Shown: positions 1 through 64,000 of the stretch, piece by piece
Layout of the letters: each line of letters opens with the position of its first letter
Position numbering within the stretch: position 1 is the first letter of the stretch
Origin: Mycobacterium vicinigordonae
Lineage (GTDB): Bacteria > Actinomycetota > Actinomycetes > Mycobacteriales > Mycobacteriaceae
Assembly (NCBI RefSeq): GCF_013466425.1
Contig: NZ_CP059165.1
Location: 6,200,001 to 6,264,000 of the forward strand
DNA: 64,000 nucleotides
Direction of reading: 5' to 3'
Program-made: the position numbers and the translations under genes
Notes under the pieces: generated by a model
Database searches by the model: none
What the model was told of the DNA's origin: nothing
The model's input: the letters and a program-made list of their open reading frames with translations, nothing else

Positions 1-405
1 GGAGAGGGCGCCCAGTGACGAGTCGTCGGTCGGCACATTGCGCCAGCCGAGCACCTGCAGGCCTTCGGATTCGGCGATCTTCTCCACTGCGGCGCACGCG
101 GCCGCGGCGTCCTTGGACGACTGCGGCAGGAAGGCGATACCGGTGGCGTAGCTGCCAGCCGCGGGCAGGTCGAAGTCCACGACGGCGCGCAGGAACTCGT
201 CCGGCACCTGAATCAAGATGCCCGCGCCGTCCCCACTGCGCGGCTCGGCGCCGGCGGCGCCGCGGTGCTCGAGGTTGAGCAGGGCGGTGATCGCCTTGTC
301 CACAATGTCGCGGCTGCGCCGGCCGTGCATGTCCACGACCATGGCGACCCCGCACGAATCGTGTTCGTATACGGGGTTGTAAAGCCCGACGCGCTTGGGC
401 GCCAT
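1..405 (-). CDS. gltB: Glutamate synthase large subunit, N-terminal part (cut by window edge)
   Basis: This is the first 135 codons of the large (alpha) subunit of NADPH-dependent glutamate synthase, which turns glutamine plus 2-oxoglutarate into two glutamates in the cytoplasm. The reading frame is open to base 1, so the rest lies outside the window. The start is ATG at 405, giving [20 protein letters not shown]; a GTG six bases upstream is in frame but fits the family less well. Cys18 in the DSCGVAM motif is the expected N-terminal nucleophile of the class II amidotransferase, exposed after removal of a short propeptide. The segment [19 protein letters not shown] is also typical of this domain. 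It matches Rv3859c in sequence and position. Confidence 0.95.
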
Positions 406-1150
406 ACCCACCTAACCCTTCAACAGACTCACTGCACCGCCGCTTTGCGGATCGACTTTCCTGATCGAGTGGAGCCGCACCCGGAGGTTGCGGGCTGGGA
501 CCCCTCGGTCTCGTCGATAGGCTGACCGCCAAGCGGAGATGATCCGGTCAGGACTTCGTCCGTGCAGCTTTGAACGGTGACCCTGTACCTGGTTTCGACA
601 AGTCTTCAAACGATATGACAAAAACCGCCTGACATGCCAACTTACTAATACTATCTTGCGAACTGGCGGCCCCGTAAATTCGCTGTTACCAGCGTTTGAC
701 GGCCTCGCGACACAGCGTCCAGGCGGGCGCAATTCCCTGCCGCAGGCCCGATGGCCGCATTCTGTCGCGGATTCCTCCCCCGAGCGGCGCGTGTTTGCTG
801 CCACCTCCCCAAGCGCTTCGAGCGAGGCTACCGGCCGTGGTCACACCCGCACCATGGTGCTCAATAACGCGTGGCAGCCACGCACGCGCGCTCGTCGGTT
901 TCCCTAGGACAGGGTAGGCGGGCCCCCCGCGACAGCGCCCCGGTGAGTTTGCACAGCGCGGGTAGGAACTCGGCCGCGGTGGATCGCGACTCACAGGGTG
1001 GGGATTGGCCGGTTCGGCTGGACCGACAGTTGCCCGATACTGGACATCAGCGTCGCCTACCGGCCGACCGACCGTGGGGTTCGTCACCCAAGAACCTTGC
1101 CCGGTCTGCCAATGGCCCGACGATCCGCCGCCGTTGCACCCGAGGAGCCC
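406..1150. other. Intergenic region between divergent gltB and the Rv3860-like gene
   Basis: About 745 bases with no ORF that looks like a protein: the translations are short, arginine-rich and lack recognisable motifs. Bases about 595-660 form a local AT-rich patch in an otherwise GC-rich sequence, with a TAGTAT hexamer on the minus strand (653-648) that could be a -10 box for gltB, but no matching -35 was found. I see no riboswitch, repeat or terminator that I would defend. Confidence 0.4.
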
Positions 1151-2752
1151 ATGAACGAGCCCCAGGAATTCCTGCGTAATCGAGTGCGGCCCGATCATCC
1201 GGCGGCCCCACGCCCGCCGGAGCCACCGTCGGCGGGCCCCCGAGCCGCCCAATCCCCCGGCTTTTCGCCGCCGCCCGCTGCACCTGCCGGGGTTCGGCCC
1301 CCGCAGCCTGTCCCTCGCCCTACCCCGCCGCCATCGACTCCAACAGCGCCGCCACGCGGGGACGGGCCACCTCCGCCGCCACCACCAACCGAGGCAACTT
1401 CCGCCCCAACGGACGACACTAAAACACCTCCCCCGGCGCCGCGCACGGAGTCGCCGCCACACCCGGCGCCGCCGACTCACCAGCAAGCTCCGCCCGTCCC
1501 GCATTTCGTCCCGCCACCGGTGCCAGGGGTTCCGGCTCCAGCTGCGGCGCCAGTTCCGGAACCGGCTCCACTACCTCCCCCACCGGTTTCCGCTCCGGCT
1601 CCGCGCCCGACACCGGCTCCGCCTGTTCTGCCACCACACGGCAGTGCGCCGCCGCACCCAGCCCCGCACCACCCGCCGGCCCCGCCGCCCCAGCACCGCC
1701 CGCCGACACCTCAGCACCATCCGCCGGCCCCGCCCCAACACCATCCGCCGGCCCCGCCGCAGTCGGCTCCGGCTTCCGCGCCCCAATCGCCGGCCCCGCC
1801 GCCGAGTTTCTGGCAGGGCCCTGCTGCGGGTGCGGCGCGCAGCGCCTCCCAGCCGACCGACCGCGGCTGGCGGCGCATGGTAAGGGTGGCCACCTTCGGG
1901 CTCGTCACGCCCGGACCGTCCGCCGCGCAACGCGACACCGCTCAGTTCGAAGTGGCGATCCGCACTGCCCTGCACGGCAATCACAAAGTCGGCGTGCTCG
2001 GCAAAGGCGGCGTAGGGAAGACATCGGTGGCCGCGAGCGTCGGTTCGATTCTTGCCGAGCTGCGCCAGCAGGATCGCGTCGTCGCTATCGACGCCGACAC
2101 CGCCTTCGGCCGGCTGAGCAGCCGGATCGATCCGCGCGCCACCGGATCGTTCTGGGAGGTCACCGCGGACAAGAACCTGCAGTCGTTCGCAGACATGACC
2201 GCACGGGTGGGCCGCAACGCCGTCGGCCTGTACGTGCTCGGAGGAGAGCCTGCCTCGGGCCCCCGCCGAGTGCTCGATCCAGCCGTCTACCGGGAGGCCG
2301 CTATGCGACTGGACCGCCATTTCGCGATCTCGGTCATCGACTGCGGATCCACGATGGACGCCGCCGTCACCCAGGAAGTGCTGCGCGATCTCGACGCGCT
2401 GATCGTGGTCTCCTCGCCGTGGGCAGACGGCGCCGCAGCGGCCGCCAAGACCGTCGAATGGCTGGCGGACCACGATCTGCGGCACCTGCTGCACCGCAGT
2501 GTCGTGGTGCTCAACGACTCCGACGGCCACGCCGACAAGCGCACTCGGTCGTTGCTGGCGCGCGAGTTCGTCGATCACGGCCAGCCGGTGGTGGAGGTGC
2601 CCTTTGACCCCCATCTGCGGCCCGGCGGCGTCATCGACGTGACCAACGAGATGGCACCGGCGACGCGCCGGAAGTTCCTGCAAGTCGCGGCCACCATCAC
2701 CGGCTACTTCGCAGCACCACCCGAGGTCGCGCGAGAACGCTCAGACGCCTGA
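1151..2752 (+). CDS. EspI-like proline-rich MinD/ParA-type ATPase (Rv3860-like)
   Basis: A 533-residue protein with two parts. Residues 1 to about 240 are extremely rich in proline, with PPHP and QHHPPAPP-like runs, and look disordered. The C-terminal half is a MinD/ParA (SIMIBI) ATPase with the deviant Walker A motif KGGVGKT at 285-291 and a following IDADTAFGRL segment. The architecture is that of EspI (19601-21757 here) and of the EspI-like proteins linked to type VII secretion. Position next to gltB matches Rv3860, whose ATPase half it resembles; the proline tail seems longer than in Mtb. The ATG at 1151 follows AGGAG closely; an in-frame start at 1112 or 998 would add an arginine-rich stretch that looks non-coding. 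The 3' end overlaps the convergent sigma-factor gene by 12 bases. The partner and role are not known. Confidence 0.85.
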   Translation: MNEPQEFLRNRVRPDHPAAPRPPEPPSAGPRAAQSPGFSPPPAAPAGVRPPQPVPRPTPPPSTPTAPPRGDGPPPPPPPTEATSAPTDDTKTPPPAPRTESPPHPAPPTHQQAPPVPHFVPPPVPGVPAPAAAPVPEPAPLPPPPVSAPAPRPTPAPPVLPPHGSAPPHPAPHHPPAPPPQHRPPTPQHHPPAPPQHHPPAPPQSAPASAPQSPAPPPSFWQGPAAGAARSASQPTDRGWRRMVRVATFGLVTPGPSAAQRDTAQFEVAIRTALHGNHKVGVLGKGGVGKTSVAASVGSILAELRQQDRVVAIDADTAFGRLSSRIDPRATGSFWEVTADKNLQSFADMTARVGRNAVGLYVLGGEPASGPRRVLDPAVYREAAMRLDRHFAISVIDCGSTMDAAVTQEVLRDLDALIVVSSPWADGAAAAAKTVEWLADHDLRHLLHRSVVVLNDSDGHADKRTRSLLAREFVDHGQPVVEVPFDPHLRPGGVIDVTNEMAPATRRKFLQVAATITGYFAAPPEVARERSDA

Positions 2753-3637
2753 CGGCGCCCGCGCCGACGGGTCGGCCGTCGCCTCGATCTTGGTGACGAG
2801 GCCGTCTCGAATTGTCAGCACGACCACAGCGAACAGCCGCCGCTCGGCAAACGCCAACAGCACCGGCTGGCCGGCCGGGCCGCTGACCAGCGTGGCGCCC
2901 GGACCGAGATAGCGCAGCAGGTTGGCGGCCACAGCCTGCGGTCCCCGGTTGACCTGGGGAGGCGGCGCCGGATCCGCGAGCACGGTCCCCACCCCCCAGA
3001 CCGTCGGATCCAGCGCGGCGGCCAGGGCAGTGATGTCGCCGTTGGCACATGCGGTGATGAATTTCTCGGTCACCCGCTGGTGGTCGACGGCCGCGACCGC
3101 CGTCGGCGTCGGTTGGGCAGACGGTTGGGCAATGGTGAACTTGGCCCGGGCCCGTCGGGCCAGCTGCCGGCAGGTGCCCACCGGGCGGCCGACGGTTTCG
3201 GCGATCGAGTCGAACGGGACGCCAAATACATCGTGCAGCACGAAGGCCACCCGCTCGCTGGGACTCAGCCGGCGCAGGACCTCCAGCAGCGCCGTTCGAA
3301 TCTCGTCGTCGAGGGTGACCCGATCGGCGGGGTCGGGCAGGCGCGAATCGGCGACGCGCCCGTCGCGGTGGACTTCGCGGTCAAGATCGTCGGGACGCTC
3401 GTATCGGGCCCGCGCCGAACGCACCTGGTCCAAGCACAACCGGCTCGCTACCACGGTCAGCCAGCCGCGCACATCGTCGATCTCGTTCAGGTCCGTCCGC
3501 GACAGCCGTAGAAACGCTTCTTGCGCAACATCTTCGGCGTCCCCGACGTCACCGATGATCTGGTATCCGAGATTAACGAGGTAGGGACGGTGCTGACGCC
3601 AGGCCTGCACGACCTGATCACCCGCGGCTGTGTTCAT
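2741..3637 (-). CDS. ECF sigma factor with C-terminal SnoaL-like domain (SigI/SigJ, ECF41-like)
   Basis: A 298-residue extracytoplasmic-function sigma factor. Region sigma-2 spans about 12-78 (GDVGDAEDVAQEAFLRL, then DVRGWLTVVASRLCLD), sigma-4 spans about 112-168 (LRRLSPSERVAFVLHDVFG and a helix-turn-helix ending GTCRQLARRARAKF), and residues about 185-298 form a SnoaL/NTF2-like tail. This layout is that of ECF41-type factors and of Mtb SigI and SigJ; in ECF41 the tail tunes activity and no anti-sigma gene is needed. The closest recalled relative is Mtb SigI, but the locus is different, so it is probably not the orthologue. The ATG at 3637 has no Shine-Dalgarno and sits just downstream of a candidate -10, consistent with a leaderless transcript. 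It is divergent from an oxidoreductase gene, the usual kind of ECF41 target. Confidence 0.88.
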   Translation of the reverse strand: MNTAAGDQVVQAWRQHRPYLVNLGYQIIGDVGDAEDVAQEAFLRLSRTDLNEIDDVRGWLTVVASRLCLDQVRSARARYERPDDLDREVHRDGRVADSRLPDPADRVTLDDEIRTALLEVLRRLSPSERVAFVLHDVFGVPFDSIAETVGRPVGTCRQLARRARAKFTIAQPSAQPTPTAVAAVDHQRVTEKFITACANGDITALAAALDPTVWGVGTVLADPAPPPQVNRGPQAVAANLLRYLGPGATLVSGPAGQPVLLAFAERRLFAVVVLTIRDGLVTKIEATADPSARAPSGV

Positions 3638-3645
3638 GAGTTAGC

Positions 3646-3672
3646 GACGATTCGGTGGCCGGAAAAGTTACG
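3646..3672 (-). promoter_or_regulatory. Candidate ECF41-type promoter of the sigma-factor gene
   Basis: On the minus strand the sequence reads CGTAACT (3672-3666), then a 16-base spacer, then CGTC (3649-3646). This resembles the published ECF41 promoter pattern TGTCACA-N16-CGTC. Transcription would start at about 3639, next to the ATG at 3637, which fits the absence of a ribosome binding site. It mirrors the promoter on the other strand. Confidence 0.55.
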
Positions 3673-3696
3673 CACATCGACTGTAACTTTCCGGCC
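3657..3696. repeat. Inverted repeat between the divergent sigma-factor and oxidoreductase genes
   Basis: The left arm GGCCGGAAAAGTTAC (3657-3671) and right arm GTAACTTTCCGGCC (3683-3696) are complementary except for one extra A in the left arm, with an 11-base spacer. The arms contain the two opposed -35-like elements, so the palindrome may simply reflect two copies of one sigma-factor target, or may be an operator for a dimeric regulator. Confidence 0.8.
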
Positions 3697-3708
3697 CGGA
3701 CTCCCGTC
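3682..3708 (+). promoter_or_regulatory. Candidate ECF41-type promoter of the oxidoreductase operon
   Basis: TGTAACT (3682-3688), a 16-base spacer, and CGTC (3705-3708). Five of seven -35 bases agree with the ECF41 consensus TGTCACA, and the -10 CGTC is exact. The start of transcription would be near 3715, leaving a leader of about 49 bases that contains GGAGGAG at 3751-3757. Confidence 0.6.
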
Positions 3709-3763
3709 CTTGGTACACGAGTACGTCCTAATCGTCGCAGCCGTTCTACCGGAGGAGTTCTAT

Positions 3764-4618
3764 ATGACCATCGTGATCACCGGGGCGACCGGAAACGTCG
3801 GCCGCCCCCTGGTAAACGAACTTGCCGCCGCGGGAGCCCCGGTGCGCGCGGTCACCCGCTCACCTGCCACCGCGCGCTTTCCCGCCGGTGTCGAAGTGGT
3901 GAGTTCGGTGTCCGAGGCGCTGCCCGACGCGTCGGCGGTGTTTCTCAATTCTCGCGCCCTCGGCGACAGTCTGGCCGCTGTCGTAGCAGCCTGCGTCCAT
4001 GGCGGCGTCACCAAACTCGTTGCGCTGTCTGCAATCAACGCGGACGACGACTTCGCCCGCCAGCCGTCGCGGGTACGGGGCGACCGCAACAAGGAGGCCG
4101 AGCAACTTGCCGTGGATTCCGGTCTGGCCTGGGTAAGCCTGCGGCCCACGTTGTTTGCGTCGAATTTCGGCGGCATGTGGTCGGCGCAAATCCAGGCCGG
4201 CGACGTCGTTACAGGTCCCTTCCCGACAGCGAGCACCGCTCCGATCGAGGACAGCGACGTCTCTGCCGTCGCGGCTCGAGCTCTGCTCACCGACGATCTC
4301 ATCGGCCACCGGATCCCGATGACGGGTCCGCAAGCGTTCAGCAACGCCGAGTTGGTGGATGTCATCGGCGGGGTGCTAAGACGTCGGCTGCGCTATCGCG
4401 AACTGCCACCGGAATCCGTTCGGCGACGATTTGTCAGCTTGGGCTTTCCCGCTGAGTTCGGCGATGCCTACCTGGCCATGCTCGCCGCGACCGTCGACAA
4501 ACCCGCACTGGTCACCCACGACGTCGAGAAGATCCTTGGCCGTCCACCCCGTACGTTCGCGGACTGGGTGCGGCGCAACCGCAAGCTGTTCACCAGACAA
4601 GGCGACCTCAATGTCTGA
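3764..4618 (+). CDS. NmrA-type NAD(P)-binding oxidoreductase (atypical SDR)
   Basis: A 284-residue atypical short-chain dehydrogenase/reductase of the NmrA/NAD(P)H-binding group. The Rossmann motif GATGNVG is at 7-13, immediately after the first beta strand, and the later segments KLVALSAINA and LRPTLFASNF are typical for this fold. The usual YxxxK catalytic pair is not evident, so it may act as an NAD(P)-sensing protein or a quinone-type reductase; the substrate cannot be read from sequence. The ATG at 3764 is preceded by GGAGGAG at a spacing of six bases. The gene ends inside the next one (8-base overlap, ATGTCTGA), so the two are co-translated. Divergent placement from an ECF41-like sigma factor matches the family's known habit of controlling oxidoreductases or epimerases. 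Confidence 0.85.
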   Translation: MTIVITGATGNVGRPLVNELAAAGAPVRAVTRSPATARFPAGVEVVSSVSEALPDASAVFLNSRALGDSLAAVVAACVHGGVTKLVALSAINADDDFARQPSRVRGDRNKEAEQLAVDSGLAWVSLRPTLFASNFGGMWSAQIQAGDVVTGPFPTASTAPIEDSDVSAVAARALLTDDLIGHRIPMTGPQAFSNAELVDVIGGVLRRRLRYRELPPESVRRRFVSLGFPAEFGDAYLAMLAATVDKPALVTHDVEKILGRPPRTFADWVRRNRKLFTRQGDLNV

Positions 4619-5066
4619 CGCTGACCCGCGCCCGCCCCGCTACCTAAAAGCAATGAACCTGGTGATGAAGGCGGTACAGAAGCTGGGAATCCCGACGGGG
4701 CCGGCGATGGTGCTGACGGTGCCCGGACGCAAGTCAGGTCGCCCGCGCAGCACGCCGATGACGCCGTTCGAATTTCGCGGCGGCCTGTACGTGGTGGCCG
4801 GTTACCCGGGTGCGGATTGGGCGGCCAACGCCCGGGCCGCGGGTACCGGAACTCTGACTCGCGGGCGCCGGTCCCGGCAAGTGCGAATCGTTGAACTGGC
4901 CGTCGACCAAGCGCGACCGGTCCTGCGAGCGTTCCCCAACCGGGTGCCGGTCGGGGTGTCTTTCGCCAAGCGGTCAGGGCTGGTCCGCGACGGAAGCCCC
5001 GACGAGTTCGAATCGTTGGCGGGTCGTCTTGCGGTTTTCAGATTCGACCCGGAGCCAGGTAACTGA
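4611..5066 (+). CDS. Nitroreductase / deazaflavin (F420)-dependent family protein
   Basis: A 151-residue protein of the split-barrel family that includes Ddn and its many mycobacterial paralogues, which use the deazaflavin F420H2. The key pattern is visible: MVLTVPGRKSGRPRSTPMTP (about 36-55), the GRKSG-type loop that contacts the cofactor phosphate, followed by YVVAGYPGADWAANARA, typical for the family. The substrate is unknown. It overlaps the oxidoreductase by 8 bases and is probably the second gene of a two-gene operon driven by the ECF41-like promoter. I do not recall such a gene here in H37Rv. Confidence 0.85.
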   Translation: MSDADPRPPRYLKAMNLVMKAVQKLGIPTGPAMVLTVPGRKSGRPRSTPMTPFEFRGGLYVVAGYPGADWAANARAAGTGTLTRGRRSRQVRIVELAVDQARPVLRAFPNRVPVGVSFAKRSGLVRDGSPDEFESLAGRLAVFRFDPEPGN

Positions 5067-5082
5067 TCCAGCTCCGCCGACT

Positions 5083-5108
5083 GCGCCAGAATCCTCGAAT
5101 CCTGGCGC
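5083..5108. terminator. Hairpin between convergent nitroreductase-like gene and whiB6
   Basis: GCGCCAG (5083-5089) pairs with CTGGCGC (5102-5108) around a 12-base loop. It lies between two convergent genes and lacks a T-run, as is common for mycobacterial hairpin terminators; it could serve both strands. Confidence 0.4.
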
Positions 5109-5186
5109 CGTCAACAGTGCTTGCCGTCAAGGGCGCTTGCTGTCACCCCGCCGCGGACCCCTCGAAGCTGCGGCGCGGGCGGCGGG

Positions 5187-5477
5187 TCATGCCGACTGGG
5201 CGGTCACCCGCTCGCGAACCGCCAACCCGTTGCGCTCGGCCAGGGACCGCAATTGGTTCAAGGCGAAAGTACGGGCACGGCCGGAATCGGGGATCACCAC
5301 ACCGGCCCACAGGCCTTCGGCACCCGGCAACTCCACCGCTTCCTTGGCGCACAGCCAGCGACGCGGGCACGCACGACACAGCATCTTGGCTTCCGCGTCG
5401 GGAGTTGTCGTCCAGCGGTCAGGGTCTTGGGTGCACACGCCCAGCTGCGGGACCTCATAAAGAGTCGTAGCAGTCAT
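5187..5477 (-). CDS. whiB6: WhiB-family iron-sulfur regulator WhiB6
   Basis: A 96-residue WhiB protein. The four [4Fe-4S] ligands are Cys15, Cys34, Cys37 and Cys43 (the C-x2-C-x5-C block CRACPRRWLC), followed by the family turn GLWAGV and a basic C terminus that contacts DNA. Sequence and place match Mtb WhiB6 (Rv3862c), which with PhoP controls ESX-1 gene expression in response to redox and nitric oxide. I chose ATG 5477, which has GGAGGA (5493-5488) ten bases upstream; a TTG at 5495 is possible but would overlap that ribosome binding site. Mtb WhiB6 as annotated is about 20 residues longer at the N terminus. It is divergent from the Rv3863-like gene and convergent with the nitroreductase-like gene. 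Confidence 0.94.
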   Translation of the reverse strand: MTATTLYEVPQLGVCTQDPDRWTTTPDAEAKMLCRACPRRWLCAKEAVELPGAEGLWAGVVIPDSGRARTFALNQLRSLAERNGLAVRERVTAQSA

Positions 5478-5842
5478 GTTCTTGCGTTCCTCCAAAGCGT
5501 TGCGGGTTGTGCCCCTCCGGCTGAGAAGGCTATAGCACTAACCATCGCAGTGCAACAGTTCATTTCCACGACTTCGGGAGGGTGCTACGGCTTTGCAACG
5601 CGGCGCGGCGTTATCGCTTACCTACTTTGGGTTGGTCTGGATACCTTCTGTCGGTCTGCTGAGAATCGGCCGTCTATCCGCAGTTCAGCAGCTTGTGGCG
5701 TTCACAGCCGTGATTGAGGGGCGGCGCTGCGCTCAGTCGCTGAACCGTAGCGTTAGTCATGTTCAACCCCATGATGTACGGATCTCACTCAGCGGAGAAA
5801 GCGTAGCGAAGGTGTTCCCAACGGGCGGGCGCAACAGTTACG
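5478..5842. promoter_or_regulatory. whiB6 / Rv3863 divergent intergenic region
   Basis: About 365 bases without a gene. On the minus strand TTGCAC (5555-5550), a 17-base spacer and TAGCCT (5532-5527) form a plausible SigA-type promoter for whiB6 with a leader of about 40 bases. In Mtb this region carries PhoP and EspR control sites; I cannot point to them with confidence here. Confidence 0.4.
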
Positions 5843-6931
5843 ATGTTGGTCAGCTGGAGACGCGTCCTGCTGTCCGCACTGATTGCCGCCGATGAGGAAG
5901 TCCCCCGATGCCCAACGCACAATCGACCGCCGGACTGGCCGCGTTTCGGTGGCGTCAGGCCTGAGGCGGTGAGATCCGGCAACCGCTCCGTCGGGGACAA
6001 CCCGAACGGTATGTTCGTCGGCGGAATGCACGACAGCGCCCTCACCATCAGCGACAACACAGACATCCGGTTCGCCGAATCCACTGGAGGCAAGGCGTTG
6101 ACGTCCGAAGTCGTCAGGCCGTCGAATCCGCCTGGAGAACACCCGCGGGAGGGACGTGCCGCACAGCCGGCCGACCCCGCCAGTGAACCCATCAGCGAAC
6201 TCGATCCCGGTCTGGTCCGGGCGGGTGCCGCCGCCGCCGCTCGCCGACGAGAACTCGACATCAGCCAGCGCAGCCTCGCGGCCGACGGCATCATCAACGC
6301 CGGTGCGCTGATCGCCTTCGAGAAGGGCCGCAGTTGGCCCCGCGAACGCACACGAGCCAAGCTCGAGGAAGTACTGCAATGGCCCGCGGGGACGATCGCC
6401 AAAATCCGCGACGGTGCGGCTTTAGGCATGCAGGCGGCTCCCCGACCAGCCCCGGTGCCGGTTGGCGACGCCGGCCCCGAGCCAACGCCGGCACCCGAGG
6501 GCCCCGCTTCACTGATCGCCCAGGCCGTGGCCGCCGCCGTCGACACCTGCAGTCTGGCGATCGCCGCGCTGCCCTCGCCGCAGGATCCCGAGTTCATCGA
6601 GCGAGCCGCGCCGATTCTGGCCGACTTGCGGCAACTCGAAGGTATCGCCGTTCAAGCCACCCGGATCACTCGTATCACTCCGGAATTGATCAAGGCTATG
6701 AGCGCCGTGCGCCGATATCACGACCAATTGATGACGCTCGGCGCAACGGCACCCGGCGCCACGCTGGCGCAACGGCTGTACGCGGCGCGCCGGCGCTCCA
6801 ACCTTTCCACTTCCGAGACGGCACAAGCGGCCGGAGTCGCGGAGGAGATGATCGTTCGGGCTGAGGCCGAGGAAGCTTTGCCGGCCGAGATTGCCGCGGC
6901 GATCGAAGCGCTTATCCGTCAGATCAATTGA
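5843..6931 (+). CDS. Rv3863-like protein with two XRE-type helix-turn-helix segments
   Basis: A 362-residue protein matching Rv3863. Residues about 130-185 (ARRRELDISQRSLAADG, then NAGALIAFEKGRSWP) read as an XRE/Cro-type helix-turn-helix, and a second similar unit lies at about 312-360 (LAQRLYAARRRSNLSTSETA then AAGVAEEMIVRAE). Between them is a long helical stretch. Residues about 50-90, including GMFVGG and a following beta-rich stretch, are conserved with Mtb. No strong Shine-Dalgarno precedes the ATG at 5843 and the extreme N terminus is poorly conserved, so the start is uncertain. Its conserved place between whiB6 and espE suggests a link with ESX-1 regulation, but the function is not established. 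Confidence 0.85.
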   Translation: MLVSWRRVLLSALIAADEEVPRCPTHNRPPDWPRFGGVRPEAVRSGNRSVGDNPNGMFVGGMHDSALTISDNTDIRFAESTGGKALTSEVVRPSNPPGEHPREGRAAQPADPASEPISELDPGLVRAGAAAAARRRELDISQRSLAADGIINAGALIAFEKGRSWPRERTRAKLEEVLQWPAGTIAKIRDGAALGMQAAPRPAPVPVGDAGPEPTPAPEGPASLIAQAVAAAVDTCSLAIAALPSPQDPEFIERAAPILADLRQLEGIAVQATRITRITPELIKAMSAVRRYHDQLMTLGATAPGATLAQRLYAARRRSNLSTSETAQAAGVAEEMIVRAEAEEALPAEIAAAIEALIRQIN

Positions 6932-7168
6932 AAGGCTTTCCGGCCCCTGTCGCGGGGTGAAGCGCCAGTGCCGCCGGCAACATCTCGTGCCTTTAGCACT
7001 GTTTCAGGGGTCGGCCCGACGGTGCCGTTCTGCACGCGAAAAGCCCCGCATAGCCCGAAAATTCGTGCATCTAGCTCACCTATACCGCTGTTAAGCTCGA
7101 CGTACGGTGCGAAGGTGCATAACGAAAGTGACCGTGCACTCCAACAGCCAACGTGAGGAAGCTTTCAA

Positions 7169-8410
7169 ATGTCGGGTAGCGCGATATGCAAGACCACCAG
7201 TAACTTCATTTACACCCAACTGTTTTTACTGGGCGACGGCATTCCCGACCCGGGCGACATTTTCAACGCCGGTTCGTCGCTGTTCAAAGGTGTCGCCGAC
7301 AAAATCGGCTTGGCCATTCCGGGCACCAACTGGATTGGTGATGCCGCCAACGCCTATTTGAACCAGAACACCGCCCAACAACTTCGCGCCAAGCTGATGG
7401 GTGAAATCGATGACTTGACCGGCAATCTGATCTCCAATCAGGCCGAGCACGTCGAAAGCACCCGCAAAGTGCTGCGCGCCATGAAGAGCATGGTCGACGG
7501 CGTGTACAAGGCGTGCAAGTGGTGCGAAGACAACCTCTGGATCGTCGGTGACGCCATCTCGGTGTCGATGGCGATCCCGGCGTGTGGGCTCGCAATGACC
7601 GTGGTCGGCGGCGCGCTGCTCTACCTGACCATCATGACCGCCATGAACGCGTTCAACATGATTGGACTCGGCGGCCGACTGCTCGACATCCTGAAGAACC
7701 TGCCCAACCTGGCCGGACTAATCCCCGGCATCATCGAGGACATCATCGACACCATCTGGCCTCCGAAGCTCCCCGACATCCCAATTCCGGGTCTGCCAAA
7801 CATCCCGGGCCTGCCCGAATTCACCTGGCCGCCACAGGTCGGTCTCCCGGACTTCAACCTGCCGATCCCGGGCCTGCCCGAATTCCAGTGGCCGGCCATC
7901 CCCGGCCTGCCCGACTTCGGTGGCATGCTGCCCGACCTGGGCGGCGTCATCCCCGGGTTCCCCAGCCTGCCCGGACTGCCCAACATCCCGGACATGTTCC
8001 CCGGCCTGCCCGGGCTCGGCGATCTGTTCCCCGGCGTCGGCAACCTGGGCAAGCTCCCCACCTGGACCGAATTGGCCGCGCTACCGGACTTTTTGGGCGG
8101 TTTCGCCGGCCTTCCGGTGTTGAGTTTCGGCAATCTGCTCAGCTTCGCGCAGCTGCCGGGCGTCGGGCAGGTCACGTCCACGATGGGCCAGCTGCAGCAA
8201 CTCATGGCGGCCGGTGGCGGCCCCGGCCAACTGGGCAACATGGCCAGCCAACAGGCGCAGATGATTTCCTCACAGGCGCAGCAGGGCGGCCAGCAGGACG
8301 ACTCGGACGACGAGCGAACCGGCGCGGCCGCCGGAATCACCGGGGGCGAGCGCGCGCCGGTCGATACGGCAGCCGGTGGCCAACAAAGTCCGCAGGGAAC
8401 CGTGCTCTAA
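7169..8410 (+). CDS. espE: ESX-1 secretion-associated protein EspE
   Basis: A 413-residue protein orthologous to Mtb EspE (Rv3864, about 402 residues). The N-terminal half is conserved (TTSNFIYTQLFLLGDGIPDP) and followed by a hydrophobic helical segment around 125-165. The middle is built from many short PGLP-type repeats (for example IPGLPNIPGLPEF), giving an extended Pro/Gly-rich region. The C terminus is Gln-rich and ends in TVL as in Mtb. EspE is an ESX-1 substrate in the mycobacterial cell surface and is required with EspF for secretion in M. marinum. GAGGAAG lies upstream of ATG 7169. It heads the espE-espF-espG1-espH-eccA1 group. Confidence 0.95.
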   Translation: MSGSAICKTTSNFIYTQLFLLGDGIPDPGDIFNAGSSLFKGVADKIGLAIPGTNWIGDAANAYLNQNTAQQLRAKLMGEIDDLTGNLISNQAEHVESTRKVLRAMKSMVDGVYKACKWCEDNLWIVGDAISVSMAIPACGLAMTVVGGALLYLTIMTAMNAFNMIGLGGRLLDILKNLPNLAGLIPGIIEDIIDTIWPPKLPDIPIPGLPNIPGLPEFTWPPQVGLPDFNLPIPGLPEFQWPAIPGLPDFGGMLPDLGGVIPGFPSLPGLPNIPDMFPGLPGLGDLFPGVGNLGKLPTWTELAALPDFLGGFAGLPVLSFGNLLSFAQLPGVGQVTSTMGQLQQLMAAGGGPGQLGNMASQQAQMISSQAQQGGQQDDSDDERTGAAAGITGGERAPVDTAAGGQQSPQGTVL

Positions 8411-8434
8411 CTCCTAGCAAATCGGCCTGTAACC

Positions 8435-8466
8435 AGCCAAACCCATAGCAAGCCAAAGCCATAGCG
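8435..8466 (+). repeat. Two tandem 16-bp repeats in the espE-espF gap
   Basis: AGCCAAACCCATAGCA (8435-8450) is followed directly by AGCCAAAGCCATAGCG (8451-8466); 14 of 16 bases match. The pair lies just upstream of the espF ribosome binding site (AGAGGAGGG). Confidence 0.85.
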
Positions 8467-8500
8467 AGTAAAACGTTAAACGTAGAGGAGGGTCTTCCCC

Positions 8501-8812
8501 ATGTCAGGAGTTCTCGGCGTCGTTCCTTCGTTCCTGAAGGTTCTGTCCGGCATGCAGACCGACATCGCGGGCCAATTCCAGACCGCCACCAATTCGGTAA
8601 CCGGGATCAGCGGCCGGGTCTCGATGACCCACGGTTCGTTCACGTCGAAGTTCAACAATGCGCTGCGCGACATGGAGACCAACCGCGCCAACACCGGCAA
8701 GGGCGTGCAGGGCGTCAGCAACGGGTTGGCCACCAGCCTGCTCTCGGCCGCAGGCGCTTACCTGAAGGCCGACGAAGGCCTCGCCGGCGTCATCGACAAG
8801 ATCTTAGGCTAA
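8501..8812 (+). CDS. espF: ESX-1 secretion-associated protein EspF
   Basis: A 103-residue protein matching Mtb EspF (Rv3865). It is a small, mostly helical WXG100-like protein beginning [19 protein letters not shown], and resembles EspC, the partner of EspA; by analogy EspE and EspF are thought to act together as ESX-1 substrates. A strong AGAGGAGGG precedes ATG 8501. The gene ends two bases before espG1. Confidence 0.94.
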
Positions 8813-8814
8813 TC

Positions 8815-9651
8815 ATGTCCGGTCCGCTCGCTTCCGGTCGCGCGGGCCTTTACGACGACGTGGTCGGGGTCGAGGTGACCATCGACGGCATGCTGGTGAT
8901 CGCCGACCGACTGCAGCTTGTCGATTTCCCCGTCGCACTCGGGATCCGGCCCAACATCCCGCAAGAGGACCTGCGTGACGTCGTCTGGGAACAGGTCCAA
9001 CGCGATCTCACCGGGCAGGGCGTGCTGGACCACCACGGCATGCCGCATCCCGGTGTCGCCACGATGGTCGACACGATCAGCCGGGCCGATCGCACCCTGG
9101 AGTGTCGATGGTGGCGCCGCGACAAGGGCGTGATGGTGCGATTCGTGGTGTGCCGCAAAGGCGAAACGCATGTTGTCGCTGCACGCGATGACGACATGCT
9201 GGTGCTGCAGCTCGTCGCTCCCCAGGTCGGTCTGGCGGGCATGCTCACCACGGTGCTGGGCCCGGCCGATCCGGCCAACGTCGAACCGTTGACGGGTCTG
9301 GCTAGCGAATTGGCCGAGTGCACAACAGCCGCGCAGCTGACACGGCACGGCGTCACCCCTGCCCAGGCCCGCATCTACAGCGAGATCGTCAGCAACCCGG
9401 CCAGTTGGGTGGAGATCGTGGCCAGTCAACGCCATTCCGGCGGCACTAACACCACCACATCAGCGGCCGCCGGTGTGCTCGACTCCAAGCACGGCCGGCT
9501 GGTGTCGTTGCCGCGCCGCGTCGGTGGCGAGCTGTACGGAAGTTTTCTGCCCGGCACGCAACAGAATCTGCAGCGGGCCCTGGACAGCCTGCTGGAACTG
9601 TTGCCCGCCGGCTCTTGGTTTGACCACGCGGAAGCCTCCGCACGAGGCTGA
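8815..9651 (+). CDS. espG1: EspG1, cytosolic chaperone for ESX-1 PE/PPE substrates
   Basis: A 278-residue EspG-family protein matching Mtb EspG1 (Rv3866). EspG proteins bind the hydrophobic tip of PPE proteins in the cytosol and hold PE-PPE dimers soluble until delivery to the ESX membrane complex; EspG1 is specific for ESX-1 clients such as PE35-PPE68. The start LYDDVVGVEVTIDGMLVIAD and the end PAGSWFDHAEASARG fit the family. Its main expected client pair is altered here, because PPE68 is present without an adjacent PE35. Confidence 0.93.
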   Translation: MSGPLASGRAGLYDDVVGVEVTIDGMLVIADRLQLVDFPVALGIRPNIPQEDLRDVVWEQVQRDLTGQGVLDHHGMPHPGVATMVDTISRADRTLECRWWRRDKGVMVRFVVCRKGETHVVAARDDDMLVLQLVAPQVGLAGMLTTVLGPADPANVEPLTGLASELAECTTAAQLTRHGVTPAQARIYSEIVSNPASWVEIVASQRHSGGTNTTTSAAAGVLDSKHGRLVSLPRRVGGELYGSFLPGTQQNLQRALDSLLELLPAGSWFDHAEASARG

Positions 9652-9691
9652 AACTCCTTCTCCCGCCACGAGTTCAGAAAGGGACGCCATA

Positions 9692-10252
9692 GTGGATCTG
9701 CCCGGGAACGACTACGACACCGACGATCTCGGCGCGCTGGACTTCTCCGGCCCCAACGCCGCCGAAGAATCGGCTCTCGACGCCCTCGGTGATTACGCGC
9801 CGCCCGTCGAGAGCCCCGAATCCGGTTACGGCGGAACGGGTCTGGACGCTCTGGCCGGTCTGACGGAGCACGAAGAGGAACCTGAGCTGGCATTGTTCAC
9901 CGTGACCAACCCACAGGGTTCGGTGTCGGTGACGGCGCTCATGGACGGCCGCGTGCAGCACATCACGGTGACCGACAAAGCATCGAGCATGTCCGAGTCC
10001 GCGCTGTCCGAAGAGATCTTCGTGATCGCCGACCTAGCCCGGCAGAAGGCGCGCGCCGCCCAGCACACGTTCATGGTGGAGAACATGAGCGAGATGACCG
10101 GCGAGCGCGACGCGCAGAACACCCTGCTACACGAATTCGTCGGGATGACGCTGAATCTGCCCACCCCCGAAGAGGCGGCGGCCCGCGAGGCCGAGGTATT
10201 CGCCGCCCGCTACGACGTGGACTACACCGCCCGGTACAACGGTGATCAATGA
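9692..10252 (+). CDS. espH: ESX-1 secretion-associated protein EspH
   Basis: A 186-residue acidic protein matching Mtb EspH (Rv3867, 183 residues). The first 80 residues are rich in Asp, Glu, Gly and Pro and look flexible; the rest is a compact domain (LFTVTNPQGSVSVTALMDGR onward). In M. marinum EspH acts as a cytosolic factor needed for secretion of EspE and EspF. The start is GTG 9692, after an AGAAAGGGA ribosome binding site, and gives MDLPGNDYDTDDLGALDFSG. The stop overlaps the eccA1 start in ATGA (10249-10252). Confidence 0.9.
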   Translation: MDLPGNDYDTDDLGALDFSGPNAAEESALDALGDYAPPVESPESGYGGTGLDALAGLTEHEEEPELALFTVTNPQGSVSVTALMDGRVQHITVTDKASSMSESALSEEIFVIADLARQKARAAQHTFMVENMSEMTGERDAQNTLLHEFVGMTLNLPTPEEAAAREAEVFAARYDVDYTARYNGDQ

Positions 10253-11970
10253 CTGATCGCCTCGCCGGTCTGTTCGACAGTGCCGTCAGCATGCTGCCGT
10301 TGTCGGAGGCACGGTCGCTGGACTTGTTCACCGAGATCACCAACTACGACGAGTCCGCGTGCGATGCCTGGGTGGGCCGCATCCGGTGCGGCGACACCGA
10401 CCGGGTGACCCTGTTCCGGGCCTGGTATTCGCGCCGCAACTTCGGCCAACTTTCGGGATCCGCGCAGATCTCGATGAGCGCCGTGAACGCGCGGGTACCC
10501 ATCGGGGGGCTGTACGGCGACATCACCTATCCGGTGACATCTCCGCTCGCGGTCACCATGGGGTTCGCTGCGTCCGAAGCGGCACAAGGAAACTACGCCG
10601 ACGCGATAGAGGCCATCGACGCCAGCGCGGTGGCCGGCTCCGAACATCTTGTGTCCTGGCTCAAGGCGGTGATCTACGGCGCCGCTGAACGCTGGACCGA
10701 TGTGATCGACGAAGTCAAGGGCGCCGGGAAGTGGCCCGACAAGTTCCTCACCGGTGCTGCCGGTGTCGCGCATGGGGTCGCCGCGGCGAACCTGGGCCTG
10801 TTTACCGAGGCCGAGCGGCGACTCACCGAGGCCAACGACTCGCCCGCCGGCGAGGCGTGCGCGCGGGCCATTGCGTGGTTTCTGGCGCTGGCACGGCGCA
10901 GCCAGGGCAACGAAGAGGCGGCGGTAGCGCTGCTGGAATGGCTGCAGACCACCCACCCGGATCCTAAAGTCGCTGCGGCCCTGAAGGATCCGGCGTACCG
11001 GTTGAAGACGACGACGGCCGAGCAGATTTCGTCACGGTCCGATCCGTGGGACCCGGGCAGCGTGGTGACCGACAACTCCGGTCGCGAGCGACTGCTGGAG
11101 CAAGCCCAGGCCGAACTGGACCGCCAGATCGGTCTGTCCCGGGTCAAGACCCAGATCGAGCGGTATCGTGCGGCAACCCTGATGGCCCGGGTGCGCGCCG
11201 CCAAGGGCATGAAGGTGGCCCAACCCAGCAAGCACATGATCTTCGCCGGCCCGCCGGGCACCGGTAAGACGACGATCGCGCGGGTGGTGGCCAACATCCT
11301 CGCGGGGCTGGGCGTCATCTCCGAACCCAAGCTCGTCGAAACGTCGCGCAAGGATTTCGTCGCGGAGTACGAGGGGCAGTCGGCCGTCAAGACCGCAAAG
11401 ACCATCGACCATGCCCTGGGCGGTGTGCTGTTCATCGACGAGGCGTATGCACTGGTTCAGGAACGGGATGGTCGCACCGACCCGTTCGGCCAGGAGGCAC
11501 TGGACACCCTGCTGGCGCGAATGGAGAACGACCGCGACCGTCTGGTGGTGATCATCGCCGGTTACAGCAGCGACATCGACCGTCTGCTGGAGACCAACGA
11601 AGGGTTGCGGTCGCGCTTCGCCACCCGCATCGAATTCGACACCTACAGTCCCGACGAGCTGCTCGAGATCGCCAAAGTGCTCGCTAATGCTAATGACTCG
11701 GCGTTGAGCGCTGAGGCCGCCGATGAGTTCCTGGAGGCCGCCAAGGTACTGCACGATCGAACTCTGCGCGGCCGCCCAGCACTCGACATCGCCGGAAATG
11801 GCCGCTATGCAAGGCAATTGGTAGAAGCGGCCGAGCAATGCCGGGACATGCGGCTGGCGCAGGGCCTCGATATCGAGTCCTTGGATGTGGACCGACTACA
11901 GGAGATCAACGGCGCGGACATGGCCGAGGCAATCGCCGCGGTGCATGCACACCTCAACACGAGAGAGTAA
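10249..11970 (+). CDS. eccA1: EccA1, AAA+ ATPase of ESX-1
   Basis: A 573-residue cytosolic ATPase matching Mtb EccA1 (Rv3868). The N-terminal 270 residues form the tetratricopeptide-like helical domain; the C-terminal CbbX-type AAA+ domain carries Walker A GPPGTGKT at 334-341, Walker B in LFIDEAY, and the sensor/arginine-finger region LRSRFATRIEF. EccA is thought to help release EspG from PE/PPE cargo and is needed for ESX-1 secretion. It overlaps espH by four bases and lies three bases before eccB1, so it is in the core operon. Confidence 0.96.
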   Translation: MTDRLAGLFDSAVSMLPLSEARSLDLFTEITNYDESACDAWVGRIRCGDTDRVTLFRAWYSRRNFGQLSGSAQISMSAVNARVPIGGLYGDITYPVTSPLAVTMGFAASEAAQGNYADAIEAIDASAVAGSEHLVSWLKAVIYGAAERWTDVIDEVKGAGKWPDKFLTGAAGVAHGVAAANLGLFTEAERRLTEANDSPAGEACARAIAWFLALARRSQGNEEAAVALLEWLQTTHPDPKVAAALKDPAYRLKTTTAEQISSRSDPWDPGSVVTDNSGRERLLEQAQAELDRQIGLSRVKTQIERYRAATLMARVRAAKGMKVAQPSKHMIFAGPPGTGKTTIARVVANILAGLGVISEPKLVETSRKDFVAEYEGQSAVKTAKTIDHALGGVLFIDEAYALVQERDGRTDPFGQEALDTLLARMENDRDRLVVIIAGYSSDIDRLLETNEGLRSRFATRIEFDTYSPDELLEIAKVLANANDSALSAEAADEFLEAAKVLHDRTLRGRPALDIAGNGRYARQLVEAAEQCRDMRLAQGLDIESLDVDRLQEINGADMAEAIAAVHAHLNTRE

Positions 11971-11973
11971 GAC

Positions 11974-13419
11974 ATGGGGCTTCGCCTGACCACCAAGGTT
12001 CAGGTCAGCGGCTGGCGCTTCCTGCTCCGCCGCGTCGAGCACGCGATCGTGCGCCGAGACACCCGCATGTTCGACGACCCGCTGCAGTTCTACAGCAGGT
12101 CGGTGTGGCTCGGCGTCGTGATCGCGGTGGTGATCCTGGTGGGTGCGGGCCTGCTGGCGTACTTCAAACCGCAGGGAAAGCTCGGCAGTACCACGCTGTT
12201 GACCGACCGGACCACCAACGAGCTGTACGTGATCGTCGCCGGGCACATGCACCCGGTCTACAACCTGACGTCGGCGCGTTTGGTGCTGGGCAACCCGGCC
12301 AACCCCGCCGCGGTGAAGTCCTCCGAACTGAACAAGCTGTCGCTGGGCCAGACGCTGGGGATTCCGGGCGCCCCCTACGCGACACCGGTGTCCGGCGGCA
12401 ACAACTCGGTGTGGACGTTGTGCGACACCGTGTCCCGGGCCGACAGCGCCGCACCGGTGATCCAGACCTCGGTGATCGCGATGCCGCTGCAGATCGATTC
12501 CACCGTAGACCCGGTCGACTCGAACGAGGCGTTACTGGCGACCTACCAAGGCCAGCAGTGGATCATCACCGAAAAGGGCAGGCACTCAATCGATCTCGAT
12601 GACCGCGCACTCACCTCTGCAATGGGGATTCCGATCAATGCCAAGCCCGTGCCCATCTCCGAGGGTATGTTCAACGCACTGCCCAGCCAGGGCAACTGGC
12701 AGCTGCCGCCCATCCCCGACGCAGGAGCGCCGAACACCCTTGGGCTACCCGAAGAATTGGTGATCGGTTCGGTGTTCCAGATCCACGCCGACAAGGGCCC
12801 GCAGTACTACGTGGTGTTGTCCGACGGCATCGCGATGGTGAACTCCACGACCGCAGCCGCACTGCGGGCCACCCAGTCCCACGGCCTGGTCGCTCCGCCC
12901 GCGGTGATGCCCAGCATCGTTGTCCGACTCCCCGAACGCGTCTATCCCTCACCGCTTCCAAACGAACAACTGACGATCCTGACCCGGCCCGACGAACCCA
13001 CATTGTGCTGGACCTGGGAACGTGCAGCCGGCGATCAGGCACCCAAGCAGACCATCCTTTCGGGCCGTCATCTGCCGATTGCACCGTCGTTGATGAGCAC
13101 CGGTATCAAGCAGATCCAGGGAACCGCGACCATCTACATCGACGGCGGCAAGTTCGTGCGACTCCAGTCGCCGGATCCGCGGTTCGGCGAATCGATGTAC
13201 TACGTCGACCCCGCAGGGGTGCGCTACGGGGTGCCCAACGCCGACTCCGCCAAGGCCCTCGGGCTGAGTTCGCCGAAAACCGCGCCGTGGGAGATCATTC
13301 GGCTGCTGGTAGATGGTCCGGTGTTATCGAAGGACGCCGCGATGCTCGAGCACGAAACGCTGCCCGCCGACCCCGCACCGCGGAAAGTTCCGGCCGGTAC
13401 TCCGGGAGCCCCTCAGTGA
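11974..13419 (+). CDS. eccB1: EccB1, ESX-1 membrane complex component
   Basis: A 481-residue protein matching Mtb EccB1 (Rv3869). Residues 1-44 are cytosolic, a single membrane helix spans about 45-64 ([19 protein letters not shown]), and the large periplasmic domain carries the repeat folds typical of EccB, with a conserved pair of cysteines (TLCDTVS and TLCWTWE). EccB is one of the four core parts of the ESX inner-membrane complex, EccB-C-D-E. Three bases separate it from eccA1. Confidence 0.95.
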
Positions 13420-13432
13420 AAACGGACATGTC

Positions 13433-15673
13433 ATGACGACTAAGAAGTTCACCCCAACCATCACCCGAGGACCCCGGCTGACGCCTGGCGAGATCAGCCT
13501 TACCCCGCCCGATGACCTCGGTATCGACATCCCGCCGTCCGGTGTGCAGAAGGCGCTGCCCTACGTGATGGGTGGCTGCATGGTCGGCATGATCGCGATC
13601 ATGCTGGCCGGCGGCACCAAGCAACTGTCGCCATACATGCTGATGATGCCGCTGATGATGATCATGATGATGGTCGGCGGCATGGCCGGCGGCACCGGTG
13701 GTGGCGGCAAGAAGGTGCCGGAGATCAACGCCGACCGCAAGGAATACCTGCGCTATCTGGCCGGGTTGCGCGGGCGCGTCACCGCCTCCGCCAGCTCGCA
13801 GGTGGCGTTCTTCGCCTATCACGCGCCACATCCCGAAGATCTGCTGTCCATCGTCGGCACCCAGCGGCAGTGGTCTCGGCCGGCCAACAGTGACTTCTAT
13901 GCGGCAACCCGGATCGGGGTCGGGGATCAGCCAGCGGTGGACCGTCTGTTGAAGCCGGCCGTCGGCGGCGAACTGGCGGCTTCGATGGCCGCACCGCAGC
14001 CGTACCTGGAGCCGGTCAGCCACATGTGGGTGGTGAAGTTCCTGCGCACCCACGGCCTGATTCACGACTGTCCGAAACTGTTGCAGTTGCGCACCTTTCC
14101 GACCATCGCACTCGGCGGCGAGCGGCCGGGCGCAGACCGGTTGCTGACCGCCATGATCTGTCACTTGGCCGTCTTCCATCCGCCGGACCTGCTGCAGATC
14201 CGGGTACTGACCGAAAGCCCGGACGATCCCGACTGGTCCTGGCTCAAATGGCTTCCGCACGTTCAACATCAGACCGAGACTGATGCCGCCGGGCCGCTCC
14301 GGATGATCTACACCCGCCCGGACGGCCTGGCCGATCTCGCCGCGCGAGGCCCGCACGCCCCCGACACCTTGCCGACCGGGCCGCACGTCGTGGTGGTTGA
14401 TCTGACCGGCGGCAAGGCCGGATTCCCACCCGATGGGCGCGCCGGGGTCACGGTGATCACACTGGGCAATCACCGCGGCTCGGCCTACCGAATCCGAGTC
14501 GCCGAGAACGGGACCGCCGACGACAGACTGCCCGGCCAGCAGTTCCGCCTGGTGGTCTCGGCTGCTGACGGCATGTCGCCCGAGGCGGCGACCCGGCTGG
14601 CCCGGAAGCTGGCCGGCTGGTCGATCACCGGGACCATCCTGGACCGCACACAGCGGGTGCAGAAGAAGGTGGCCAGCGAGTGGCACCAGCTGGTGGGCGC
14701 CAAGAGCGTCGAGGAAGTAACGCCGGCCCGCTGGAGGATGTACACCGACACCGACCGGGACCGGCTCAAGATTCCCTTCGGTCATGAACTCAAGACCGGC
14801 AACGTGATGTACCTCGACATTAAGGAGGGTGCCGAGTTCGGCGCCGGACCGCACGGCATGCTGATCGGTACCACCGGGTCGGGTAAGTCGGAGTTCCTGC
14901 GCACCCTGATCCTGTCGTTGGTCGCGATGACCCACCCCGATCAGGTGAACCTGCTGCTCACCGACTTCAAGGGCGGGTCGACGTTCCTCGGCATGGAGAA
15001 ACTTCCGCACACCGCCGCCGTCGTCACCAACATGGCCGAGGAAGCCGAGCTGGTGAGCCGCATGGGCGAGGTGCTGACCGGCGAACTCGACCGCCGGCAG
15101 AACATCCTGCGGCAGGCCGGCATTCAGGTCGGTGCGGCCGGTGCGCTCTCCGGCGTCGCCGAGTACGAGAAATACCGCGAGCGCGGCGCCGATTTAGCCC
15201 CGCTGCCAACTCTTTTCGTGGTAGTCGACGAATTCGCCGAACTGCTGCAAAGCCATCCCGATTTCATCGGGCTATTCGACAGGATCTGCCGGGTGGGCCG
15301 TTCGCTGCGGGTGCACCTGCTGCTGGCCACCCAGTCGCTGCAAACCGGCGGAGTGCGCATCGACAAGCTGGAGCCCAACCTTACCTACCGAATCGCTCTG
15401 CGCACCACTAGCTCTCACGAGTCAAAGGCAGTCATCGGGACACCGGAAGCGCAGTACATCACCAACAAAGAGAGCGGTGTCGGGTTCCTGCGGGTCGGCA
15501 TGGAGGATCCAGTGAAGTTCAGCACCTTCTACATCGGCGGCCCCTACATTCCGCCGGCGGTCGTAGACACCAACGGCGACAGCGGGCGCGGCGGCCCGCA
15601 GGTTTCCAAACAGTCCGTAGCGATTCACCAATTCACCGCCGCCCAGGTGATCGAGAAAGCGTCGACATCATGA
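13433..15673 (+). CDS. eccCa1: EccCa1, FtsK/SpoIIIE ATPase subunit of ESX-1
   Basis: A 746-residue membrane ATPase matching Mtb EccCa1 (Rv3870). Two membrane helices lie at about 41-60 and 66-86 (the Met-rich [14 protein letters not shown]), followed by a degenerate DUF domain and the first FtsK/SpoIIIE ATPase domain with Walker A GTTGSGKS at 479-486 and Walker [10 protein letters not shown]. It forms the motor with EccCb1, which in ESX-1 is a separate polypeptide. The ATG at 13433 lies shortly after the eccB1 stop. The stop overlaps the eccCb1 start in ATGA (15670-15673), coupling their translation. Confidence 0.96.
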
Positions 15674-17427
15674 CGGAGACCACGGAGACCCGGGCGTTGC
15701 GCGAAGTTGTGCTCGACCAGTTGGGCACCGGCGAATCCCGGGCGTACAAGATGTGGCTGCCACCACTGGCCGACCCGACGCCGGTGAACGAACTCATCGC
15801 GCGGGATCGGCGCCGCCCATTGCGATTTGCGCTCGGAATCATGGATGAGCCCCGGCGGCACCTGCAGGAGACCTGGGGCGTCGACGTGTCCGGTGCTGGC
15901 GGCAACATTGGTATCGGCGGTGCACCGCAGACCGGGAAGTCAACGCTGCTACAGACATTGGTGATGTCGGCCGCCGCCACCCACTCCCCCCGCAACGTGC
16001 AGTTCTACTGCATCGACCTCGGTGGTGGTGGTCTGATCTACCTGGAGAACCTGCCGCACGTCGGCGGCATCGCCAACCGTTCCGAACCCGACAAGGTCTA
16101 CCGCGTGGTCGCCGAGATGCAGTCGGTGATGCGGCAACGTGAGCAGCTGTTCAAGGAACACCGGGTCGGGTCGATCGCGATGTACCGGCAGCTACGCGAC
16201 GACCCGAACCAGCCCGTTGCGGCCGATCCCTACGGCGACGTGTTCCTGATCATCGACGGGTGGCCCGGTTTCGTCAGCGAGTTCTCCGAACTAGAAGCGC
16301 CGGTACAGGATCTGGCCGCACAGGGTCTGGCGTTCGGCGTGCACGTCATCATCTCCACACCGCGGTGGACGGAACTGAAGTCACGCGTGCGTGACTATCT
16401 GGGGACCAAGATCGAATTCCGGCTCGGCGACGTCAACGAAACCCAGATCGACCGGATCACCCGGGAGATCCCAGCGAACCGGCCGGGCCGCGCGGTGTCG
16501 ATGGAGAAACACCACCTGATGATCGGGGTACCCAGGTTCGACGGCGTGCACGGCACCGACAACCTGGTGGAGGCGATGACCGCGGGAGTCGCCCAGATCG
16601 CGGCCCAGACCACCGAGAAGGCACCGCCCGTCCGGGTGCTGCCCGAGCGGATCCACCTCTACGAACTGGATCCCAACCCGCCCGGCCCCGACGCGGATTA
16701 CCGCACCCGGTGGGAGATTCCGATCGGGTTGCGTGAGACGGACCTGACGCCGGCATACAGCCACATGCACACCAATCCGCACCTGCTGATCTTCGGGGCG
16801 GCGAAGTCGGGCAAGACCACCATCGCCCACGCGATCGCGCGTGCCATCTGCGCCCGCAACAGCCCCCAGCAGGTGCGCTTCATGCTGGCCGACTATCGCT
16901 CCGGCTTGCTCGACGCGGTGCCACAGTCACATCTGCTGCAGGCCGGTGCGATCAACCGCAACAGCTCCAGCCTGGACGAAGCGGTCCAGGCGCTGGCGGT
17001 GAACCTGAAGAAGCGGCTGCCCCCGACCGACCTGACGACGCAACAATTGCGTTCACGATCGTGGTGGAGTGGATTCGATGTGGTATTGCTCGTCGACGAT
17101 TGGCACATGATCGTCGGCGCCGCCAGTGGCATGCCACCAATGGCGCCATTGGCCCCGTTGCTGCCGGCGGCCGCGGATATCGGATTGCACATCATTGTCA
17201 CCTGCCAGATGAGCCAGGCCTACAAGGCGACGATGGACAAATTTGTGGGAGCCGCGTTCGGGTCGGGCGCACCGACGATGTTCCTCTCCGGTGAGAAGCA
17301 GGAGTTCCCATCTAGCGAATTCAAGGTCAAGCGTAGGCCGCCTGGCCAGGCATTTCTCGTCTCCCCTGACGGAAAGGAGGTGATCCAGGCGCCCTACATC
17401 GAGCCCCCGGACGAGCTCGGCGAATAA
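15670..17427 (+). CDS. eccCb1: EccCb1, substrate-binding ATPase subunit of ESX-1
   Basis: A 585-residue cytosolic protein matching Mtb EccCb1 (Rv3871). It holds two FtsK/SpoIIIE-type nucleotide-binding domains: Walker [10 protein letters not shown] at 84-92 with LIIDGWPGF as Walker B, and GAAKSGKT at 376-383 with VVLLVDDW. The last domain binds the C-terminal signal of EsxB in Mtb and so selects EsxA-EsxB for export. Translation is coupled to eccCa1 by a 4-base overlap. It is followed by a 233-base gap and PPE68, without the PE35 gene expected between them. Confidence 0.96.
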
Positions 17428-17660
17428 GTGTGCGGAGCACCCCCAGACCCCGGTTAGGATTATTTCAACACCGGCAAGCGGCTATCGCGGACTGCGAGAA
17501 ATCGAGCTTCGAGCGTCACGACGACCGGATTTGTTTCGGGCGATAACGAGGACGTCTCGGCCTGGAAAAGCCATTTCCGAAAGCACAACTAAACAATTCG
17601 AATTGGCGTTGCTGTTCGCGCCGATTGCGGACAATTCGAAGGCAGAAGGGAGTGATCACC
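17428..17660 (+). promoter_or_regulatory. Gap between eccCb1 and PPE68 where PE35 is expected
   Basis: 233 bases without an ORF encoding a PE domain in any frame. It is less GC-rich than its flanks and contains TAGGAT (17453-17458, TANNNT-type) that may be a -10 element for the PPE68-esxB-esxA group. AGAAGGGAG at 17644-17652 is the PPE68 ribosome binding site. Confidence 0.45.
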
Positions 17661-18764
17661 ATGCTATGGCACGCAATGCCACCGGAGCTGAATACCGCTC
17701 GGCTGATGGCCGGCGCCGGTCCGGCCCCGATGCTGGCTGCCGCCACGGGATGGGAGTCGCTGTCCGCTGCCCTGGACGCTCAGGCCGTCGAACTGACCGC
17801 CCGGCTGAACTCGCTCGGCGAGGCCTGGACCGGAGGCAGCAGCGACAAGGCGATCTCTTCTGCACTTCCGATGGTGACCTGGCTGCAAACCGCCTCGACG
17901 CAAGCCAAGACTCGCGGCATGCAAGCCGCCGCGCAAGCCGCGGCCTACACGCAGGCGATGGCAACCACGCCGTCGTTACCCGAGATCGCGATGAACCACG
18001 TCACCACCGCGGTACTGACCGCCACCAACTTCCTTGGTATCAATACGATCCCGATCGCCCTGAACGAAATCGACTACTTCGTCCGCATGTGGACTCAGGC
18101 GGCCGTGGCGATGGACATCTACGAGGCCGAGACCTTGGTCAACACCATGTTCGAAAAGATCGAGCCAATGGCGGCGATCCTCGACCCCGGCATTAGTCAG
18201 AGCATGGCGTCGAGCCCGTTGATGGGGATGCCGACTCAACTGGGCGCATTGACCCCGGAAACCGTGCAGGCCACGGTCGGCCAGGTCGCCGAACTTAGCG
18301 GCCCCATGCAGCAGCTCGCCCAGCCGGCGCAGCAGATGACCTCGATGTTCGGCCAGCTGGGCAGTGGCTCGGGCGGCACCGGTACCGGACTGGGCGACGA
18401 CGAAGTCCAGATGGGTCTACTGGGGGCCAGCCCGCTGTCAAACCACCCACTTGCGGGCGGCGCGGGCGCGAGTGTCGGCGCGGGATTGCTACGCGGGGAA
18501 GCACTTCCGGGCGCGGGCGGCACGCTGGCCCGCACACCGCTGATGACCGGCCTGATCGACAAGCCGGCCGGTCCAGCGGTGCTGCCGGCGGCGGCAGCAG
18601 GCGAATCCGCGACTGGCGGCACGGCCCCGGTCGGCACGGGCGCGATGGGTCAGGGTGGCGCATCCGGCGCCGGTACCAGGGCGACCATTGCCGTGCCTGC
18701 CGCAGCCACCGAGGAGCACGACGAACCAGAAGAAGACCTGTGGGATGACGATGACGACTGGTGA
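17661..18764 (+). CDS. PPE68: PPE68, ESX-1 PPE protein
   Basis: A 367-residue PPE protein matching Mtb PPE68 (Rv3873). The N terminus [20 protein letters not shown] has the Pro-Pro-Glu motif at 7-9, and the helical PPE domain of about 175 residues includes the EAWTGG (W-x-G) turn. The C-terminal half is Gly/Ala/Gln-rich and ends in an acidic tail ([11 protein letters not shown]). In Mtb it pairs with PE35, is chaperoned by EspG1 and is found in the cell envelope. Here the partner PE gene is not upstream, so PPE68 must be unpaired or use a PE protein encoded elsewhere. It is the first gene of the PPE68-esxB-esxA group. Confidence 0.95.
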
Positions 18765-18854
18765 TCCCCGGCGCCACAACACACTTCCCGGTCAACCGGG
18801 CCGGAAGACTTGCCAACCGATGGCGAGGAATGGAAAGAGAGAAAGAAGTCCAGC

Positions 18855-19157
18855 ATGGCAGAGATGAAGACTGATGCCGCTGCCCTCGCGCAAGAGGCAG
18901 GTAACTTCGAGCGGATCTCGGGCGACCTGAAGACACAGATCGACCAGGTCGAGTCCACCGCAGCTTCGCTGCAGGGGCAGTGGCAGGGCGCTGCCGGTCA
19001 GGCCGCCCAAGCCGCCGTGGTGCGTTTCCAGGAAGCCGCCAACAAGCAAAAGGCCGAACTCGACGAGATCTCGACGAATATCCGTCAGGCCGGCGTCCAA
19101 TACCAGCGTGCCGACGAGGAGCAGCAGCAAGCGCTGTCCTCGCAAATGGGCTTCTGA
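18855..19157 (+). CDS. esxB: EsxB (CFP-10), secreted WXG100 protein
   Basis: A 100-residue WXG100 protein, the partner of EsxA. The helical hairpin turn carries Trp43-Gln-Gly45, and the C-terminal export signal has the YxxxD pattern at Tyr83-Asp87, followed by the tail ending SSQMGF that EccCb1 recognises in Mtb. Length and sequence match Rv3874. The start ATG 18855 is preceded by GAAAGAAG-type purine sequence. It is 39 bases upstream of esxA. Confidence 0.97.
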   Translation: MAEMKTDAAALAQEAGNFERISGDLKTQIDQVESTAASLQGQWQGAAGQAAQAAVVRFQEAANKQKAELDEISTNIRQAGVQYQRADEEQQQALSSQMGF

Positions 19158-19484
<327 letters not shown>

Positions 19485-19513
19485 CAAAAGACCTCTGTAC
19501 GCGTAGAATCTCG

Positions 19514-19578
19514 AAGCACGAGATCGGGCGAGTTCACCTCAGTGGGGGATCTCGCCCCTTCTCGTGCTTTATCTTTTT
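19514..19578 (+). terminator. Long hairpin with T-rich tail after esxA
   Basis: AAGCACGAGA (19514-19523) pairs perfectly with TCTCGTGCTT (19560-19569), and an inner stem GGGCGAG (19526-19532) pairs with CTCGCCC (19551-19557). TATCTTTTT follows. This is an unusually clear rho-independent-type terminator for a mycobacterium and probably separates abundant esxB-esxA transcripts from espI-eccD1, completely or as an attenuator. Confidence 0.8.
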
Positions 19579-19600
19579 GGTGAATTTGTGAGAGGTTCTC

Positions 19601-21757
19601 ATGCCGGCCGACTATGACGCGCTCTTTCGGCCCGCCAAGGTTTCCGATTCGCGGGATGACGAAGCCGAGCAAACTTTTTTCGATCCGAACGCATTGACCG
19701 GTTCCGCTCAAAGAGGAGATCGGGAATCGGCTGCCGCGCCAGCGGTCGATTGGTCTCAGGCGAACGCGCCGGCCCCGGTCGCACCCCCTGCGGCTCCGCT
19801 TGCATCGCCGTCGCCAACCACGCCACCGAGCAGGCCGCCGATGCCGATCCGCCCTCCGCCGCCCGCTGCTGCGGAGCCGCCACCCGCGCCACCGGAACCG
19901 CCGGAACTGCCACCCCCGCCGGCCGCGCTAGCCCCGCCCGCGGAGCCGCCAGCCGCACCGCCGGAGCCCGAAGCTGCATCCCCGCAACCCGTACAGGCCG
20001 GCGGGCCGGCCACTGCGGCGAAATCCCCTCTGCCGCCAATGCCCATCGGCGGACCACCGCCACCGCCGCCGCCCGCACTCCCGCCGTACGACCCCGAGCC
20101 CACACCGGTGACGCCCGCACCGGTGACGTCCGAGCCCGCGCTGCCCACGCCCCGGCCGCCGTCGCAGCCAGCGCCTGAGACAGCTGAAGCACCTCAGCCG
20201 CAACATATTTCAGCCGGCCCGCCCGCGGCACCGCCCGCCCCGCCGGCCGTGCCGGAGCCCCCCACTCCGCCCCGCGCCCGCAAACCGCCGCCCGTGGCCC
20301 GCACCGAAGTGCCACCTCCGCGCCGTGCGACCGGCGGCGGATCGCCGCCGGTGCGATGGGACCGACCGCCGCACGGCGAACCCAGCCGGCCCACACCCGA
20401 GGACACCCGCACACAACGGGTCCGCGTGGGCGGAAACCAGCAACACCCACCACCACCGGTCGAACCCGCGCCGGCCGCGACAGCACCCCCGTCGGCCGAG
20501 CCGCCGAGGCGAGCGCGCCGCGGACACCGCTATCTACCCGATCCCGAGTCCGGGGAGCTTGATCCGGAGGGTGGCCCCTACTTCCGCGTCCCAATGCCCG
20601 AAAACAAGGTCCGGCAGGCGCGCCCGGCGGAACCGCCGACCGTGCCGTTCCAGCTCAACGAACCCGCCCCAGCCCCGCGGGCGCCCGCCCCCCCGCAAGC
20701 GGGCCGGCCGACCCCGTCGCCGGCTGCTGACAAGCGACGCGCAACGGTGCCGCCGGCTCGCCCAGCGACGCCTGCACCACCACCTTCGGCACCCACCCCG
20801 ACGCCACCGCGAGCCGCGGCCTCGACGCCCACGCTTGCACCCCAACCGCATATCCAGCCTCTCCAGCAGGGCACCAAGCCCGTACCCCAACGGGGCTGGC
20901 GCCGTGGCTTTTACCGGCTCACCCGGATCAACCCCGGCCTGTCGCCGGACGAGAAATACGAGTTGAGCCTGCACGCCCGGGTCCGCCGCAAACCGCGCGG
21001 CGCGTATCAGATCGGGATGCTCGGCCTCAAGGGCGGCGTCGGCAAAACAACGACCACCGTCACGTTGGGCACCGTGCTCGCGCAAGTGCGCGGCGATCGG
21101 ATCCTGGGCCTGGACGCGGATCCCGGCTGCGGAAACCTCGCCGAGCGTGCAGGCCGTACGTCGCCCTCGTCTATTGCGGATCTGGTGTCCGACAAGAACG
21201 TCTCGCACTACAACGACGTACGCGCACACATCAGCGTGAACGCCGACAACCTCGAGGTCTTGCCGACCGCCGAGTACAGCACCGCTGCGCGCGGGCTCAG
21301 TGGCGAGGACGTGCGCTCTGCCTTCGACACCGTCTCGAAGTTCTACAATCTGGTGCTCGCCGATTGCGGGCCGGGCTTGTTCGACCCGGTGACACGCGGA
21401 GTACTGGAGACTGCGTCGGCGATCGTGATCGTCACCAACGTTTCGGTGGACAGTGCGCGACAGGCCGAAAGCGCGCTGGAATGGTTGCGCCACAACGGGT
21501 ATCAGGACCTGCTCGAGCGCGTTGTGGTGGTCGTCAACCACGCCGCGGTCGGTGAGACCAACGTCGCGGAAAAGCAGTTGGTGCGACAGTTCCAACAGCT
21601 GGTACGGCCCGACCGGGTGGTGCTGCTGCCCTGGGACAAGCACATCGCCACCGGGACCGAAATTCAGCTCGACCAACTCGACCCCGCCTACAAACGCCGG
21701 GTACTCGAGCTGGCCGCGGCTCTGTCCGACGATTTCGAAAGGGCGGGACGTCGTTGA
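19601..21757 (+). CDS. espI: EspI, proline-rich MinD-like ATPase of ESX-1
   Basis: A 718-residue protein matching Mtb EspI (Rv3876, 666 residues). Residues about 45-425 are dominated by proline and alanine, with many PPAPP runs; the C-terminal third is a MinD/ParA ATPase with deviant Walker A KGGVGKT at 477-483 and the following GLDADPGCGNLAE segment. In Mtb EspI is not essential for secretion but down-regulates ESX-1 when ATP is low. The ATG at 19601 follows GAGAGG. Its stop overlaps the eccD1 TTG start in TTGA. The longer proline region than in Mtb is likely drift in a low-complexity tract. Confidence 0.93.
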   Translation: MPADYDALFRPAKVSDSRDDEAEQTFFDPNALTGSAQRGDRESAAAPAVDWSQANAPAPVAPPAAPLASPSPTTPPSRPPMPIRPPPPAAAEPPPAPPEPPELPPPPAALAPPAEPPAAPPEPEAASPQPVQAGGPATAAKSPLPPMPIGGPPPPPPPALPPYDPEPTPVTPAPVTSEPALPTPRPPSQPAPETAEAPQPQHISAGPPAAPPAPPAVPEPPTPPRARKPPPVARTEVPPPRRATGGGSPPVRWDRPPHGEPSRPTPEDTRTQRVRVGGNQQHPPPPVEPAPAATAPPSAEPPRRARRGHRYLPDPESGELDPEGGPYFRVPMPENKVRQARPAEPPTVPFQLNEPAPAPRAPAPPQAGRPTPSPAADKRRATVPPARPATPAPPPSAPTPTPPRAAASTPTLAPQPHIQPLQQGTKPVPQRGWRRGFYRLTRINPGLSPDEKYELSLHARVRRKPRGAYQIGMLGLKGGVGKTTTTVTLGTVLAQVRGDRILGLDADPGCGNLAERAGRTSPSSIADLVSDKNVSHYNDVRAHISVNADNLEVLPTAEYSTAARGLSGEDVRSAFDTVSKFYNLVLADCGPGLFDPVTRGVLETASAIVIVTNVSVDSARQAESALEWLRHNGYQDLLERVVVVVNHAAVGETNVAEKQLVRQFQQLVRPDRVVLLPWDKHIATGTEIQLDQLDPAYKRRVLELAAALSDDFERAGRR

Positions 21758-23289
21758 GCGCACCTGCTACCAGCGCCGGTTCGACCGCTGCGGGCACCAC
21801 CCCCGCACGACCCGCGACCACGCGGGTGACCGTCCTGACCGGGCGACGGATGACGGACCTGGTGTTGCCCGCGGCGACACCAATGGCTACCTACATCGAC
21901 GAGACGGTGGCCGTGCTGGCTGAGTTGCTGGAGGACACCCCGGCCGAGATTCTGGCCGGCTTCGACTTTTCCGCCCAGGGCGTCTGGACATTCGCCAGGC
22001 CGGGAGCGCCGCCGTTGAAACTTGACCAGTCCCTCGACGAGGCCGGAGTTGTGGACGGATCGCTGCTGACCCTGGTGTCGGCAAGCCGGACCGAACGGTA
22101 CCGGCCGCTGGTCGAGGACGTCATCGACGCGATCGCGGTGCTCGACGAAACTCCGGAGTTCGACCGCCCGGCAGTCGACCGGTTCATCGGCGTGGCCGTC
22201 CCGATCCTGGCCGTGCCGATCACGCTGGCGGCGATGCGAGCGTGGTGGCTGACCGGCCGCAGTTGGTACTGGGCGCTGGCCTTGGGCCTGGTCGGAGTCG
22301 CCGTGCTGGTGGGATCGTTCGTGGCCAAGCGCTTCTACCAGAAAGCCGAGTTCGCCGAATGCCTGCTGGCCGCGTCGGTGCCGCTGATCACCGCGGCAGC
22401 GGCGATCGCCGTCCCGCTGCCACGCGGGGTGAGCTCGCTGGGCGCGCCCCAACTCGCCGCCGCAGCCACGGCGGTGCTGCTCATCACCTTGCTGACACGC
22501 GGGGGTCCGAACCGCCGCCACGAGTTGTCCTCGTTTGCGGTGATCGCCATGGTGGCGCTGATCGGCGCTGCGATCGCGTACGGATACGGCTACCAGCGCT
22601 GGGTACCGGCCGGGGCGATCGCGTTCGGCTTGTTCGTCGTGACGACCGCGGCCAAGCTGACCGTCGCCGTCGCCCGGATCGCACTGCCGCCCATTCCCGC
22701 GCCGGGCGAAACCGTGGACAACGAGGAACTGCTTGACCCTGTCGCCACCGATGAAACGGCGAACAGCGAGACCCCAACCTGGAAGGCGATCATTGCGTCG
22801 GTGCCGGCCTCGGCCGCCCGGCTGACCGAGCGCAGCGCATTGGCCAAGCAACTGTTGGTCGGATTCGTGACCGCAGGAACATTGATCCTGGCGGCCGGCG
22901 CCGTCGCGGTCGTCACGCACGGGCACTTCTTCGTCCACACCATGGTGATTGCCACTCTTCTGATGGTGCTGTGCGGGTTCCGGTCCCGCCTGTATGCCGA
23001 CCGGTGGTGCGCGTGGGCTTTGCTGGCCGCGACGGTTGCGATACCGACGGGTGTGACGGTCAAGCTCAGCCTCTGGTATCCGCAGTGGGCCTGGCTGATC
23101 CTCAGCGGCTATCTGGCCCTGGTCGTGGTTTCCTTGGTGATCACCGGCGCGATGGCCCCAATACGGCGTATATCGCCCGTGGCGAAACGTATTTCGGAGC
23201 TGATCGACGGGGCGGTGGTCGCATCCGTCATCCCGCTGCTGCTGTGGGTGACCGGCGTCTACGACATGGTGCGCAATCTGCGCTTCTGA
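21754..23289 (+). CDS. eccD1: EccD1, multi-spanning ESX-1 membrane channel component
   Basis: A 511-residue membrane protein, the same length as Mtb EccD1 (Rv3877). The N-terminal 100 residues form the ubiquitin-like cytosolic domain (TTRVTVLTGRRMTDLVLPAA), followed by about eleven hydrophobic helices from residue 140 to the C terminus. EccD dimers form the main membrane vestibule of the ESX complex. The start is TTG 21754, overlapping the espI stop by four bases, as in Mtb. It ends 10 bases from the convergent espJ. Confidence 0.95.
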   Translation: MSAPATSAGSTAAGTTPARPATTRVTVLTGRRMTDLVLPAATPMATYIDETVAVLAELLEDTPAEILAGFDFSAQGVWTFARPGAPPLKLDQSLDEAGVVDGSLLTLVSASRTERYRPLVEDVIDAIAVLDETPEFDRPAVDRFIGVAVPILAVPITLAAMRAWWLTGRSWYWALALGLVGVAVLVGSFVAKRFYQKAEFAECLLAASVPLITAAAAIAVPLPRGVSSLGAPQLAAAATAVLLITLLTRGGPNRRHELSSFAVIAMVALIGAAIAYGYGYQRWVPAGAIAFGLFVVTTAAKLTVAVARIALPPIPAPGETVDNEELLDPVATDETANSETPTWKAIIASVPASAARLTERSALAKQLLVGFVTAGTLILAAGAVAVVTHGHFFVHTMVIATLLMVLCGFRSRLYADRWCAWALLAATVAIPTGVTVKLSLWYPQWAWLILSGYLALVVVSLVITGAMAPIRRISPVAKRISELIDGAVVASVIPLLLWVTGVYDMVRNLRF

Positions 23290-23299
23290 ACCAGCCGGG

Positions 23300-24085
23300 T
23301 CAGATCGGGGCGGCGACTGTGCCTGATGCTCCACTGGCCTGGGCGCTGGTCACCGGGGCACTCACCAACGTGGTCGGACCCGCCGCGGCGCCCGCCGCCG
23401 ACTGACCTTCGTCGCCCTCGTTGTCCTTCTGGTTCTCGTCGGGCTTGGTGTCGCCGGTCAACTGGGCCGAGGACCCCGCACCTTGCGACGCCTGCGACGT
23501 TGCCTGTTGCACGCTCTGACCGACCTGTTGTCCCATCGGTGCCATCTGCTGGGCCAGCGGTGCGAGCTGGATCAACTGTGGAACCGTCGCTTGCAGTTGC
23601 GGCGCCAACGCCGTGGCCTGGTCGCTGACCGCCGCGGCGACCTGCTGGCCAATCGCGGCCGCTGCCGCACTACCGCCGGATGCGCCCAGCAGTTGTTGGG
23701 CTGCGCCCACGGGCCCGCCGAGCATGGCCGCACCAAGCGTGCCCGCGTCCGGCTGACCTGCCGCGGCGGCCATGCTGCCCAGCGCCTGCCCGTCGCCGTC
23801 GAACCCGTACCGCGTCAGCGCTTGGCCCAGCGATTGGTCGGCCTTGGTATAGATATCGGCCGCGGCCGTCATGCTGCTGGCAGTCCGTCGCAAGGCTGCG
23901 GTGACGCCGGGCAGGCCGTCGGAGACCAGCGACTCGATGCCCGGCATGGTCTCGTTGATGGCTGCCGAAACAGGATCCGTTCCAGCGACCCCCATCGGCG
24001 CGGGCGGCGCTGGGAATGCGAGCTCGGCGAGTTTGCTCGCCGCAGCGGCAAGGCGGGCGGGGTCGACAGCCAGCGCCTCAGCCAT
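23300..24085 (-). CDS. espJ: ESX-1 secretion-associated protein EspJ
   Basis: A 261-residue Ala/Gln-rich protein similar to Mtb EspJ (Rv3878, 280 residues). The first 120 residues are conserved (MAEALAVDPARLAAAASKLA, then PSIESLVSDGLPGV-like sequence) and look like a helical PE/WXG-type domain; the rest is low-complexity with an acidic patch around NQKDNEGDEG. EspJ is an ESX-1 substrate. ATG 24085 has GAAGGGA upstream. In H37Rv the gene is, to my knowledge, on the same strand as eccD1; here it is reversed, convergent with eccD1 and downstream of espK. Confidence 0.88.
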   Translation of the reverse strand: MAEALAVDPARLAAAASKLAELAFPAPPAPMGVAGTDPVSAAINETMPGIESLVSDGLPGVTAALRRTASSMTAAADIYTKADQSLGQALTRYGFDGDGQALGSMAAAAGQPDAGTLGAAMLGGPVGAAQQLLGASGGSAAAAAIGQQVAAAVSDQATALAPQLQATVPQLIQLAPLAQQMAPMGQQVGQSVQQATSQASQGAGSSAQLTGDTKPDENQKDNEGDEGQSAAGAAAGPTTLVSAPVTSAQASGASGTVAAPI

Positions 24086-24176
24086 CACAACATCCCTTCG
24101 GTGCGTTCCCCACCCGAAAATTTTACTGGACGTGCGGTGGTCCCTGATGCGGCAATTTTGTTTGCCGCCCTCGATT

Positions 24177-26411
24177 TCAGGAGGTTTCCGCCAGTGCCCT
24201 GTCGAGCAACTCGGCGACGCACCGCCAGTACAAAAACTCCTCGACGGCGGGACGCTTTGCTTGCCCGTCCGCCGCCCCGTAAGCCTGGTGCAGCGCAAGG
24301 TCTCGACAGTGCTCGGCGTAAACGTGGAACGCGCGCAGATGCGCGATTTCGCGGCCGATGGCCGTGCTGGTCATGGGCTTCATCAGGTCGAACCAGAGCA
24401 TGTGCCGCTCGTCGTCAGGTGCGTTCTGGTCCGCTGGGGCCGGCGGCAACAGGTCTAGCAGACGCAGGTCGTCGGCTTCTTGCAGCTGGGCCGCCGCCGG
24501 CGGGTCGACCACCTCGAGCCGTGGCCGGCCGGCCATCTTGCCGGTGTCCGGGATGTCGTCGGCCTCGAGGATCATCTTGGCTACCCCAGGATCGGAATTC
24601 GCCAGCTGCTCCGCGGTTCCGATCACCGCACGCAGCTTCAGGTCGTGGAACGCGGCCCAGCCCTGCACCGCCAGCACCGGATATGTTGCAGTGCAGGCCT
24701 TTTCGTCGGCGGGAATGGCGCGGTCGGCGCTTGCCATGAACACCTTGGCGGGCAACCGGACACCCTCGGGGATGTAGGCCAGTCCGTAGCTGTTGGCGAC
24801 CACGATGTCGCCGTCGGTGGTAACGGCCGTGATCCAGAAGAATCCGTAGTCGTCGTCGCCGCCGCTGTCGCGTGCGTTGAGCGCTGCGGCGACCCGTCGA
24901 GCCAGTCGCAGCGGGTCCTTTTTCGCGCCGCCGGCGCCGACGGCCGCGGCGACGGCGTCGCGTGCTGCGCGGGCGGCCGAGACGGGGACCGATGGCAGCG
25001 CCGTCACATCGTCGGCCGGCTTTCTCTGCTCGGCGTCGTTGTCCGGCCGTGCTGGCGGTGCGGTGCGCGCGGACGCGGCGCGAGTCGACGCGGCAACCGG
25101 CGCCTTGCCCACCTGCGGAGCGCGCCCGCCCGCGGCACGCGTTCCCGAGGCCGCCGCGGCACCGGTGCCCTGGCTCGAGGCCGCGGCCTTGGGGGCCGAG
25201 CCGGCGCCGACCGAAGGGCCACGTGCCGGCGCCGGCATACCGGTAGCGGCCGCGGGTGCCACGGCCGCAGACGCGTCGTCAGTGCGATTCGCCGGTCCCG
25301 GCGAAGCTGCGGGTTGACCGGTGTGGCCGGGCGAAAGATCGGTCGCCGCAGCCGGTTTCACATGGGTGGGCTCGGTGGTTGTGGTGGGCCCCGGGGACGT
25401 GCCCGGACCTGCGGGTATCGGCGGCTGATTCGGCGAGGGCGGTGTCGGCAACGGGCTCGGAGCCGAAGGGGTCGGGTTCACCGGTGCCGGCTTGGGAGCG
25501 GGGTTGACCGGCGCAACGGGGGTGCCCGGCTGACCGGGATAGGGTTGGGCCGGGGTTGCGGGCGTGTCAGGGGTGACCGGTCGACTCGGGTCGACCGGAG
25601 GTTTCAGCGGCGGGTTCACCGGAAGCACCGGGGTTACCGGCGCACCCGGGCTTACCGGCGTTACCGGAGTTCCCGGCCCGACCGGGTCGAACGGATTGGC
25701 CGGCGTCGGCTCGAACGGCGTCGGGATCACCGGTGTCACCGGGGCATCCGGCGCGACCGGTTGATAAGGATTGGCCGGCGTCGGCTCGAACGGCGTGGGG
25801 GCCGGGCCAATCGGGGTCGGCGCGCTCGGCGTCGGAACCACCAGGGTCGGCACATCCGGGGCCGGGGGGGTCACTTGGTGCAGCAGGTCCTGCAGTGCGT
25901 TGTGCGGCGGTTTCCAATTCTTTGATGCCAGCACCTGTTCCGCCGTTTCGGCGACCAAACTGGTGTTGGCGTCATGCGTGGCCCGCACCACGGCGTTGAT
26001 GGCAGCGACGCGTGCCTCGGCTTCCAATTCCTGATCGTTTTCCAGGATGCTGATCTCGCGCTGAGCGCCGTCGACGTTGTTGCCTATTTCTGCCTTGGCC
26101 TGTGCGATCAATCCGGCGACATGCTGGTGCCAGGTGATGACGGTGGCCAGATAGTCCTGCAGCGTGCTCATCTCGGTCAGATTGGTCCCCAGCGCGCCGT
26201 TGGCCGCGCTCGCGGCACCACCCGACCAGACGCCACCGTCGAACACCTCGACCTGCTGGCGACGCGCGGCGTCCATCACATCGGTGACCTTGCGCAGCAT
26301 GCGGTTGTACTCCTGCGCGCGGTCGTAGAACGTGTCCTCATCGGCCTGCGGCCAGGCGCCGGGCTCGAGCATCTGACTGGCGTACTCGCCCGTCGGTCTC
26401 GGAATGCCCAT
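24177..26411 (-). CDS. espK: ESX-1 secretion-associated protein EspK
   Basis: A 744-residue protein matching Mtb EspK (Rv3879c, 729 residues). The N-terminal 180 residues are a helical WXG/PPE-like domain with VWSGGAA as the W-x-G turn. Residues about 190-370 are a Pro/Thr-rich linker of PVTP- and [12 protein letters not shown] repeats, and the C-terminal 250 residues form a globular domain ([20 protein letters not shown]). EspK binds EspB and acts as its chaperone for ESX-1 export. ATG 26411 is preceded by AGAGGAGAG and aligns with the Mtb start. It is probably transcribed from mycP1-side genes or from its own leader. Confidence 0.94.
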
Positions 26412-26424
26412 TGCCCACTCTCCT

Positions 26425-26451
26425 CTCTCGCCGCTCTCGCCGCTCTCGCCG
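26425..26451 (-). repeat. Three tandem 9-bp repeats in the espK leader
   Basis: CTCTCGCCG occurs three times in perfect tandem at 26425-26433, 26434-26442 and 26443-26451. On the coding (minus) strand each unit reads CGGCGAGAG, just upstream of the espK ribosome binding site AGAGGAGAG, so copy number could alter leader structure or ribosome loading. Confidence 0.9.
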
Positions 26452-26545
26452 AAAGTGAATCTCACGACGCGACACGCTGATTCGCCGTCGGGTGATTCAC
26501 ACTCGCCGGCAGTGCAGAGAGCGCACGAACGGTTACGCCATGCGC

Positions 26546-26884
26546 TTAAGCGTTACCGGCCTTGCTCATCGCTTCGAGCGCGGCGGTCAGCTGCTCGCCC
26601 GCCGCGGCGTTGTACTTGCTCGCCGCCGCCTGGGCGTTCTGCAGTGCCTCGTTGACCCGCGCGCCGACCGCCTCGGCGCCCACTTCCCGTATCAAGCCGT
26701 CTTCGATGCGCACGCCGGTCAGCCACTGATGCCCGTTGATCGTCACTTCGACCGTCTCAGCCTCGTCTTTCCCGCGGAAAGCACCGGCGTTCATCTGATT
26801 CAGCGTGCCCTCCAGGGCCTGCTGAAACCGTGCCGCCAGCGCCAAAGCCGCCGCGACGTGCGGCTCCATCTCCATATCGGTCAC
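26546..26884 (-). CDS. espL: ESX-1 secretion-associated protein EspL (YbaB-like)
   Basis: A 112-residue protein matching Mtb EspL (Rv3880c, 115 residues). It belongs to the YbaB/EbfC-like fold: an N-terminal helix, the strand-rich centre [20 protein letters not shown], and a C-terminal helix. In M. marinum EspL stabilises EspE, EspF and EspH and links to regulation of espE. I chose GTG 26884, which overlaps the espB stop (GTGA), in agreement with the Mtb N terminus. Confidence 0.92.
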
Positions 26885-28266
26885 TTTGACTCCTTGCTGT
26901 CTTGCCGGCGACGTTGACCAATGACGGCCTCGGTCCATTCTCTGTCCTCGGTATACAGCGACTCGTCATCCTGTTGTGCGCCTTTGGATTTAGAACCGCC
27001 ACCGGCCTGTCCGTGGGCGCCCATCGGCATTCCCATGCCGCCGCCCGTGCCGCCACCTCGACCAGCACCGGCTTGTCCGGCGCCGCCGATCTCGCCCGCG
27101 CCCGCCGGCCGCACCGATTCACCGGCAATGCCGGCCCCACCCGCCTCTGCCAGCGGCATCGACGGCATGCCGCCCCCGCCGCCGCCACCCAGGGACATCG
27201 GTTTGATCCCAGGCTCTTTCGACAGACTTGCCGCCGCGTCCCGCCCGGCCGCCGACATTTCGGCACCGACGCCCGACGGCATGCCGCCCCCGGCACCGCC
27301 ACCTGTCATCGGCATCATCGGGGCCTGCATCCCGGAGCCCGAGCCGCCACCGGCCAGGCTCGCCGCCTGCATCACCTGCGTGGGGATCAAACCGGGGGTC
27401 TGCGCCGGCGGCGGCGGGTCGATCTTGATCGCGGCCGGCGGCTTCGGCGGGTTCACCGCTTCCAGTTGCGCCTTGGTGGTGTACTCGTTGAGCACCTGCT
27501 CGGACTTGGACTGGTACTCGGCGTAGAGCTTGATAGCCTGGTCCTTATACGCCGGATCCTTGGACAGCTCTTCGAGTTTGGTGATATCGGCCAGCGTCGG
27601 GTGCGAGCGTCTCGCCCATAACTGCAGCTGTGCTAGATAGGTGCCTTGCTTAGCGAGCGAAGTGGCCAGCTTGGCCATATGCGTGATCCACTCGCGTTGT
27701 TGGTCCAGCGATGCCTCGCACGCGGTGGCCGCATCACCCGTCCAGTTCTCGAAGATGCGGAACCGCTTGACGTCTCCCTGCAACGCGAAGCTGAGCTGGG
27801 TCCACCCGTCGGCGAAGGCGGCCAGCGAGGCGCCCTGGTCGCCTGACTCCAGTTTGGTTGCAGCAGCCTTGAGGTCCGTGAATCCGTCGTCGCCGGCGGC
27901 CGCGACCTGTGGAGTGTCCTGAAGACCCGCGGAATTGTCGCCGCCTACCCCACCGGCCGATTCACCTGACACCTCGCCACCGTCGTTGTTGAGGGCTGTG
28001 GCGCCTTCTTCATCGACATCACCGTAGGCCCTGGCCGCGTTGCGCAGAGACGTCGCGAGTCGCTGGCGTTCCCGGACTCCGGCGGTTAGGAAGTCGCGCA
28101 TATTCTGGGCGGACAGCCTGAGCTGTTCGGCCGCGTTCTTAGCCGCCGTCAGGCCGCAGGGCGCCGCCGGAACATCTGCCGGTGGCGTGGCCATGGGGGC
28201 CTCCACCTCGTCGGCCCGCGACAGGATTTCCCGCTGGTCCACCGTCACGGTCTGCGGCTGAGTCAT
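26881..28266 (-). CDS. espB: EspB, secreted ESX-1 substrate
   Basis: A 461-residue protein matching Mtb EspB (Rv3881c, 460 residues). The N-terminal 280 residues form a fused PE-PPE-like four-helix bundle, with WTG at 175-177 and the export motif YxxxD at Tyr81-Asp85. Residues from about 285 are Gly/Met/Ala-rich and disordered, the part trimmed by MycP1 in Mtb. EspB forms a heptameric ring outside the cell, binds anionic phospholipids and needs EspK for export. ATG 28266 follows AGGAGG. It overlaps espL by four bases. Confidence 0.95.
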   Translation of the reverse strand: MTQPQTVTVDQREILSRADEVEAPMATPPADVPAAPCGLTAAKNAAEQLRLSAQNMRDFLTAGVRERQRLATSLRNAARAYGDVDEEGATALNNDGGEVSGESAGGVGGDNSAGLQDTPQVAAAGDDGFTDLKAAATKLESGDQGASLAAFADGWTQLSFALQGDVKRFRIFENWTGDAATACEASLDQQREWITHMAKLATSLAKQGTYLAQLQLWARRSHPTLADITKLEELSKDPAYKDQAIKLYAEYQSKSEQVLNEYTTKAQLEAVNPPKPPAAIKIDPPPPAQTPGLIPTQVMQAASLAGGGSGSGMQAPMMPMTGGGAGGGMPSGVGAEMSAAGRDAAASLSKEPGIKPMSLGGGGGGGMPSMPLAEAGGAGIAGESVRPAGAGEIGGAGQAGAGRGGGTGGGMGMPMGAHGQAGGGSKSKGAQQDDESLYTEDREWTEAVIGQRRRQDSKESK

Positions 28267-28349
28267 ATCGGATAGTCCTCCTTAATGCTCCAACCATTAT
28301 CGTCGCTGCAGGACGGGCTCCCCACACCAAAATTGGCCGGATACCTCCA

Positions 28350-29738
28350 CTACTTGGGCAGAGCCAATTGAAATCGGCTTTCTTCGGGCGGAGACACCCG
28401 CCGGATCGGCAACTCCCGGTGCCGTGGGGTGCCGATCAGGTTGTGCCGCAGGATCACCTTGTCCACGCCAGCGTGCGGGCCCAGATACGTCGTCGCGTTC
28501 GGCCACGCCACCTTGGCGGCGGGTCCGACCTGCGCGCCCACCAGCCGGGCGAACTCCTCGAAGTGCGCGCCGACGGTCACCGTTGCGCCCGCGGCGGCGG
28601 CGCGCACCACAAATTGCGTAAACGTCTGCGCGTCACCGAGATTGAGGCTCACGTCGACGTCGTCAAACGGCATGTACACCGAGCAGCGGTTCACTGTCTC
28701 ACCCACCAGCACCCCGGCCGACCCGATGGGGATCTGGCAGTGCCGGTTGGTGACCAGATCCTGGCCCGTCAACGCGGACCGCTGACCGCCGAACAGGCGG
28801 GTGAAGCCGCGCGGCGTCTTCGGTTTGCCCGCGGTGGTCAGCAGCACCGTGGCCTGCGGCGGCCTGCCGGGCCGAATCCGGACCCTGGTGATGGTGTGGT
28901 CGGCGCGCGCCGACCACCACTGGTCGGGACCTCCCAACGCGGTGTACGCGGCGGTGTAAGAGTCGCGGCCCTTGATGGTCGACCATTTCTCCCGTAGGAA
29001 CCCAATGTCGGTGGCATGGTCGTAATCGTCGAAACTGCGTCCGCATGCCGCGTCGACGCCATGGCTGGCTAGGTCGTCGGCGACCCGCGTCGCCGAGGCC
29101 ACCAAGTACCGGGCCAATCCGGCGACGCCTTCGTCGCGACGCTGCGCCGAGCGGCGGGTGCGTTCGGGGTCGGCGCGCAGCATGATCCAGGTCCGGCGGT
29201 TGGACGGCGCCGGGTCGGCGCCAATCACCTGCTGATACAGCTTCACCACCTCCGGTGCGGCGGTGTGGCCCACCCGGAACCCGGCCGACACGATATCGGC
29301 TTCCAGCTCGGGACAGTGCACCTCGAGGAGGTGTTCGAGCAGTCGGGTGTCCAGCACGTCGTCGGTGTGGGCCACCCCGTCGACGATCACCGTCGGCGTG
29401 AACGGACGCGGCTTGAGTTCGATCACCGCAATCAGGTGATCGCGGCGCCAGCGCACCGCAACGTGATCGCCCGGTTTGACCGTCGCTCCGACTTCCGGCT
29501 CCGACGGCACGTCCGGCGGGGTCCGACGCCGGCGCAACCATGCGAATACCGTCGCCACCCACCCGGTAAGCCGGCGGTCGAAGAAGGTGACAAAGGCTAC
29601 GACGGCGCCGACCGCGACCAGCACGATTCCCGCCCACCAGTAATGCGTGGGGGCGAACAGCAGAATGCAGAGCGGCATCAGCACCGTCAGCACCAAGGTG
29701 TGGCCGGTGGTGAACCGCAGCCGGACCGGGTTCCTCAT
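28350..29738 (-). CDS. eccE1: EccE1, ESX-1 membrane complex component
   Basis: A 462-residue protein, the same length as Mtb EccE1 (Rv3882c). Two hydrophobic helices at about 12-32 and 36-55 anchor it in the membrane, followed by a large cytosolic domain. EccE sits at the periphery of the EccB-C-D-E complex and stabilises it. ATG 29738 overlaps the mycP1 stop in ATGA, so the pair is translationally coupled. Confidence 0.94.
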   Translation of the reverse strand: MRNPVRLRFTTGHTLVLTVLMPLCILLFAPTHYWWAGIVLVAVGAVVAFVTFFDRRLTGWVATVFAWLRRRRTPPDVPSEPEVGATVKPGDHVAVRWRRDHLIAVIELKPRPFTPTVIVDGVAHTDDVLDTRLLEHLLEVHCPELEADIVSAGFRVGHTAAPEVVKLYQQVIGADPAPSNRRTWIMLRADPERTRRSAQRRDEGVAGLARYLVASATRVADDLASHGVDAACGRSFDDYDHATDIGFLREKWSTIKGRDSYTAAYTALGGPDQWWSARADHTITRVRIRPGRPPQATVLLTTAGKPKTPRGFTRLFGGQRSALTGQDLVTNRHCQIPIGSAGVLVGETVNRCSVYMPFDDVDVSLNLGDAQTFTQFVVRAAAAGATVTVGAHFEEFARLVGAQVGPAAKVAWPNATTYLGPHAGVDKVILRHNLIGTPRHRELPIRRVSPPEESRFQLALPK

Positions 29739-31087
29739 CGGCGCCTCAACGCCCGCGCTGTCAACGCCCCGAAGACCAGCGCCAGCAGCAGTCCACCGAC
29801 GGCAAACGTCACCGCCGTGATCGGCCGTCGATCGGGTGCCTGCTCGGGCGCCGGCGGCGGCATCCGTCGGACGCTGTACGGAATGGTCGCCGGGCCGGGG
29901 GCGATATCCCACGTCAGTGCCGCGACGGCGTTGACGACGCCCGCGCCGACCAGATTGTCGACCCCGCCGCCGGGATGCCGTGCGGTAGCGGTGATCCGGT
30001 TGATGATCTGCACCGGCGTCAGAGCCGGAAATCGCTGCCGGAGCAGCGCCGCCAGACCGGACACGTAGGCTGCGGCGAACGAGGTGCCGGCGATGGGGAC
30101 CGGACCCTCCTTGCCTTGGAGGGCGTTCACGGGCTCGCCGTGGTGCCCGAGTGCGACGATGTTCTCCGCGGGCGCGGCCACACCGACCCATGGACCGTGC
30201 ATCGAAAATGTGCTTGGCACGCCGCTCTCGCCGATTCCACCGACCGGGAGCACCAGCGGTGCGTACCAGGCCGGCGTCACAACGGTTTGCACCTTGTTCC
30301 AGCCGCGCGAGTCGGCGGGGGTCGCGGCGTCGGGCGAAGGGTTCTGCGCGCAGTCGCCCCCGGTGTTGCCTGCCGCGACGACGATCACCACCCCCTTGAC
30401 GTTGGCGGCGTAGTCGATTGCGGCACCAAGGCTCGCCTCGTCGATCGGTTTGGTCACCTTGTAGCAGGCCGCTTCACTGATGTTGATCACGCCGGCGCCT
30501 AGATTGGCCGCATGCACCACCGCACGAGCCAGACTGCGGATCGACCCGGCAGCCGGCGTGGCATTGGGGTCATTCGGATTCGCTTGAGTACCAACAGGTT
30601 CGAACGCCTCCGAGGTTTGGCGTATGGAGAGCACCCGGGCGTCGGGTGCGACGCCTACGTAACCATCGGTGGGTGCGGGCCGACCGCCGATGATGGCCGC
30701 GGTGAGCGTTCCATGCGCGTCGCAGTCCGACAACCCGTCGCCGGTCTGGTCGACGAAATCGCCGCCGGGCTCGGCCGGTAGCCGTGCGGAGGCGTCGACG
30801 CCGGTGTCGATCACGGCGACCGTCACCCCGGCGCCGGTGGCGAACTTGTGGGCTTCGGTGACCCCGATGTAGGAGTTGCCCCACGGCGGATCGTGGAATG
30901 TGGAGTCCGGTAGCACCGTGGGCGACGAGCACTGCACTCGCTGCTCGGTCGGCTGGTCGGGGCCGGTCACGTCCGGCGGCAGCGCGCCCGGGTCGATCGG
31001 GGGCGGAGTGATTGCCTGGGCGGGCGGCGCGGCCAGCGGCGCTATCGTCAAGGCCAGCGCCACCGTTGTCGACAAGATCCGGTGCAC
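29735..31087 (-). CDS. mycP1: Mycosin-1, ESX-1 subtilisin-like membrane protease
   Basis: A 450-residue mycosin matching Mtb MycP1 (Rv3883c, 446 residues). A Sec signal peptide covers residues 1-25 (ending APPAQA), the S8 protease domain has the triad Asp94 (VAVIDTG), His125 (DCDAHGT) and Ser336 (AGTSFAA) with oxyanion Asn241, and a membrane helix near the C terminus anchors it. MycP1 caps the periplasmic side of the ESX-1 complex and processes EspB. The start is GTG 31087, which aligns with the Mtb start; an upstream in-frame extension lacks sequence character. Confidence 0.95.
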   Translation of the reverse strand: MHRILSTTVALALTIAPLAAPPAQAITPPPIDPGALPPDVTGPDQPTEQRVQCSSPTVLPDSTFHDPPWGNSYIGVTEAHKFATGAGVTVAVIDTGVDASARLPAEPGGDFVDQTGDGLSDCDAHGTLTAAIIGGRPAPTDGYVGVAPDARVLSIRQTSEAFEPVGTQANPNDPNATPAAGSIRSLARAVVHAANLGAGVINISEAACYKVTKPIDEASLGAAIDYAANVKGVVIVVAAGNTGGDCAQNPSPDAATPADSRGWNKVQTVVTPAWYAPLVLPVGGIGESGVPSTFSMHGPWVGVAAPAENIVALGHHGEPVNALQGKEGPVPIAGTSFAAAYVSGLAALLRQRFPALTPVQIINRITATARHPGGGVDNLVGAGVVNAVAALTWDIAPGPATIPYSVRRMPPPAPEQAPDRRPITAVTFAVGGLLLALVFGALTARALRRR

Positions 31088-31185
31088 CCCCGAATCACTC
31101 CGTTCATCGAGTCCAGTACGGCCTGGCAATCCTGGGAGCAGTGTAGACGTACCGGGGGCGTGAACGGGGCTATTTCGGGCTGGGC

Positions 31186-31409
31186 TCAAGCGGTTGGTTC
31201 GGGCTGCCAGAGCCGCCGAATTGCGACCCCAATGGGCAATATCGAGTCCGCGTCATCGCGGTCAGCAGCGTCGCGGCTGACGTCACGGCCGGGACGAATA
31301 TCCATGCCCTCGGCGTGCTTCCAGAAATCTTTCGGCTCGGCGAGACTTTCGGTGGTAAGCGGGGTATTGGCGAATTCGATCTCGCGGCGGTGCTGGCGCG
31401 GTCCCGCCG
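31186..31409 (-). pseudogene. 5'-truncated coding remnant of unknown family
   Basis: One minus-strand frame stays open for about 75 codons and reads like real protein: TESLAEPKDFWKHAEGMDIR, then VSRDAADRDDADSILPIGVA and IRRLWQPEPTA before a TGA at 31188-31186. The frame opens just after a TAA at about 31410 and has no usable start until an internal ATG 40 codons from the end. This is what the C-terminal end of a gene looks like after its front was lost. I do not recognise the family. A short gene from the internal ATG is possible but less likely. Confidence 0.45.
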
Positions 31410-31412
31410 AGG

Positions 31413-31438
31413 TTTACATAGCCAGCTACTATTGTAAA
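31413..31438. promoter_or_regulatory. Inverted repeat upstream of the thiolase gene
   Basis: TTTACA (31413-31418) and TGTAAA (31433-31438) form a 6-bp inverted repeat with a 14-base spacer. A TACGAT hexamer at 31451-31456 could be the -10 box, which would place the palindrome over the -35 region, a common site for TetR-type repressors of lipid-metabolism genes. No regulator gene is adjacent. Confidence 0.4.
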
Positions 31439-31494
31439 TACGGTACTTGCTACGATAGTGCCCGATCCCCCGTCAGCAGATTCGAGGTTTTCAC

Positions 31495-32670
31495 ATGGGC
31501 ACACCCGTGATCGTCGGCGCCGTCCGCACCGCAATCGGCCGATCGTTCAAAGGCACGCTCGTCAACACCCCGCCGGAGACGCTGATCACCGCGGTGCTGC
31601 CAGAGGTGGTGCGCCGCTCCGGCGTCGACCCGTCGGCCATCGACGACATTATCTTCGCCGAATCCCATTACGGCGGCGGCGATTTAGCCCGCTATGCCGC
31701 GACGGCAACGGGTCTCGAGCACGTGCCCGGGCAGTCGGTGAACCGCCACTGTGCCGGCAGCCTGACGGCGATCGGCAATGCCGCAGCGCAGATCGGCTCA
31801 GGAATGGAGCGGGTGCTGATCGCCGGTGGGGTGCAGTCGCTGTCGATGACGCCGCTGACCAACTGGCGCATCCCTGGCCCGGAGCTCAAGTTCGAGGAGC
31901 GCTGGATGCCGCCCACCCACGTCGAGACGCCGGACGCCCCGGCCAAGGACATGTCCATCACCGTCGGGTGGAACACCGCACAATCGGTGGGCATCACCCG
32001 CGAGGAGATGGACGCCTGGGCGGCGCGCTCGCATCAGCGCGCGGTGGCGGCCCAGGATGCCGGCAAGTTCGCCGAGGAGATCCTGCCGCTGAAGATCACG
32101 GTGCATGACGGGTCCGTGGTCGACTTCTCCGTCGACGAGCACCCGCGCCGCGACACCACCGTAGAGAAGCTGGCCGGCCTGAAGGTGCTGCACCCCGAGA
32201 TCGAAGGCTTCTCCATCACTGCGGGCAACAGCAGCGGCACCAACGACGCGGCCGCCGCGGTCGCGCTGGTGGACAGCGACTACGCCGCCGCCGAGAGACT
32301 GAACGTAATGGGCAAAGTGCGGGCCTGGGCCGCCGCCGGTGTGCCGCCGCGCGACTGCGGGTTGGGTGCGGTGAAGGTGATCGGCAAGGTGCTGCAGCGC
32401 GCCGGGCTGTCAGTTGGGGATGTCGCGTTGTGGGAGATCAACGAGGCGTTCGCCTCGGTGCCCATCGCCGCGTGCCGCGAGTACGGCATCGACGAGGAGC
32501 TGGTGAACTTCTCCGGCAGCGGCTGCAGCCTGGGCCACCCGATCGCGGCATCAGGTGCGCGGATGGTCACCACGCTGACCTATGAGCTGGCCCGCCGCGG
32601 CGGTGGCATCGGGGTGGCCGCGATGTGCGCCGGTGGCGGTCAGGGCGGGGCTGTCGTCATCGAGGTATAG
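31495..32670 (+). CDS. Acetyl-CoA acetyltransferase / beta-ketothiolase
   Basis: A 391-residue thiolase, the usual length for the family. The nucleophile is Cys86 (VNRHCAGSL), and the conserved pair His348 (LGHPIAASGARM) and Cys378 (MCAGGGQGG) is in place, so it should be active. It either joins two acetyl-CoA or cleaves beta-ketoacyl-CoA; sequence alone does not separate biosynthetic from degradative use. GAGG lies 8 bases before ATG 31495. It stands alone, without neighbouring fatty-acid genes, inside the stretch between mycP1 and eccA2, which in H37Rv are adjacent. Confidence 0.92.
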   Translation: MGTPVIVGAVRTAIGRSFKGTLVNTPPETLITAVLPEVVRRSGVDPSAIDDIIFAESHYGGGDLARYAATATGLEHVPGQSVNRHCAGSLTAIGNAAAQIGSGMERVLIAGGVQSLSMTPLTNWRIPGPELKFEERWMPPTHVETPDAPAKDMSITVGWNTAQSVGITREEMDAWAARSHQRAVAAQDAGKFAEEILPLKITVHDGSVVDFSVDEHPRRDTTVEKLAGLKVLHPEIEGFSITAGNSSGTNDAAAAVALVDSDYAAAERLNVMGKVRAWAAAGVPPRDCGLGAVKVIGKVLQRAGLSVGDVALWEINEAFASVPIAACREYGIDEELVNFSGSGCSLGHPIAASGARMVTTLTYELARRGGGIGVAAMCAGGGQGGAVVIEV

Positions 32671-32719
32671 CCTCACCGCCGCTGGTAGCGGTCTACGCTG
32701 CCGCGGCTAGCCTTCAACC

Positions 32720-33122
32720 ATGGGCTTGAACATCAACAGTGAACGCGCCGTGGGGCTGCTGCGTGAACTTGCGACTCATACCGGCGCCAACCAGACCGCG
32801 GCGATCAAGGACGTTGTCGCGCGCCGGCTCGTCGAGCTAGACCGCGACGAATCGGCGGGCATCGACGAAAGATGCACTGACCCGCTCCCTCGACACCAGG
32901 ATTACCGCGCCCAGCTATGTGGAACTCGGCGCCGCCATGCACCGCGGCGGCCGCCCGGAGATCGCCCGACTGGTCGATCGGTTGCTCGACACCTACCGAA
33001 TCGAGATCGAGGCCTTCGACGCCGGAGCGGCCGCGCAGGCATATCGCGACTTCGGCCGGGGCAGCGAACATCCCGCGCAGCTCAACGTCGGCGACACTTA
33101 CGACCTCACCCGTGACGCTTAG
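32720..33122 (+). pseudogene. Decayed VapBC toxin-antitoxin module
   Basis: The first 50 codons from ATG 32720 (MGLNINSERAVGLLRELATH) match the DNA-binding head of a VapB antitoxin of the RHH-like mycobacterial type. After about 32869 the meaningful frame shifts, and the next 80 codons are the middle of a PIN-domain VapC toxin: TRITAPSYVELGAAMHRGG, RPEIARLVDRLLDTYRIEIE and GSEHPAQLNVGDTYDL, ending in a stop at 33120-33122. The antitoxin C terminus, the toxin N terminus with its first catalytic Asp, and the toxin C terminus after the GD motif are missing. Both partners are therefore broken. The remnant ends three bases before the first kinase gene. Confidence 0.75.
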
Positions 33123-33125
33123 ACC

Positions 33126-34871
33126 ATGCTGAGCCCCGGATCGGTGGTCGCGGGATACCGCATCGAGCGCCTGCTCGGGTCCGGCGGCATGGGTGAGGTG
33201 TACCAAGCCGCCCATCCGAATCTGCCGCGGTTCGACGCCCTCAAGGTACTTAACGCCCAGCTCTCCCAGGACCCGGATTTCCGTGTCCGGTTTCAGCGCG
33301 AGGCCGACGTCGCCGCCCGCCTCGACCATCCCAACATCGTCTCCATCTATAACCGGGGCCAAACCGAGCAGGGCCAGTTGTGGATCGCAATGCAGTTCGT
33401 CGACGGCACCGACGCCGACCGGGCCCTGGAATCCGGGGCGATGACGCCAGCCCGCACGGTGCACATCGTCGGCGAGGTGGCCAGGGCCCTCGACCACGCG
33501 CACCGCCAGGGTGTGGTGCACCGCGACGTCAAACCCGCGAACTTCCTGCTGTCGGGGCCGGTCGGTCCTGACGAACGAGTCTTGTTGGGCGACTTCGGGA
33601 TTGCGCGTGCACTGGGCGACGCCGGTCTGACCGTCACGGGCTCGGTAGTGGCCACCTTGTCCTACGCGGCGCCCGAGCTGCTCAGCGGCGAGCCGTTCGA
33701 CGGCCGAGCCGACGTCTATTCGCTGGGGTGCGCGCTGTTTCGGTTGCTGACGGGCAAGGCGCCCTTCGCGTGGGCTCAAGGGTTGCCCGCGTTAGTGGGT
33801 GCGCACCTGCAGGCTCCGCCGCCGCGGGTCACCGATTGGGCACCTGGACTCTCGCCGCGCCTGGATGCGGTAATCGCAACCGCGATGGCCAAAGACCCCG
33901 CGCAGCGGTTCGCTTCCGCGCGCGAGCTGGCGTTGGCCGCCGCCGATGCGCTCACCGAGCAGTCGGCGTCGACAACCGCGCCCTGGCAACCGATTTCGAG
34001 CAACCAGGTCAGCCAGTACCCAATCCCGGAACAGGCGTGGTGGCAACCGGGCCAGGACCGCACCGCCGCGGCCCCGCCAATGCCGCCCTGGCCCGCCCCG
34101 GCGCCTCCCCCGCGACGCCGCCGCGGCCGAATCACCGCAGCGGCGTTGGCCGCCGTCGCGGTCTCCGGTGCGATCGCGGCCGTGGTTGCGCTGGCGGTGC
34201 GCACACCGTCGCACCCACCCACGTCGGCACCGTCTTTGCAGCCGACGACAACCGTCGCCAGCGCGCCTACCACCACGACCGTCAGTGGACCGGTGCCACC
34301 GGTAGTGGCATCCGAGCTACCCGGATTCCTGCTTCCCGCCGAGCAAATCAAGACCATAATGGGCGCTGCCGCAATGCAAGTCGTTGAGTCGTCCGCCGAT
34401 TCGTGGGCCAACGCCTCGACCTACATCTCCGACCAGGATTGCATTGGCCCCTATCAACCGGCCGATACCGCCGCCTACGGCAACTCCGGATCCACCGGAT
34501 CCCAACGCCAGTTCCTGACCAACCCCGGGGGCGGCGCCGACGTCCAGCAAGCCGTCATCGTCTTTCCCAGCGCCGACGCCGCGCAGAAGTCCTTCGCCGC
34601 CCAGCGCGCCGTGTGGGCGGCGTGCGCCGGGCGAACGTTCACGGTCACGCTGCCCAACCAGAGCCCACACCGGTGGAGTTTCGGTCCGCTGAGCACTCCA
34701 GACGGCGGCGTGGCGCTCACCACCGCTCGTGAAGGCCAGCGCTATGCCGGTTGTGAACGCGCCCTGGCCGCCACCAATAACGTCCTGGTCGACGTCGGCG
34801 CCTGCAACATGAGCACGGACAAACACGGCGTCGCCATCCTCGAAGCGATCCTCGCGAAGGTCCCACACTAG
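33126..34871 (+). CDS. Receptor Ser/Thr protein kinase, PknJ/PknH type (copy 1)
   Basis: A 581-residue Hanks-type kinase. The kinase domain has the glycine loop GSGGMGEV, catalytic Lys40 (ALKVL), Asp134 (VHRDVKPAN) and Asp156 (GDFGIARAL), all intact. A proline-rich linker (about 280-335) leads to one membrane helix at about 337-358, then a Thr/Pro stalk and an extracellular PknH_C-type sensor domain (about 397-581) with four cysteines at 439, 500, 543 and 560, enough for two disulfides. It resembles Mtb PknJ most in the kinase half. Signal and targets are unknown. No clear Shine-Dalgarno precedes ATG 33126. A close paralogue follows directly. Confidence 0.9.
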   Translation: MLSPGSVVAGYRIERLLGSGGMGEVYQAAHPNLPRFDALKVLNAQLSQDPDFRVRFQREADVAARLDHPNIVSIYNRGQTEQGQLWIAMQFVDGTDADRALESGAMTPARTVHIVGEVARALDHAHRQGVVHRDVKPANFLLSGPVGPDERVLLGDFGIARALGDAGLTVTGSVVATLSYAAPELLSGEPFDGRADVYSLGCALFRLLTGKAPFAWAQGLPALVGAHLQAPPPRVTDWAPGLSPRLDAVIATAMAKDPAQRFASARELALAAADALTEQSASTTAPWQPISSNQVSQYPIPEQAWWQPGQDRTAAAPPMPPWPAPAPPPRRRRGRITAAALAAVAVSGAIAAVVALAVRTPSHPPTSAPSLQPTTTVASAPTTTTVSGPVPPVVASELPGFLLPAEQIKTIMGAAAMQVVESSADSWANASTYISDQDCIGPYQPADTAAYGNSGSTGSQRQFLTNPGGGADVQQAVIVFPSADAAQKSFAAQRAVWAACAGRTFTVTLPNQSPHRWSFGPLSTPDGGVALTTAREGQRYAGCERALAATNNVLVDVGACNMSTDKHGVAILEAILAKVPH

Positions 34872-34882
34872 AGTCGGCTTCG

Positions 34883-36538
34883 ATGAGCATGCTGAATCCC
34901 GGGTCCATCGTGGCGGGCTACCGGGTCGAGCGGGTACTCGGCGCGGGCGGCATGGGCGAGGTCTATCAGGTCGCCGACCCGAATTTGCCCCGCTATGCCG
35001 CACTCAAAGTGCTTCCTGTCGCGCTGTCGGACAACTCGGAATTCCGGGCCCGGTTCCTGCGGGAGGCCGATATCGCTGCGCGACTCGACCATCCCAACAT
35101 TGTGTCGATCTACGACCGGGGTCAAACCGAGCAGGGTCAGTTGTGGATTGCGATGCAGTTCGTTGACGGCACCGACGCGGCGAACGCGGTGCGGGCTGGC
35201 GCGATGACTCCCGCCCGCGCCGTGTACATCGTCGGCGAGGTCGCCAAAGCCCTCGACTACGCGCACCATCGCGGCGTGCTACACCGCGATGTCAAACCCG
35301 CCAACTTCCTGTTGTCTGGTCCAGCCGGCGGCGACGAGCGGGTCTTACTGGCCGATTTCGGGATTGCCCGCGCCTTGGGTGAGACGGGGCTGACCGGAAC
35401 CGGCGCCGGCATGGTGACGTTGTCGTATGCGGCACCCGAGGTGATCGCCGGCGGCCACGTCGACGCCCGCGCCGACCTGTATTCGCTGGGCTGCAGCTTA
35501 TTTCAATTGCTTTGTGGAACAGCACCGTTCGCGAGGGACGGCGGCGTCGCCGCGGTGGTGGCCGCGCACCTGCACGCCCCACCGCCCCGCGTGAGCGAGC
35601 GGGTACCGGGTCTGCCGTCGGGGATGGATGCGGTTATCGCGACGGCACTGGCCAAGGATCCGGCGCACCGCTACACATCGGCGCGACAATTAGCCGCCGC
35701 GGCGGCCGCTGCGCTTCATCCGGTGTTGCCCGCGGTTCACCCGGGCCCGGCCGTGGCTTATCCGGTCCCAGCCGCACCGCGCGACCCGGGGCGACGCAAC
35801 CTCATCCTCGCGGCAGTTGTCGGCCTTTCCGTTATGGCCGCCGCGGTCGCCTTAGCGGTGACCATGATCGTTCGCTCCCCAGCGCCGCGTTCGGCGGCCC
35901 CGCCCTCGTCGGCCACTCCAAGGACATCGACGAGCACGACGCCCGCTACACCCGCCGCGGCGCCACCGGCGGCGGTGTCGGCGCTGCCGGGCTTGCTATT
36001 GCCGCCCGACCAGATCGCCAGCCTGCTGGGCGTGCGAACCATGACCGTGTCCGACTCGTCGTCGCACGGCTTCACCGACGACACCCCCTACATATCGGAC
36101 AAGGAGTGCACTGGACCGTACGCACCGGCAGACCAGGGCGCCTTCGGCCGATCCGGGTCGGTTGGAGCGCAGCTGCAGCTACTGAGCAACCCCGACGGCC
36201 CCAACGCCGTGGAACAGGCCGTCATCGCGTTTCCTAGCGCCGCCGCCGCCCAGCAGGTCCTCGCCGAGCAACAGCGGCAATGGTCGGCGTGCTCCGGGCG
36301 CACCTTCACTGTCACCACTCCCAACGAGACCCCTACCCCCTGGACTTTCGGCCCGCTGACCACCCCCGGCGGCACGCTGGTGATGAGCTTCACCTCTCAG
36401 GTGCGCAGTTCCGTCAGTTGCCAACGGGCCATGGCCGCCCGCAACAACGTCATCGTCGACGTAGCGGCCAACGGATTCGACGTGGGCAACCACGGCGTAG
36501 ACGTGCTGAACGCGATCGTCGCGAAGGTACCTTCGTAG
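34883..36538 (+). CDS. Receptor Ser/Thr protein kinase, PknJ/PknH type (copy 2)
   Basis: A 551-residue paralogue of the preceding kinase, 11 bases downstream. Catalytic residues are intact: Lys42 (ALKVL), Asp136 (LHRDVKPAN) and Asp158 (ADFGIARAL). A membrane helix lies at about 306-330 and the PknH_C-type sensor domain at about 368-551. Three of the four sensor cysteines of copy 1 are kept (409, 470, 513); the fourth is replaced (Asn530 at the matching place), so one cysteine is unpaired. A second ATG at 34889 aligns better with the start of copy 1 and may be the true start. The pair most likely arose by tandem duplication and shares a transcript. Confidence 0.9.
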   Translation: MSMLNPGSIVAGYRVERVLGAGGMGEVYQVADPNLPRYAALKVLPVALSDNSEFRARFLREADIAARLDHPNIVSIYDRGQTEQGQLWIAMQFVDGTDAANAVRAGAMTPARAVYIVGEVAKALDYAHHRGVLHRDVKPANFLLSGPAGGDERVLLADFGIARALGETGLTGTGAGMVTLSYAAPEVIAGGHVDARADLYSLGCSLFQLLCGTAPFARDGGVAAVVAAHLHAPPPRVSERVPGLPSGMDAVIATALAKDPAHRYTSARQLAAAAAAALHPVLPAVHPGPAVAYPVPAAPRDPGRRNLILAAVVGLSVMAAAVALAVTMIVRSPAPRSAAPPSSATPRTSTSTTPATPAAAPPAAVSALPGLLLPPDQIASLLGVRTMTVSDSSSHGFTDDTPYISDKECTGPYAPADQGAFGRSGSVGAQLQLLSNPDGPNAVEQAVIAFPSAAAAQQVLAEQQRQWSACSGRTFTVTTPNETPTPWTFGPLTTPGGTLVMSFTSQVRSSVSCQRAMAARNNVIVDVAANGFDVGNHGVDVLNAIVAKVPS

Positions 36539-36569
36539 CAGGGAATTTTTGCGTTCTAGAATCCGGAAA

Positions 36570-36815
36570 ATGGATGCGTTGATCATCGGCAAAGTGCTGC
36601 TGCTGGGGTTCATCATCGTGGGTTGCGGCATCGTGATCAGCGCTTACGTGCGTAGGCGCCGCGCTGGAGTGCGGCCATGGCGAAATCCATACGCTGCGCC
36701 GTACCTCGACATCTACGACGGCGGGCGGCCCCCGATGCCGCCGCCACCTCCGGCCATCACCGAACCCGGGTGCGACGACGAGGCGCCCCCGCACGACCCC
36801 GGAAGACGTGGCTAA
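36570..36815 (+). CDS. Small single-pass membrane protein, unknown function
   Basis: An 81-residue protein: MDALIIGKVLLLGFIIVGCG forms one membrane helix (about 3-24), then a basic patch (VRRRRAGVRPWRNP) and a Pro-rich acidic tail (MPPPPPAITEPG). The positive-inside rule suggests the tail is cytosolic. It starts 31 bases after the second kinase and could be co-transcribed with it. I chose ATG 36570 over the in-frame TTG at 36549. I do not recognise a family. Confidence 0.6.
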   Translation: MDALIIGKVLLLGFIIVGCGIVISAYVRRRRAGVRPWRNPYAAPYLDIYDGGRPPMPPPPPAITEPGCDDEAPPHDPGRRG

Positions 36816-36864
36816 CCGACCGCACACTCCGCGGCCCAGGCGGGATCGGCCACCCGGCGCCCAG

Positions 36865-38706
36865 TCACAGTCTTATCGGGACATGCTTTTCCGCGCACGC
36901 GTCGACTACCGCGGTGACCACGTCCGGTGCCAGTAGCGTCTGCAGGTCCTCGACTGTGACAGACCCTTTCGCGCTGCGGTTCTGTGCGGCCACCCGCGAA
37001 TCCCGCAGCCGCTCAGCCCGTTCCACCACATTGCGGGCAAACCGACCGTTGTGCATGACGTCGATGCCGTGCGTGCCGTCCGGCGCGTGGTAGTCGCCCA
37101 GCACTGTGCAGGCCGTTTTCAAAGCCGCCGCAGCCTCGGGTGCGATCACAGTTGCCCGCGGCTCGCCGTAGCGCACCGCGATCTCCACTAGCTCATCCGG
37201 TGTGTAGGACTCGAAGCGAAGCTTGCGGTTGAAGCGGCCGGCCAGACCCGGGTTCACAGTAAGGAATTCGTCGACTTCCTTCTCGTATCCCGCACCGATG
37301 AAACAGAAGTCGAATCGGTGCACCTCCAGCGCGACCAGCAACTGGTTGACCGCCTCCATGCCGATCATGTCGGGACGCCCGTCTTGGTGCCTCTCCACCA
37401 GCGAGTAGAACTCGTCCATAAACAGAATGCGCCCCAAGGACCGATTGATAAGTTCGTTGGTCTTCGGTCCCGACGCCCCGATGTGCTCGCCGCAGAAGTC
37501 CGCCCGTTTGACCTCGACGATCTCGGGATGCCGCACGATTCCGAGCCCGGCGTAGATCTTGCCCAAAGCTGCTGCGGTGGTGGTCTTCCCGGTCCCGGGT
37601 GGTCCCACCAACAGCATGTGGTTGGTTTGATTGGCAACCGGCAGGCCCGCCGCCAGCCGCAGGGCGCGCACCTCGATCTGGTCTTCGAGCTCGGCTACCG
37701 CCCGTTTGACGTCGGCCAGCCCGACCTGGTTGTCCAGCAGCGCACGTCCTTGCGCCAGCAGCTCATTGCGCCGCTCCTCGTTTTCAGCCTCGGAGCGCTG
37801 CGTGGCCGAACGCTGAGTGTTGACGTCCCATTTATCTGTCCGGGTGGCGATGGCATCCTCGTCGGTGATCACCAGCTGCAGACCGGAGTCGGCCAGCGCC
37901 TGCTTGGCCGCGTCCATCAGCGCGCCGTTGATGGTCGCCCGGGACAGCCACACCTGGGCCTGGTGTTCATCGCCGAGATGGCGGTGTGCCATTCCGCGGA
38001 TGTAGGCCAAATCCGCTGCGATCAAGGGGAACTCGATGGCCTCGATGGCCGCCGCGGTCAACTGACGGCGTGCCTGGGTCGCGCTGGGATGGTGGGCTCG
38101 CACTTCAACCCGGTCAGCCCATTCCAGGGCGACCCGCGCCTGCCCGAGGTGGGCCGCAGCGTGCGCGGCCAGCGCACAGGTCGCCGCCGTGACAGCCGAC
38201 ATGATGATGGCCTGCGGGGGCAGGATCGCGGCCGCGACCGAGATCACGTCCGGCCAGCGCTGCGTGGCGAACATCAGGTAGGCCTCCAGATGCTGCTGCC
38301 ACTGGTGGTTCTCCCAGGCATCCAGCAGGGCCGGATCCGCGAGCAGCGTCTCGGCTTTCCCGTACTGCCGGTGGTCAATGAGAGCGCCCGCCAACGCCAG
38401 CCCGGCATGTGAGGCCTCGGTCACCGAGATCGACAGGTAAGGACCCGCCTTGACGGGCGCCGAGAGCCGCACACCGATCCGGTTCGTCTCCCGATGCAAC
38501 CGCGACCCGTAGGCATACAGCTGCTGCACCGTCGGCAGGGACTCGTCGCCGGCCGCGATCAGCCCCAGCCACGCGTCGGCCATCGACGGGTCAATCTCGG
38601 TGGCCTCTCGAAATCGCGTCCTGGCCCCCGCTATGTCGTCATGCAGCAACGCCATGGCCTGGTCGAACCGTTTGCGGGCGGCGCCCACGCTGGTGCTGCT
38701 GGTCAT
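36865..38706 (-). CDS. eccA2: EccA2, AAA+ ATPase of ESX-2
   Basis: A 613-residue protein matching Mtb EccA2 (Rv3884c, 619 residues). The N-terminal helical (TPR-like) part spans about 1-290, and the CbbX-type AAA+ domain has Walker A GPPGTGKT at 368-375, Walker B ILFMDEFYSL and the arginine-finger region NPGLAGRFNRKLRF. Expected role: cytosolic ATPase that frees cargo from EspG2. ATG 38706 overlaps the eccE2 stop in ATGA. In H37Rv its 3' end faces mycP1 directly; here a foreign-looking segment separates them. Confidence 0.93.
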   Translation of the reverse strand: MTSSTSVGAARKRFDQAMALLHDDIAGARTRFREATEIDPSMADAWLGLIAAGDESLPTVQQLYAYGSRLHRETNRIGVRLSAPVKAGPYLSISVTEASHAGLALAGALIDHRQYGKAETLLADPALLDAWENHQWQQHLEAYLMFATQRWPDVISVAAAILPPQAIIMSAVTAATCALAAHAAAHLGQARVALEWADRVEVRAHHPSATQARRQLTAAAIEAIEFPLIAADLAYIRGMAHRHLGDEHQAQVWLSRATINGALMDAAKQALADSGLQLVITDEDAIATRTDKWDVNTQRSATQRSEAENEERRNELLAQGRALLDNQVGLADVKRAVAELEDQIEVRALRLAAGLPVANQTNHMLLVGPPGTGKTTTAAALGKIYAGLGIVRHPEIVEVKRADFCGEHIGASGPKTNELINRSLGRILFMDEFYSLVERHQDGRPDMIGMEAVNQLLVALEVHRFDFCFIGAGYEKEVDEFLTVNPGLAGRFNRKLRFESYTPDELVEIAVRYGEPRATVIAPEAAAALKTACTVLGDYHAPDGTHGIDVMHNGRFARNVVERAERLRDSRVAAQNRSAKGSVTVEDLQTLLAPDVVTAVVDACAEKHVPIRL

Positions 38707-40241
38707 GAAACGTCCACCGGTTCTAGGTCACCGCTGCGCAAGCTCACCGGCTCGGTTGATACATAACGGTTTTCAGCCCGGAACAGCTCGATTTCGACGG
38801 TGTGTGACTGCCCGGCGGCGAGCACCTCGACGGTCCCCGCGCCGTTCTGAGTGATGAGGACACTGGCAAAACCGCGGTAGGCGACGTCTCGCTCCCCCAC
38901 GGATATCACCGTGTTCGGGCGCGGTGTGGGAGTAACCGTCCCATCCACCACACTGACGGTGGTTCCGGCGATCGGCTTCGCGGCGTCGGTCACCGCGACG
39001 TCGGGCATCCGAACACTGGCCCAGCGCTCAAGATTTCGGGTGTGCACCGTAATCCGTTCCCCGGTACCCGCCAATCGCACCACGATCCGTTTGGCCAGCG
39101 CGTCGTCGGCGGCGATATGTACGCGACTGAACTCACCCGGATCGTCCAGCGGCAACATCAGCCGATTACCAGCTCCGACCTTGCCCAGCAGCACGCCGGA
39201 CGGGCCGACCGCAACCACTACCGATTCGGTCAGCAAGCCGCGACGGACGCCGCGCAACTGCGGCAGCGGCCCACACAAACTGGCGACGACGGCGTCCGCC
39301 TGCTCTCCGGGCAACGTTTGCAGTAGCGTGCTCGGCGGTGCGGTTGGTGGTTGGGCACTTCGCACCGTCAGCGTCGCCGCGACACCCCCGTCTGCGAAAA
39401 GGGTTATGTTCTGCGTGATTCCGTCAACCCGCAGCATCCAAGCCTGTGCCAGCGCCGCGGAGGTGATGCCTTCGGGCCGGTACCAATAGGTGGTCAGCCA
39501 ACCTCCGTCCGCGCGCACACAGCGCCACCGGCGGTTCCCGACGTGCAGCGCCGACCGCCCCAGCCTGCGCTCCAATTCGACGATGTCGGTGGCGGTTGCC
39601 ACCTTGGCCCGGACTCCTTGTTGGCGCATGGCCGCGCTGATCCGCTGCGCGACCGCCAACGTCGCAGTGCCGATCGACGAACGACATTGCAACGCCTCGA
39701 TATTGGCCAGGACGGCTACCCGCACGATCACCCACGTCTCACGCTGCCCGGCGTACGGCGGAGTGCCCAGTAGCGTGTCGTATACCCGGGGATAGTCTCC
39801 CGTGCTTCGACGTCGAGCACCGGTGCTAACCACACTCAACGAGTCGACGTGCAGGCCCAGGCTTTGCCGCATCAGCGGCTGCAAATCACGGATATCGAAG
39901 GCATTTTCGGTGTGGGTCGAGGTGGACCCGGTGAACAGGGACGCGGCATGCGGCTTGCCGAGGAGTTGCACCGCAGCAACCGCGACACCGTCTTGGAACC
40001 GCACGCCACCGCCGGCGCGGTCGTTGGCGACGGTGCGCGGATCGGCCAAGGTGATGGGTCGGTGTCGCCGGAGCCACAACAGTAGCCACCCCCATCCGGT
40101 CCGGCCGCGCCACCGCGGGACACAGACCGCGGTCGCGATCACCGAACACGCTGTGGCACAGACGTATCCGCTGGCAGCGAGTCCGGCCAGGAATGCCGCG
40201 AAGACGGCGGCAATAATGCTCAACCTGGTGGCGGCCGTCAT
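38703..40241 (-). CDS. eccE2: EccE2, ESX-2 membrane complex component
   Basis: A 512-residue protein matching Mtb EccE2 (Rv3885c, about 537 residues). Two hydrophobic helices lie within the first 45 residues (LSIIAAVFAAFLAGLAASG and the following YVCATACSVIATAVCV), then a large cytosolic domain. It overlaps mycP2 and eccA2 by four bases each, so the whole set is one operon. Confidence 0.9.
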   Translation of the reverse strand: MTAATRLSIIAAVFAAFLAGLAASGYVCATACSVIATAVCVPRWRGRTGWGWLLLWLRRHRPITLADPRTVANDRAGGGVRFQDGVAVAAVQLLGKPHAASLFTGSTSTHTENAFDIRDLQPLMRQSLGLHVDSLSVVSTGARRRSTGDYPRVYDTLLGTPPYAGQRETWVIVRVAVLANIEALQCRSSIGTATLAVAQRISAAMRQQGVRAKVATATDIVELERRLGRSALHVGNRRWRCVRADGGWLTTYWYRPEGITSAALAQAWMLRVDGITQNITLFADGGVAATLTVRSAQPPTAPPSTLLQTLPGEQADAVVASLCGPLPQLRGVRRGLLTESVVVAVGPSGVLLGKVGAGNRLMLPLDDPGEFSRVHIAADDALAKRIVVRLAGTGERITVHTRNLERWASVRMPDVAVTDAAKPIAGTTVSVVDGTVTPTPRPNTVISVGERDVAYRGFASVLITQNGAGTVEVLAAGQSHTVEIELFRAENRYVSTEPVSLRSGDLEPVDVS

Positions 40242-41869
40242 CGTTCCCGCCGCGCTCGGGCGACCAGGGAGGCCAGGGTGGTGGCCAGCACGACGACCCC
40301 GGCGAAAATCAGTGCGATGTTGCGGGCGCGGTGGTCCGGCGGGGGCGGCGGCGCGGCGGGTGTGATCACCCGACTGTGCGCCCCGGGCGCAAGCCGGTCC
40401 CCTACCGGCACATCGAATGTCAGCGCGGCCACTGGATCCACGACGCCGTAACCGACTTGGTTGTCCGTGCCGCGCGGCGGGTTGTGCGCAGTCTGCAAGA
40501 TACGGTTGATGATCTGATGCGCCGAGAGCTCGGGGTACTTGGCTCGCACCAACGCGGCGACGCCGCTAACATAGGCAGCCGAGAAGCTGGTGCCCCAGAT
40601 GGGCATGTTCTTCTCGCCCGGATGAATCGGCGGGTAGGCGTTGACCGGCCCACCCGTTTGCGGGGACAACCCCATGATGCCTACGCCCGGGGCCGCGGCA
40701 GCCACCCACGGCCCAGCCAGGCTCTTGGCGATGGGTAATCCCGTATTATCCACCGCCCCAACCGATAAGACGTAGTCGGAGAACCAGGAGGGCGACGAGA
40801 CTGTCTTCACCTGATGCCAGTCCCGCGGGTCGGCGGCGCTCAACGGGTCGAAAGACGGATTCTGCGCGCAACCGTCTTCGCTGTCATTACCGGCTGCGGC
40901 GACGATCACCGCGTCCTTGACGGTGGCTGCGTACCAGACGGCGGCGCCGATGGAGGCCTGGTCGAGCGGATCGGCGGCCGCAACGCAGGATGTCACGCTG
41001 ATATTTATCACCTTGGCGCCCATGTTGGCGGCGTGCACGATGGCGGTGGCGAGCGACGCGAGCGAGCCGGCCTTCTTGCGGACCTCCGAATCGCCAGGGC
41101 CGGGGTTGACTGGTTCGAAGGCCCGGGACGACTGACGGATGGAGATGATCACGGCGTGCGGTGCCACGCCGACCACGCCGTCGGGTGCCCCGGGCGCCGG
41201 ACCGGGCACCTCCGGGACATCGGGGCTGGCGGGATCACCCGGCCCGTTGGAAGGTTCGTCGGGCGGCGGCGCCGCGGGTGGTGGCGGTTTCGTTTCGGTG
41301 ACCGTGACCGGGGTAGGTGGTGGCGGGGGTGCTGGTGGGGGTGGGGTCCCGCCGGGCGGGGGTGGCCCGGAGTCGACGGGCACCGGGCCGGCCGGCGGTG
41401 GAAAGGCGGGGGCGCTCGGCATCGGAGCCGGCATCGGACTGCCTTGCGGCGCAGCGCCTATCACCGACGCCACGATCGTGCCGTGCGCATCACAATCCAT
41501 CAACCCGTCACCACTCATGATGTAGTCGCCCCCGGCCACCACCCGTAGCCGAGGGCTGGGGTTGATCCCGGTGTCAATGACCGCTACCGGAACCCCGTTG
41601 CCGGTCGAGTACTGCCATGCCTTGCTGATATTGAGCATGGTGAAACCGGGCGCGGTGGCGGCCACGTTCGGATCGGCGACAGTGATGGTGCGGGCGCACA
41701 TATTGCTTTGCCGCATCGGTTGGTCCGGGCCCGGCTTTCCGTCCGGCGGTACCCGGCTGGGATCGATGGTGGGTTGCGGAATCGCCAGTGCCGCCGGCAC
41801 ATTAGCTGACAGGGCAACTGCCGACACTACCAGCGCCACTACCAGAAGCCGTCCGCCAATGGCCTTCAT
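40238..41869 (-). CDS. mycP2: Mycosin-2, ESX-2 subtilisin-like membrane protease
   Basis: A 543-residue mycosin matching Mtb MycP2 (Rv3886c, about 550 residues). A signal peptide covers about 1-29; the catalytic triad is Asp99 (VAVIDTG), His129 (DCDAHGT) and Ser428 (WGTSFSA) with oxyanion Asn328. Residues about 140-230 are a proline-rich loop inserted between the His and the rest of the protease core. A C-terminal membrane helix lies at about 516-536. ATG 41869 overlaps the eccD2 stop in ATGA. The protease looks intact although the locus lacks EccB2 and EccC2. Confidence 0.93.
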   Translation of the reverse strand: MKAIGGRLLVVALVVSAVALSANVPAALAIPQPTIDPSRVPPDGKPGPDQPMRQSNMCARTITVADPNVAATAPGFTMLNISKAWQYSTGNGVPVAVIDTGINPSPRLRVVAGGDYIMSGDGLMDCDAHGTIVASVIGAAPQGSPMPAPMPSAPAFPPPAGPVPVDSGPPPPGGTPPPPAPPPPPTPVTVTETKPPPPAAPPPDEPSNGPGDPASPDVPEVPGPAPGAPDGVVGVAPHAVIISIRQSSRAFEPVNPGPGDSEVRKKAGSLASLATAIVHAANMGAKVINISVTSCVAAADPLDQASIGAAVWYAATVKDAVIVAAAGNDSEDGCAQNPSFDPLSAADPRDWHQVKTVSSPSWFSDYVLSVGAVDNTGLPIAKSLAGPWVAAAAPGVGIMGLSPQTGGPVNAYPPIHPGEKNMPIWGTSFSAAYVSGVAALVRAKYPELSAHQIINRILQTAHNPPRGTDNQVGYGVVDPVAALTFDVPVGDRLAPGAHSRVITPAAPPPPPDHRARNIALIFAGVVVLATTLASLVARARRER

Positions 41870-43368
41870 CTCATCCGCACCCAGGTGAACAATCCGCCTA
41901 TCCAGGCGGCCAGTGGCAACGCCGCGATAATGGCTGCGATCTCCACCCATTCGGCGGCCATGCGCACCAGCGGCGTGAACCTCGTGATCGGCACCAGCAG
42001 CGACGCCAACAGCCCCGCGCCGGCGAAAGCTGTCAAAGCTACCGCAGCACACAGCAACGCCATCTCGTTTGAAGATGCTTGGTGCACAACATATTTGATG
42101 ACACCGGTGCACGCGGCAACCGCGGCGCCACTCACCAGTGCAACCGCCTGGCGCTTGTCGGCGAAGGCCCGCCCCCGGCTGATGAAAATCACCACGAACA
42201 GCCCACCCAGCACCGCGGCCGCGGTGCCACGGTCGCGCCCGGGCATCAGGGTGGCCCACACCGCAACCGGCAGCGCCACAGCGGCGCCCACGCAAATGCC
42301 GGTCAACACGTTGTTAGCGCGGATGGCCACCGCGGCGATCTGCGCACCGCGCGGCGTGGTGTCGGGAATCGCATCGTCCGCGCCGCCCTCAGTGCCGTCG
42401 CTCACCGGAGAGACGGCGTCAACCGGCATGCCGTCGGCGCGCCTGAACAGATCGCGGCCGGTGATCGAACCGAAGTACGGCGGCCGGATGCGGGCGGCCC
42501 AGAGCGCGAAGGTCGGGGCCAATGTCAAAACGAGCAGCAGGATTACCAGGGTGCACATTCCCAGCCACTGGGCCGGGATCGGCCACCACATCCGTGGCGC
42601 AGCCACGCTCACCCCAAGGGCACACATCGTGACCACCGCCGCCGCCGCATCGATATGGCGCCGAGTCACCGTCGCGAGGCCACACGTCAGCACCGCGGCC
42701 GCCAATGCGGCGATGAAGACGTGTGCCGAACCCATCTTTCCTGGCGCACTGGCGCCCAGGCCCACCGCGACAAGGGGCACGGCCAGCCAGCCGAACCCGT
42801 CGAGCATGTCCGTCCGGCGGGGCCACCACTGCCACGCCGCGAGTGCGCCGCCCGCGACCACGAGTCCCGCTCCGCCCGTGACCAGGCCGGGCAACAGCGA
42901 GTCGGTTGCGATACGTTGTCGCACAGCCAATCCCAGGATCGTGACAACGACGAATGCGACGATTGCCAGTGCGGTGTGTGCGGCTGTCTGGACGGTGACC
43001 GGTTCGAAGAGCTTTTTGCCTATCCGCGCCAGGCCGGTGGACAGCGACTCGTATTGGGGCTCGAACGATTCGCCCTCGGTGGCGGGTACCAGGGTAAGGG
43101 TGGCGCCGTCTTCCACACCGAGTTCGTCGAGGGTCTTGGTGATGTCGAGGCGCACCCCGTTGGCTTTATGTAGTTCGTATCCGACACCGGTTTCGAGCCC
43201 GGGCAGGCCACGGCGCTTGAGTTCGTCGTGCACCAGTTCGACGACGTTGTCGACGAACACCTCGATCGGTACGGAGGCCGGGTACACCTGCGAGAGCAGG
43301 TGTTCGCCGCAGACAACAGCTACCGCGCAACGGGCAGGAAACGAGACCTTGCCAACCAGAGAGGTCAT
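41866..43368 (-). CDS. eccD2: EccD2, multi-spanning ESX-2 membrane component
   Basis: A 500-residue protein matching Mtb EccD2 (Rv3887c, 509 residues). An N-terminal ubiquitin-like domain (CAVAVVCGEHLLSQVYPASV) of about 100 residues is followed by about eleven membrane helices from residue 125 on. It starts directly after the stop of the MinD-like ATPase and overlaps mycP2 by four bases. Confidence 0.92.
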   Translation of the reverse strand: MTSLVGKVSFPARCAVAVVCGEHLLSQVYPASVPIEVFVDNVVELVHDELKRRGLPGLETGVGYELHKANGVRLDITKTLDELGVEDGATLTLVPATEGESFEPQYESLSTGLARIGKKLFEPVTVQTAAHTALAIVAFVVVTILGLAVRQRIATDSLLPGLVTGGAGLVVAGGALAAWQWWPRRTDMLDGFGWLAVPLVAVGLGASAPGKMGSAHVFIAALAAAVLTCGLATVTRRHIDAAAAVVTMCALGVSVAAPRMWWPIPAQWLGMCTLVILLLVLTLAPTFALWAARIRPPYFGSITGRDLFRRADGMPVDAVSPVSDGTEGGADDAIPDTTPRGAQIAAVAIRANNVLTGICVGAAVALPVAVWATLMPGRDRGTAAAVLGGLFVVIFISRGRAFADKRQAVALVSGAAVAACTGVIKYVVHQASSNEMALLCAAVALTAFAGAGLLASLLVPITRFTPLVRMAAEWVEIAAIIAALPLAAWIGGLFTWVRMR

Positions 43369-44394
43369 TTACCGGGGCCTGTCGGCGTCCGGAATGTACT
43401 TGTCGGCCAGGGCCGCGACGATCTCGAACAACTGCAGACGCGACTTCTTCTTCAGTTCGTGGCGGGTGTCGATGATCCCGCCCTTGGCGAGGTACGGGTC
43501 ATACGGCATGAACTCGACCGTTGCGCCGGATTGCTTGAAACGCTCGGTGAGGTACGCGCGGGCGTCGGGGTCGTACTTGTCGCGACTGTCGTTGAGGATC
43601 ACGGTGCTTCGCGACACCAGTTCGTGGTATCCCATCGACCGCAACAGATCGATAGCGCGGGTCACCGGCAGGGAGGTGTCAGCGGTCAGACCTGAGACGA
43701 ACACCAGCGCGTCACAGGCGTCGAGCACCGCCTTCATCACCGGGTGCTCGATGTCGTCGGAGGTGTCCACCACGATGACGGTGTGGGTGCGGCGCAGCCG
43801 CGACAGCACTCCGGTGAACATCGATGGAACCAGCGGTCGCGGCTGGTCGGATGCTCGGTTACCCGCCAGCACATCGAGACCGATGCTGTTCTGCCCCAAG
43901 TGCTCTCGGATATCCGCGTAGCCTTGGACGTCGGTGTCGTTAAGTACCGCCGAGTAGTCCCCCGGCGGGGACTCGTCGATCCGTCCGGCCAGTGTGCCGA
44001 ATCCAGGAGCGGCGTCGATCGCAACGACGTTGTCGGGTCGGCATTCTCGGAAGACGCCCCCGATGCACGCGGTCATCGTGGTCTTTCCGACGCCACCTTT
44101 ACCCGAAACCACCCCGATCACATACTGTTTGCGGATATGGCGCCTGATCCGGTCTTGAAGTTCGCGATGGTGTCGTTCGGCCGGTGATTCGCCGAGGTTG
44201 ACCGTCTTGAATGACAAGTTGTACAGGAACTTTCGCCAACCCGACCCGGGTGGGATCTTCCGCGGCGCGACCATGTCGGAAATCCGCAGCGTGCCCGATA
44301 CGGATTCCTGGTGCGCGACACGCGCAGCGGGGACGTCCCGTTGCGTGATTCCCGCCTGTTCGACATGAGGGGCAGCATTCCACGGGTTCGTCAC
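43369..44394 (-). CDS. MinD/ParA-like ATPase of the ESX-2 locus (Rv3888c-like)
   Basis: A 341-residue cytosolic ATPase with deviant Walker A KGGVGKT at 99-105 and the core VVAIDAAPGFGTLAGRID. It matches Rv3888c and belongs to the same group as EspI and the Rv3860-like protein, but without their long proline tract. A role in regulating or energising ESX-2 is inferred from position only. The start is GTG 44394. It is adjacent to eccD2 with no gap. Confidence 0.88.
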   Translation of the reverse strand: MTNPWNAAPHVEQAGITQRDVPAARVAHQESVSGTLRISDMVAPRKIPPGSGWRKFLYNLSFKTVNLGESPAERHHRELQDRIRRHIRKQYVIGVVSGKGGVGKTTMTACIGGVFRECRPDNVVAIDAAPGFGTLAGRIDESPPGDYSAVLNDTDVQGYADIREHLGQNSIGLDVLAGNRASDQPRPLVPSMFTGVLSRLRRTHTVIVVDTSDDIEHPVMKAVLDACDALVFVSGLTADTSLPVTRAIDLLRSMGYHELVSRSTVILNDSRDKYDPDARAYLTERFKQSGATVEFMPYDPYLAKGGIIDTRHELKKKSRLQLFEIVAALADKYIPDADRPR

Positions 44395-44430
44395 GACGCA
44401 ACTTCCAACACTTCGATCGACACCTCTCGA

Positions 44431-45264
44431 CTACACAACTTTCCGGTACGAAAACCATTCATGTTCGGCGGGCAGACGGCGCAGCATGTGGGTGATCGCG
44501 CTGGTGATGTTGCCCGTAGTTCCGGGCGCGACGATCATCCACCGTCGGCCGGCGGAGTTGACGTGCTCGGCGACCAACCGCCCCTCGGGGGTGTCGATGA
44601 CAGTCACCGCACCGGCTTCGACGTGTGTTCGCGACGATTTGCCACCGGCAACTCCGGATTGCACGGCGACGATCGAGGCTTGAGCCGACCGGCTCGGGTC
44701 GGTAGCCAGTGTCAGCAACCGCGTCTGGTCGCACTCGAGCCCGTGACCACGGATGAACGCGTCCAGTGCCTCCCGACCGACCGCCGCCGCACGCAGGCTA
44801 TCCGCGTCGAGGGTGACGGGCCGCAGTGCAGCCGGCGCCTGTTGCCCACACCACCGCTCGATCTGCGCGCGGATCACCGAGCTTGCCGATCCCTCCGCGG
44901 TGGACGTGCCCGCGCCGCTGATCCGGATCAAGTCAGCGCAGCGTTCCACGGCGACCCACCACTGGGCGAATCGCGCGAGCAGTGCCCGCGCCGGTTCCGC
45001 GTCGCCCGGTGCGCGCATCTGGACGAAAAGCCCGATGTCTCGCCGCGACAGGACCGTCAGCCATTCCAGCACGGTGCCGTCGACTGTGCCGGATTCGTCG
45101 AGCACCCCGGCCGCGCACAATTCGGCGGTGACGGGGTGTTCGAGCGCCAGGCGCCTGGGTTCCACACTCGGCAGCAACGGCCGCAGCCCCAACTCGGGGG
45201 CCACGGTCTCGATGCCGGTGAGGACCTGCAGGGCCCACAGCCCGTCGACGGTGGTGGTTAACAC
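44431..45264 (-). CDS. espG2: EspG2, ESX-2 PE/PPE chaperone
   Basis: A 277-residue EspG-family protein matching Mtb EspG2 (Rv3889c, 276 residues), with the start MLTTTVDGLWALQVLTGIE and the end PAEHEWFSYRKVV. I chose GTG 45264, which has CGAGGAAC upstream and aligns with Mtb; ATG 45279 would add five residues. It should bind PPE69 in Mtb. The PE36-PPE69 pair is not present beside it, so its local client is gone. Confidence 0.88.
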   Translation of the reverse strand: MLTTTVDGLWALQVLTGIETVAPELGLRPLLPSVEPRRLALEHPVTAELCAAGVLDESGTVDGTVLEWLTVLSRRDIGLFVQMRAPGDAEPARALLARFAQWWVAVERCADLIRISGAGTSTAEGSASSVIRAQIERWCGQQAPAALRPVTLDADSLRAAAVGREALDAFIRGHGLECDQTRLLTLATDPSRSAQASIVAVQSGVAGGKSSRTHVEAGAVTVIDTPEGRLVAEHVNSAGRRWMIVAPGTTGNITSAITHMLRRLPAEHEWFSYRKVV

Positions 45265-45326
45265 GGTGTTCCTCGACATAGACCCGGGGCGCACGCATTG
45301 CATGCGCCCCGGGCCGATCGCATTGG

Positions 45327-45617
45327 CTAGATAAAGAGGTTGCCCATCTGGGCGTCGGTGGCCTGTGCCATTTCGTCGACGTTGTGCACGGTGTGAGCGT
45401 GCCGGCTGACGGTCTGAATCAGGTCTTCCAGTCCGTGCAGCATCTGCTGCTGTGCATCGAAAAATGCGGTGGCGCCATGGCCTTGAAAGAAGTCACCGAG
45501 TGCTTGCGTGAGGTTGAGGACGTCGCTGTGAATTTCCATCAGCTGTGCGGCCTGCGCACCGACCTCGCCTGCGAATCCGACGACGGCGCCGTGGTTATAG
45601 ACGATGTGATCTGCCAT
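45327..45617 (-). CDS. esxC: EsxC, WXG100-family protein of ESX-2
   Basis: A 96-residue EsxA-type protein (MADHIVYNHGAVVGFAGEVG) matching Mtb EsxC (Rv3890c). The hairpin turn reads FFQGHGATAF, with His in place of the usual W-x-G Trp neighbourhood, as in Mtb EsxC (EFFAGHGAQGF). It pairs with EsxD. It sits 48 bases downstream of esxD and 62 bases upstream of espG2. Confidence 0.9.
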   Translation of the reverse strand: MADHIVYNHGAVVGFAGEVGAQAAQLMEIHSDVLNLTQALGDFFQGHGATAFFDAQQQMLHGLEDLIQTVSRHAHTVHNVDEMAQATDAQMGNLFI

Positions 45618-45665
45618 GAACGTTCCTAACTTGTGGTCTGCGGAGTAGGGGAACTGCGATTCGGG

Positions 45666-45992
45666 CTAGACCGCCTGAGTCCCCCCGCTGAACACGCCGT
45701 TGAGGTTGTGCGCCGCATCGGCCTCGTGGTTTTCCATCAGCACCGCAGCCCGGCCCAGCCCGTGTGCAAGCCGTTGGCCCCCGGTCATGATCTGTTGCAG
45801 GTCGTGATGGATCTGGCCGGCGGTGTTGAGCGAGGTGTTGCCCGCGTCCCCTGCCCATCCCGTCGCATTGATGATGTTCTCGTGCCCGCTCAGATACTGA
45901 TTGGCGATCGCGGCGGCTTCCTGCAATCGGGCTTCGATCCGTTGCTGCGTACTGCGCAGCAACTCTGGAGTGACAACTGTTGCGTTTGCCAT
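45666..45992 (-). CDS. esxD: EsxD, WXG100-family partner of EsxC
   Basis: A 108-residue protein matching Mtb EsxD (Rv3891c, 107 residues). The W-x-G turn is in ATGWAGDAGN; the C-terminal HEADAAHNLNGVF fits the EsxB-like partner with the export signal side. GAGGGAGA precedes ATG 45992. It is now the first gene of the truncated ESX-2 operon; in Mtb PPE69, PE36, eccC2 and eccB2 lie upstream. Confidence 0.9.
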   Translation of the reverse strand: MANATVVTPELLRSTQQRIEARLQEAAAIANQYLSGHENIINATGWAGDAGNTSLNTAGQIHHDLQQIMTGGQRLAHGLGRAAVLMENHEADAAHNLNGVFSGGTQAV

Positions 45993-46241
45993 ATTAGAAT
46001 CTCCCTCAATTATTTTGCTCTCGCCGAGGCCGGATCTGCGTAAAGCTAGATCAGCCGCCCCCAGCTGTCACTTCACCCACCTTGGTCGCTGCACATGGGT
46101 GGAACAGGCTGTTTAGTGGACACCAGAATTTGGCGCGTGTCAAACGCTGGACAGCGGCCCGGCTTGGGGATAGTTACCGCGCAGGACCTTCAGCGCATGG
46201 AGAATGGTCGCAGAAAATTAGCTGTGCTTATTGGCAAGGCT
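45993..46241 (-). promoter_or_regulatory. Leader of the truncated ESX-2 operon and likely rearrangement junction
   Basis: 249 bases between esxD and the Rv3906c-like gene, where Mtb carries about fourteen genes. TTTGACA on the minus strand (46143-46138 for TTGACA) is a consensus -35, but no -10 at good spacing was found; TAGCTT nearer to esxD is a possible -10. No repeat, IS end or tRNA was seen at the junction. Confidence 0.4.
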
Positions 46242-46751
46242 TCATGCGGCCCCCGCTCCGTCGGCTATTCCGTCGCCGTCGGAATCGAAGAGTCGAACAT
46301 CCCAGCGCCCGTCGCCGTCGGTGTCCACGTAGCCGGTGACGCCGTCGGGACCCGTGCACACCACCTGATCGGCAACCCCGTCGCCGTCGAGGTCGGCCAG
46401 CCGATCGTCCGGTTGACCCTGCCCGTCGAAGTCGACCAGCGGGCCGCCGGAATGTTCCACACCGTCCAGACCGAACCACCGCAGCTGCCCGCCACGATCG
46501 ACAGCGACCCGCCACGTCCCGGATCCATCGTCGACGAAGTAGGTTTCCGGGGCGCCGTCGTTGTCTGCGTCGAGCACGGCGTGGTCGGCGACTCCGTCGT
46601 GGTCGAGGTCGACCAGGGCGTCGTCGCGGAGGCCGTCACCATCCAGGTCCAGCCCGACGGCGTCGAACGCACCGTCGCCGTCGAGGTCGAGATCAGCGGC
46701 ACGATTCCACATCGACGCGGTGCCGTCGTCGCCGCCGAGGCAGTACTCCAT
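46242..46751 (-). CDS. Rv3906c-like protein with Asp-rich calcium-binding-type repeats
   Basis: A 169-residue protein made largely of eight short repeats of the type DLDGDGVAD (for example DLDLDGDG, GLDLDGDGLRD, VDTDGDGRWD, FDSDGDGIAD), each resembling the DxDxDG loop of EF-hands, dockerins and thrombospondin type-3 repeats. It most likely binds calcium. There is no signal peptide or membrane helix. Length and position next to pcnA match Rv3906c. I chose ATG 46751, which gives MEYCLGGDDGTASMWN; longer starts run into pcnA. Some databases label homologues pullulanase-like, but nothing catalytic is visible here. Confidence 0.8.
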   Translation of the reverse strand: MEYCLGGDDGTASMWNRAADLDLDGDGAFDAVGLDLDGDGLRDDALVDLDHDGVADHAVLDADNDGAPETYFVDDGSGTWRVAVDRGGQLRWFGLDGVEHSGGPLVDFDGQGQPDDRLADLDGDGVADQVVCTGPDGVTGYVDTDGDGRWDVRLFDSDGDGIADGAGAA

Positions 46752-46795
46752 GCCCAGTTTGGACGCGGCGGCGCGGCGCCAGGTTCCGATGATTG

Positions 46796-48235
46796 TCAGT
46801 CGCCTCGCGTCTTCCACCACGCCAGCAGTTCTGCGGTGGCCTCCTCGGTGGACAGCGGACCGCGGTCCAGACGCAGTTCCTTGAGGAATCGCCACGCCTC
46901 GCCCACCTGTGGGCCGGCCGGAATGTCGAGCAGCCGCATGATCTCGTTGCCGTCCAGATCCGGCCGCACCCGGTCCAGGTCTTCCTGAGCCGCCAGTTCC
47001 GCGATCCGATGCTCTAGGCGGTCATAAGACGCGCGCAGCCGCGCCGCGCGGCGTTTGTTGCGGGTGGTGCAGTCCGCGCGCACCAGCTTGTGCAATCGCG
47101 GCAGCAGCGGTCCAGCATCAGTGACGTAGCGGCGCACCGCCGAGTCGGTCCACTTGCCTTCGCCGTAGCCGTGAAACCGCAGGTGCAGATACACCAGCTG
47201 GGATACATCGTCCACCATCTGCTTGGAGTACTTCAACGCCCGCATCCGCTTGCGGACCATCTTGGCGCCGACCACCTCGTGGTGGTGGAAGCTCACTCCG
47301 CCGTTGGGTTCGTGGCGGCGGGTCGCGGGTTTGCCGATGTCATGCAGCAGTGCAGCCCAGCGCAGCACCAGGTCGGGACCCTGGTCTTCGAGCTCGATCG
47401 CTTGGCGCAGCACGGTCAGTGAGTGCTGGTAGACATCCTTGTGCTGGTGGTGCTCGTCGATCGCCATCTGCATGCCGCCGATCTCGGGCAGTACCACCTC
47501 GCCCATCCCGGATTGCACCAGCAGGTCGATGCCGGCCACCGGGTGCGCACCGAGCATCATCTTGTCGAGCTCGGCCGCCACCCGTTCGACGCTGATCCGC
47601 GCCAGCTGCGGCGCCATTTCCTCGAGCGCCGTCCGCACCCGCGGCGCGACGGTGAAGCCGAGCTGGGAGACGAATCGGGCAGCGCGCAGCATTCGCAGCG
47701 GGTCGTCGCCGAAGGACACCTCCGGGGCCGCCGGCGTGTCGAGCACCCCGGCGCGTAGTGCCGCCAGCCCACCCAGCGGGTCTAGGAATTCCCCCGCCCC
47801 GGCCGAGGTGACGCGCACCGCCATCGCGTTGACCGTGAAGTCGCGGCGCACCAGGTCGTCGTCGAGCCGATCCCCGAACCGCACTTGCGGATTGCGCGAC
47901 ACCTGGTCGTAGGTGTCGGCGCGGAAGGTGGTGATCTCTAAGCGGTGCTCGCCCTTGCCGACGCCGACAGTGCCGTACTCGATGCCGGTGTCCCACAGCG
48001 CATCGGCCAGCGGCCGCACGACCTTCTGGATCTGTTCGGGGCGTGCGTCGGTAGTGAAGTCCAGGTCTGGGCTGAGCCGGCCCAGCAGCGCGTCTCGCAC
48101 CGAGCCGCCGACCAGGTACAACTCGTGTCCGGCGGCCGCGAATGCGGCGCCCAGTTCGCCGAGCACTCCGGCGTGCCGGTGCAACGCGACCGCAGCTGCG
48201 GTGAGCAGATCGGCATCCTGGACGGGTTCAACCAC
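46796..48235 (-). CDS. pcnA: CCA tRNA nucleotidyltransferase / poly(A) polymerase family (PcnA)
   Basis: A 479-residue class II nucleotidyltransferase, the same length as Mtb PcnA (Rv3907c, 480). The head domain has LVGGSVRDALLG and the metal-binding DLDFTTDA, followed by the RRDFT motif, the B/A-recognition region RMLRAARF, and a C-terminal HD domain (LLHDIGKPATR, HHHEVVG). The enzyme adds or repairs CCA ends on tRNA. GTG 48235 is chosen because it aligns with the Mtb start; a TTG at 48256 is possible. Divergent from mutT4. Confidence 0.94.
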   Translation of the reverse strand: MVEPVQDADLLTAAAVALHRHAGVLGELGAAFAAAGHELYLVGGSVRDALLGRLSPDLDFTTDARPEQIQKVVRPLADALWDTGIEYGTVGVGKGEHRLEITTFRADTYDQVSRNPQVRFGDRLDDDLVRRDFTVNAMAVRVTSAGAGEFLDPLGGLAALRAGVLDTPAAPEVSFGDDPLRMLRAARFVSQLGFTVAPRVRTALEEMAPQLARISVERVAAELDKMMLGAHPVAGIDLLVQSGMGEVVLPEIGGMQMAIDEHHQHKDVYQHSLTVLRQAIELEDQGPDLVLRWAALLHDIGKPATRRHEPNGGVSFHHHEVVGAKMVRKRMRALKYSKQMVDDVSQLVYLHLRFHGYGEGKWTDSAVRRYVTDAGPLLPRLHKLVRADCTTRNKRRAARLRASYDRLEHRIAELAAQEDLDRVRPDLDGNEIMRLLDIPAGPQVGEAWRFLKELRLDRGPLSTEEATAELLAWWKTRGD

Positions 48236-48438
48236 GTTCGGTGAGCCTAATAGCAATCGTCCGGTGACTCAGCCCACGTCCAGCCGCATTCACACCTGCG
48301 CAGCGAGCGGCAGGTTCTGCGGCAGAGCGCCGAGCACTGTCGCCGGGGGGTTCCTGTGGCGCAAGCGGCCCACGCGACGAAAGTGATCAAAGGTACCGGC
48401 GGACGGCGAGTGCGTCCGGAAGACCCGCCCCAGCCAGC

Positions 48439-48451
48439 TAATATCGCTTGA
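48439..48451 (+). promoter_or_regulatory. -10 box giving a leaderless mutT4 transcript
   Basis: TAATAT (48439-48444) is a TANNNT -10 element; seven bases separate it from ATG 48452, and there is no Shine-Dalgarno. Transcription should start at or next to the A of the start codon. Confidence 0.6.
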
Positions 48452-49186
48452 ATGTCGGACGGCGAGCAAGCCAAACCACGTCGACGCCGGGGCCGGCGTC
48501 GCGGTCGTGGCGCGGGACGTTCGGCGGAGCCGAAGACGAACGGTCAACCGGTCGCCGACACCGCACCAACCCCGGCCACCGCGGCCAAGCGCCGGGTACG
48601 GCGCGGCCCCGACCGCATGCGGACCGTGCACGAGACGTCGGCCGGCGGCCTGGTCATCGACGGAATCGACGGTCCGCGTGACGAACAGGTCGCCGCGCTG
48701 ATCGGCCGGGTGGACCGGCGTGGCAGGATGCTCTGGTCGCTGCCCAAGGGGCATATCGAACTCGGCGAGACGGCCGAGCAGACGGCCATTCGCGAAGTCG
48801 CCGAGGAGACGGGTATCCGCGGCAGTGTGCTGGCCGCACTGGGACGCATCGACTACTGGTTCGTCACCGACGGCCGGCGGGTGCACAAGACCGTGCACCA
48901 CTATTTGATGCGCTTTCTTGGTGGAGAACTCTCCGACGAAGATCTGGAGGTCGCCGAAGTGGCGTGGGTGCCGATCCACGAGCTGCCGTCACGGCTGGCC
49001 TACGCCGACGAACGCAAACTGGCCGAGGTAGCCGACGAACTGATTGACAAGCTGCAGACCGACGGCGAAGAAGCGCTGCCCCCCCTGCCGCCGAGCGCGC
49101 CGCGACGACGCCCCCAGACCCATTCGCGCACCCGACACGCCAATGACTCCGCATCCCGGAAGAACGGTAACGGGCAGGGGCCGTGA
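48452..49186 (+). CDS. mutT4: Nudix hydrolase MutT4
   Basis: A 244-residue Nudix protein matching Mtb MutT4 (Rv3908). The Nudix box [20 protein letters not shown] plus TGI at 100-122 is complete. The first 50 residues are Arg-rich ([11 protein letters not shown]), and the C-terminal 40 are basic and flexible. MutT-type enzymes clear oxidised nucleotides; Mtb MutT4 has weak dATP/8-oxo activity reported and its main substrate is open. The gene overlaps the next one by four bases (GTGA) and heads the mutT4-Rv3909-murJ operon. Confidence 0.93.
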
Positions 49187-51600
49187 CGGGGCCGCGACTT
49201 CGACGGGCTAGGGCCGAGGGCGGGACCAAGGGGGCGCGTCTCGCCACAGTGATCGGCATCATGGCCGGCTTCGCGATGATGCTGGCGGGCAATCCGCCGA
49301 ACGCGAACGCCGGCGAACCCGCCGCCACTCCCTTCGTGCAGGTGCGGATCGATCAAGTGACGCCCGACGTCGTCACCACCACCAGCGACCCCGTCGTCAC
49401 CGTCAGCGGAATGGTGACCAACATCGGCGACCGCCCCGTGCACGACGTGATGGTGCGGCTCGAGCATGCCGGCGGCGTCACGTCGTCCACGGCGCTGCGC
49501 ACCTCGCTGGACGGTGGCACCGACCAGTACGAGCCGGCCGCCGAGTTCCTGACCGTCTCCCCCGAACTGCAGCGCGGACAGCAGGCCGGGTTCATCTTGT
49601 CCGCTCCGCTGCGCTCGCTGACCAAGCAATCGCTGGCCATCGACCAGCCCGGTATCTATCCGATGCTGGTCAACGTCAACGGAACCCCCGACTACGGCGC
49701 ACCGGCCCGCCTGGACAACGCCCGCTTCCTGCTACCCGTGGTGGGTGTGCCACCCGACAAGGCGGCCGGCATCGACGCGGCAGTGGCCCCGGAAACCCGC
49801 AAGCCGGTGTGGATGACGATGCTTTGGCCGCTGGCCGACCGGCCCCGGCTGGCGCCCGGTGTTCCCGGCGGCACCATCCCGGTGCGCCTGGTCGACGACG
49901 AGCTGGCCAACTCGCTGGCCAACGGCGGGCGCCTGGACACTCTGCTGTCCGCGGCCGAGCTGGCCACCAGCCGCGACGTCGACCCCGACGGTGCGGTCGG
50001 CCGGGCGCTATGCCTGGCCATCGATCCCGACCTGCTCGTCACCGTCAACGCGATGACCGCTGGCTACGTGGTGTCCAACTCCGCTGACGGCCCCGCACAA
50101 TTGCCGGGGGCCCCGACCCACCCCGGTACCGGCCAATCTGCCGCCAACCTGTGGTTGAACCGGTTACGCGCCCTGGCGCACCGCACGTGTGTGGTCCCGC
50201 TGCCCTACGCCCAGGCCGATCTGGACGCCCTGCAGCGAGTCAACGATCCGGGGCTCAACACCGCGGCCACCGCAGCGACATCCGACATCGTCGACCGCAT
50301 TCTGGACGTCGCCTCGGTGCGCAACACCGCGCTGCTGTCGGACGGCCCGCTGACCAGCCGGGGCGTGACCCTGCTGGACGCCAACGACAGCACGGTCGCG
50401 GTCGCGGCCGCTGAAGCACCCGGCCAGAGCGCCAACACCACCTCCGGCAGCGCTGATATCTCGCCCCGCAGGCTCTCGACGCGGGTAGTGACCGCGCCGT
50501 TTGACCCGGCCATCGGCGCTGCGCTAGCCGCCGCCGGGACCAGCCCCATCGTGCCCACCTATCTGGACTCGTCGCTGTCGGTACACGTCAGCCACGACTC
50601 GGCCACCGCCCGCCGCCAGGACGCGCTGGGTGCGATGCTGTGGCGCGGCCTCTCACCGGATGCCGCACCGCGCACCCAGATCCTGCTGCCACCGGCGTCG
50701 TGGACATTGCAGGGCGACGATGCGCAGTCCATCCTGACCGCGCTGGCCACCGCCATCCACTCCGGGCTTGCGGTGCCGCGCCCGCTGCCCGCGGTGATCG
50801 CGGACGCGGCGGCACATACCGAGCTGCCCAGCCCCCCGGGCGCCTACCCGTCGGTGCGGGGCAGGTTCAGCGACGAGATCACCGGCCAGGTCGCCGACCA
50901 GGTCGGCCGGGTATGGAAACTGACCTCGGCACTGATGACCGATGAACGCACCGGGCTGACCGGTGCGCAGTACACCGCGCCACTGCGCGAGGACATGCTG
51001 CGTGCCCTGAGCCAGTCGGTGCCGCCGGACACCCGCAACGGGTTGGCGCAGCAGCGGCTATCGGTGGTCGGTACCACCGTCAACGACTTCTTCCGTTCGG
51101 TGACGATCGTCAACCCGGGCGGTTCCTACACCCTGGCCACCGAGCACAGCCCGTTGCCGCTGGCCCTGCACAACGGCCTGGCCGTACCGATCCGGGTTCG
51201 GCTGCAGGTCAACGCACCACCCGGGATGACAGTGTCCGACGTCGGCGAAATCGAGCTACCGCCCGGATACCTGCCGCTGCGAGTGCCGATCGAAGTCAAC
51301 TTCACCCAGCGCGTCGCCATCGACGTCGGGTTACGCACACCGGACGGCACGGCACTTGGTGAGCCGGTGCGGTTGTCGGTCCATTCCAACGCCTACGGCA
51401 AGGTGCTATTCGCGATCACGCTGACGGCAGCGGCGGTGCTGGTACTGCTGGCCGGGCGGCGGTTGTGGCACCGCTTCCGGGGCCAGCCCGACCCCGCCGA
51501 CCTCGATCGCCCCGATCCCCCCGCGGCGGCGGGCCATGGACGGGCACCCGAGCAGCCTCGCGCCGTCACGGGTCGGGTTCACGAAGAGCATCGGGTATGA
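49183..51600 (+). CDS. Secreted or membrane-anchored protein of unknown function (Rv3909-like, DUF6049)
   Basis: An 805-residue protein matching Rv3909 (802 residues). An N-terminal signal or anchor helix (about 20-40, [17 protein letters not shown]) is followed by about 700 periplasmic residues with Ig-like ends, a C-terminal membrane helix (about 745-765) and a short Pro/Asp-rich cytosolic tail. The start GTG 49183 overlaps the mutT4 stop, and the stop overlaps the murJ start (ATGA). Its fixed place before murJ suggests a role in the cell envelope; no catalytic motif was seen. Confidence 0.88.
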
Positions 51601-54600
51601 ACCGCGCACCCCGGCGGGTGCATCCTCCGCAATCACCACCGCCGCAGCGGCCGCCGCTGTCCCAGCCCAGGTCCGCGGTTCCGCCGCCGGGCCTGCCGCC
51701 GCGGCCGGGCTGGACTCCACATCAGGCACCCCGCCGCACCCAGCAACTCCCGCGCCGCGCCGAGCTGTCCGACGCCGCGCTGGTTAAACGCTCCTGGGGG
51801 ATGGCGTTCGCGACCCTGATCAGCCGGCTCACCGGTTTCGCCCGGATCGTGCTGCTGGCCGCGATTCTGGGTGCTGCGCTGTCCAGTTCGTTCTCGGTGG
51901 CCAACCAGCTACCCAACCTGGTCGCCGCGCTGGTGCTAGAGGCCACGTTCACCGCGATCTTCGTGCCCGTGCTGGCACGCGCCGAGCAGGACGACGCCGA
52001 CGGCGGCGCAGCCTTTGTGCGGCGACTGGTCACCCTGGCCACCACCCTGCTCATCGTTGCCACCGCGCTGTCGGTGGCGGCCGCGCCACTGCTGGTGCGG
52101 CTGATGCTGGGCCGCGACCCGCAGGTCAACGAACCGCTTACCACCGCGTTTGCCTACCTGCTGCTCCCGCAGGTGCTGGTCTACGGCCTGTCCTCGGTGT
52201 TCATGGCGATCCTGAACACCCGCAACATCTTCGGTCCGCCGGCGTGGGCACCCGTCGTCAACAACATCGTGGCCATCGCAACCCTGGGGGTTTACCTCGC
52301 TGTCCCCGGCGAACTGTCCGTCGACCCAGTCAAGATGGGCAACGCCAAGCTGCTGGTGCTCGGGATTGGCACCACGCTGGGGGTGTTTGCGCAGACGGCG
52401 GTGCTGCTGGTGGCGATCGGCCGCGAACGCATCAGCCTTCGCCCGCTGTGGGGCATCGACGAGCGGCTCAAACGCTTCGCCACCATGGCCGCCGCGATGG
52501 TGCTGTACGTGCTGATCAGCCAGCTGGGTTTGGTGATCGGCAACCAGATCGCCAGCACGGCCGCCGCCTCGGGCCCGGCGATCTACAACTACACGTGGCT
52601 GGTGCTGATGCTGCCGTTCGGGATGATCGGCGTCACGGTACTCACCGTCGTGATGCCGCGGCTGAGCCGCAACGCCGCTGCCGACGACATCCCCGCCGTC
52701 CTGGCCGACCTGTCGCTGGCCACCCGGCTGACCATGATCACACTGATCCCGGCGGTCGCGTTCATGACCGTAGGTGGCCCGGCGATGGGCAGCGCGCTGT
52801 TCGCCTACGGGCACTTCGGCCAGGTCGACGCCGGATACCTGGGTGCGGCGATCGCGCTATCCGCGTTCACCCTGATTCCCTACGCGCTGGTCCTGCTGCA
52901 GCTACGGGTTTTCTATGCGCGCGACGAACCGTGGACACCGATCGTCGTCATTATCGTGATCACCTCGGTGAAGATCGCCGGTTCGCTCGCCGCGCCGCAC
53001 CTCACGTCAAACAAGCAGCTGGTCGCCGGCTATCTGGGGACGGCCAACGGTTTGGGTTTCCTGGCCGGGGCCGTGGTTGGGCACCTGCTGCTGCGGCGCA
53101 GCTTGCTACCCAAGGGGGGCCGACTGATCGGCCTCGGCGAGGTGCGCACCATCCTGGTGACAATCGCGGCTTCTCTGCTCGCCGGCCTGGTCGCACACGT
53201 CGCCGACCGGTTGCTGGGAATCGACGGACTGACCGCTCACGGTGGCATGGGTTCGCTGTTGCGTCTGCTGGTGCTGGCGGTCATCATGGTGCCGATCCTG
53301 GCCGTGGTGATGCTCGGAGCGCAGGTCCCAGAGGCGCGCGCCGCCCGTGATGTGATCCGGCGCCGGTTGGGCATCCCGGATATGAGGCCGCCCCAGCGCA
53401 CCGCGACGGTTTCGTCCAGGCGGTCCCCGGTCACGTACCCTGAGCACAGAAATGCGACCCTGCCGGGCGATGATGCGGTCCGCGAGCCGATCCGGCGCGG
53501 ATCACCGGTGACCAGGGCCGGGCTAGCGAAAGGACCGGAGGTGACTGACCGCACACCGGATAGCGCCGCGTCCAGCTCCCCCCTTAGCTCCAAGGCGAGC
53601 CAGGACCGGCCGCGTGCCGACGACTTCCAGCCCGACATTCCAGCCGCCAAGGACCCGTCCCGCGAACACGTCAATGGGGATGCAGCCGAGGCGCGGGGCC
53701 CGCTGCCGTTCGACGCTCCTCGCGAACGGAACCCTGAGCCGGGGCCGGACGACGCGCACCTGGTGCCCGGTGCCCGCATCGCCAATGGCCGCTATCGGCT
53801 GCTGATCTCGCACGGTGGCACACCGCCTCTGCAGTTCTGGCAGGCCATGGACACCGCCTTGCACCGGCAGGTTGCGCTCACCTTCGTCGACCCCGAGGGT
53901 GCCCTGCCCGAAGACGCGGTGCAGGAGATTCTGTCCCGAACGCTGCGGCTGAGCCGGATCGACAAGCCCGGCATCGCCCGGATACTCGACGTCGTCCACA
54001 CCGGGTCCGGCGGGCTGGTGGTCGCCGAATGGATCCGAGGCGGCTCCCTGCAGGAAGTCGCCGACACGTCGCCGTCGCCGGTCGGCGCCATTCGGGCCAT
54101 GCAGTCGCTGGCGGCCGCCGCCGACGCCGCGCACCGCGCCGGAGTCGCGCTGTCCATCGATCACCCCAGCCGGGTTCGCCTGAGCATCGACGGCGACGTG
54201 GTGCTGGCCTTCCCGGCAACCATGCCCGACGCCAACCCGCAGGACGATATCCGCGGAATCGGCGCCTCGCTGTACGCGCTTCTGGTCAACCGCTGGCCGC
54301 TGCCTCAGACGGGGGCGCCCAGTGGGTTGGCAGCCGCCGAGCGGGATGCGAACGGGCAGGCCGTCGAACCGACCGTGATCGACCGCGACATCCCGTTCCA
54401 GATTTCTGCGGTCGCCGTTCGATCCGTCCAGGAAGATGGCGGAATACGCAGCGCGTCAACACTTTTGAACCTGCTACAACAGGCTACAGCGGTGGCCGAT
54501 CGCACCGAGGTGCTCAGTCCGATCGCCGAACCACCGGGGCCGTCCTCGCCGCGCAGGTCCACCGAGCGTGGCGACGATGCCTACTCACGACGTCGCCGCA

Positions 54601-55232
54601 ATCTGCTGATCGGTCTAGGCGCGGGCGCGATCGTTCTGGTGGTGGCGCTGGTGGTGCTCGCCTCGGTAGTCAGCGAGATCTTCGGCGACGTCGGCAATGG
54701 CCTCAAGGGCGAACAACTGGGCCTGAACAACAACCCGTCGTCTTCGGCGACCGAGACGCCCGGCACTGCGGCGCCGTCGGGCAGCACCGTCAAGCCCACC
54801 AAAGCCACGGTCTTCTCCCCTGGCGGCGACGCCGACAACCCCGGCGACGCGGGCAACGCGATCGACGGCAATCCGGCCACCTCGTGGCAGACCGACACCT
54901 ACACCGACCCCGTCCCGTTCCCCGGGTTCAAGAGTGGCGTCGGACTGCTGCTGCAACTGCCGAAGCCGACGGTGGTCGGGGCGGTCACCATCGACATCTC
55001 CAGCACCGGCACTAAGGTGGAGCTCCGCTCGTCGACCTCGCCTAACCCGTCCAGGCTGGAAGACACCACCGTGCTGACCCCCGCCACCGTGCTGAAACCC
55101 GGCCACAACACCATCCAGGTCAAAGGGGCCGCACCGACGTCGACCCTGCTGGTGTGGATCTCCACGCTGGGCACCACCGGCGGCAAGAGCCGTGCGGACA
55201 TCTCCGAGATCACCATCCAAGCCGGTTCCTGA
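51597..55232 (+). CDS. murJ: MurJ-type lipid II flippase fused to a pseudokinase (MviN)
   Basis: A 1211-residue protein matching Mtb MviN (Rv3910, 1184 residues). Residues 1-55 are Pro/Arg-rich; about 60-590 are the 14-helix MurJ flippase (NQLPNLVAALVLEATFTAIF and following); about 722-960 are a protein-kinase fold without HRD or DFG (the matching stretch reads LSIDHPSRVRLSIDGD), hence a pseudokinase. A further membrane helix at about 1002-1024 leads to an extracellular beta domain (about 1060-1211, FSPGGDADNPGDAGNAIDGN, resembling F5/8-type sugar-binding folds). In Mtb PknB phosphorylates the pseudokinase and FhaA binds it to restrain peptidoglycan synthesis. Confidence 0.95.
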   Translation: MNRAPRRVHPPQSPPPQRPPLSQPRSAVPPPGLPPRPGWTPHQAPRRTQQLPRRAELSDAALVKRSWGMAFATLISRLTGFARIVLLAAILGAALSSSFSVANQLPNLVAALVLEATFTAIFVPVLARAEQDDADGGAAFVRRLVTLATTLLIVATALSVAAAPLLVRLMLGRDPQVNEPLTTAFAYLLLPQVLVYGLSSVFMAILNTRNIFGPPAWAPVVNNIVAIATLGVYLAVPGELSVDPVKMGNAKLLVLGIGTTLGVFAQTAVLLVAIGRERISLRPLWGIDERLKRFATMAAAMVLYVLISQLGLVIGNQIASTAAASGPAIYNYTWLVLMLPFGMIGVTVLTVVMPRLSRNAAADDIPAVLADLSLATRLTMITLIPAVAFMTVGGPAMGSALFAYGHFGQVDAGYLGAAIALSAFTLIPYALVLLQLRVFYARDEPWTPIVVIIVITSVKIAGSLAAPHLTSNKQLVAGYLGTANGLGFLAGAVVGHLLLRRSLLPKGGRLIGLGEVRTILVTIAASLLAGLVAHVADRLLGIDGLTAHGGMGSLLRLLVLAVIMVPILAVVMLGAQVPEARAARDVIRRRLGIPDMRPPQRTATVSSRRSPVTYPEHRNATLPGDDAVREPIRRGSPVTRAGLAKGPEVTDRTPDSAASSSPLSSKASQDRPRADDFQPDIPAAKDPSREHVNGDAAEARGPLPFDAPRERNPEPGPDDAHLVPGARIANGRYRLLISHGGTPPLQFWQAMDTALHRQVALTFVDPEGALPEDAVQEILSRTLRLSRIDKPGIARILDVVHTGSGGLVVAEWIRGGSLQEVADTSPSPVGAIRAMQSLAAAADAAHRAGVALSIDHPSRVRLSIDGDVVLAFPATMPDANPQDDIRGIGASLYALLVNRWPLPQTGAPSGLAAAERDANGQAVEPTVIDRDIPFQISAVAVRSVQEDGGIRSASTLLNLLQQATAVADRTEVLSPIAEPPGPSSPRRSTERGDDAYSRRRRNLLIGLGAGAIVLVVALVVLASVVSEIFGDVGNGLKGEQLGLNNNPSSSATETPGTAAPSGSTVKPTKATVFSPGGDADNPGDAGNAIDGNPATSWQTDTYTDPVPFPGFKSGVGLLLQLPKPTVVGAVTIDISSTGTKVELRSSTSPNPSRLEDTTVLTPATVLKPGHNTIQVKGAAPTSTLLVWISTLGTTGGKSRADISEITIQAGS

Positions 55233-55268
55233 AGTGCCCGCCGCCCGCCGATTGGTTACGGTCCGGCG

Positions 55269-55859
55269 ATGGGATTGCGGCAAAGCACGCGACGGCTCCG
55301 CAGCGACGCCGAGCTACTGACCGCGCATGTCGCCGGCGACCGCCGCGCCTTCGCCGAGTTGTTCGCCCGCCACCACCGACGGCTGTACCGGCTGGCGAAG
55401 CTGATTAGCCTGAACGCCGAGGATGCCGAGGACGCGCTGCAGGAGGCGATGCTGTCCGCGCACCGCGGTGCCGCTTCGTTCCGCCGGAACGCTCAGGTCA
55501 GCTCGTGGCTGCACCGCATCGTGCTCAACGCCTGCCTGGATCGGTTGCGCAGGGCCAAGGCGCAGCCGGCTGTCCCGCTGCGCTGGGACTATCCCGTCGC
55601 CGACCGGACCACGCAGTCCGACACCGCGATCGTGGTCCAGCGCGCGCTGATGCGGTTGCCGGTCGAACAGCGGGCGGTGGTGGTCGCCGTCGACATGCAC
55701 GGTTATTCGATCGCCGAGACCGCGGCGCTACTGGGGGTGGCCGAAGGCACGGTCAAGAGCCGATGCTCGCGCGCGCGGGCGCGATTGGCCCGGTTGTTGG
55801 GCTACCTGGACGCCGGCGACTCGACGTCCCGGGCGCTGCGAGCACCGAACCGCGCATGA
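55269..55859 (+). CDS. sigM: ECF sigma factor SigM
   Basis: A 196-residue ECF sigma factor matching Mtb SigM (Rv3911). Sigma-2 (about 20-85) has DAEDALQEAMLSAHRGAASF and SWLHRIVLNACLDRLR; sigma-4 (about 120-175) has LPVEQRAVVVAVDMHGYSIA and a helix-turn-helix ending GTVKSRCSRARARLARLLG. Its anti-sigma gene rsmA starts 15 bases downstream. In Mtb SigM controls several esx genes and envelope functions. Confidence 0.94.
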   Translation: MGLRQSTRRLRSDAELLTAHVAGDRRAFAELFARHHRRLYRLAKLISLNAEDAEDALQEAMLSAHRGAASFRRNAQVSSWLHRIVLNACLDRLRRAKAQPAVPLRWDYPVADRTTQSDTAIVVQRALMRLPVEQRAVVVAVDMHGYSIAETAALLGVAEGTVKSRCSRARARLARLLGYLDAGDSTSRALRAPNRA

Positions 55860-55874
55860 CGCACACTGGGGCGG

Positions 55875-56594
55875 ATGAGTGCCGCCGAGGACGACGCCGA
55901 TCCGCAACCACCGCTGACGGTTGAACAGCTTGCCGACCTGCAGGCGGGCCTGCTCGATGATGACACCGCCGCAGCCGTGCGAAGCCGCATCCGCACCGAC
56001 CCGCAGGCCGCGGACGCATTGCAGGCGCTGCACCAGGTGCGTCGCGATCTCGCCGCCTTGGCGGCCGAACCCGCACCCAACGCTCCCCCGCAGCTCGTCG
56101 ACAGTGTCGCCGCCGCATTGCGCTCGCCGGGCGCCGCTCACGCAGCGCGGCCTCCGATGCGCTCCGCGCGGGTCATCGCCGGGTTAGTCGGCTTCGCCGG
56201 GGTGGTGGCCGCGATTGGTTTGGGCACTGCGGCGTTGCTGCGCTCGCCGTCCTCTGGCTCGAAAACCGATCCCACCGCCAACCACATAACCGTGTCCGCG
56301 CCGGTCCCGGTGATTCCGCTGTCGGACCCGGAGATCCTCGCCTTGTTGCATCGTCCGCCCGATTTCGGTGCGCTGACCAACCCTGGGCAGCGCGCCTCCT
56401 GCCTGGGCGGCCTAGGCTACCCGGCGGGCACCCCGATCCTGGGCGCCCAACCGGTCGAGGTCAATTCCCGCCCGGGGGTACTGCTGGTGATGGCCGGTGA
56501 CACCCCCGGCACTGTGACCGCCTACGCGGTCGCGCTGAGCTGCAGTGCCGCCGATACCGGACTGCTAGCCACCACCACCATTCCGCGCGCATAG
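55875..56594 (+). CDS. rsmA: Anti-sigma factor RsmA (for SigM)
   Basis: A 239-residue single-pass protein matching Mtb RsmA (Rv3912, 254 residues). The N-terminal 90 residues are the cytosolic sigma-binding domain, helical and without a zinc-ligand HxxxCxxC set. One membrane helix lies at about 97-120 (VIAGLVGFAGVVAAIGLGTA), and the C-terminal domain is extracellular with two cysteines (RASCLGG and ALSCSAA). It holds SigM at the membrane until a redox or envelope signal. It is in an operon with sigM. Confidence 0.88.
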   Translation: MSAAEDDADPQPPLTVEQLADLQAGLLDDDTAAAVRSRIRTDPQAADALQALHQVRRDLAALAAEPAPNAPPQLVDSVAAALRSPGAAHAARPPMRSARVIAGLVGFAGVVAAIGLGTAALLRSPSSGSKTDPTANHITVSAPVPVIPLSDPEILALLHRPPDFGALTNPGQRASCLGGLGYPAGTPILGAQPVEVNSRPGVLLVMAGDTPGTVTAYAVALSCSAADTGLLATTTIPRA

Positions 56595-56625
56595 CCGGCT
56601 CGGATCGGTGTCGTGTGCGGCTGTC

Positions 56626-56652
56626 GGGAACACCACTGCCTAGGCTGGCGTT
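56626..56652 (+). promoter_or_regulatory. SigH-type promoter of trxB2-trxC
   Basis: GGGAACA (56626-56632), a 16-base spacer and CGTT (56649-56652) match the mycobacterial SigH consensus GGGAAYA-N16/17-CGTTR. Transcription would start near 56660, leaving a leader of about 45 bases with AAAGG before the trxB2 ATG. In Mtb this operon is a known SigH target in oxidative stress. Confidence 0.75.
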
Positions 56653-56703
56653 CGTAGACTTTGCAGATCCACCTTAAGTTCGGTATCGCCCCGAAAGGCC
56701 CGC

Positions 56704-57690
56704 ATGCCCGCATCAGACACCATCCATGACGTGATCATCATCGGTTCCGGTCCCGCCGGGTACACCGCGGCCCTCTACACTGCGCGCGCCCAGCTCAAGC
56801 CACTGGTCTTCGAGGGCACCTCGTTCGGTGGGGCACTGATGACCACCACCGAGGTGGAAAACTATCCGGGTTTCCGCGATGGCATCACCGGGCCGGAATT
56901 GATGGACCAGATGCGCGAGCAGGCCCTGCGATTCGGCGCCGACCTTCGCATGGAGGACGTCGAATCGGTTTCGCTGCGAGGACCGGTCAAATCGGTGGTC
57001 ACCGCCGAGGGCGAGGCATTCCAGGCCAGGGCGGTGATCCTGGCGATGGGCGCGGCCGCCCGTTACCTGCAAGTACCCGGCGAGCAGGAGTTGCTGGGCC
57101 GCGGTGTGAGTTCCTGCGCTACCTGCGACGGCTTCTTCTTCCGCGACCAGGACATCGCAGTGATCGGCGGCGGCGACTCCGCGATGGAGGAAGCCACCTT
57201 CCTGACCCGGTTCGCCCGCAGCGTCACGCTGGTGCACCGGCGCGAGGAGTTCCGTGCGTCCAAGATCATGCTCGAGCGCGCACAGACCAACGACAAGATC
57301 GCCATCTTGACCAACAAGGCGGTGCTCGGGGTCGACGGCGACACGACGGTCACCGGGCTGCGGCTGCGCGACAACGTGACGGGCGAGCAGACCACATTGC
57401 CGGTGACCGGAGTGTTCGTGGCAATCGGCCACGAACCGCGCTCGGCGCTGGTGCGCGACGCGGTGGACCTCGATCCGGACGGCTACGTGGTGGTCCAGGG
57501 CCGGACTACCAGCACGTCGCTGGAAGGTGTGTTTGCCGCCGGCGACCTGGTGGACCGCAGCTACCGGCAGGCGGTCACCGCCGCCGGCAGCGGGTGTGCC
57601 GCCGCGATCGACGCCGAGCGCTGGCTCGCCGAGCACGAAACTACCGGCGAGACCGGCAGTACCGACACCCTGATTGGAGCAAAGCGATGA
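56704..57690 (+). CDS. trxB2: Thioredoxin reductase TrxB2
   Basis: A 328-residue NADPH-dependent flavoenzyme matching Mtb TrxB2 (Rv3913). FAD-binding [16 protein letters not shown] is near the N terminus, the redox-active pair is Cys138-Ala-Thr-Cys141 ([10 protein letters not shown]), the NADPH site is [12 protein letters not shown], and the second FAD motif is [10 protein letters not shown]. It reduces thioredoxins; the partner TrxC gene overlaps its stop by four bases. Confidence 0.97.
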
Positions 57691-58037
57691 GCAACGCCGA
57701 CAAGTCCGGCACCATCGAGGTTTCCGACGCCTCCTTCTCCACCGACGTGTTGTCCAGTGACAAGCCGGTGCTGGTCGACTTCTGGGCAACGTGGTGCGGG
57801 CCGTGCAAGATGGTGGCTCCGGTGCTCGAGGAGATCGCTACCGAACGATCGGCGCAGCTGAAGGTCGCCAAACTGGACGTGGACGCCAACCCCGAGACGG
57901 CGCGCGACTTTCAGGTGGTGTCGATCCCCACCATGATCTTGTTCAAAGGCGGTGAACCGGTGAAACGGATCGTCGGTGCCAAGGGCAAAGCGGCGCTACT
58001 GCGGGAGCTTTCCGACGCGGTTCCCGACCTCGGCTAG
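57687..58037 (+). CDS. trxC: Thioredoxin TrxC
   Basis: A 116-residue thioredoxin with the active site WCGPC (Cys37 and Cys40) and the cis-proline loop [11 protein letters not shown]. It matches Mtb TrxC (Rv3914) and serves as the main cytosolic disulfide reductant fed by TrxB2. ATG 57687 overlaps the trxB2 stop in ATGA; longer frames to the left are not likely. Confidence 0.97.
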
Positions 58038-58088
58038 CGGCAACCCGTAGTCCCAGGTCACAATCACCTCACGTATTGCAGAAACAAG

Positions 58089-58110
58089 CCCCCGACTGGC
58101 CTGGGGTTTT
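58089..58110 (+). terminator. Hairpin plus T-run after trxC
   Basis: CCCC (within 58089-58093) pairs with GGGG (58103-58106) around a 9-10-base loop, followed by TTTT. The short GC stem and T-run fit a weak rho-independent terminator of the trxB2-trxC transcript. Confidence 0.4.
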
Positions 58111-58196
58111 CCCGATCCGACCGTGGATCTGCGACAATACGAGGCAACTGCGCTGCTCTTGGCAGCGATGTCAATTAGTCCCGGAGGACCCTTGGT

Positions 58197-59417
58197 ATGC
58201 CGAGTCCGCGCCGCGAAGACGGCGACGCGCTGCGCTGTGGCGACCGCGGCGCAGCTGTCACCGAAATCCGGGCGGCGCTCGCCGCGCTGGGAATGCTGGA
58301 CAATCCGGACGAGGATCTGACCACCGGACGCCACATCGCGTTCGAGGTTTTCGACGAAGAACTCGACCATGCGGTTCGCGCGTTTCAGCAGCATCGTGGG
58401 CTGTTGGTGGATGGCATCGTCGGTGAGGCCACCTACCGGGCATTGAAGGAGGCTTCCTACCGCCTCGGTGCGCGCACTCTGTATCACCAATTCGGCGCAC
58501 CCCTCTACGGTGACGACGTCGCCACCCTGCAGGCCCGCCTGCAAGATCTCGGCTTTTACACCGGTCTGGTCGACGGGCATTTCGGGTTGCAGACTCACAA
58601 CGCGCTGATGTCCTATCAACGCGAGTACGGCTTGTCCGCGGACGGGATTTGCGGCCCAGAAACGTTGCGTTCGTTGTATTTCCTGAGTTCCAGGGTCAGC
58701 GGTGGATCGCCACATGCGATCCGCGAGGAGGAGCTGGTGCGCCGCTCCGGGCCCAAGTTGTCGGGTAAGCGCATCATCATCGATCCGGGCCGCGGCGGCA
58801 ATGACCACGGCCTGATCACCCAGGGCTCCGCCGGACCGATTAGCGAAGCAGACGTGTTGTGGGACTTGGCAAGTCGCCTCGAAGGCCGAATGACCGCCAT
58901 CGGCATGGAGACATTCCTGTCCCGGCCGACCGGCCACAGCCCATCGGATGCCGAACGTGCTGCGATCGCCAATTCCGTTGGCGCCGATCTGATGATCAGC
59001 CTGCGCTGTGAGACTCAGGCCAGCCCGTCGGCCAACGGGGTGGCATCGTTTCACTTCGGCAACTCGCACGGTTCGGTATCCACCATCGGGCGCAACCTGG
59101 CCGACTTCATCCAGCGAGAAGTGGTGGCCCGCACCGGATTACGTGACTGCCGGGTACACGGCCGGACGTGGGATCTGCTGCGGTTGACCAGGATGCCCAC
59201 CGTGCAGGTCGATGTCGGCTACATCACCAATCCCCGCGACCGCGAGATGCTGGTCACCACGCAGACGCGTGACGCCATCGCCGAGGGAATTCTGGCCGCG
59301 GTCAAACGCCTCTATCTGCTGGGCAAAAACGACCGGCCCACCGGCACATTCACGTTCGCCGAACTGTTGGCCCACGAGTTGTCGGTCGAACGCGCGAGTC
59401 GGATTACCGGCTCCTAA
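58197..59417 (+). CDS. cwlM: CwlM, PknB-regulated peptidoglycan synthesis regulator (amidase fold)
   Basis: A 406-residue protein, the same length as Mtb CwlM (Rv3915). Two peptidoglycan-binding-like domains (about 12-85, with VRAFQQHRGLLVDGIVGEAT, and 98-165, with LMSYQREYGLSADGICGPET) precede an amidase_3 fold (about 190-375). Two of the zinc-site positions are changed: DPGRGG instead of DPGHGG and SLRCE where a His is usual, so hydrolase activity is doubtful. There is no signal peptide. In mycobacteria CwlM is cytosolic, is phosphorylated by PknB and then activates MurA. A Thr cluster at 382, 384 and 386 matches reported phosphosites. GGAGGA precedes ATG 58197. The stop overlaps convergent Rv3916c by 4 bases. 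Confidence 0.95.
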   Translation: MPSPRREDGDALRCGDRGAAVTEIRAALAALGMLDNPDEDLTTGRHIAFEVFDEELDHAVRAFQQHRGLLVDGIVGEATYRALKEASYRLGARTLYHQFGAPLYGDDVATLQARLQDLGFYTGLVDGHFGLQTHNALMSYQREYGLSADGICGPETLRSLYFLSSRVSGGSPHAIREEELVRRSGPKLSGKRIIIDPGRGGNDHGLITQGSAGPISEADVLWDLASRLEGRMTAIGMETFLSRPTGHSPSDAERAAIANSVGADLMISLRCETQASPSANGVASFHFGNSHGSVSTIGRNLADFIQREVVARTGLRDCRVHGRTWDLLRLTRMPTVQVDVGYITNPRDREMLVTTQTRDAIAEGILAAVKRLYLLGKNDRPTGTFTFAELLAHELSVERASRITGS

Positions 59418-60199
59418 TCCGCGGGGGCCTCGCGCCGCGCTGGTGTGCGCAGAACGTTGCCGCCTGTCACACTTCCCGCCGATGCGGCCCCCACCGGTTG
59501 CTCGAGCTGAGCATTTTCCAGCAGCCGTTCCAGCGCCGCCTCGACTTCGGCCTTCCAGCCCAGCCCCTTGTCCAGCTCGAGGCGCAGCCGCGGGAAGTAC
59601 GGGTGCGGTGCAACCACCACGAAGCCGACGTCGATCAGAAAGTCCGCGTCGATGATGCAGTGCTCGACCGAGCAATCGTTGAGGGCCTCGAGTACCGGGC
59701 GGACGTCCTCGTCAACCGGCTCCTGGAGGTCAGTGGCCGCCTCGGTTCTGCCGAACGCCTCGAGTGCGCGCACGCCACGTCGAACCAGCTCGTCGATGAC
59801 CCTGGCAATCAGCTGGTGGGGCAGATCGGCCATCACATCCGGTTCGGTTTGGCCGCGTTCGATCCCCATGGACGTCAATAACACCGCGTCCGCCGAGACT
59901 GGTGCGGTGGGAAAACGATGCGCGCGGGGCACGGCCCGCGGTGGCGCGTAAAGGACATACCCCAGACACGGAGGTTCGGCCTGGCTGCGCTCATCGGGGA
60001 TCGCGGTGGCGACCTGCCCGCACGAACCCCACTCCAGCATCACCATCGACAGCCACGCTTCTTTTTCGAACTCGGGGTCGGCGAGGTGGTCGTTGGTACC
60101 GAGGGTCGCCGGATCGACTTCCCAGAAGACGCAGCGGCGCGCGTGCTTGGGGAGTTGCTCGAAGGCTTCGAGCCGCAGCGCTGAAATCCGAGTTGACAC
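59414..60199 (-). CDS. Conserved hypothetical protein (Rv3916c-like), possible GNAT-like fold
   Basis: A 261-residue protein matching Rv3916c. The first 200 residues are conserved (STRISALRLEAFEQLPKHAR, then CLGYVLYAPP, YFPRLRLELDKGLGWKAEVE), and the tail is low-complexity. Homologues are often annotated as GNAT N-acetyltransferases; the order of strands and the GYVLYAPP strand fit, but no acetyl-CoA loop is convincing, so the function stays open. GTG 60199 has AGGAG four bases upstream and gives the family start; the earlier start at 60232 is less likely. It is convergent with cwlM. Confidence 0.82.
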   Translation of the reverse strand: MSTRISALRLEAFEQLPKHARRCVFWEVDPATLGTNDHLADPEFEKEAWLSMVMLEWGSCGQVATAIPDERSQAEPPCLGYVLYAPPRAVPRAHRFPTAPVSADAVLLTSMGIERGQTEPDVMADLPHQLIARVIDELVRRGVRALEAFGRTEAATDLQEPVDEDVRPVLEALNDCSVEHCIIDADFLIDVGFVVVAPHPYFPRLRLELDKGLGWKAEVEAALERLLENAQLEQPVGAASAGSVTGGNVLRTPARREAPAD

Positions 60200-60636
60200 T
60201 AGTCTCCTGGCCTCCGTGCGATGCTCAAGCACCTCAAACCCATAAGCCGACTCCGGCCGGTCCGACTCGCATTACCCCACGGCCGTTGTCCACCGCGTGG
60301 GGCCGTGTTGTACGACCACGCGGCTGACCCCACTTTCCCGGCCACTACTGGCACCGGGAATTGCACCGGATGTGCACCGGCAACCATTCCAGGATAGGGA
60401 GTCGGTGCCCATCGGGCCAGTGTTGGCCCGGCCACGGCCGTGCGCGCCTCGCCGTTGCTCGCACCGGCAGAGTGCGCCGCCCAAATCACCGGCCAATCAG
60501 GCCGGTAACGGCCGAAAAGGGTTGATACAGAACAGATCTGCAGCATATTCGAGTGTCCGGAAGTAGCCGTTGCGCGCCGCCTCATCAGCTCAGTGTCACA
60601 GTGACGTAATTACATGGTGTGGCGGGTCGGGCCCGT
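60200..60636. other. Intergenic region between parB and Rv3916c
   Basis: About 437 bases with no convincing gene. It should hold the Rv3916c promoter and the 3' end of the parA-parB transcript. A small GTCAC/GTGAC dyad near 60595-60605 is the only hairpin-like element I noticed. No parS-like sequence was found here. Confidence 0.4.
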
Positions 60637-61620
60637 TCAGTCCTGCTTTTCGGTCATCAGGTCGATGATCCGCTGCAGATCATCGACGGATCCGAACTCG
60701 ACGACAATCTTGCCCTTGCGTTTGCCGAGGGCGACCGTGACCCGGGTGTCAAAGGCATTCGACAGCCGCTCAGCAACATCCTGCAACCCGGGCATCTGTA
60801 TCGGTTTGCGTCTCGGTGGTGCGGGAGTTGCGCCGTCGCCCCGGTTTGCCAGGGTGACCGCTTCCTCGGTGGCCCGCACCGATAGGCCCTCCGCAACGAT
60901 CCGGCTCGCCAGTTCCTCCTGCGCGTCCGGACCGGACTCCAGCGATAGCAACGCGCGCGCGTGCCCCGCGGACAACACTCCCGCGGCGACTCGCCGCTGT
61001 ACCGGGATGGGCAGCTTGAGCAACCGGATCATGTTGGTGATCAATGGTCGCGACCGGCCGATGCGGGCGGCCAGTTCGTCGTGGGTGACGCCGAACTCGT
61101 CCAGCAATTGCTGGTACGCCGCCGCTTCTTCCAAGGGGTTCAGTTGTACGCGATGAATGTTTTCCAGCAGGGCGTCGCGCAATAAATTGTCGTCGCCCGT
61201 TTCGCGCACGATGGCGGGTAGCGTCGCCAGGCCGGCCGCTTGAGCGGCCCGCCACCGCCGCTCCCCCATCACAATCTGGTAGTGCGCGCCACTCTGTGCG
61301 GCCGGCACCGCACGCACCACGATCGGTTGCAACAAGCCGAACTCGCGGATCGAGTGCACCAGTTCGGCGAGGGCTTCGTCGTCGAACACCTGTCGGGGCT
61401 GACGGGGATTGGGCTCGATGTCCGACGGCGCGATCTCGCGGTATACCGCACCCATCGAGGCGGCGTCGGGCAACGGGCCACCGATCACGACGTCGGCGGC
61501 CGCGGACCCCATCCGCGGCCCGAATGACGACGAGCCGGATTCGCCCTCGGCCGGGCCGGTTGGGATCAGGGATGCCAGGCCGCGACCGAGGCCGCCTTTC
61601 CGGCGCGATGGGTTCGTCAT
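60637..61620 (-). CDS. parB: Chromosome partitioning protein ParB
   Basis: A 327-residue ParB matching Mtb Rv3917c. The N-terminal tail contains the ParA-contact segment [14 protein letters not shown]; the CTP-binding ParB/Srx domain has [12 protein letters not shown] and the GERRWRA box; a helix-turn-helix (about 170-225) includes [20 protein letters not shown]; and the C-terminal dimer domain ends at the stop. It loads at parS, slides as a CTP clamp and recruits ParA. ATG 61620 lies three bases after the parA stop. Confidence 0.96.
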
Positions 61621-61623
61621 TCG

Positions 61624-63479
<1,856 letters not shown>

Positions 63480-63534
63480 CTACAGCCCTGTAACTCCTAC
63501 GGGAGTCGCGGTCCGGTCACGGTTAGCAGTCAAG

Positions 63535-64000
63535 TCAGTCACGCAGCACGACCACCCGGCGCGACGGCTCCACGCCCTCACTCTCGCTGTGCACTCCGGC
63601 AACCACGGCCACCGCGTCGTGCACGATCTTCCGCTCGAACGGAGTCATCGGCGACAGGGCTTCGCGCTCACCGGTCTCAGCCACTCGCCGGGCCACCTTG
63701 TCGCCAAGAGCGGCCAGCTCTTCACGGCGGCGGCGGCGCCAGCCCGCGATGTCCAGCATCAGCCTGCTTCGTACCCCGGTCTTCTGGTGTACCGCCAGCC
63801 GAGTCAACTCTTGCAGCGCGTCGAGAACCTCTCCCCCACGGCCGACCAATTTGTTCAGATCGTCGCTGCCGTCAATACTGACGACCGCTCGATTGCCCTC
63901 GACGTCCAAATCGATGTCGCCGTCGAAGTCCAGCAGATCCAACAGCTCTTCCAGGTAGTCGCCAGCGATCTCGCCCTCGGCGACCAACCGCTCCTCCAGA
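63535..64000 (-). CDS. jag: Jag-family RNA-binding protein (KhpB), C-terminal part (cut by window edge)
   Basis: The frame is open to base 64000, so the N terminus lies outside. The visible 155 residues match Mtb Rv3920c: a KH domain (VVSIDGSDDLNKLVGRGGEV) and an R3H domain (MTPFERKIVHDAVAVVAGVH then SEGVEPSRRVVVLRD). A TTG at 63987 is not taken as the start because the upstream codons LEER are also conserved. Jag/KhpB binds RNA and affects cell elongation in other Gram-positives. It normally follows yidC in the rpmH-rnpA-yidC-jag-rsmG run. Confidence 0.94.
   Translation of the reverse strand, partial: LEERLVAEGEIAGDYLEELLDLLDFDGDIDLDVEGNRAVVSIDGSDDLNKLVGRGGEVLDALQELTRLAVHQKTGVRSRLMLDIAGWRRRRREELAALGDKVARRVAETGEREALSPMTPFERKIVHDAVAVVAGVHSESEGVEPSRRVVVLRD

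What the first reader, a model, noticed from the sequence alone, without database searches (positions are those of the whole stretch)
45993..46241. ESX-2 locus lacks its first half: no EccB2, EccC2, PE36, PPE69, and no CpnT/EsxEF
In H37Rv the run upstream of esxD is PPE69, PE36, eccC2, eccB2, then several genes including the CpnT necrotising toxin, its antidote and esxF-esxE, ending at Rv3906c and pcnA. Here 249 bases join esxD to the Rv3906c-like gene. The retained genes (eccA2, eccE2, mycP2, eccD2, MinD-like ATPase, espG2, esxC, esxD) are all intact with correct catalytic residues and tight overlaps. A type VII system without the EccB and EccC core should not export by itself, yet the rest has not decayed. 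Either the loss is very recent, EccB/EccC come from another ESX system, or the remaining proteins have another use. I infer deletion, but ancestral absence is not excluded.
Basis: partly seen in the sequence, partly recalled or inferred. Interest (0 to 1): 0.75.

Follow-up and report, generated by a model that had tools for sequence, protein, structure and literature searches.

The report
ESX-2 operon split by oriC inversion
The "missing" half of this secretion system was not deleted: an old flip of the DNA around the replication origin cut the operon in two, and the other half, now damaged in this genome, lies about 64,000 bases away on the far side of the origin.

Summary
In detail: 249 bp separate esxD from the Rv3906c-like gene, and eccA2-esxD are intact. 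The deletion reading does not. The front half (DUF5631, DUF2710, eccB2, eccC2, PE, PPE) lies at contig 41,995-50,127, across oriC. Split genomes differ from relatives with a contiguous ESX-2 by one inversion spanning oriC (70.6 kb here), with ends at PPE|esxD and MDMPI|r3906. The 24 split genomes tested form one group in trees of both halves (bootstrap 100), and the trees agree, so the halves were inherited together. An exactly conserved promoter-like element before esxD, present in contiguous relatives too, would let the back half survive alone. In this genome a 648-bp deletion removed the eccB2 3' end and the eccC2 start, and EccC2 shows excess amino-acid change, so ESX-2 is probably off here, by a different lesion from the one proposed. 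Three M. gordonae-group genomes really lack eccB2-eccC2 yet keep an intact back half; because that deletion recurs at one breakpoint, I cannot show that selection on it postdates the loss. The split is in print for relatives; my searches listed no paper on the inversion.

The parts
45993..46241 (.). Left junction of the oriC-spanning inversion: esxD | Rv3906c-like gene
   Evidence: In contiguous relatives the Rv3906c-like gene adjoins MDMPI and esxD adjoins PPE; in split genomes esxD adjoins the Rv3906c-like gene, with a similar gap in 23 of 23 other split genomes measured
46066..46075 (-). TGAAGTGACA, exactly conserved element upstream of esxD; its last six bases GTGACA look like a -35 box
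   Evidence: Invariant in 25 aligned loci of split and M. gordonae-group genomes (26 given, one without usable hit); after removing duplicates exact in 37 of 38 split, 28 of 28 contiguous, 4 of 7 unclear and 0 of 5 second-type loci; one copy in 277,766 bp of this genome read
46043..46048 (-). Candidate -10 box TAGCTT, 17 nt downstream of GTGACA
   Evidence: Read from the sequence; GTGACA-N16..18-TANNNT in 37 of 38 split and 13 of 28 contiguous loci. The tool's sigma-70 scan did not list it
45666..45992 (-). esxD, first gene of the back half
   Evidence: PF06013/PF10824, 108 aa
45327..45617 (-). esxC
   Evidence: PF06013, 96 aa
44431..45303 (-). espG2
   Evidence: PF14011
43369..44394 (-). MinD-like ATPase (EspI-type) of ESX-2
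   Evidence: PF01656, KGGVGKT
41866..43368 (-). eccD2
   Evidence: TIGR03920
40238..42295 (-). mycP2
   Evidence: TIGR03921; Asp, His, Ser motifs present
38703..40241 (-). eccE2
   Evidence: TIGR03923
36865..38706 (-). eccA2, last gene of the back half
   Evidence: TIGR03922
46242..46895 (-). Rv3906c-like gene ('r3906'), inside the inverted segment next to the breakpoint
   Evidence: Adjoins MDMPI in 11 of 11 non-inverted genomes mapped there: G202, G336, G298, G278, G012, G296, G016, G022, G166, G085, G009
46796..48256 (-). pcnA, marker for the orientation of the origin segment
   Evidence: TIGR02692; census against leuS

Best explanation
The locus is the back half (esxD-esxC-espG2-minD-eccD2-mycP2-eccE2-eccA2) of an ESX-2 operon that was cut in two by one inversion of the segment holding oriC. 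Before the inversion the whole operon lay right of oriC (...DUF5631-DUF2710-eccB2-eccC2-PE-PPE-esxD...eccA2), and left of oriC MDMPI adjoined the Rv3906c-like gene. The inversion broke between PPE and esxD and between MDMPI and the Rv3906c-like gene. The front half now ends at MDMPI right of oriC, the back half starts at the Rv3906c-like gene left of it, both still transcribed away from oriC. It was survivable because the break fell upstream of a promoter that esxD already had (shown: a conserved element; inferred: that it is a promoter). The halves then descended together; in most split genomes examined both are intact, so they presumably still build one ESX-2 (inferred). In this genome a later 648-bp deletion took the 3' 40% of eccB2, its stop, and the start of eccC2, so ESX-2 secretion is probably lost or impaired here (inferred), while the back half is intact.
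For: Front half found: EccB (PF05108, positions 2-324 of 474), EccC, PE, PPE, DUF2710, DUF5631 at contig 41,995-50,127. Orthology: EccC2 84-95% in other split genomes, same gene order in contiguous ones. Reciprocal junctions: leuS-LpqN-DUF179-MFS-MDMPI|r3906-pcnA left of oriC in 6 of 6 contiguous relatives mapped there; upstream of the contiguous cluster the same neighbours as the front half has here, in G202, G403, G355 (fhaA to A39627), G298, G278 (A37771, A39627) and G012 (A39627). DnaA, DnaN, GyrB at the contig start. One event: split-versus-rest bipartition 100/100 in front and back trees of 44 taxa; 18 of 21 bipartitions shared among 24 split taxa, no disagreement with support >=95 on both sides. 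Census: leuS and pcnA opposite and far apart in 24 of 24 split genomes, same strand and <15 kb in 10 of 10 contiguous ones. Element before esxD. Lesion: EccB2 full length in 38 of 40 genomes with a hit, truncated in G000, interrupted in G266; 648 bp. EccC2 here: 17 v 3 private residues against sister G061, p=0.0026, four-fold sites 13 v 12; 14 v 2, p=0.004, with 12 outgroups.
Against: No secretion or transcript data. The direction of the inversion rests on outgroups. The two trees differ at some nodes (for example 83 v 79; 97 v 80). The G000 lesion is known from one assembly, without reads, and in the assembly of sister G061 the usual eccC2 start is not in frame with the body either, so the eccC2 start is uncertain in both. 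Inverted genomes with the second ESX-2 type lack eccB2-PPE at the right junction; I read this as later loss, but 'never had it' is not excluded. EccC2 is one gene of 18 tested (Bonferroni p about 0.05), and the back half leans the same way, 33 v 23, not significant. The -10 box is less general in contiguous loci (13 of 28). MDMPI was seen after PPE in 21 of 24 split genomes; in three (G007, G293, G232) the stretch held ended before any hit.
Confidence: 0.86

Rival explanations
1. The first half was deleted from this locus.
For: It is absent between esxD and pcnA.
Against: An orthologous front half exists across oriC, in the same neighbourhood in other split genomes; the junctions fit an inversion.
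Confidence: 0.02
2. The front half was acquired separately by lateral transfer after a loss (proposed in PMC6616192 for M. paragordonae).
For: M. gordonae-group genomes lack eccB2-eccC2, and the same deletion ends occur in genomes that are not nearest relatives, which would also fit losses and regains.
Against: Front and back trees agree; G244 (probably M. paragordonae) groups with G006 and then G063 in both, and front and back are equally diverged: G006-G244 dS 0.43 for eccC2 and 0.43 for the pooled back half, G006-G063 0.56 and 0.56. The gene-less genomes keep a PPE remnant at the site.
Confidence: 0.04
3. eccB2-PPE moved as a piece (transposition, as PMC4791881 words it for the M. avium complex) rather than by one inversion.
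For: Same gene content; from an H37Rv-like order two inversions would also place the front half on the right.
Against: The front half sits among the neighbours it has in contiguous relatives, and leuS-MDMPI changed side with it. A single inversion explains both joins.
Confidence: 0.08
4. ESX-2 is still functional in this genome, with a shortened EccB2 or another system's EccB.
For: EccC2 frame open for 1,350 codons with two Walker A and two Walker B motifs; back half intact.
Against: EccB2 stops matching at residue 299 of 498 and lacks a C-terminal part present in solved EccB chains; the eccC2 start is gone; EccC2 shows excess change.
Confidence: 0.15
5. The eccB2-eccC2 lesion is an assembly error.
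For: One assembly, no reads; the sister assembly also looks odd at the eccC2 start.
Against: EccC2 carries excess private residues in this genome, as expected after a real inactivation; the genome is one contig.
Confidence: 0.1

Closest known systems
Split ESX-2 of M. decipiens and M. riyadhense (PMC11237670, passages read)
   Same: ESX-2 genes in two genomic places (PCR-confirmed for M. decipiens); about 56% identity to the M. tuberculosis ESX-2
   Different: No mechanism in the passages seen; no broken eccB2 mentioned. A M. riyadhense EccB (P0007) is 82% identical to this one, so this genome is probably another species
Separated ESX-2 of M. paragordonae (PMC6616192, passages read)
   Same: Eight genes by ESX-1, the eccB2-eccC2 part far from it
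   Different: Authors infer lateral transfer; the trees here do not support that
Transposition of EccB2/EccC2 in the M. avium complex (PMC4791881, passages read)
   Same: The same two genes displaced
   Different: One sentence in the passages seen; no mechanism
'eccB and eccC absent' from M. riyadhense ESX-2 (PMC8356964, passages read)
   Different: Contradicted by the later report of a split
Symmetric inter-replichore translocation (PMC4889656, abstract and passages read)
   Same: Exchange across oriC that keeps distance from oriC and strand bias
   Different: Here one defined inversion that cuts a secretion operon

Membership tests
ESX-2 type VII secretion locus | eccA, eccE, mycP, eccD, espG, esx pair present | tested here: met
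   Pfam and NCBIfam matches
ESX-2 type VII secretion locus | eccB and eccC of the same system in the genome | tested here: met
   Contig 43,597-48,547, orthologous to contiguous ESX-2
ESX-2 type VII secretion locus | All core genes intact | tested here: not met
   eccB2 truncated and eccC2 start lost
ESX-2 type VII secretion locus | One operon | tested here: not met
   Two places about 64 kb apart across oriC
ESX-2 type VII secretion locus | Exports EsxC/EsxD | not testable with these tools
   No secretion data
Single oriC-spanning inversion | Both junctions reciprocal to two ancestral adjacencies | tested here: met
   PPE-esxD and MDMPI-r3906 in contiguous; esxD-r3906 and PPE-MDMPI in split genomes
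Single oriC-spanning inversion | oriC inside the segment | tested here: met
   DnaA, DnaN, GyrB at the start of this contig; other genomes assumed to start there
Single oriC-spanning inversion | Split genomes monophyletic | tested here: met
   100/100 in both trees, 24 of 44 taxa
Single oriC-spanning inversion | Recombining repeats at the ends | tested here: inconclusive
   Longest shared word between the two junctions of this genome is 7 bp; the event is old
Lateral acquisition of eccB2-eccC2 | Front-half history differs from back-half history | tested here: not met
CpnT/EsxEF operon | TNT domain gene in the genome | tested here: inconclusive
   No PF14021 match, no positive control

The most novel reading that the evidence does not exclude
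The esxD-eccA2 half is a module that can work without its own EccB2/EccC2, on another ESX system's membrane core or in a task other than export. It is intact in three M. gordonae-group genomes that have lost eccB2-eccC2 by a deletion with the same ends, and in the present genome with its broken eccB2.
Probability: 0.17. Interest if true: 0.82.

Novelty: new variant of a known kind. Interest (0 to 1): 0.6.

Why it matters
It replaces three published readings of these loci (absence, transposition, lateral gain) by one event that can be placed on the tree, and suggests that the ancestor of the main slow-growing mycobacteria already had a split ESX-2. It shows that a type VII operon can be cut in two and kept by a whole clade, plausibly because the break fell beside an existing promoter. 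It also supplies natural experiments: genomes that keep half an ESX system without its EccB and EccC.

Tried and rejected
Deletion, ancestral absence and lateral gain: rejected as above. My own earlier readings that failed: that two inversions were needed, and (note) that the back half had moved by itself; one search showed that one inversion suffices. One search gave pooled dN/dS 0.093, 0.078 and 0.084 for the pairs of G219, G136 and G412, against 0.090, 0.073 and 0.095 in three pairs that keep both halves and 0.073 for G000-G061. But one search shows that G412 is next to G006 (dS 0.05-0.11), which keeps the front half, and searches show the same deletion ends in all three with no direct repeat; so the loss happened at least twice at one place, a shared loss in G219 and G136 is not certain, and dN/dS may date from before it. 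I lowered the novel case from 0.30 to 0.17 for this. Co-occurrence is weaker than it looked: sets typed gave 173 of 396 genomes with both markers, 5 with MinD only, 16 with EccC only, 202 with neither, but G087, G335 and G396 have an ESX-2 that only lacks MinD, and G188 and G339 a collapsed eccC-eccA2 remnant. mycP2 was left out of trees and pooled dN/dS because its hits break at a long insert and gave meaningless ratios; other absurd ratios (DUF179, A35538) come from mis-extended frames, so one search used single hits. Repeats at the inversion ends: nothing above 7 bp. The built-in sigma-70 scan did not list the proposed promoter, and TGAAGTGACA with one mismatch is not rare in the window (2 found, 1.77 expected). 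The leuS/pcnA census covers 72 of 396 genomes, those found in both truncated listings on one contig; one of 11 rows labelled contiguous (G110) has its halves on different contigs and is not counted; G345 is odd. The output was cut in the middle, so part of its loci were seen only through later calls. Structure prediction was not used. That the second ESX-2 type is that of M. tuberculosis is recalled and fits the 56% figure of PMC11237670; I did not test it. PMC8115904, PMC8025370 and PMC6985099 were searched for passages; PMC8025370 reports eccC2 in hypermutated regions of clinical M. intracellulare, not followed.

Full report
What is there. The window is G000:C1:6200001-6264000 of a genome held as one contig of 6,266,765 bp. 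Minus-strand genes at 36865-45992 are eccA2, eccE2, mycP2, eccD2, a MinD-like ATPase, espG2, esxC and esxD, with catalytic motifs in EccA2, MinD and MycP2. 249 bp further come the Rv3906c-like ORF and pcnA.

Where the other half is. Six EccB matches and EccC loci beside them exist in the genome. One, at contig 41,995-50,127 on the plus strand, reads DUF5631/5632 protein, DUF2710, EccB, EccC, PE, PPE. The contig begins with dnaA, dnaN and gyrB, so this block lies right of oriC and the window's block left of it; eccB2 and esxD are about 64 kb apart. In relatives with a contiguous ESX-2 the same proteins occur in the order DUF5631-DUF2710-eccB-eccC-PE-PPE-esxD-esxC-espG2-minD-eccD2-mycP2-eccE2-eccA2, as far as the stretches reach (G009, G024, G012, and second-type G022, G017; G016 without a DUF5631/DUF2710 hit). 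The block is therefore the front half of the same ESX-2.

One inversion. In 21 of 24 split genomes PPE is followed by MDMPI, with insertions in a few, then MFS and DUF179; in three the stretch held ends first. esxD is preceded by the Rv3906c-like gene and pcnA. In six of six contiguous relatives mapped there (G202, G336, G298, G278, G012, G296; one or two contigs each) leuS-LpqN-DUF179-MFS-MDMPI lie left of oriC directly against the Rv3906c-like gene, while the whole ESX-2 lies right of oriC, after the neighbours that the front half has here (fhaA to A39627 in G202, and in G403 and G355; A37771 and A39627 in G298 and G278; A39627 in G012). Turning round the segment from the Rv3906c-like gene to PPE gives exactly the split order. 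In this genome the segment is 70.6 kb (6,246,242 to the contig end plus 1-50,127). The 249 bp are one inversion junction and the 50 bp after the PPE gene the other. Both halves are transcribed away from oriC. In nine genomes whose contig appears to start at dnaA (checked for G000 only) minD lies 22-26 kb from the contig end and eccC2 40-57 kb from its start.

How old, and how often. Trees of front (EccC+EccB) and back (MinD+EccD2+EccE2+EspG2) proteins of 44 genomes both separate the 24 split genomes from the rest with bootstrap 100. Among the 24, 18 of 21 bipartitions are the same, and no disagreement has support of 95 or more on both sides. The lateral-transfer reading of PMC6616192 (passages) is not supported. 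With leuS against pcnA as marker, in the 72 of 396 genomes that could be scored, 24 of 24 split genomes are inverted, 10 of 10 contiguous ones are not, 23 of 28 genomes with a second ESX-2 type (about 57-62% EccC2 identity) are inverted, and of 9 with no ESX-2 hit 5 are inverted, 3 are not and 1 is odd (labels and coordinates typed). After de-duplication 38 esxD loci are of the split and 28 of the contiguous kind. Inverted second-type genomes G042, G177, G238, G381 and the ESX-2-less G253 keep DUF5631-DUF2710 before MDMPI with eccB2-PPE missing; in four of the five these are neighbours, in G042 two PPE-like stretches lie between. I read this as an inversion older than the spread of the second type, with later loss of the first; absence from the start is not excluded.

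Why it was tolerated. The stretch before esxD carries TGAAGTGACA without a change in 25 aligned loci of split and M. gordonae-group genomes. After de-duplication it is exact in 37 of 38 split loci (the exception is the decayed M. tilburgii, L118), 28 of 28 contiguous, 4 of 7 unclear and 0 of 5 second-type loci; it occurs once in 277,766 bp read from this genome. With GTGACA as -35 and TANNNT 16-18 nt on, it looks like a promoter in 37 of 38 split and 13 of 28 contiguous loci. The built-in scan did not list it, and with one mismatch the 10-mer is no rarity, so the case rests on conservation. The back half therefore probably had its own promoter before the break. This is inference from sequence.

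What is broken in this genome. Of 43 loci searched with a full EccB2, three (back-half or partial stretches) had no hit; of the other 40, 38 are covered to residue 488 or beyond of 498, G266 is interrupted and G000 stops at residue 299. Against sister G061 the lesion is 648 bp and takes the rest of eccB2, its stop and the first codons of eccC2. In the assembly of G061 itself the usual eccC2 start is not in frame with the body, so that end of the gene is uncertain there too. Solved EccB chains cover the lost part (by sequence, for example 7b9f, 7np7). Where the outgroups present (at least three of eight) agree, EccC2 here has 17 private residues against 3 in G061 (p=0.0026), four-fold sites 13 against 12; EccB2+EccC2 together 20 against 4 (p=0.0015); other front genes 7 against 6; back half 33 against 23 (p=0.23); flanking controls 15 against 17. 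With twelve outgroups 14 against 2 (p=0.004). Relaxed selection on a recently broken front half would leave this, and it speaks against an assembly error.

Back halves without a core. M. gordonae-group genomes G219, G136 and G412 lack everything from near A35538 to residue 123 of PPE, eccB2-eccC2-PE included. No EccC2-like protein is left: at E<=1e-40 their EccC matches are 31-35% identical, one fragment in G136 40%, against 87-89% in G244, G063 and the MAG G413, which keep it. The back-half genes read are open and their pairwise dN/dS is ordinary. But G412 is almost the same genome as G006 (dS 0.05-0.11 in every region compared), which keeps the front half, while G219 and G136 form another branch; yet the deletion, 12.5 kb against G006, has the same ends in G412 and G136 to about a base and in G219 to a few, with no direct repeat, and the flanks of G412 match G006 up to the junction. 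The loss thus happened at least twice at one place, and I cannot say how long any of these back halves has been without its core. G219 also shows broken frames in neighbouring genes, so its assembly has errors.

Comparison with print. The split has been reported for M. paragordonae (PMC6616192), M. decipiens and M. riyadhense (PMC11237670) and in one sentence for the M. avium complex (PMC4791881); PMC8356964 reported eccB and eccC of ESX-2 as absent in M. riyadhense (passages read). PMC8593097 (passages) gives ESX-2 of M. tuberculosis a role in phagosome permeabilisation, shown with an eccC2 deletion. Three searches for an inversion or split in this context gave 0, 24 (10 listed) and 7 papers; no title or abstract shown describes the oriC inversion, but most were not opened, and subscription papers are not held.

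Judgement. The finding is real but misread. Shown: both halves exist, one inversion explains both joins, one clade in the trees, common descent, a conserved element, a lesion in this assembly. Inferred: promoter function, a joint machine in intact split species, loss of secretion here, any use of a back half without its core.

Noticed in passing
G219, G136, G412 (L179, L186, L187) against G006 (L038): A 12.5-kb deletion of the ESX-2 front half has the same ends in genomes that are not nearest relatives, without a direct repeat; G412's near-twin G006 keeps the region. The back halves are intact. Unexplained.
   Followed up: partly
L120 (G061), near 10560-10612: In the sister genome the usual eccC2 start is not in frame with the body: lesion or sequencing error.
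   Followed up: no
window 33126-36538: Two PknH-type Ser/Thr kinases (54% alike) lie between ESX-1 and eccA2; relatives turn up beside both inversion junctions in other genomes (for example L040, L133, L150, L152).
   Followed up: partly
window 40238-42295: MycP2 has 685 residues against 484 for the mycosin at 29735-31189; it carries a long extra stretch at which hits from other genomes break.
   Followed up: no
G000:C1:4424285-4447376 (L029, L026): A sixth EccB/EccC cluster whose EccC is nearest the ESX-4-like one (46%), with a 2,099-aa ORF and a 93-aa ORF (no Pfam match) next door.
   Followed up: no
L156 / L114 (M. montefiorense, G266): The front half, with eccB in two pieces and a stop in eccC, follows directly after eccA2: a second rearrangement or an assembly join.
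   Followed up: no
L204, L205 (G188, G339): In two genomes a truncated eccC2 (residues 1-839) runs into the 3' part of eccA2: the same collapse of the cluster.
   Followed up: partly
L201, L202, L203 (G087, G335, G396): Otherwise full contiguous ESX-2 loci lack the MinD-like gene, so it is dispensable.
   Followed up: partly
L225, L227, L229, L231 (G177, G238, G253, G381): DUF5631-DUF2710 adjoins MDMPI right of oriC in inverted genomes without first-type eccB2-eccC2, like a scar of the lost front half.
   Followed up: partly
L061, L062 (M. numidiamassiliense, G260): Both ESX-2 halves occur twice on one contig as an inverted duplicate, probably an assembly artefact.
   Followed up: no
L111: A contig titled Bifidobacterium breve MAG carries a mycobacterial ESX-2 back half: probably misbinned.
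   Followed up: no
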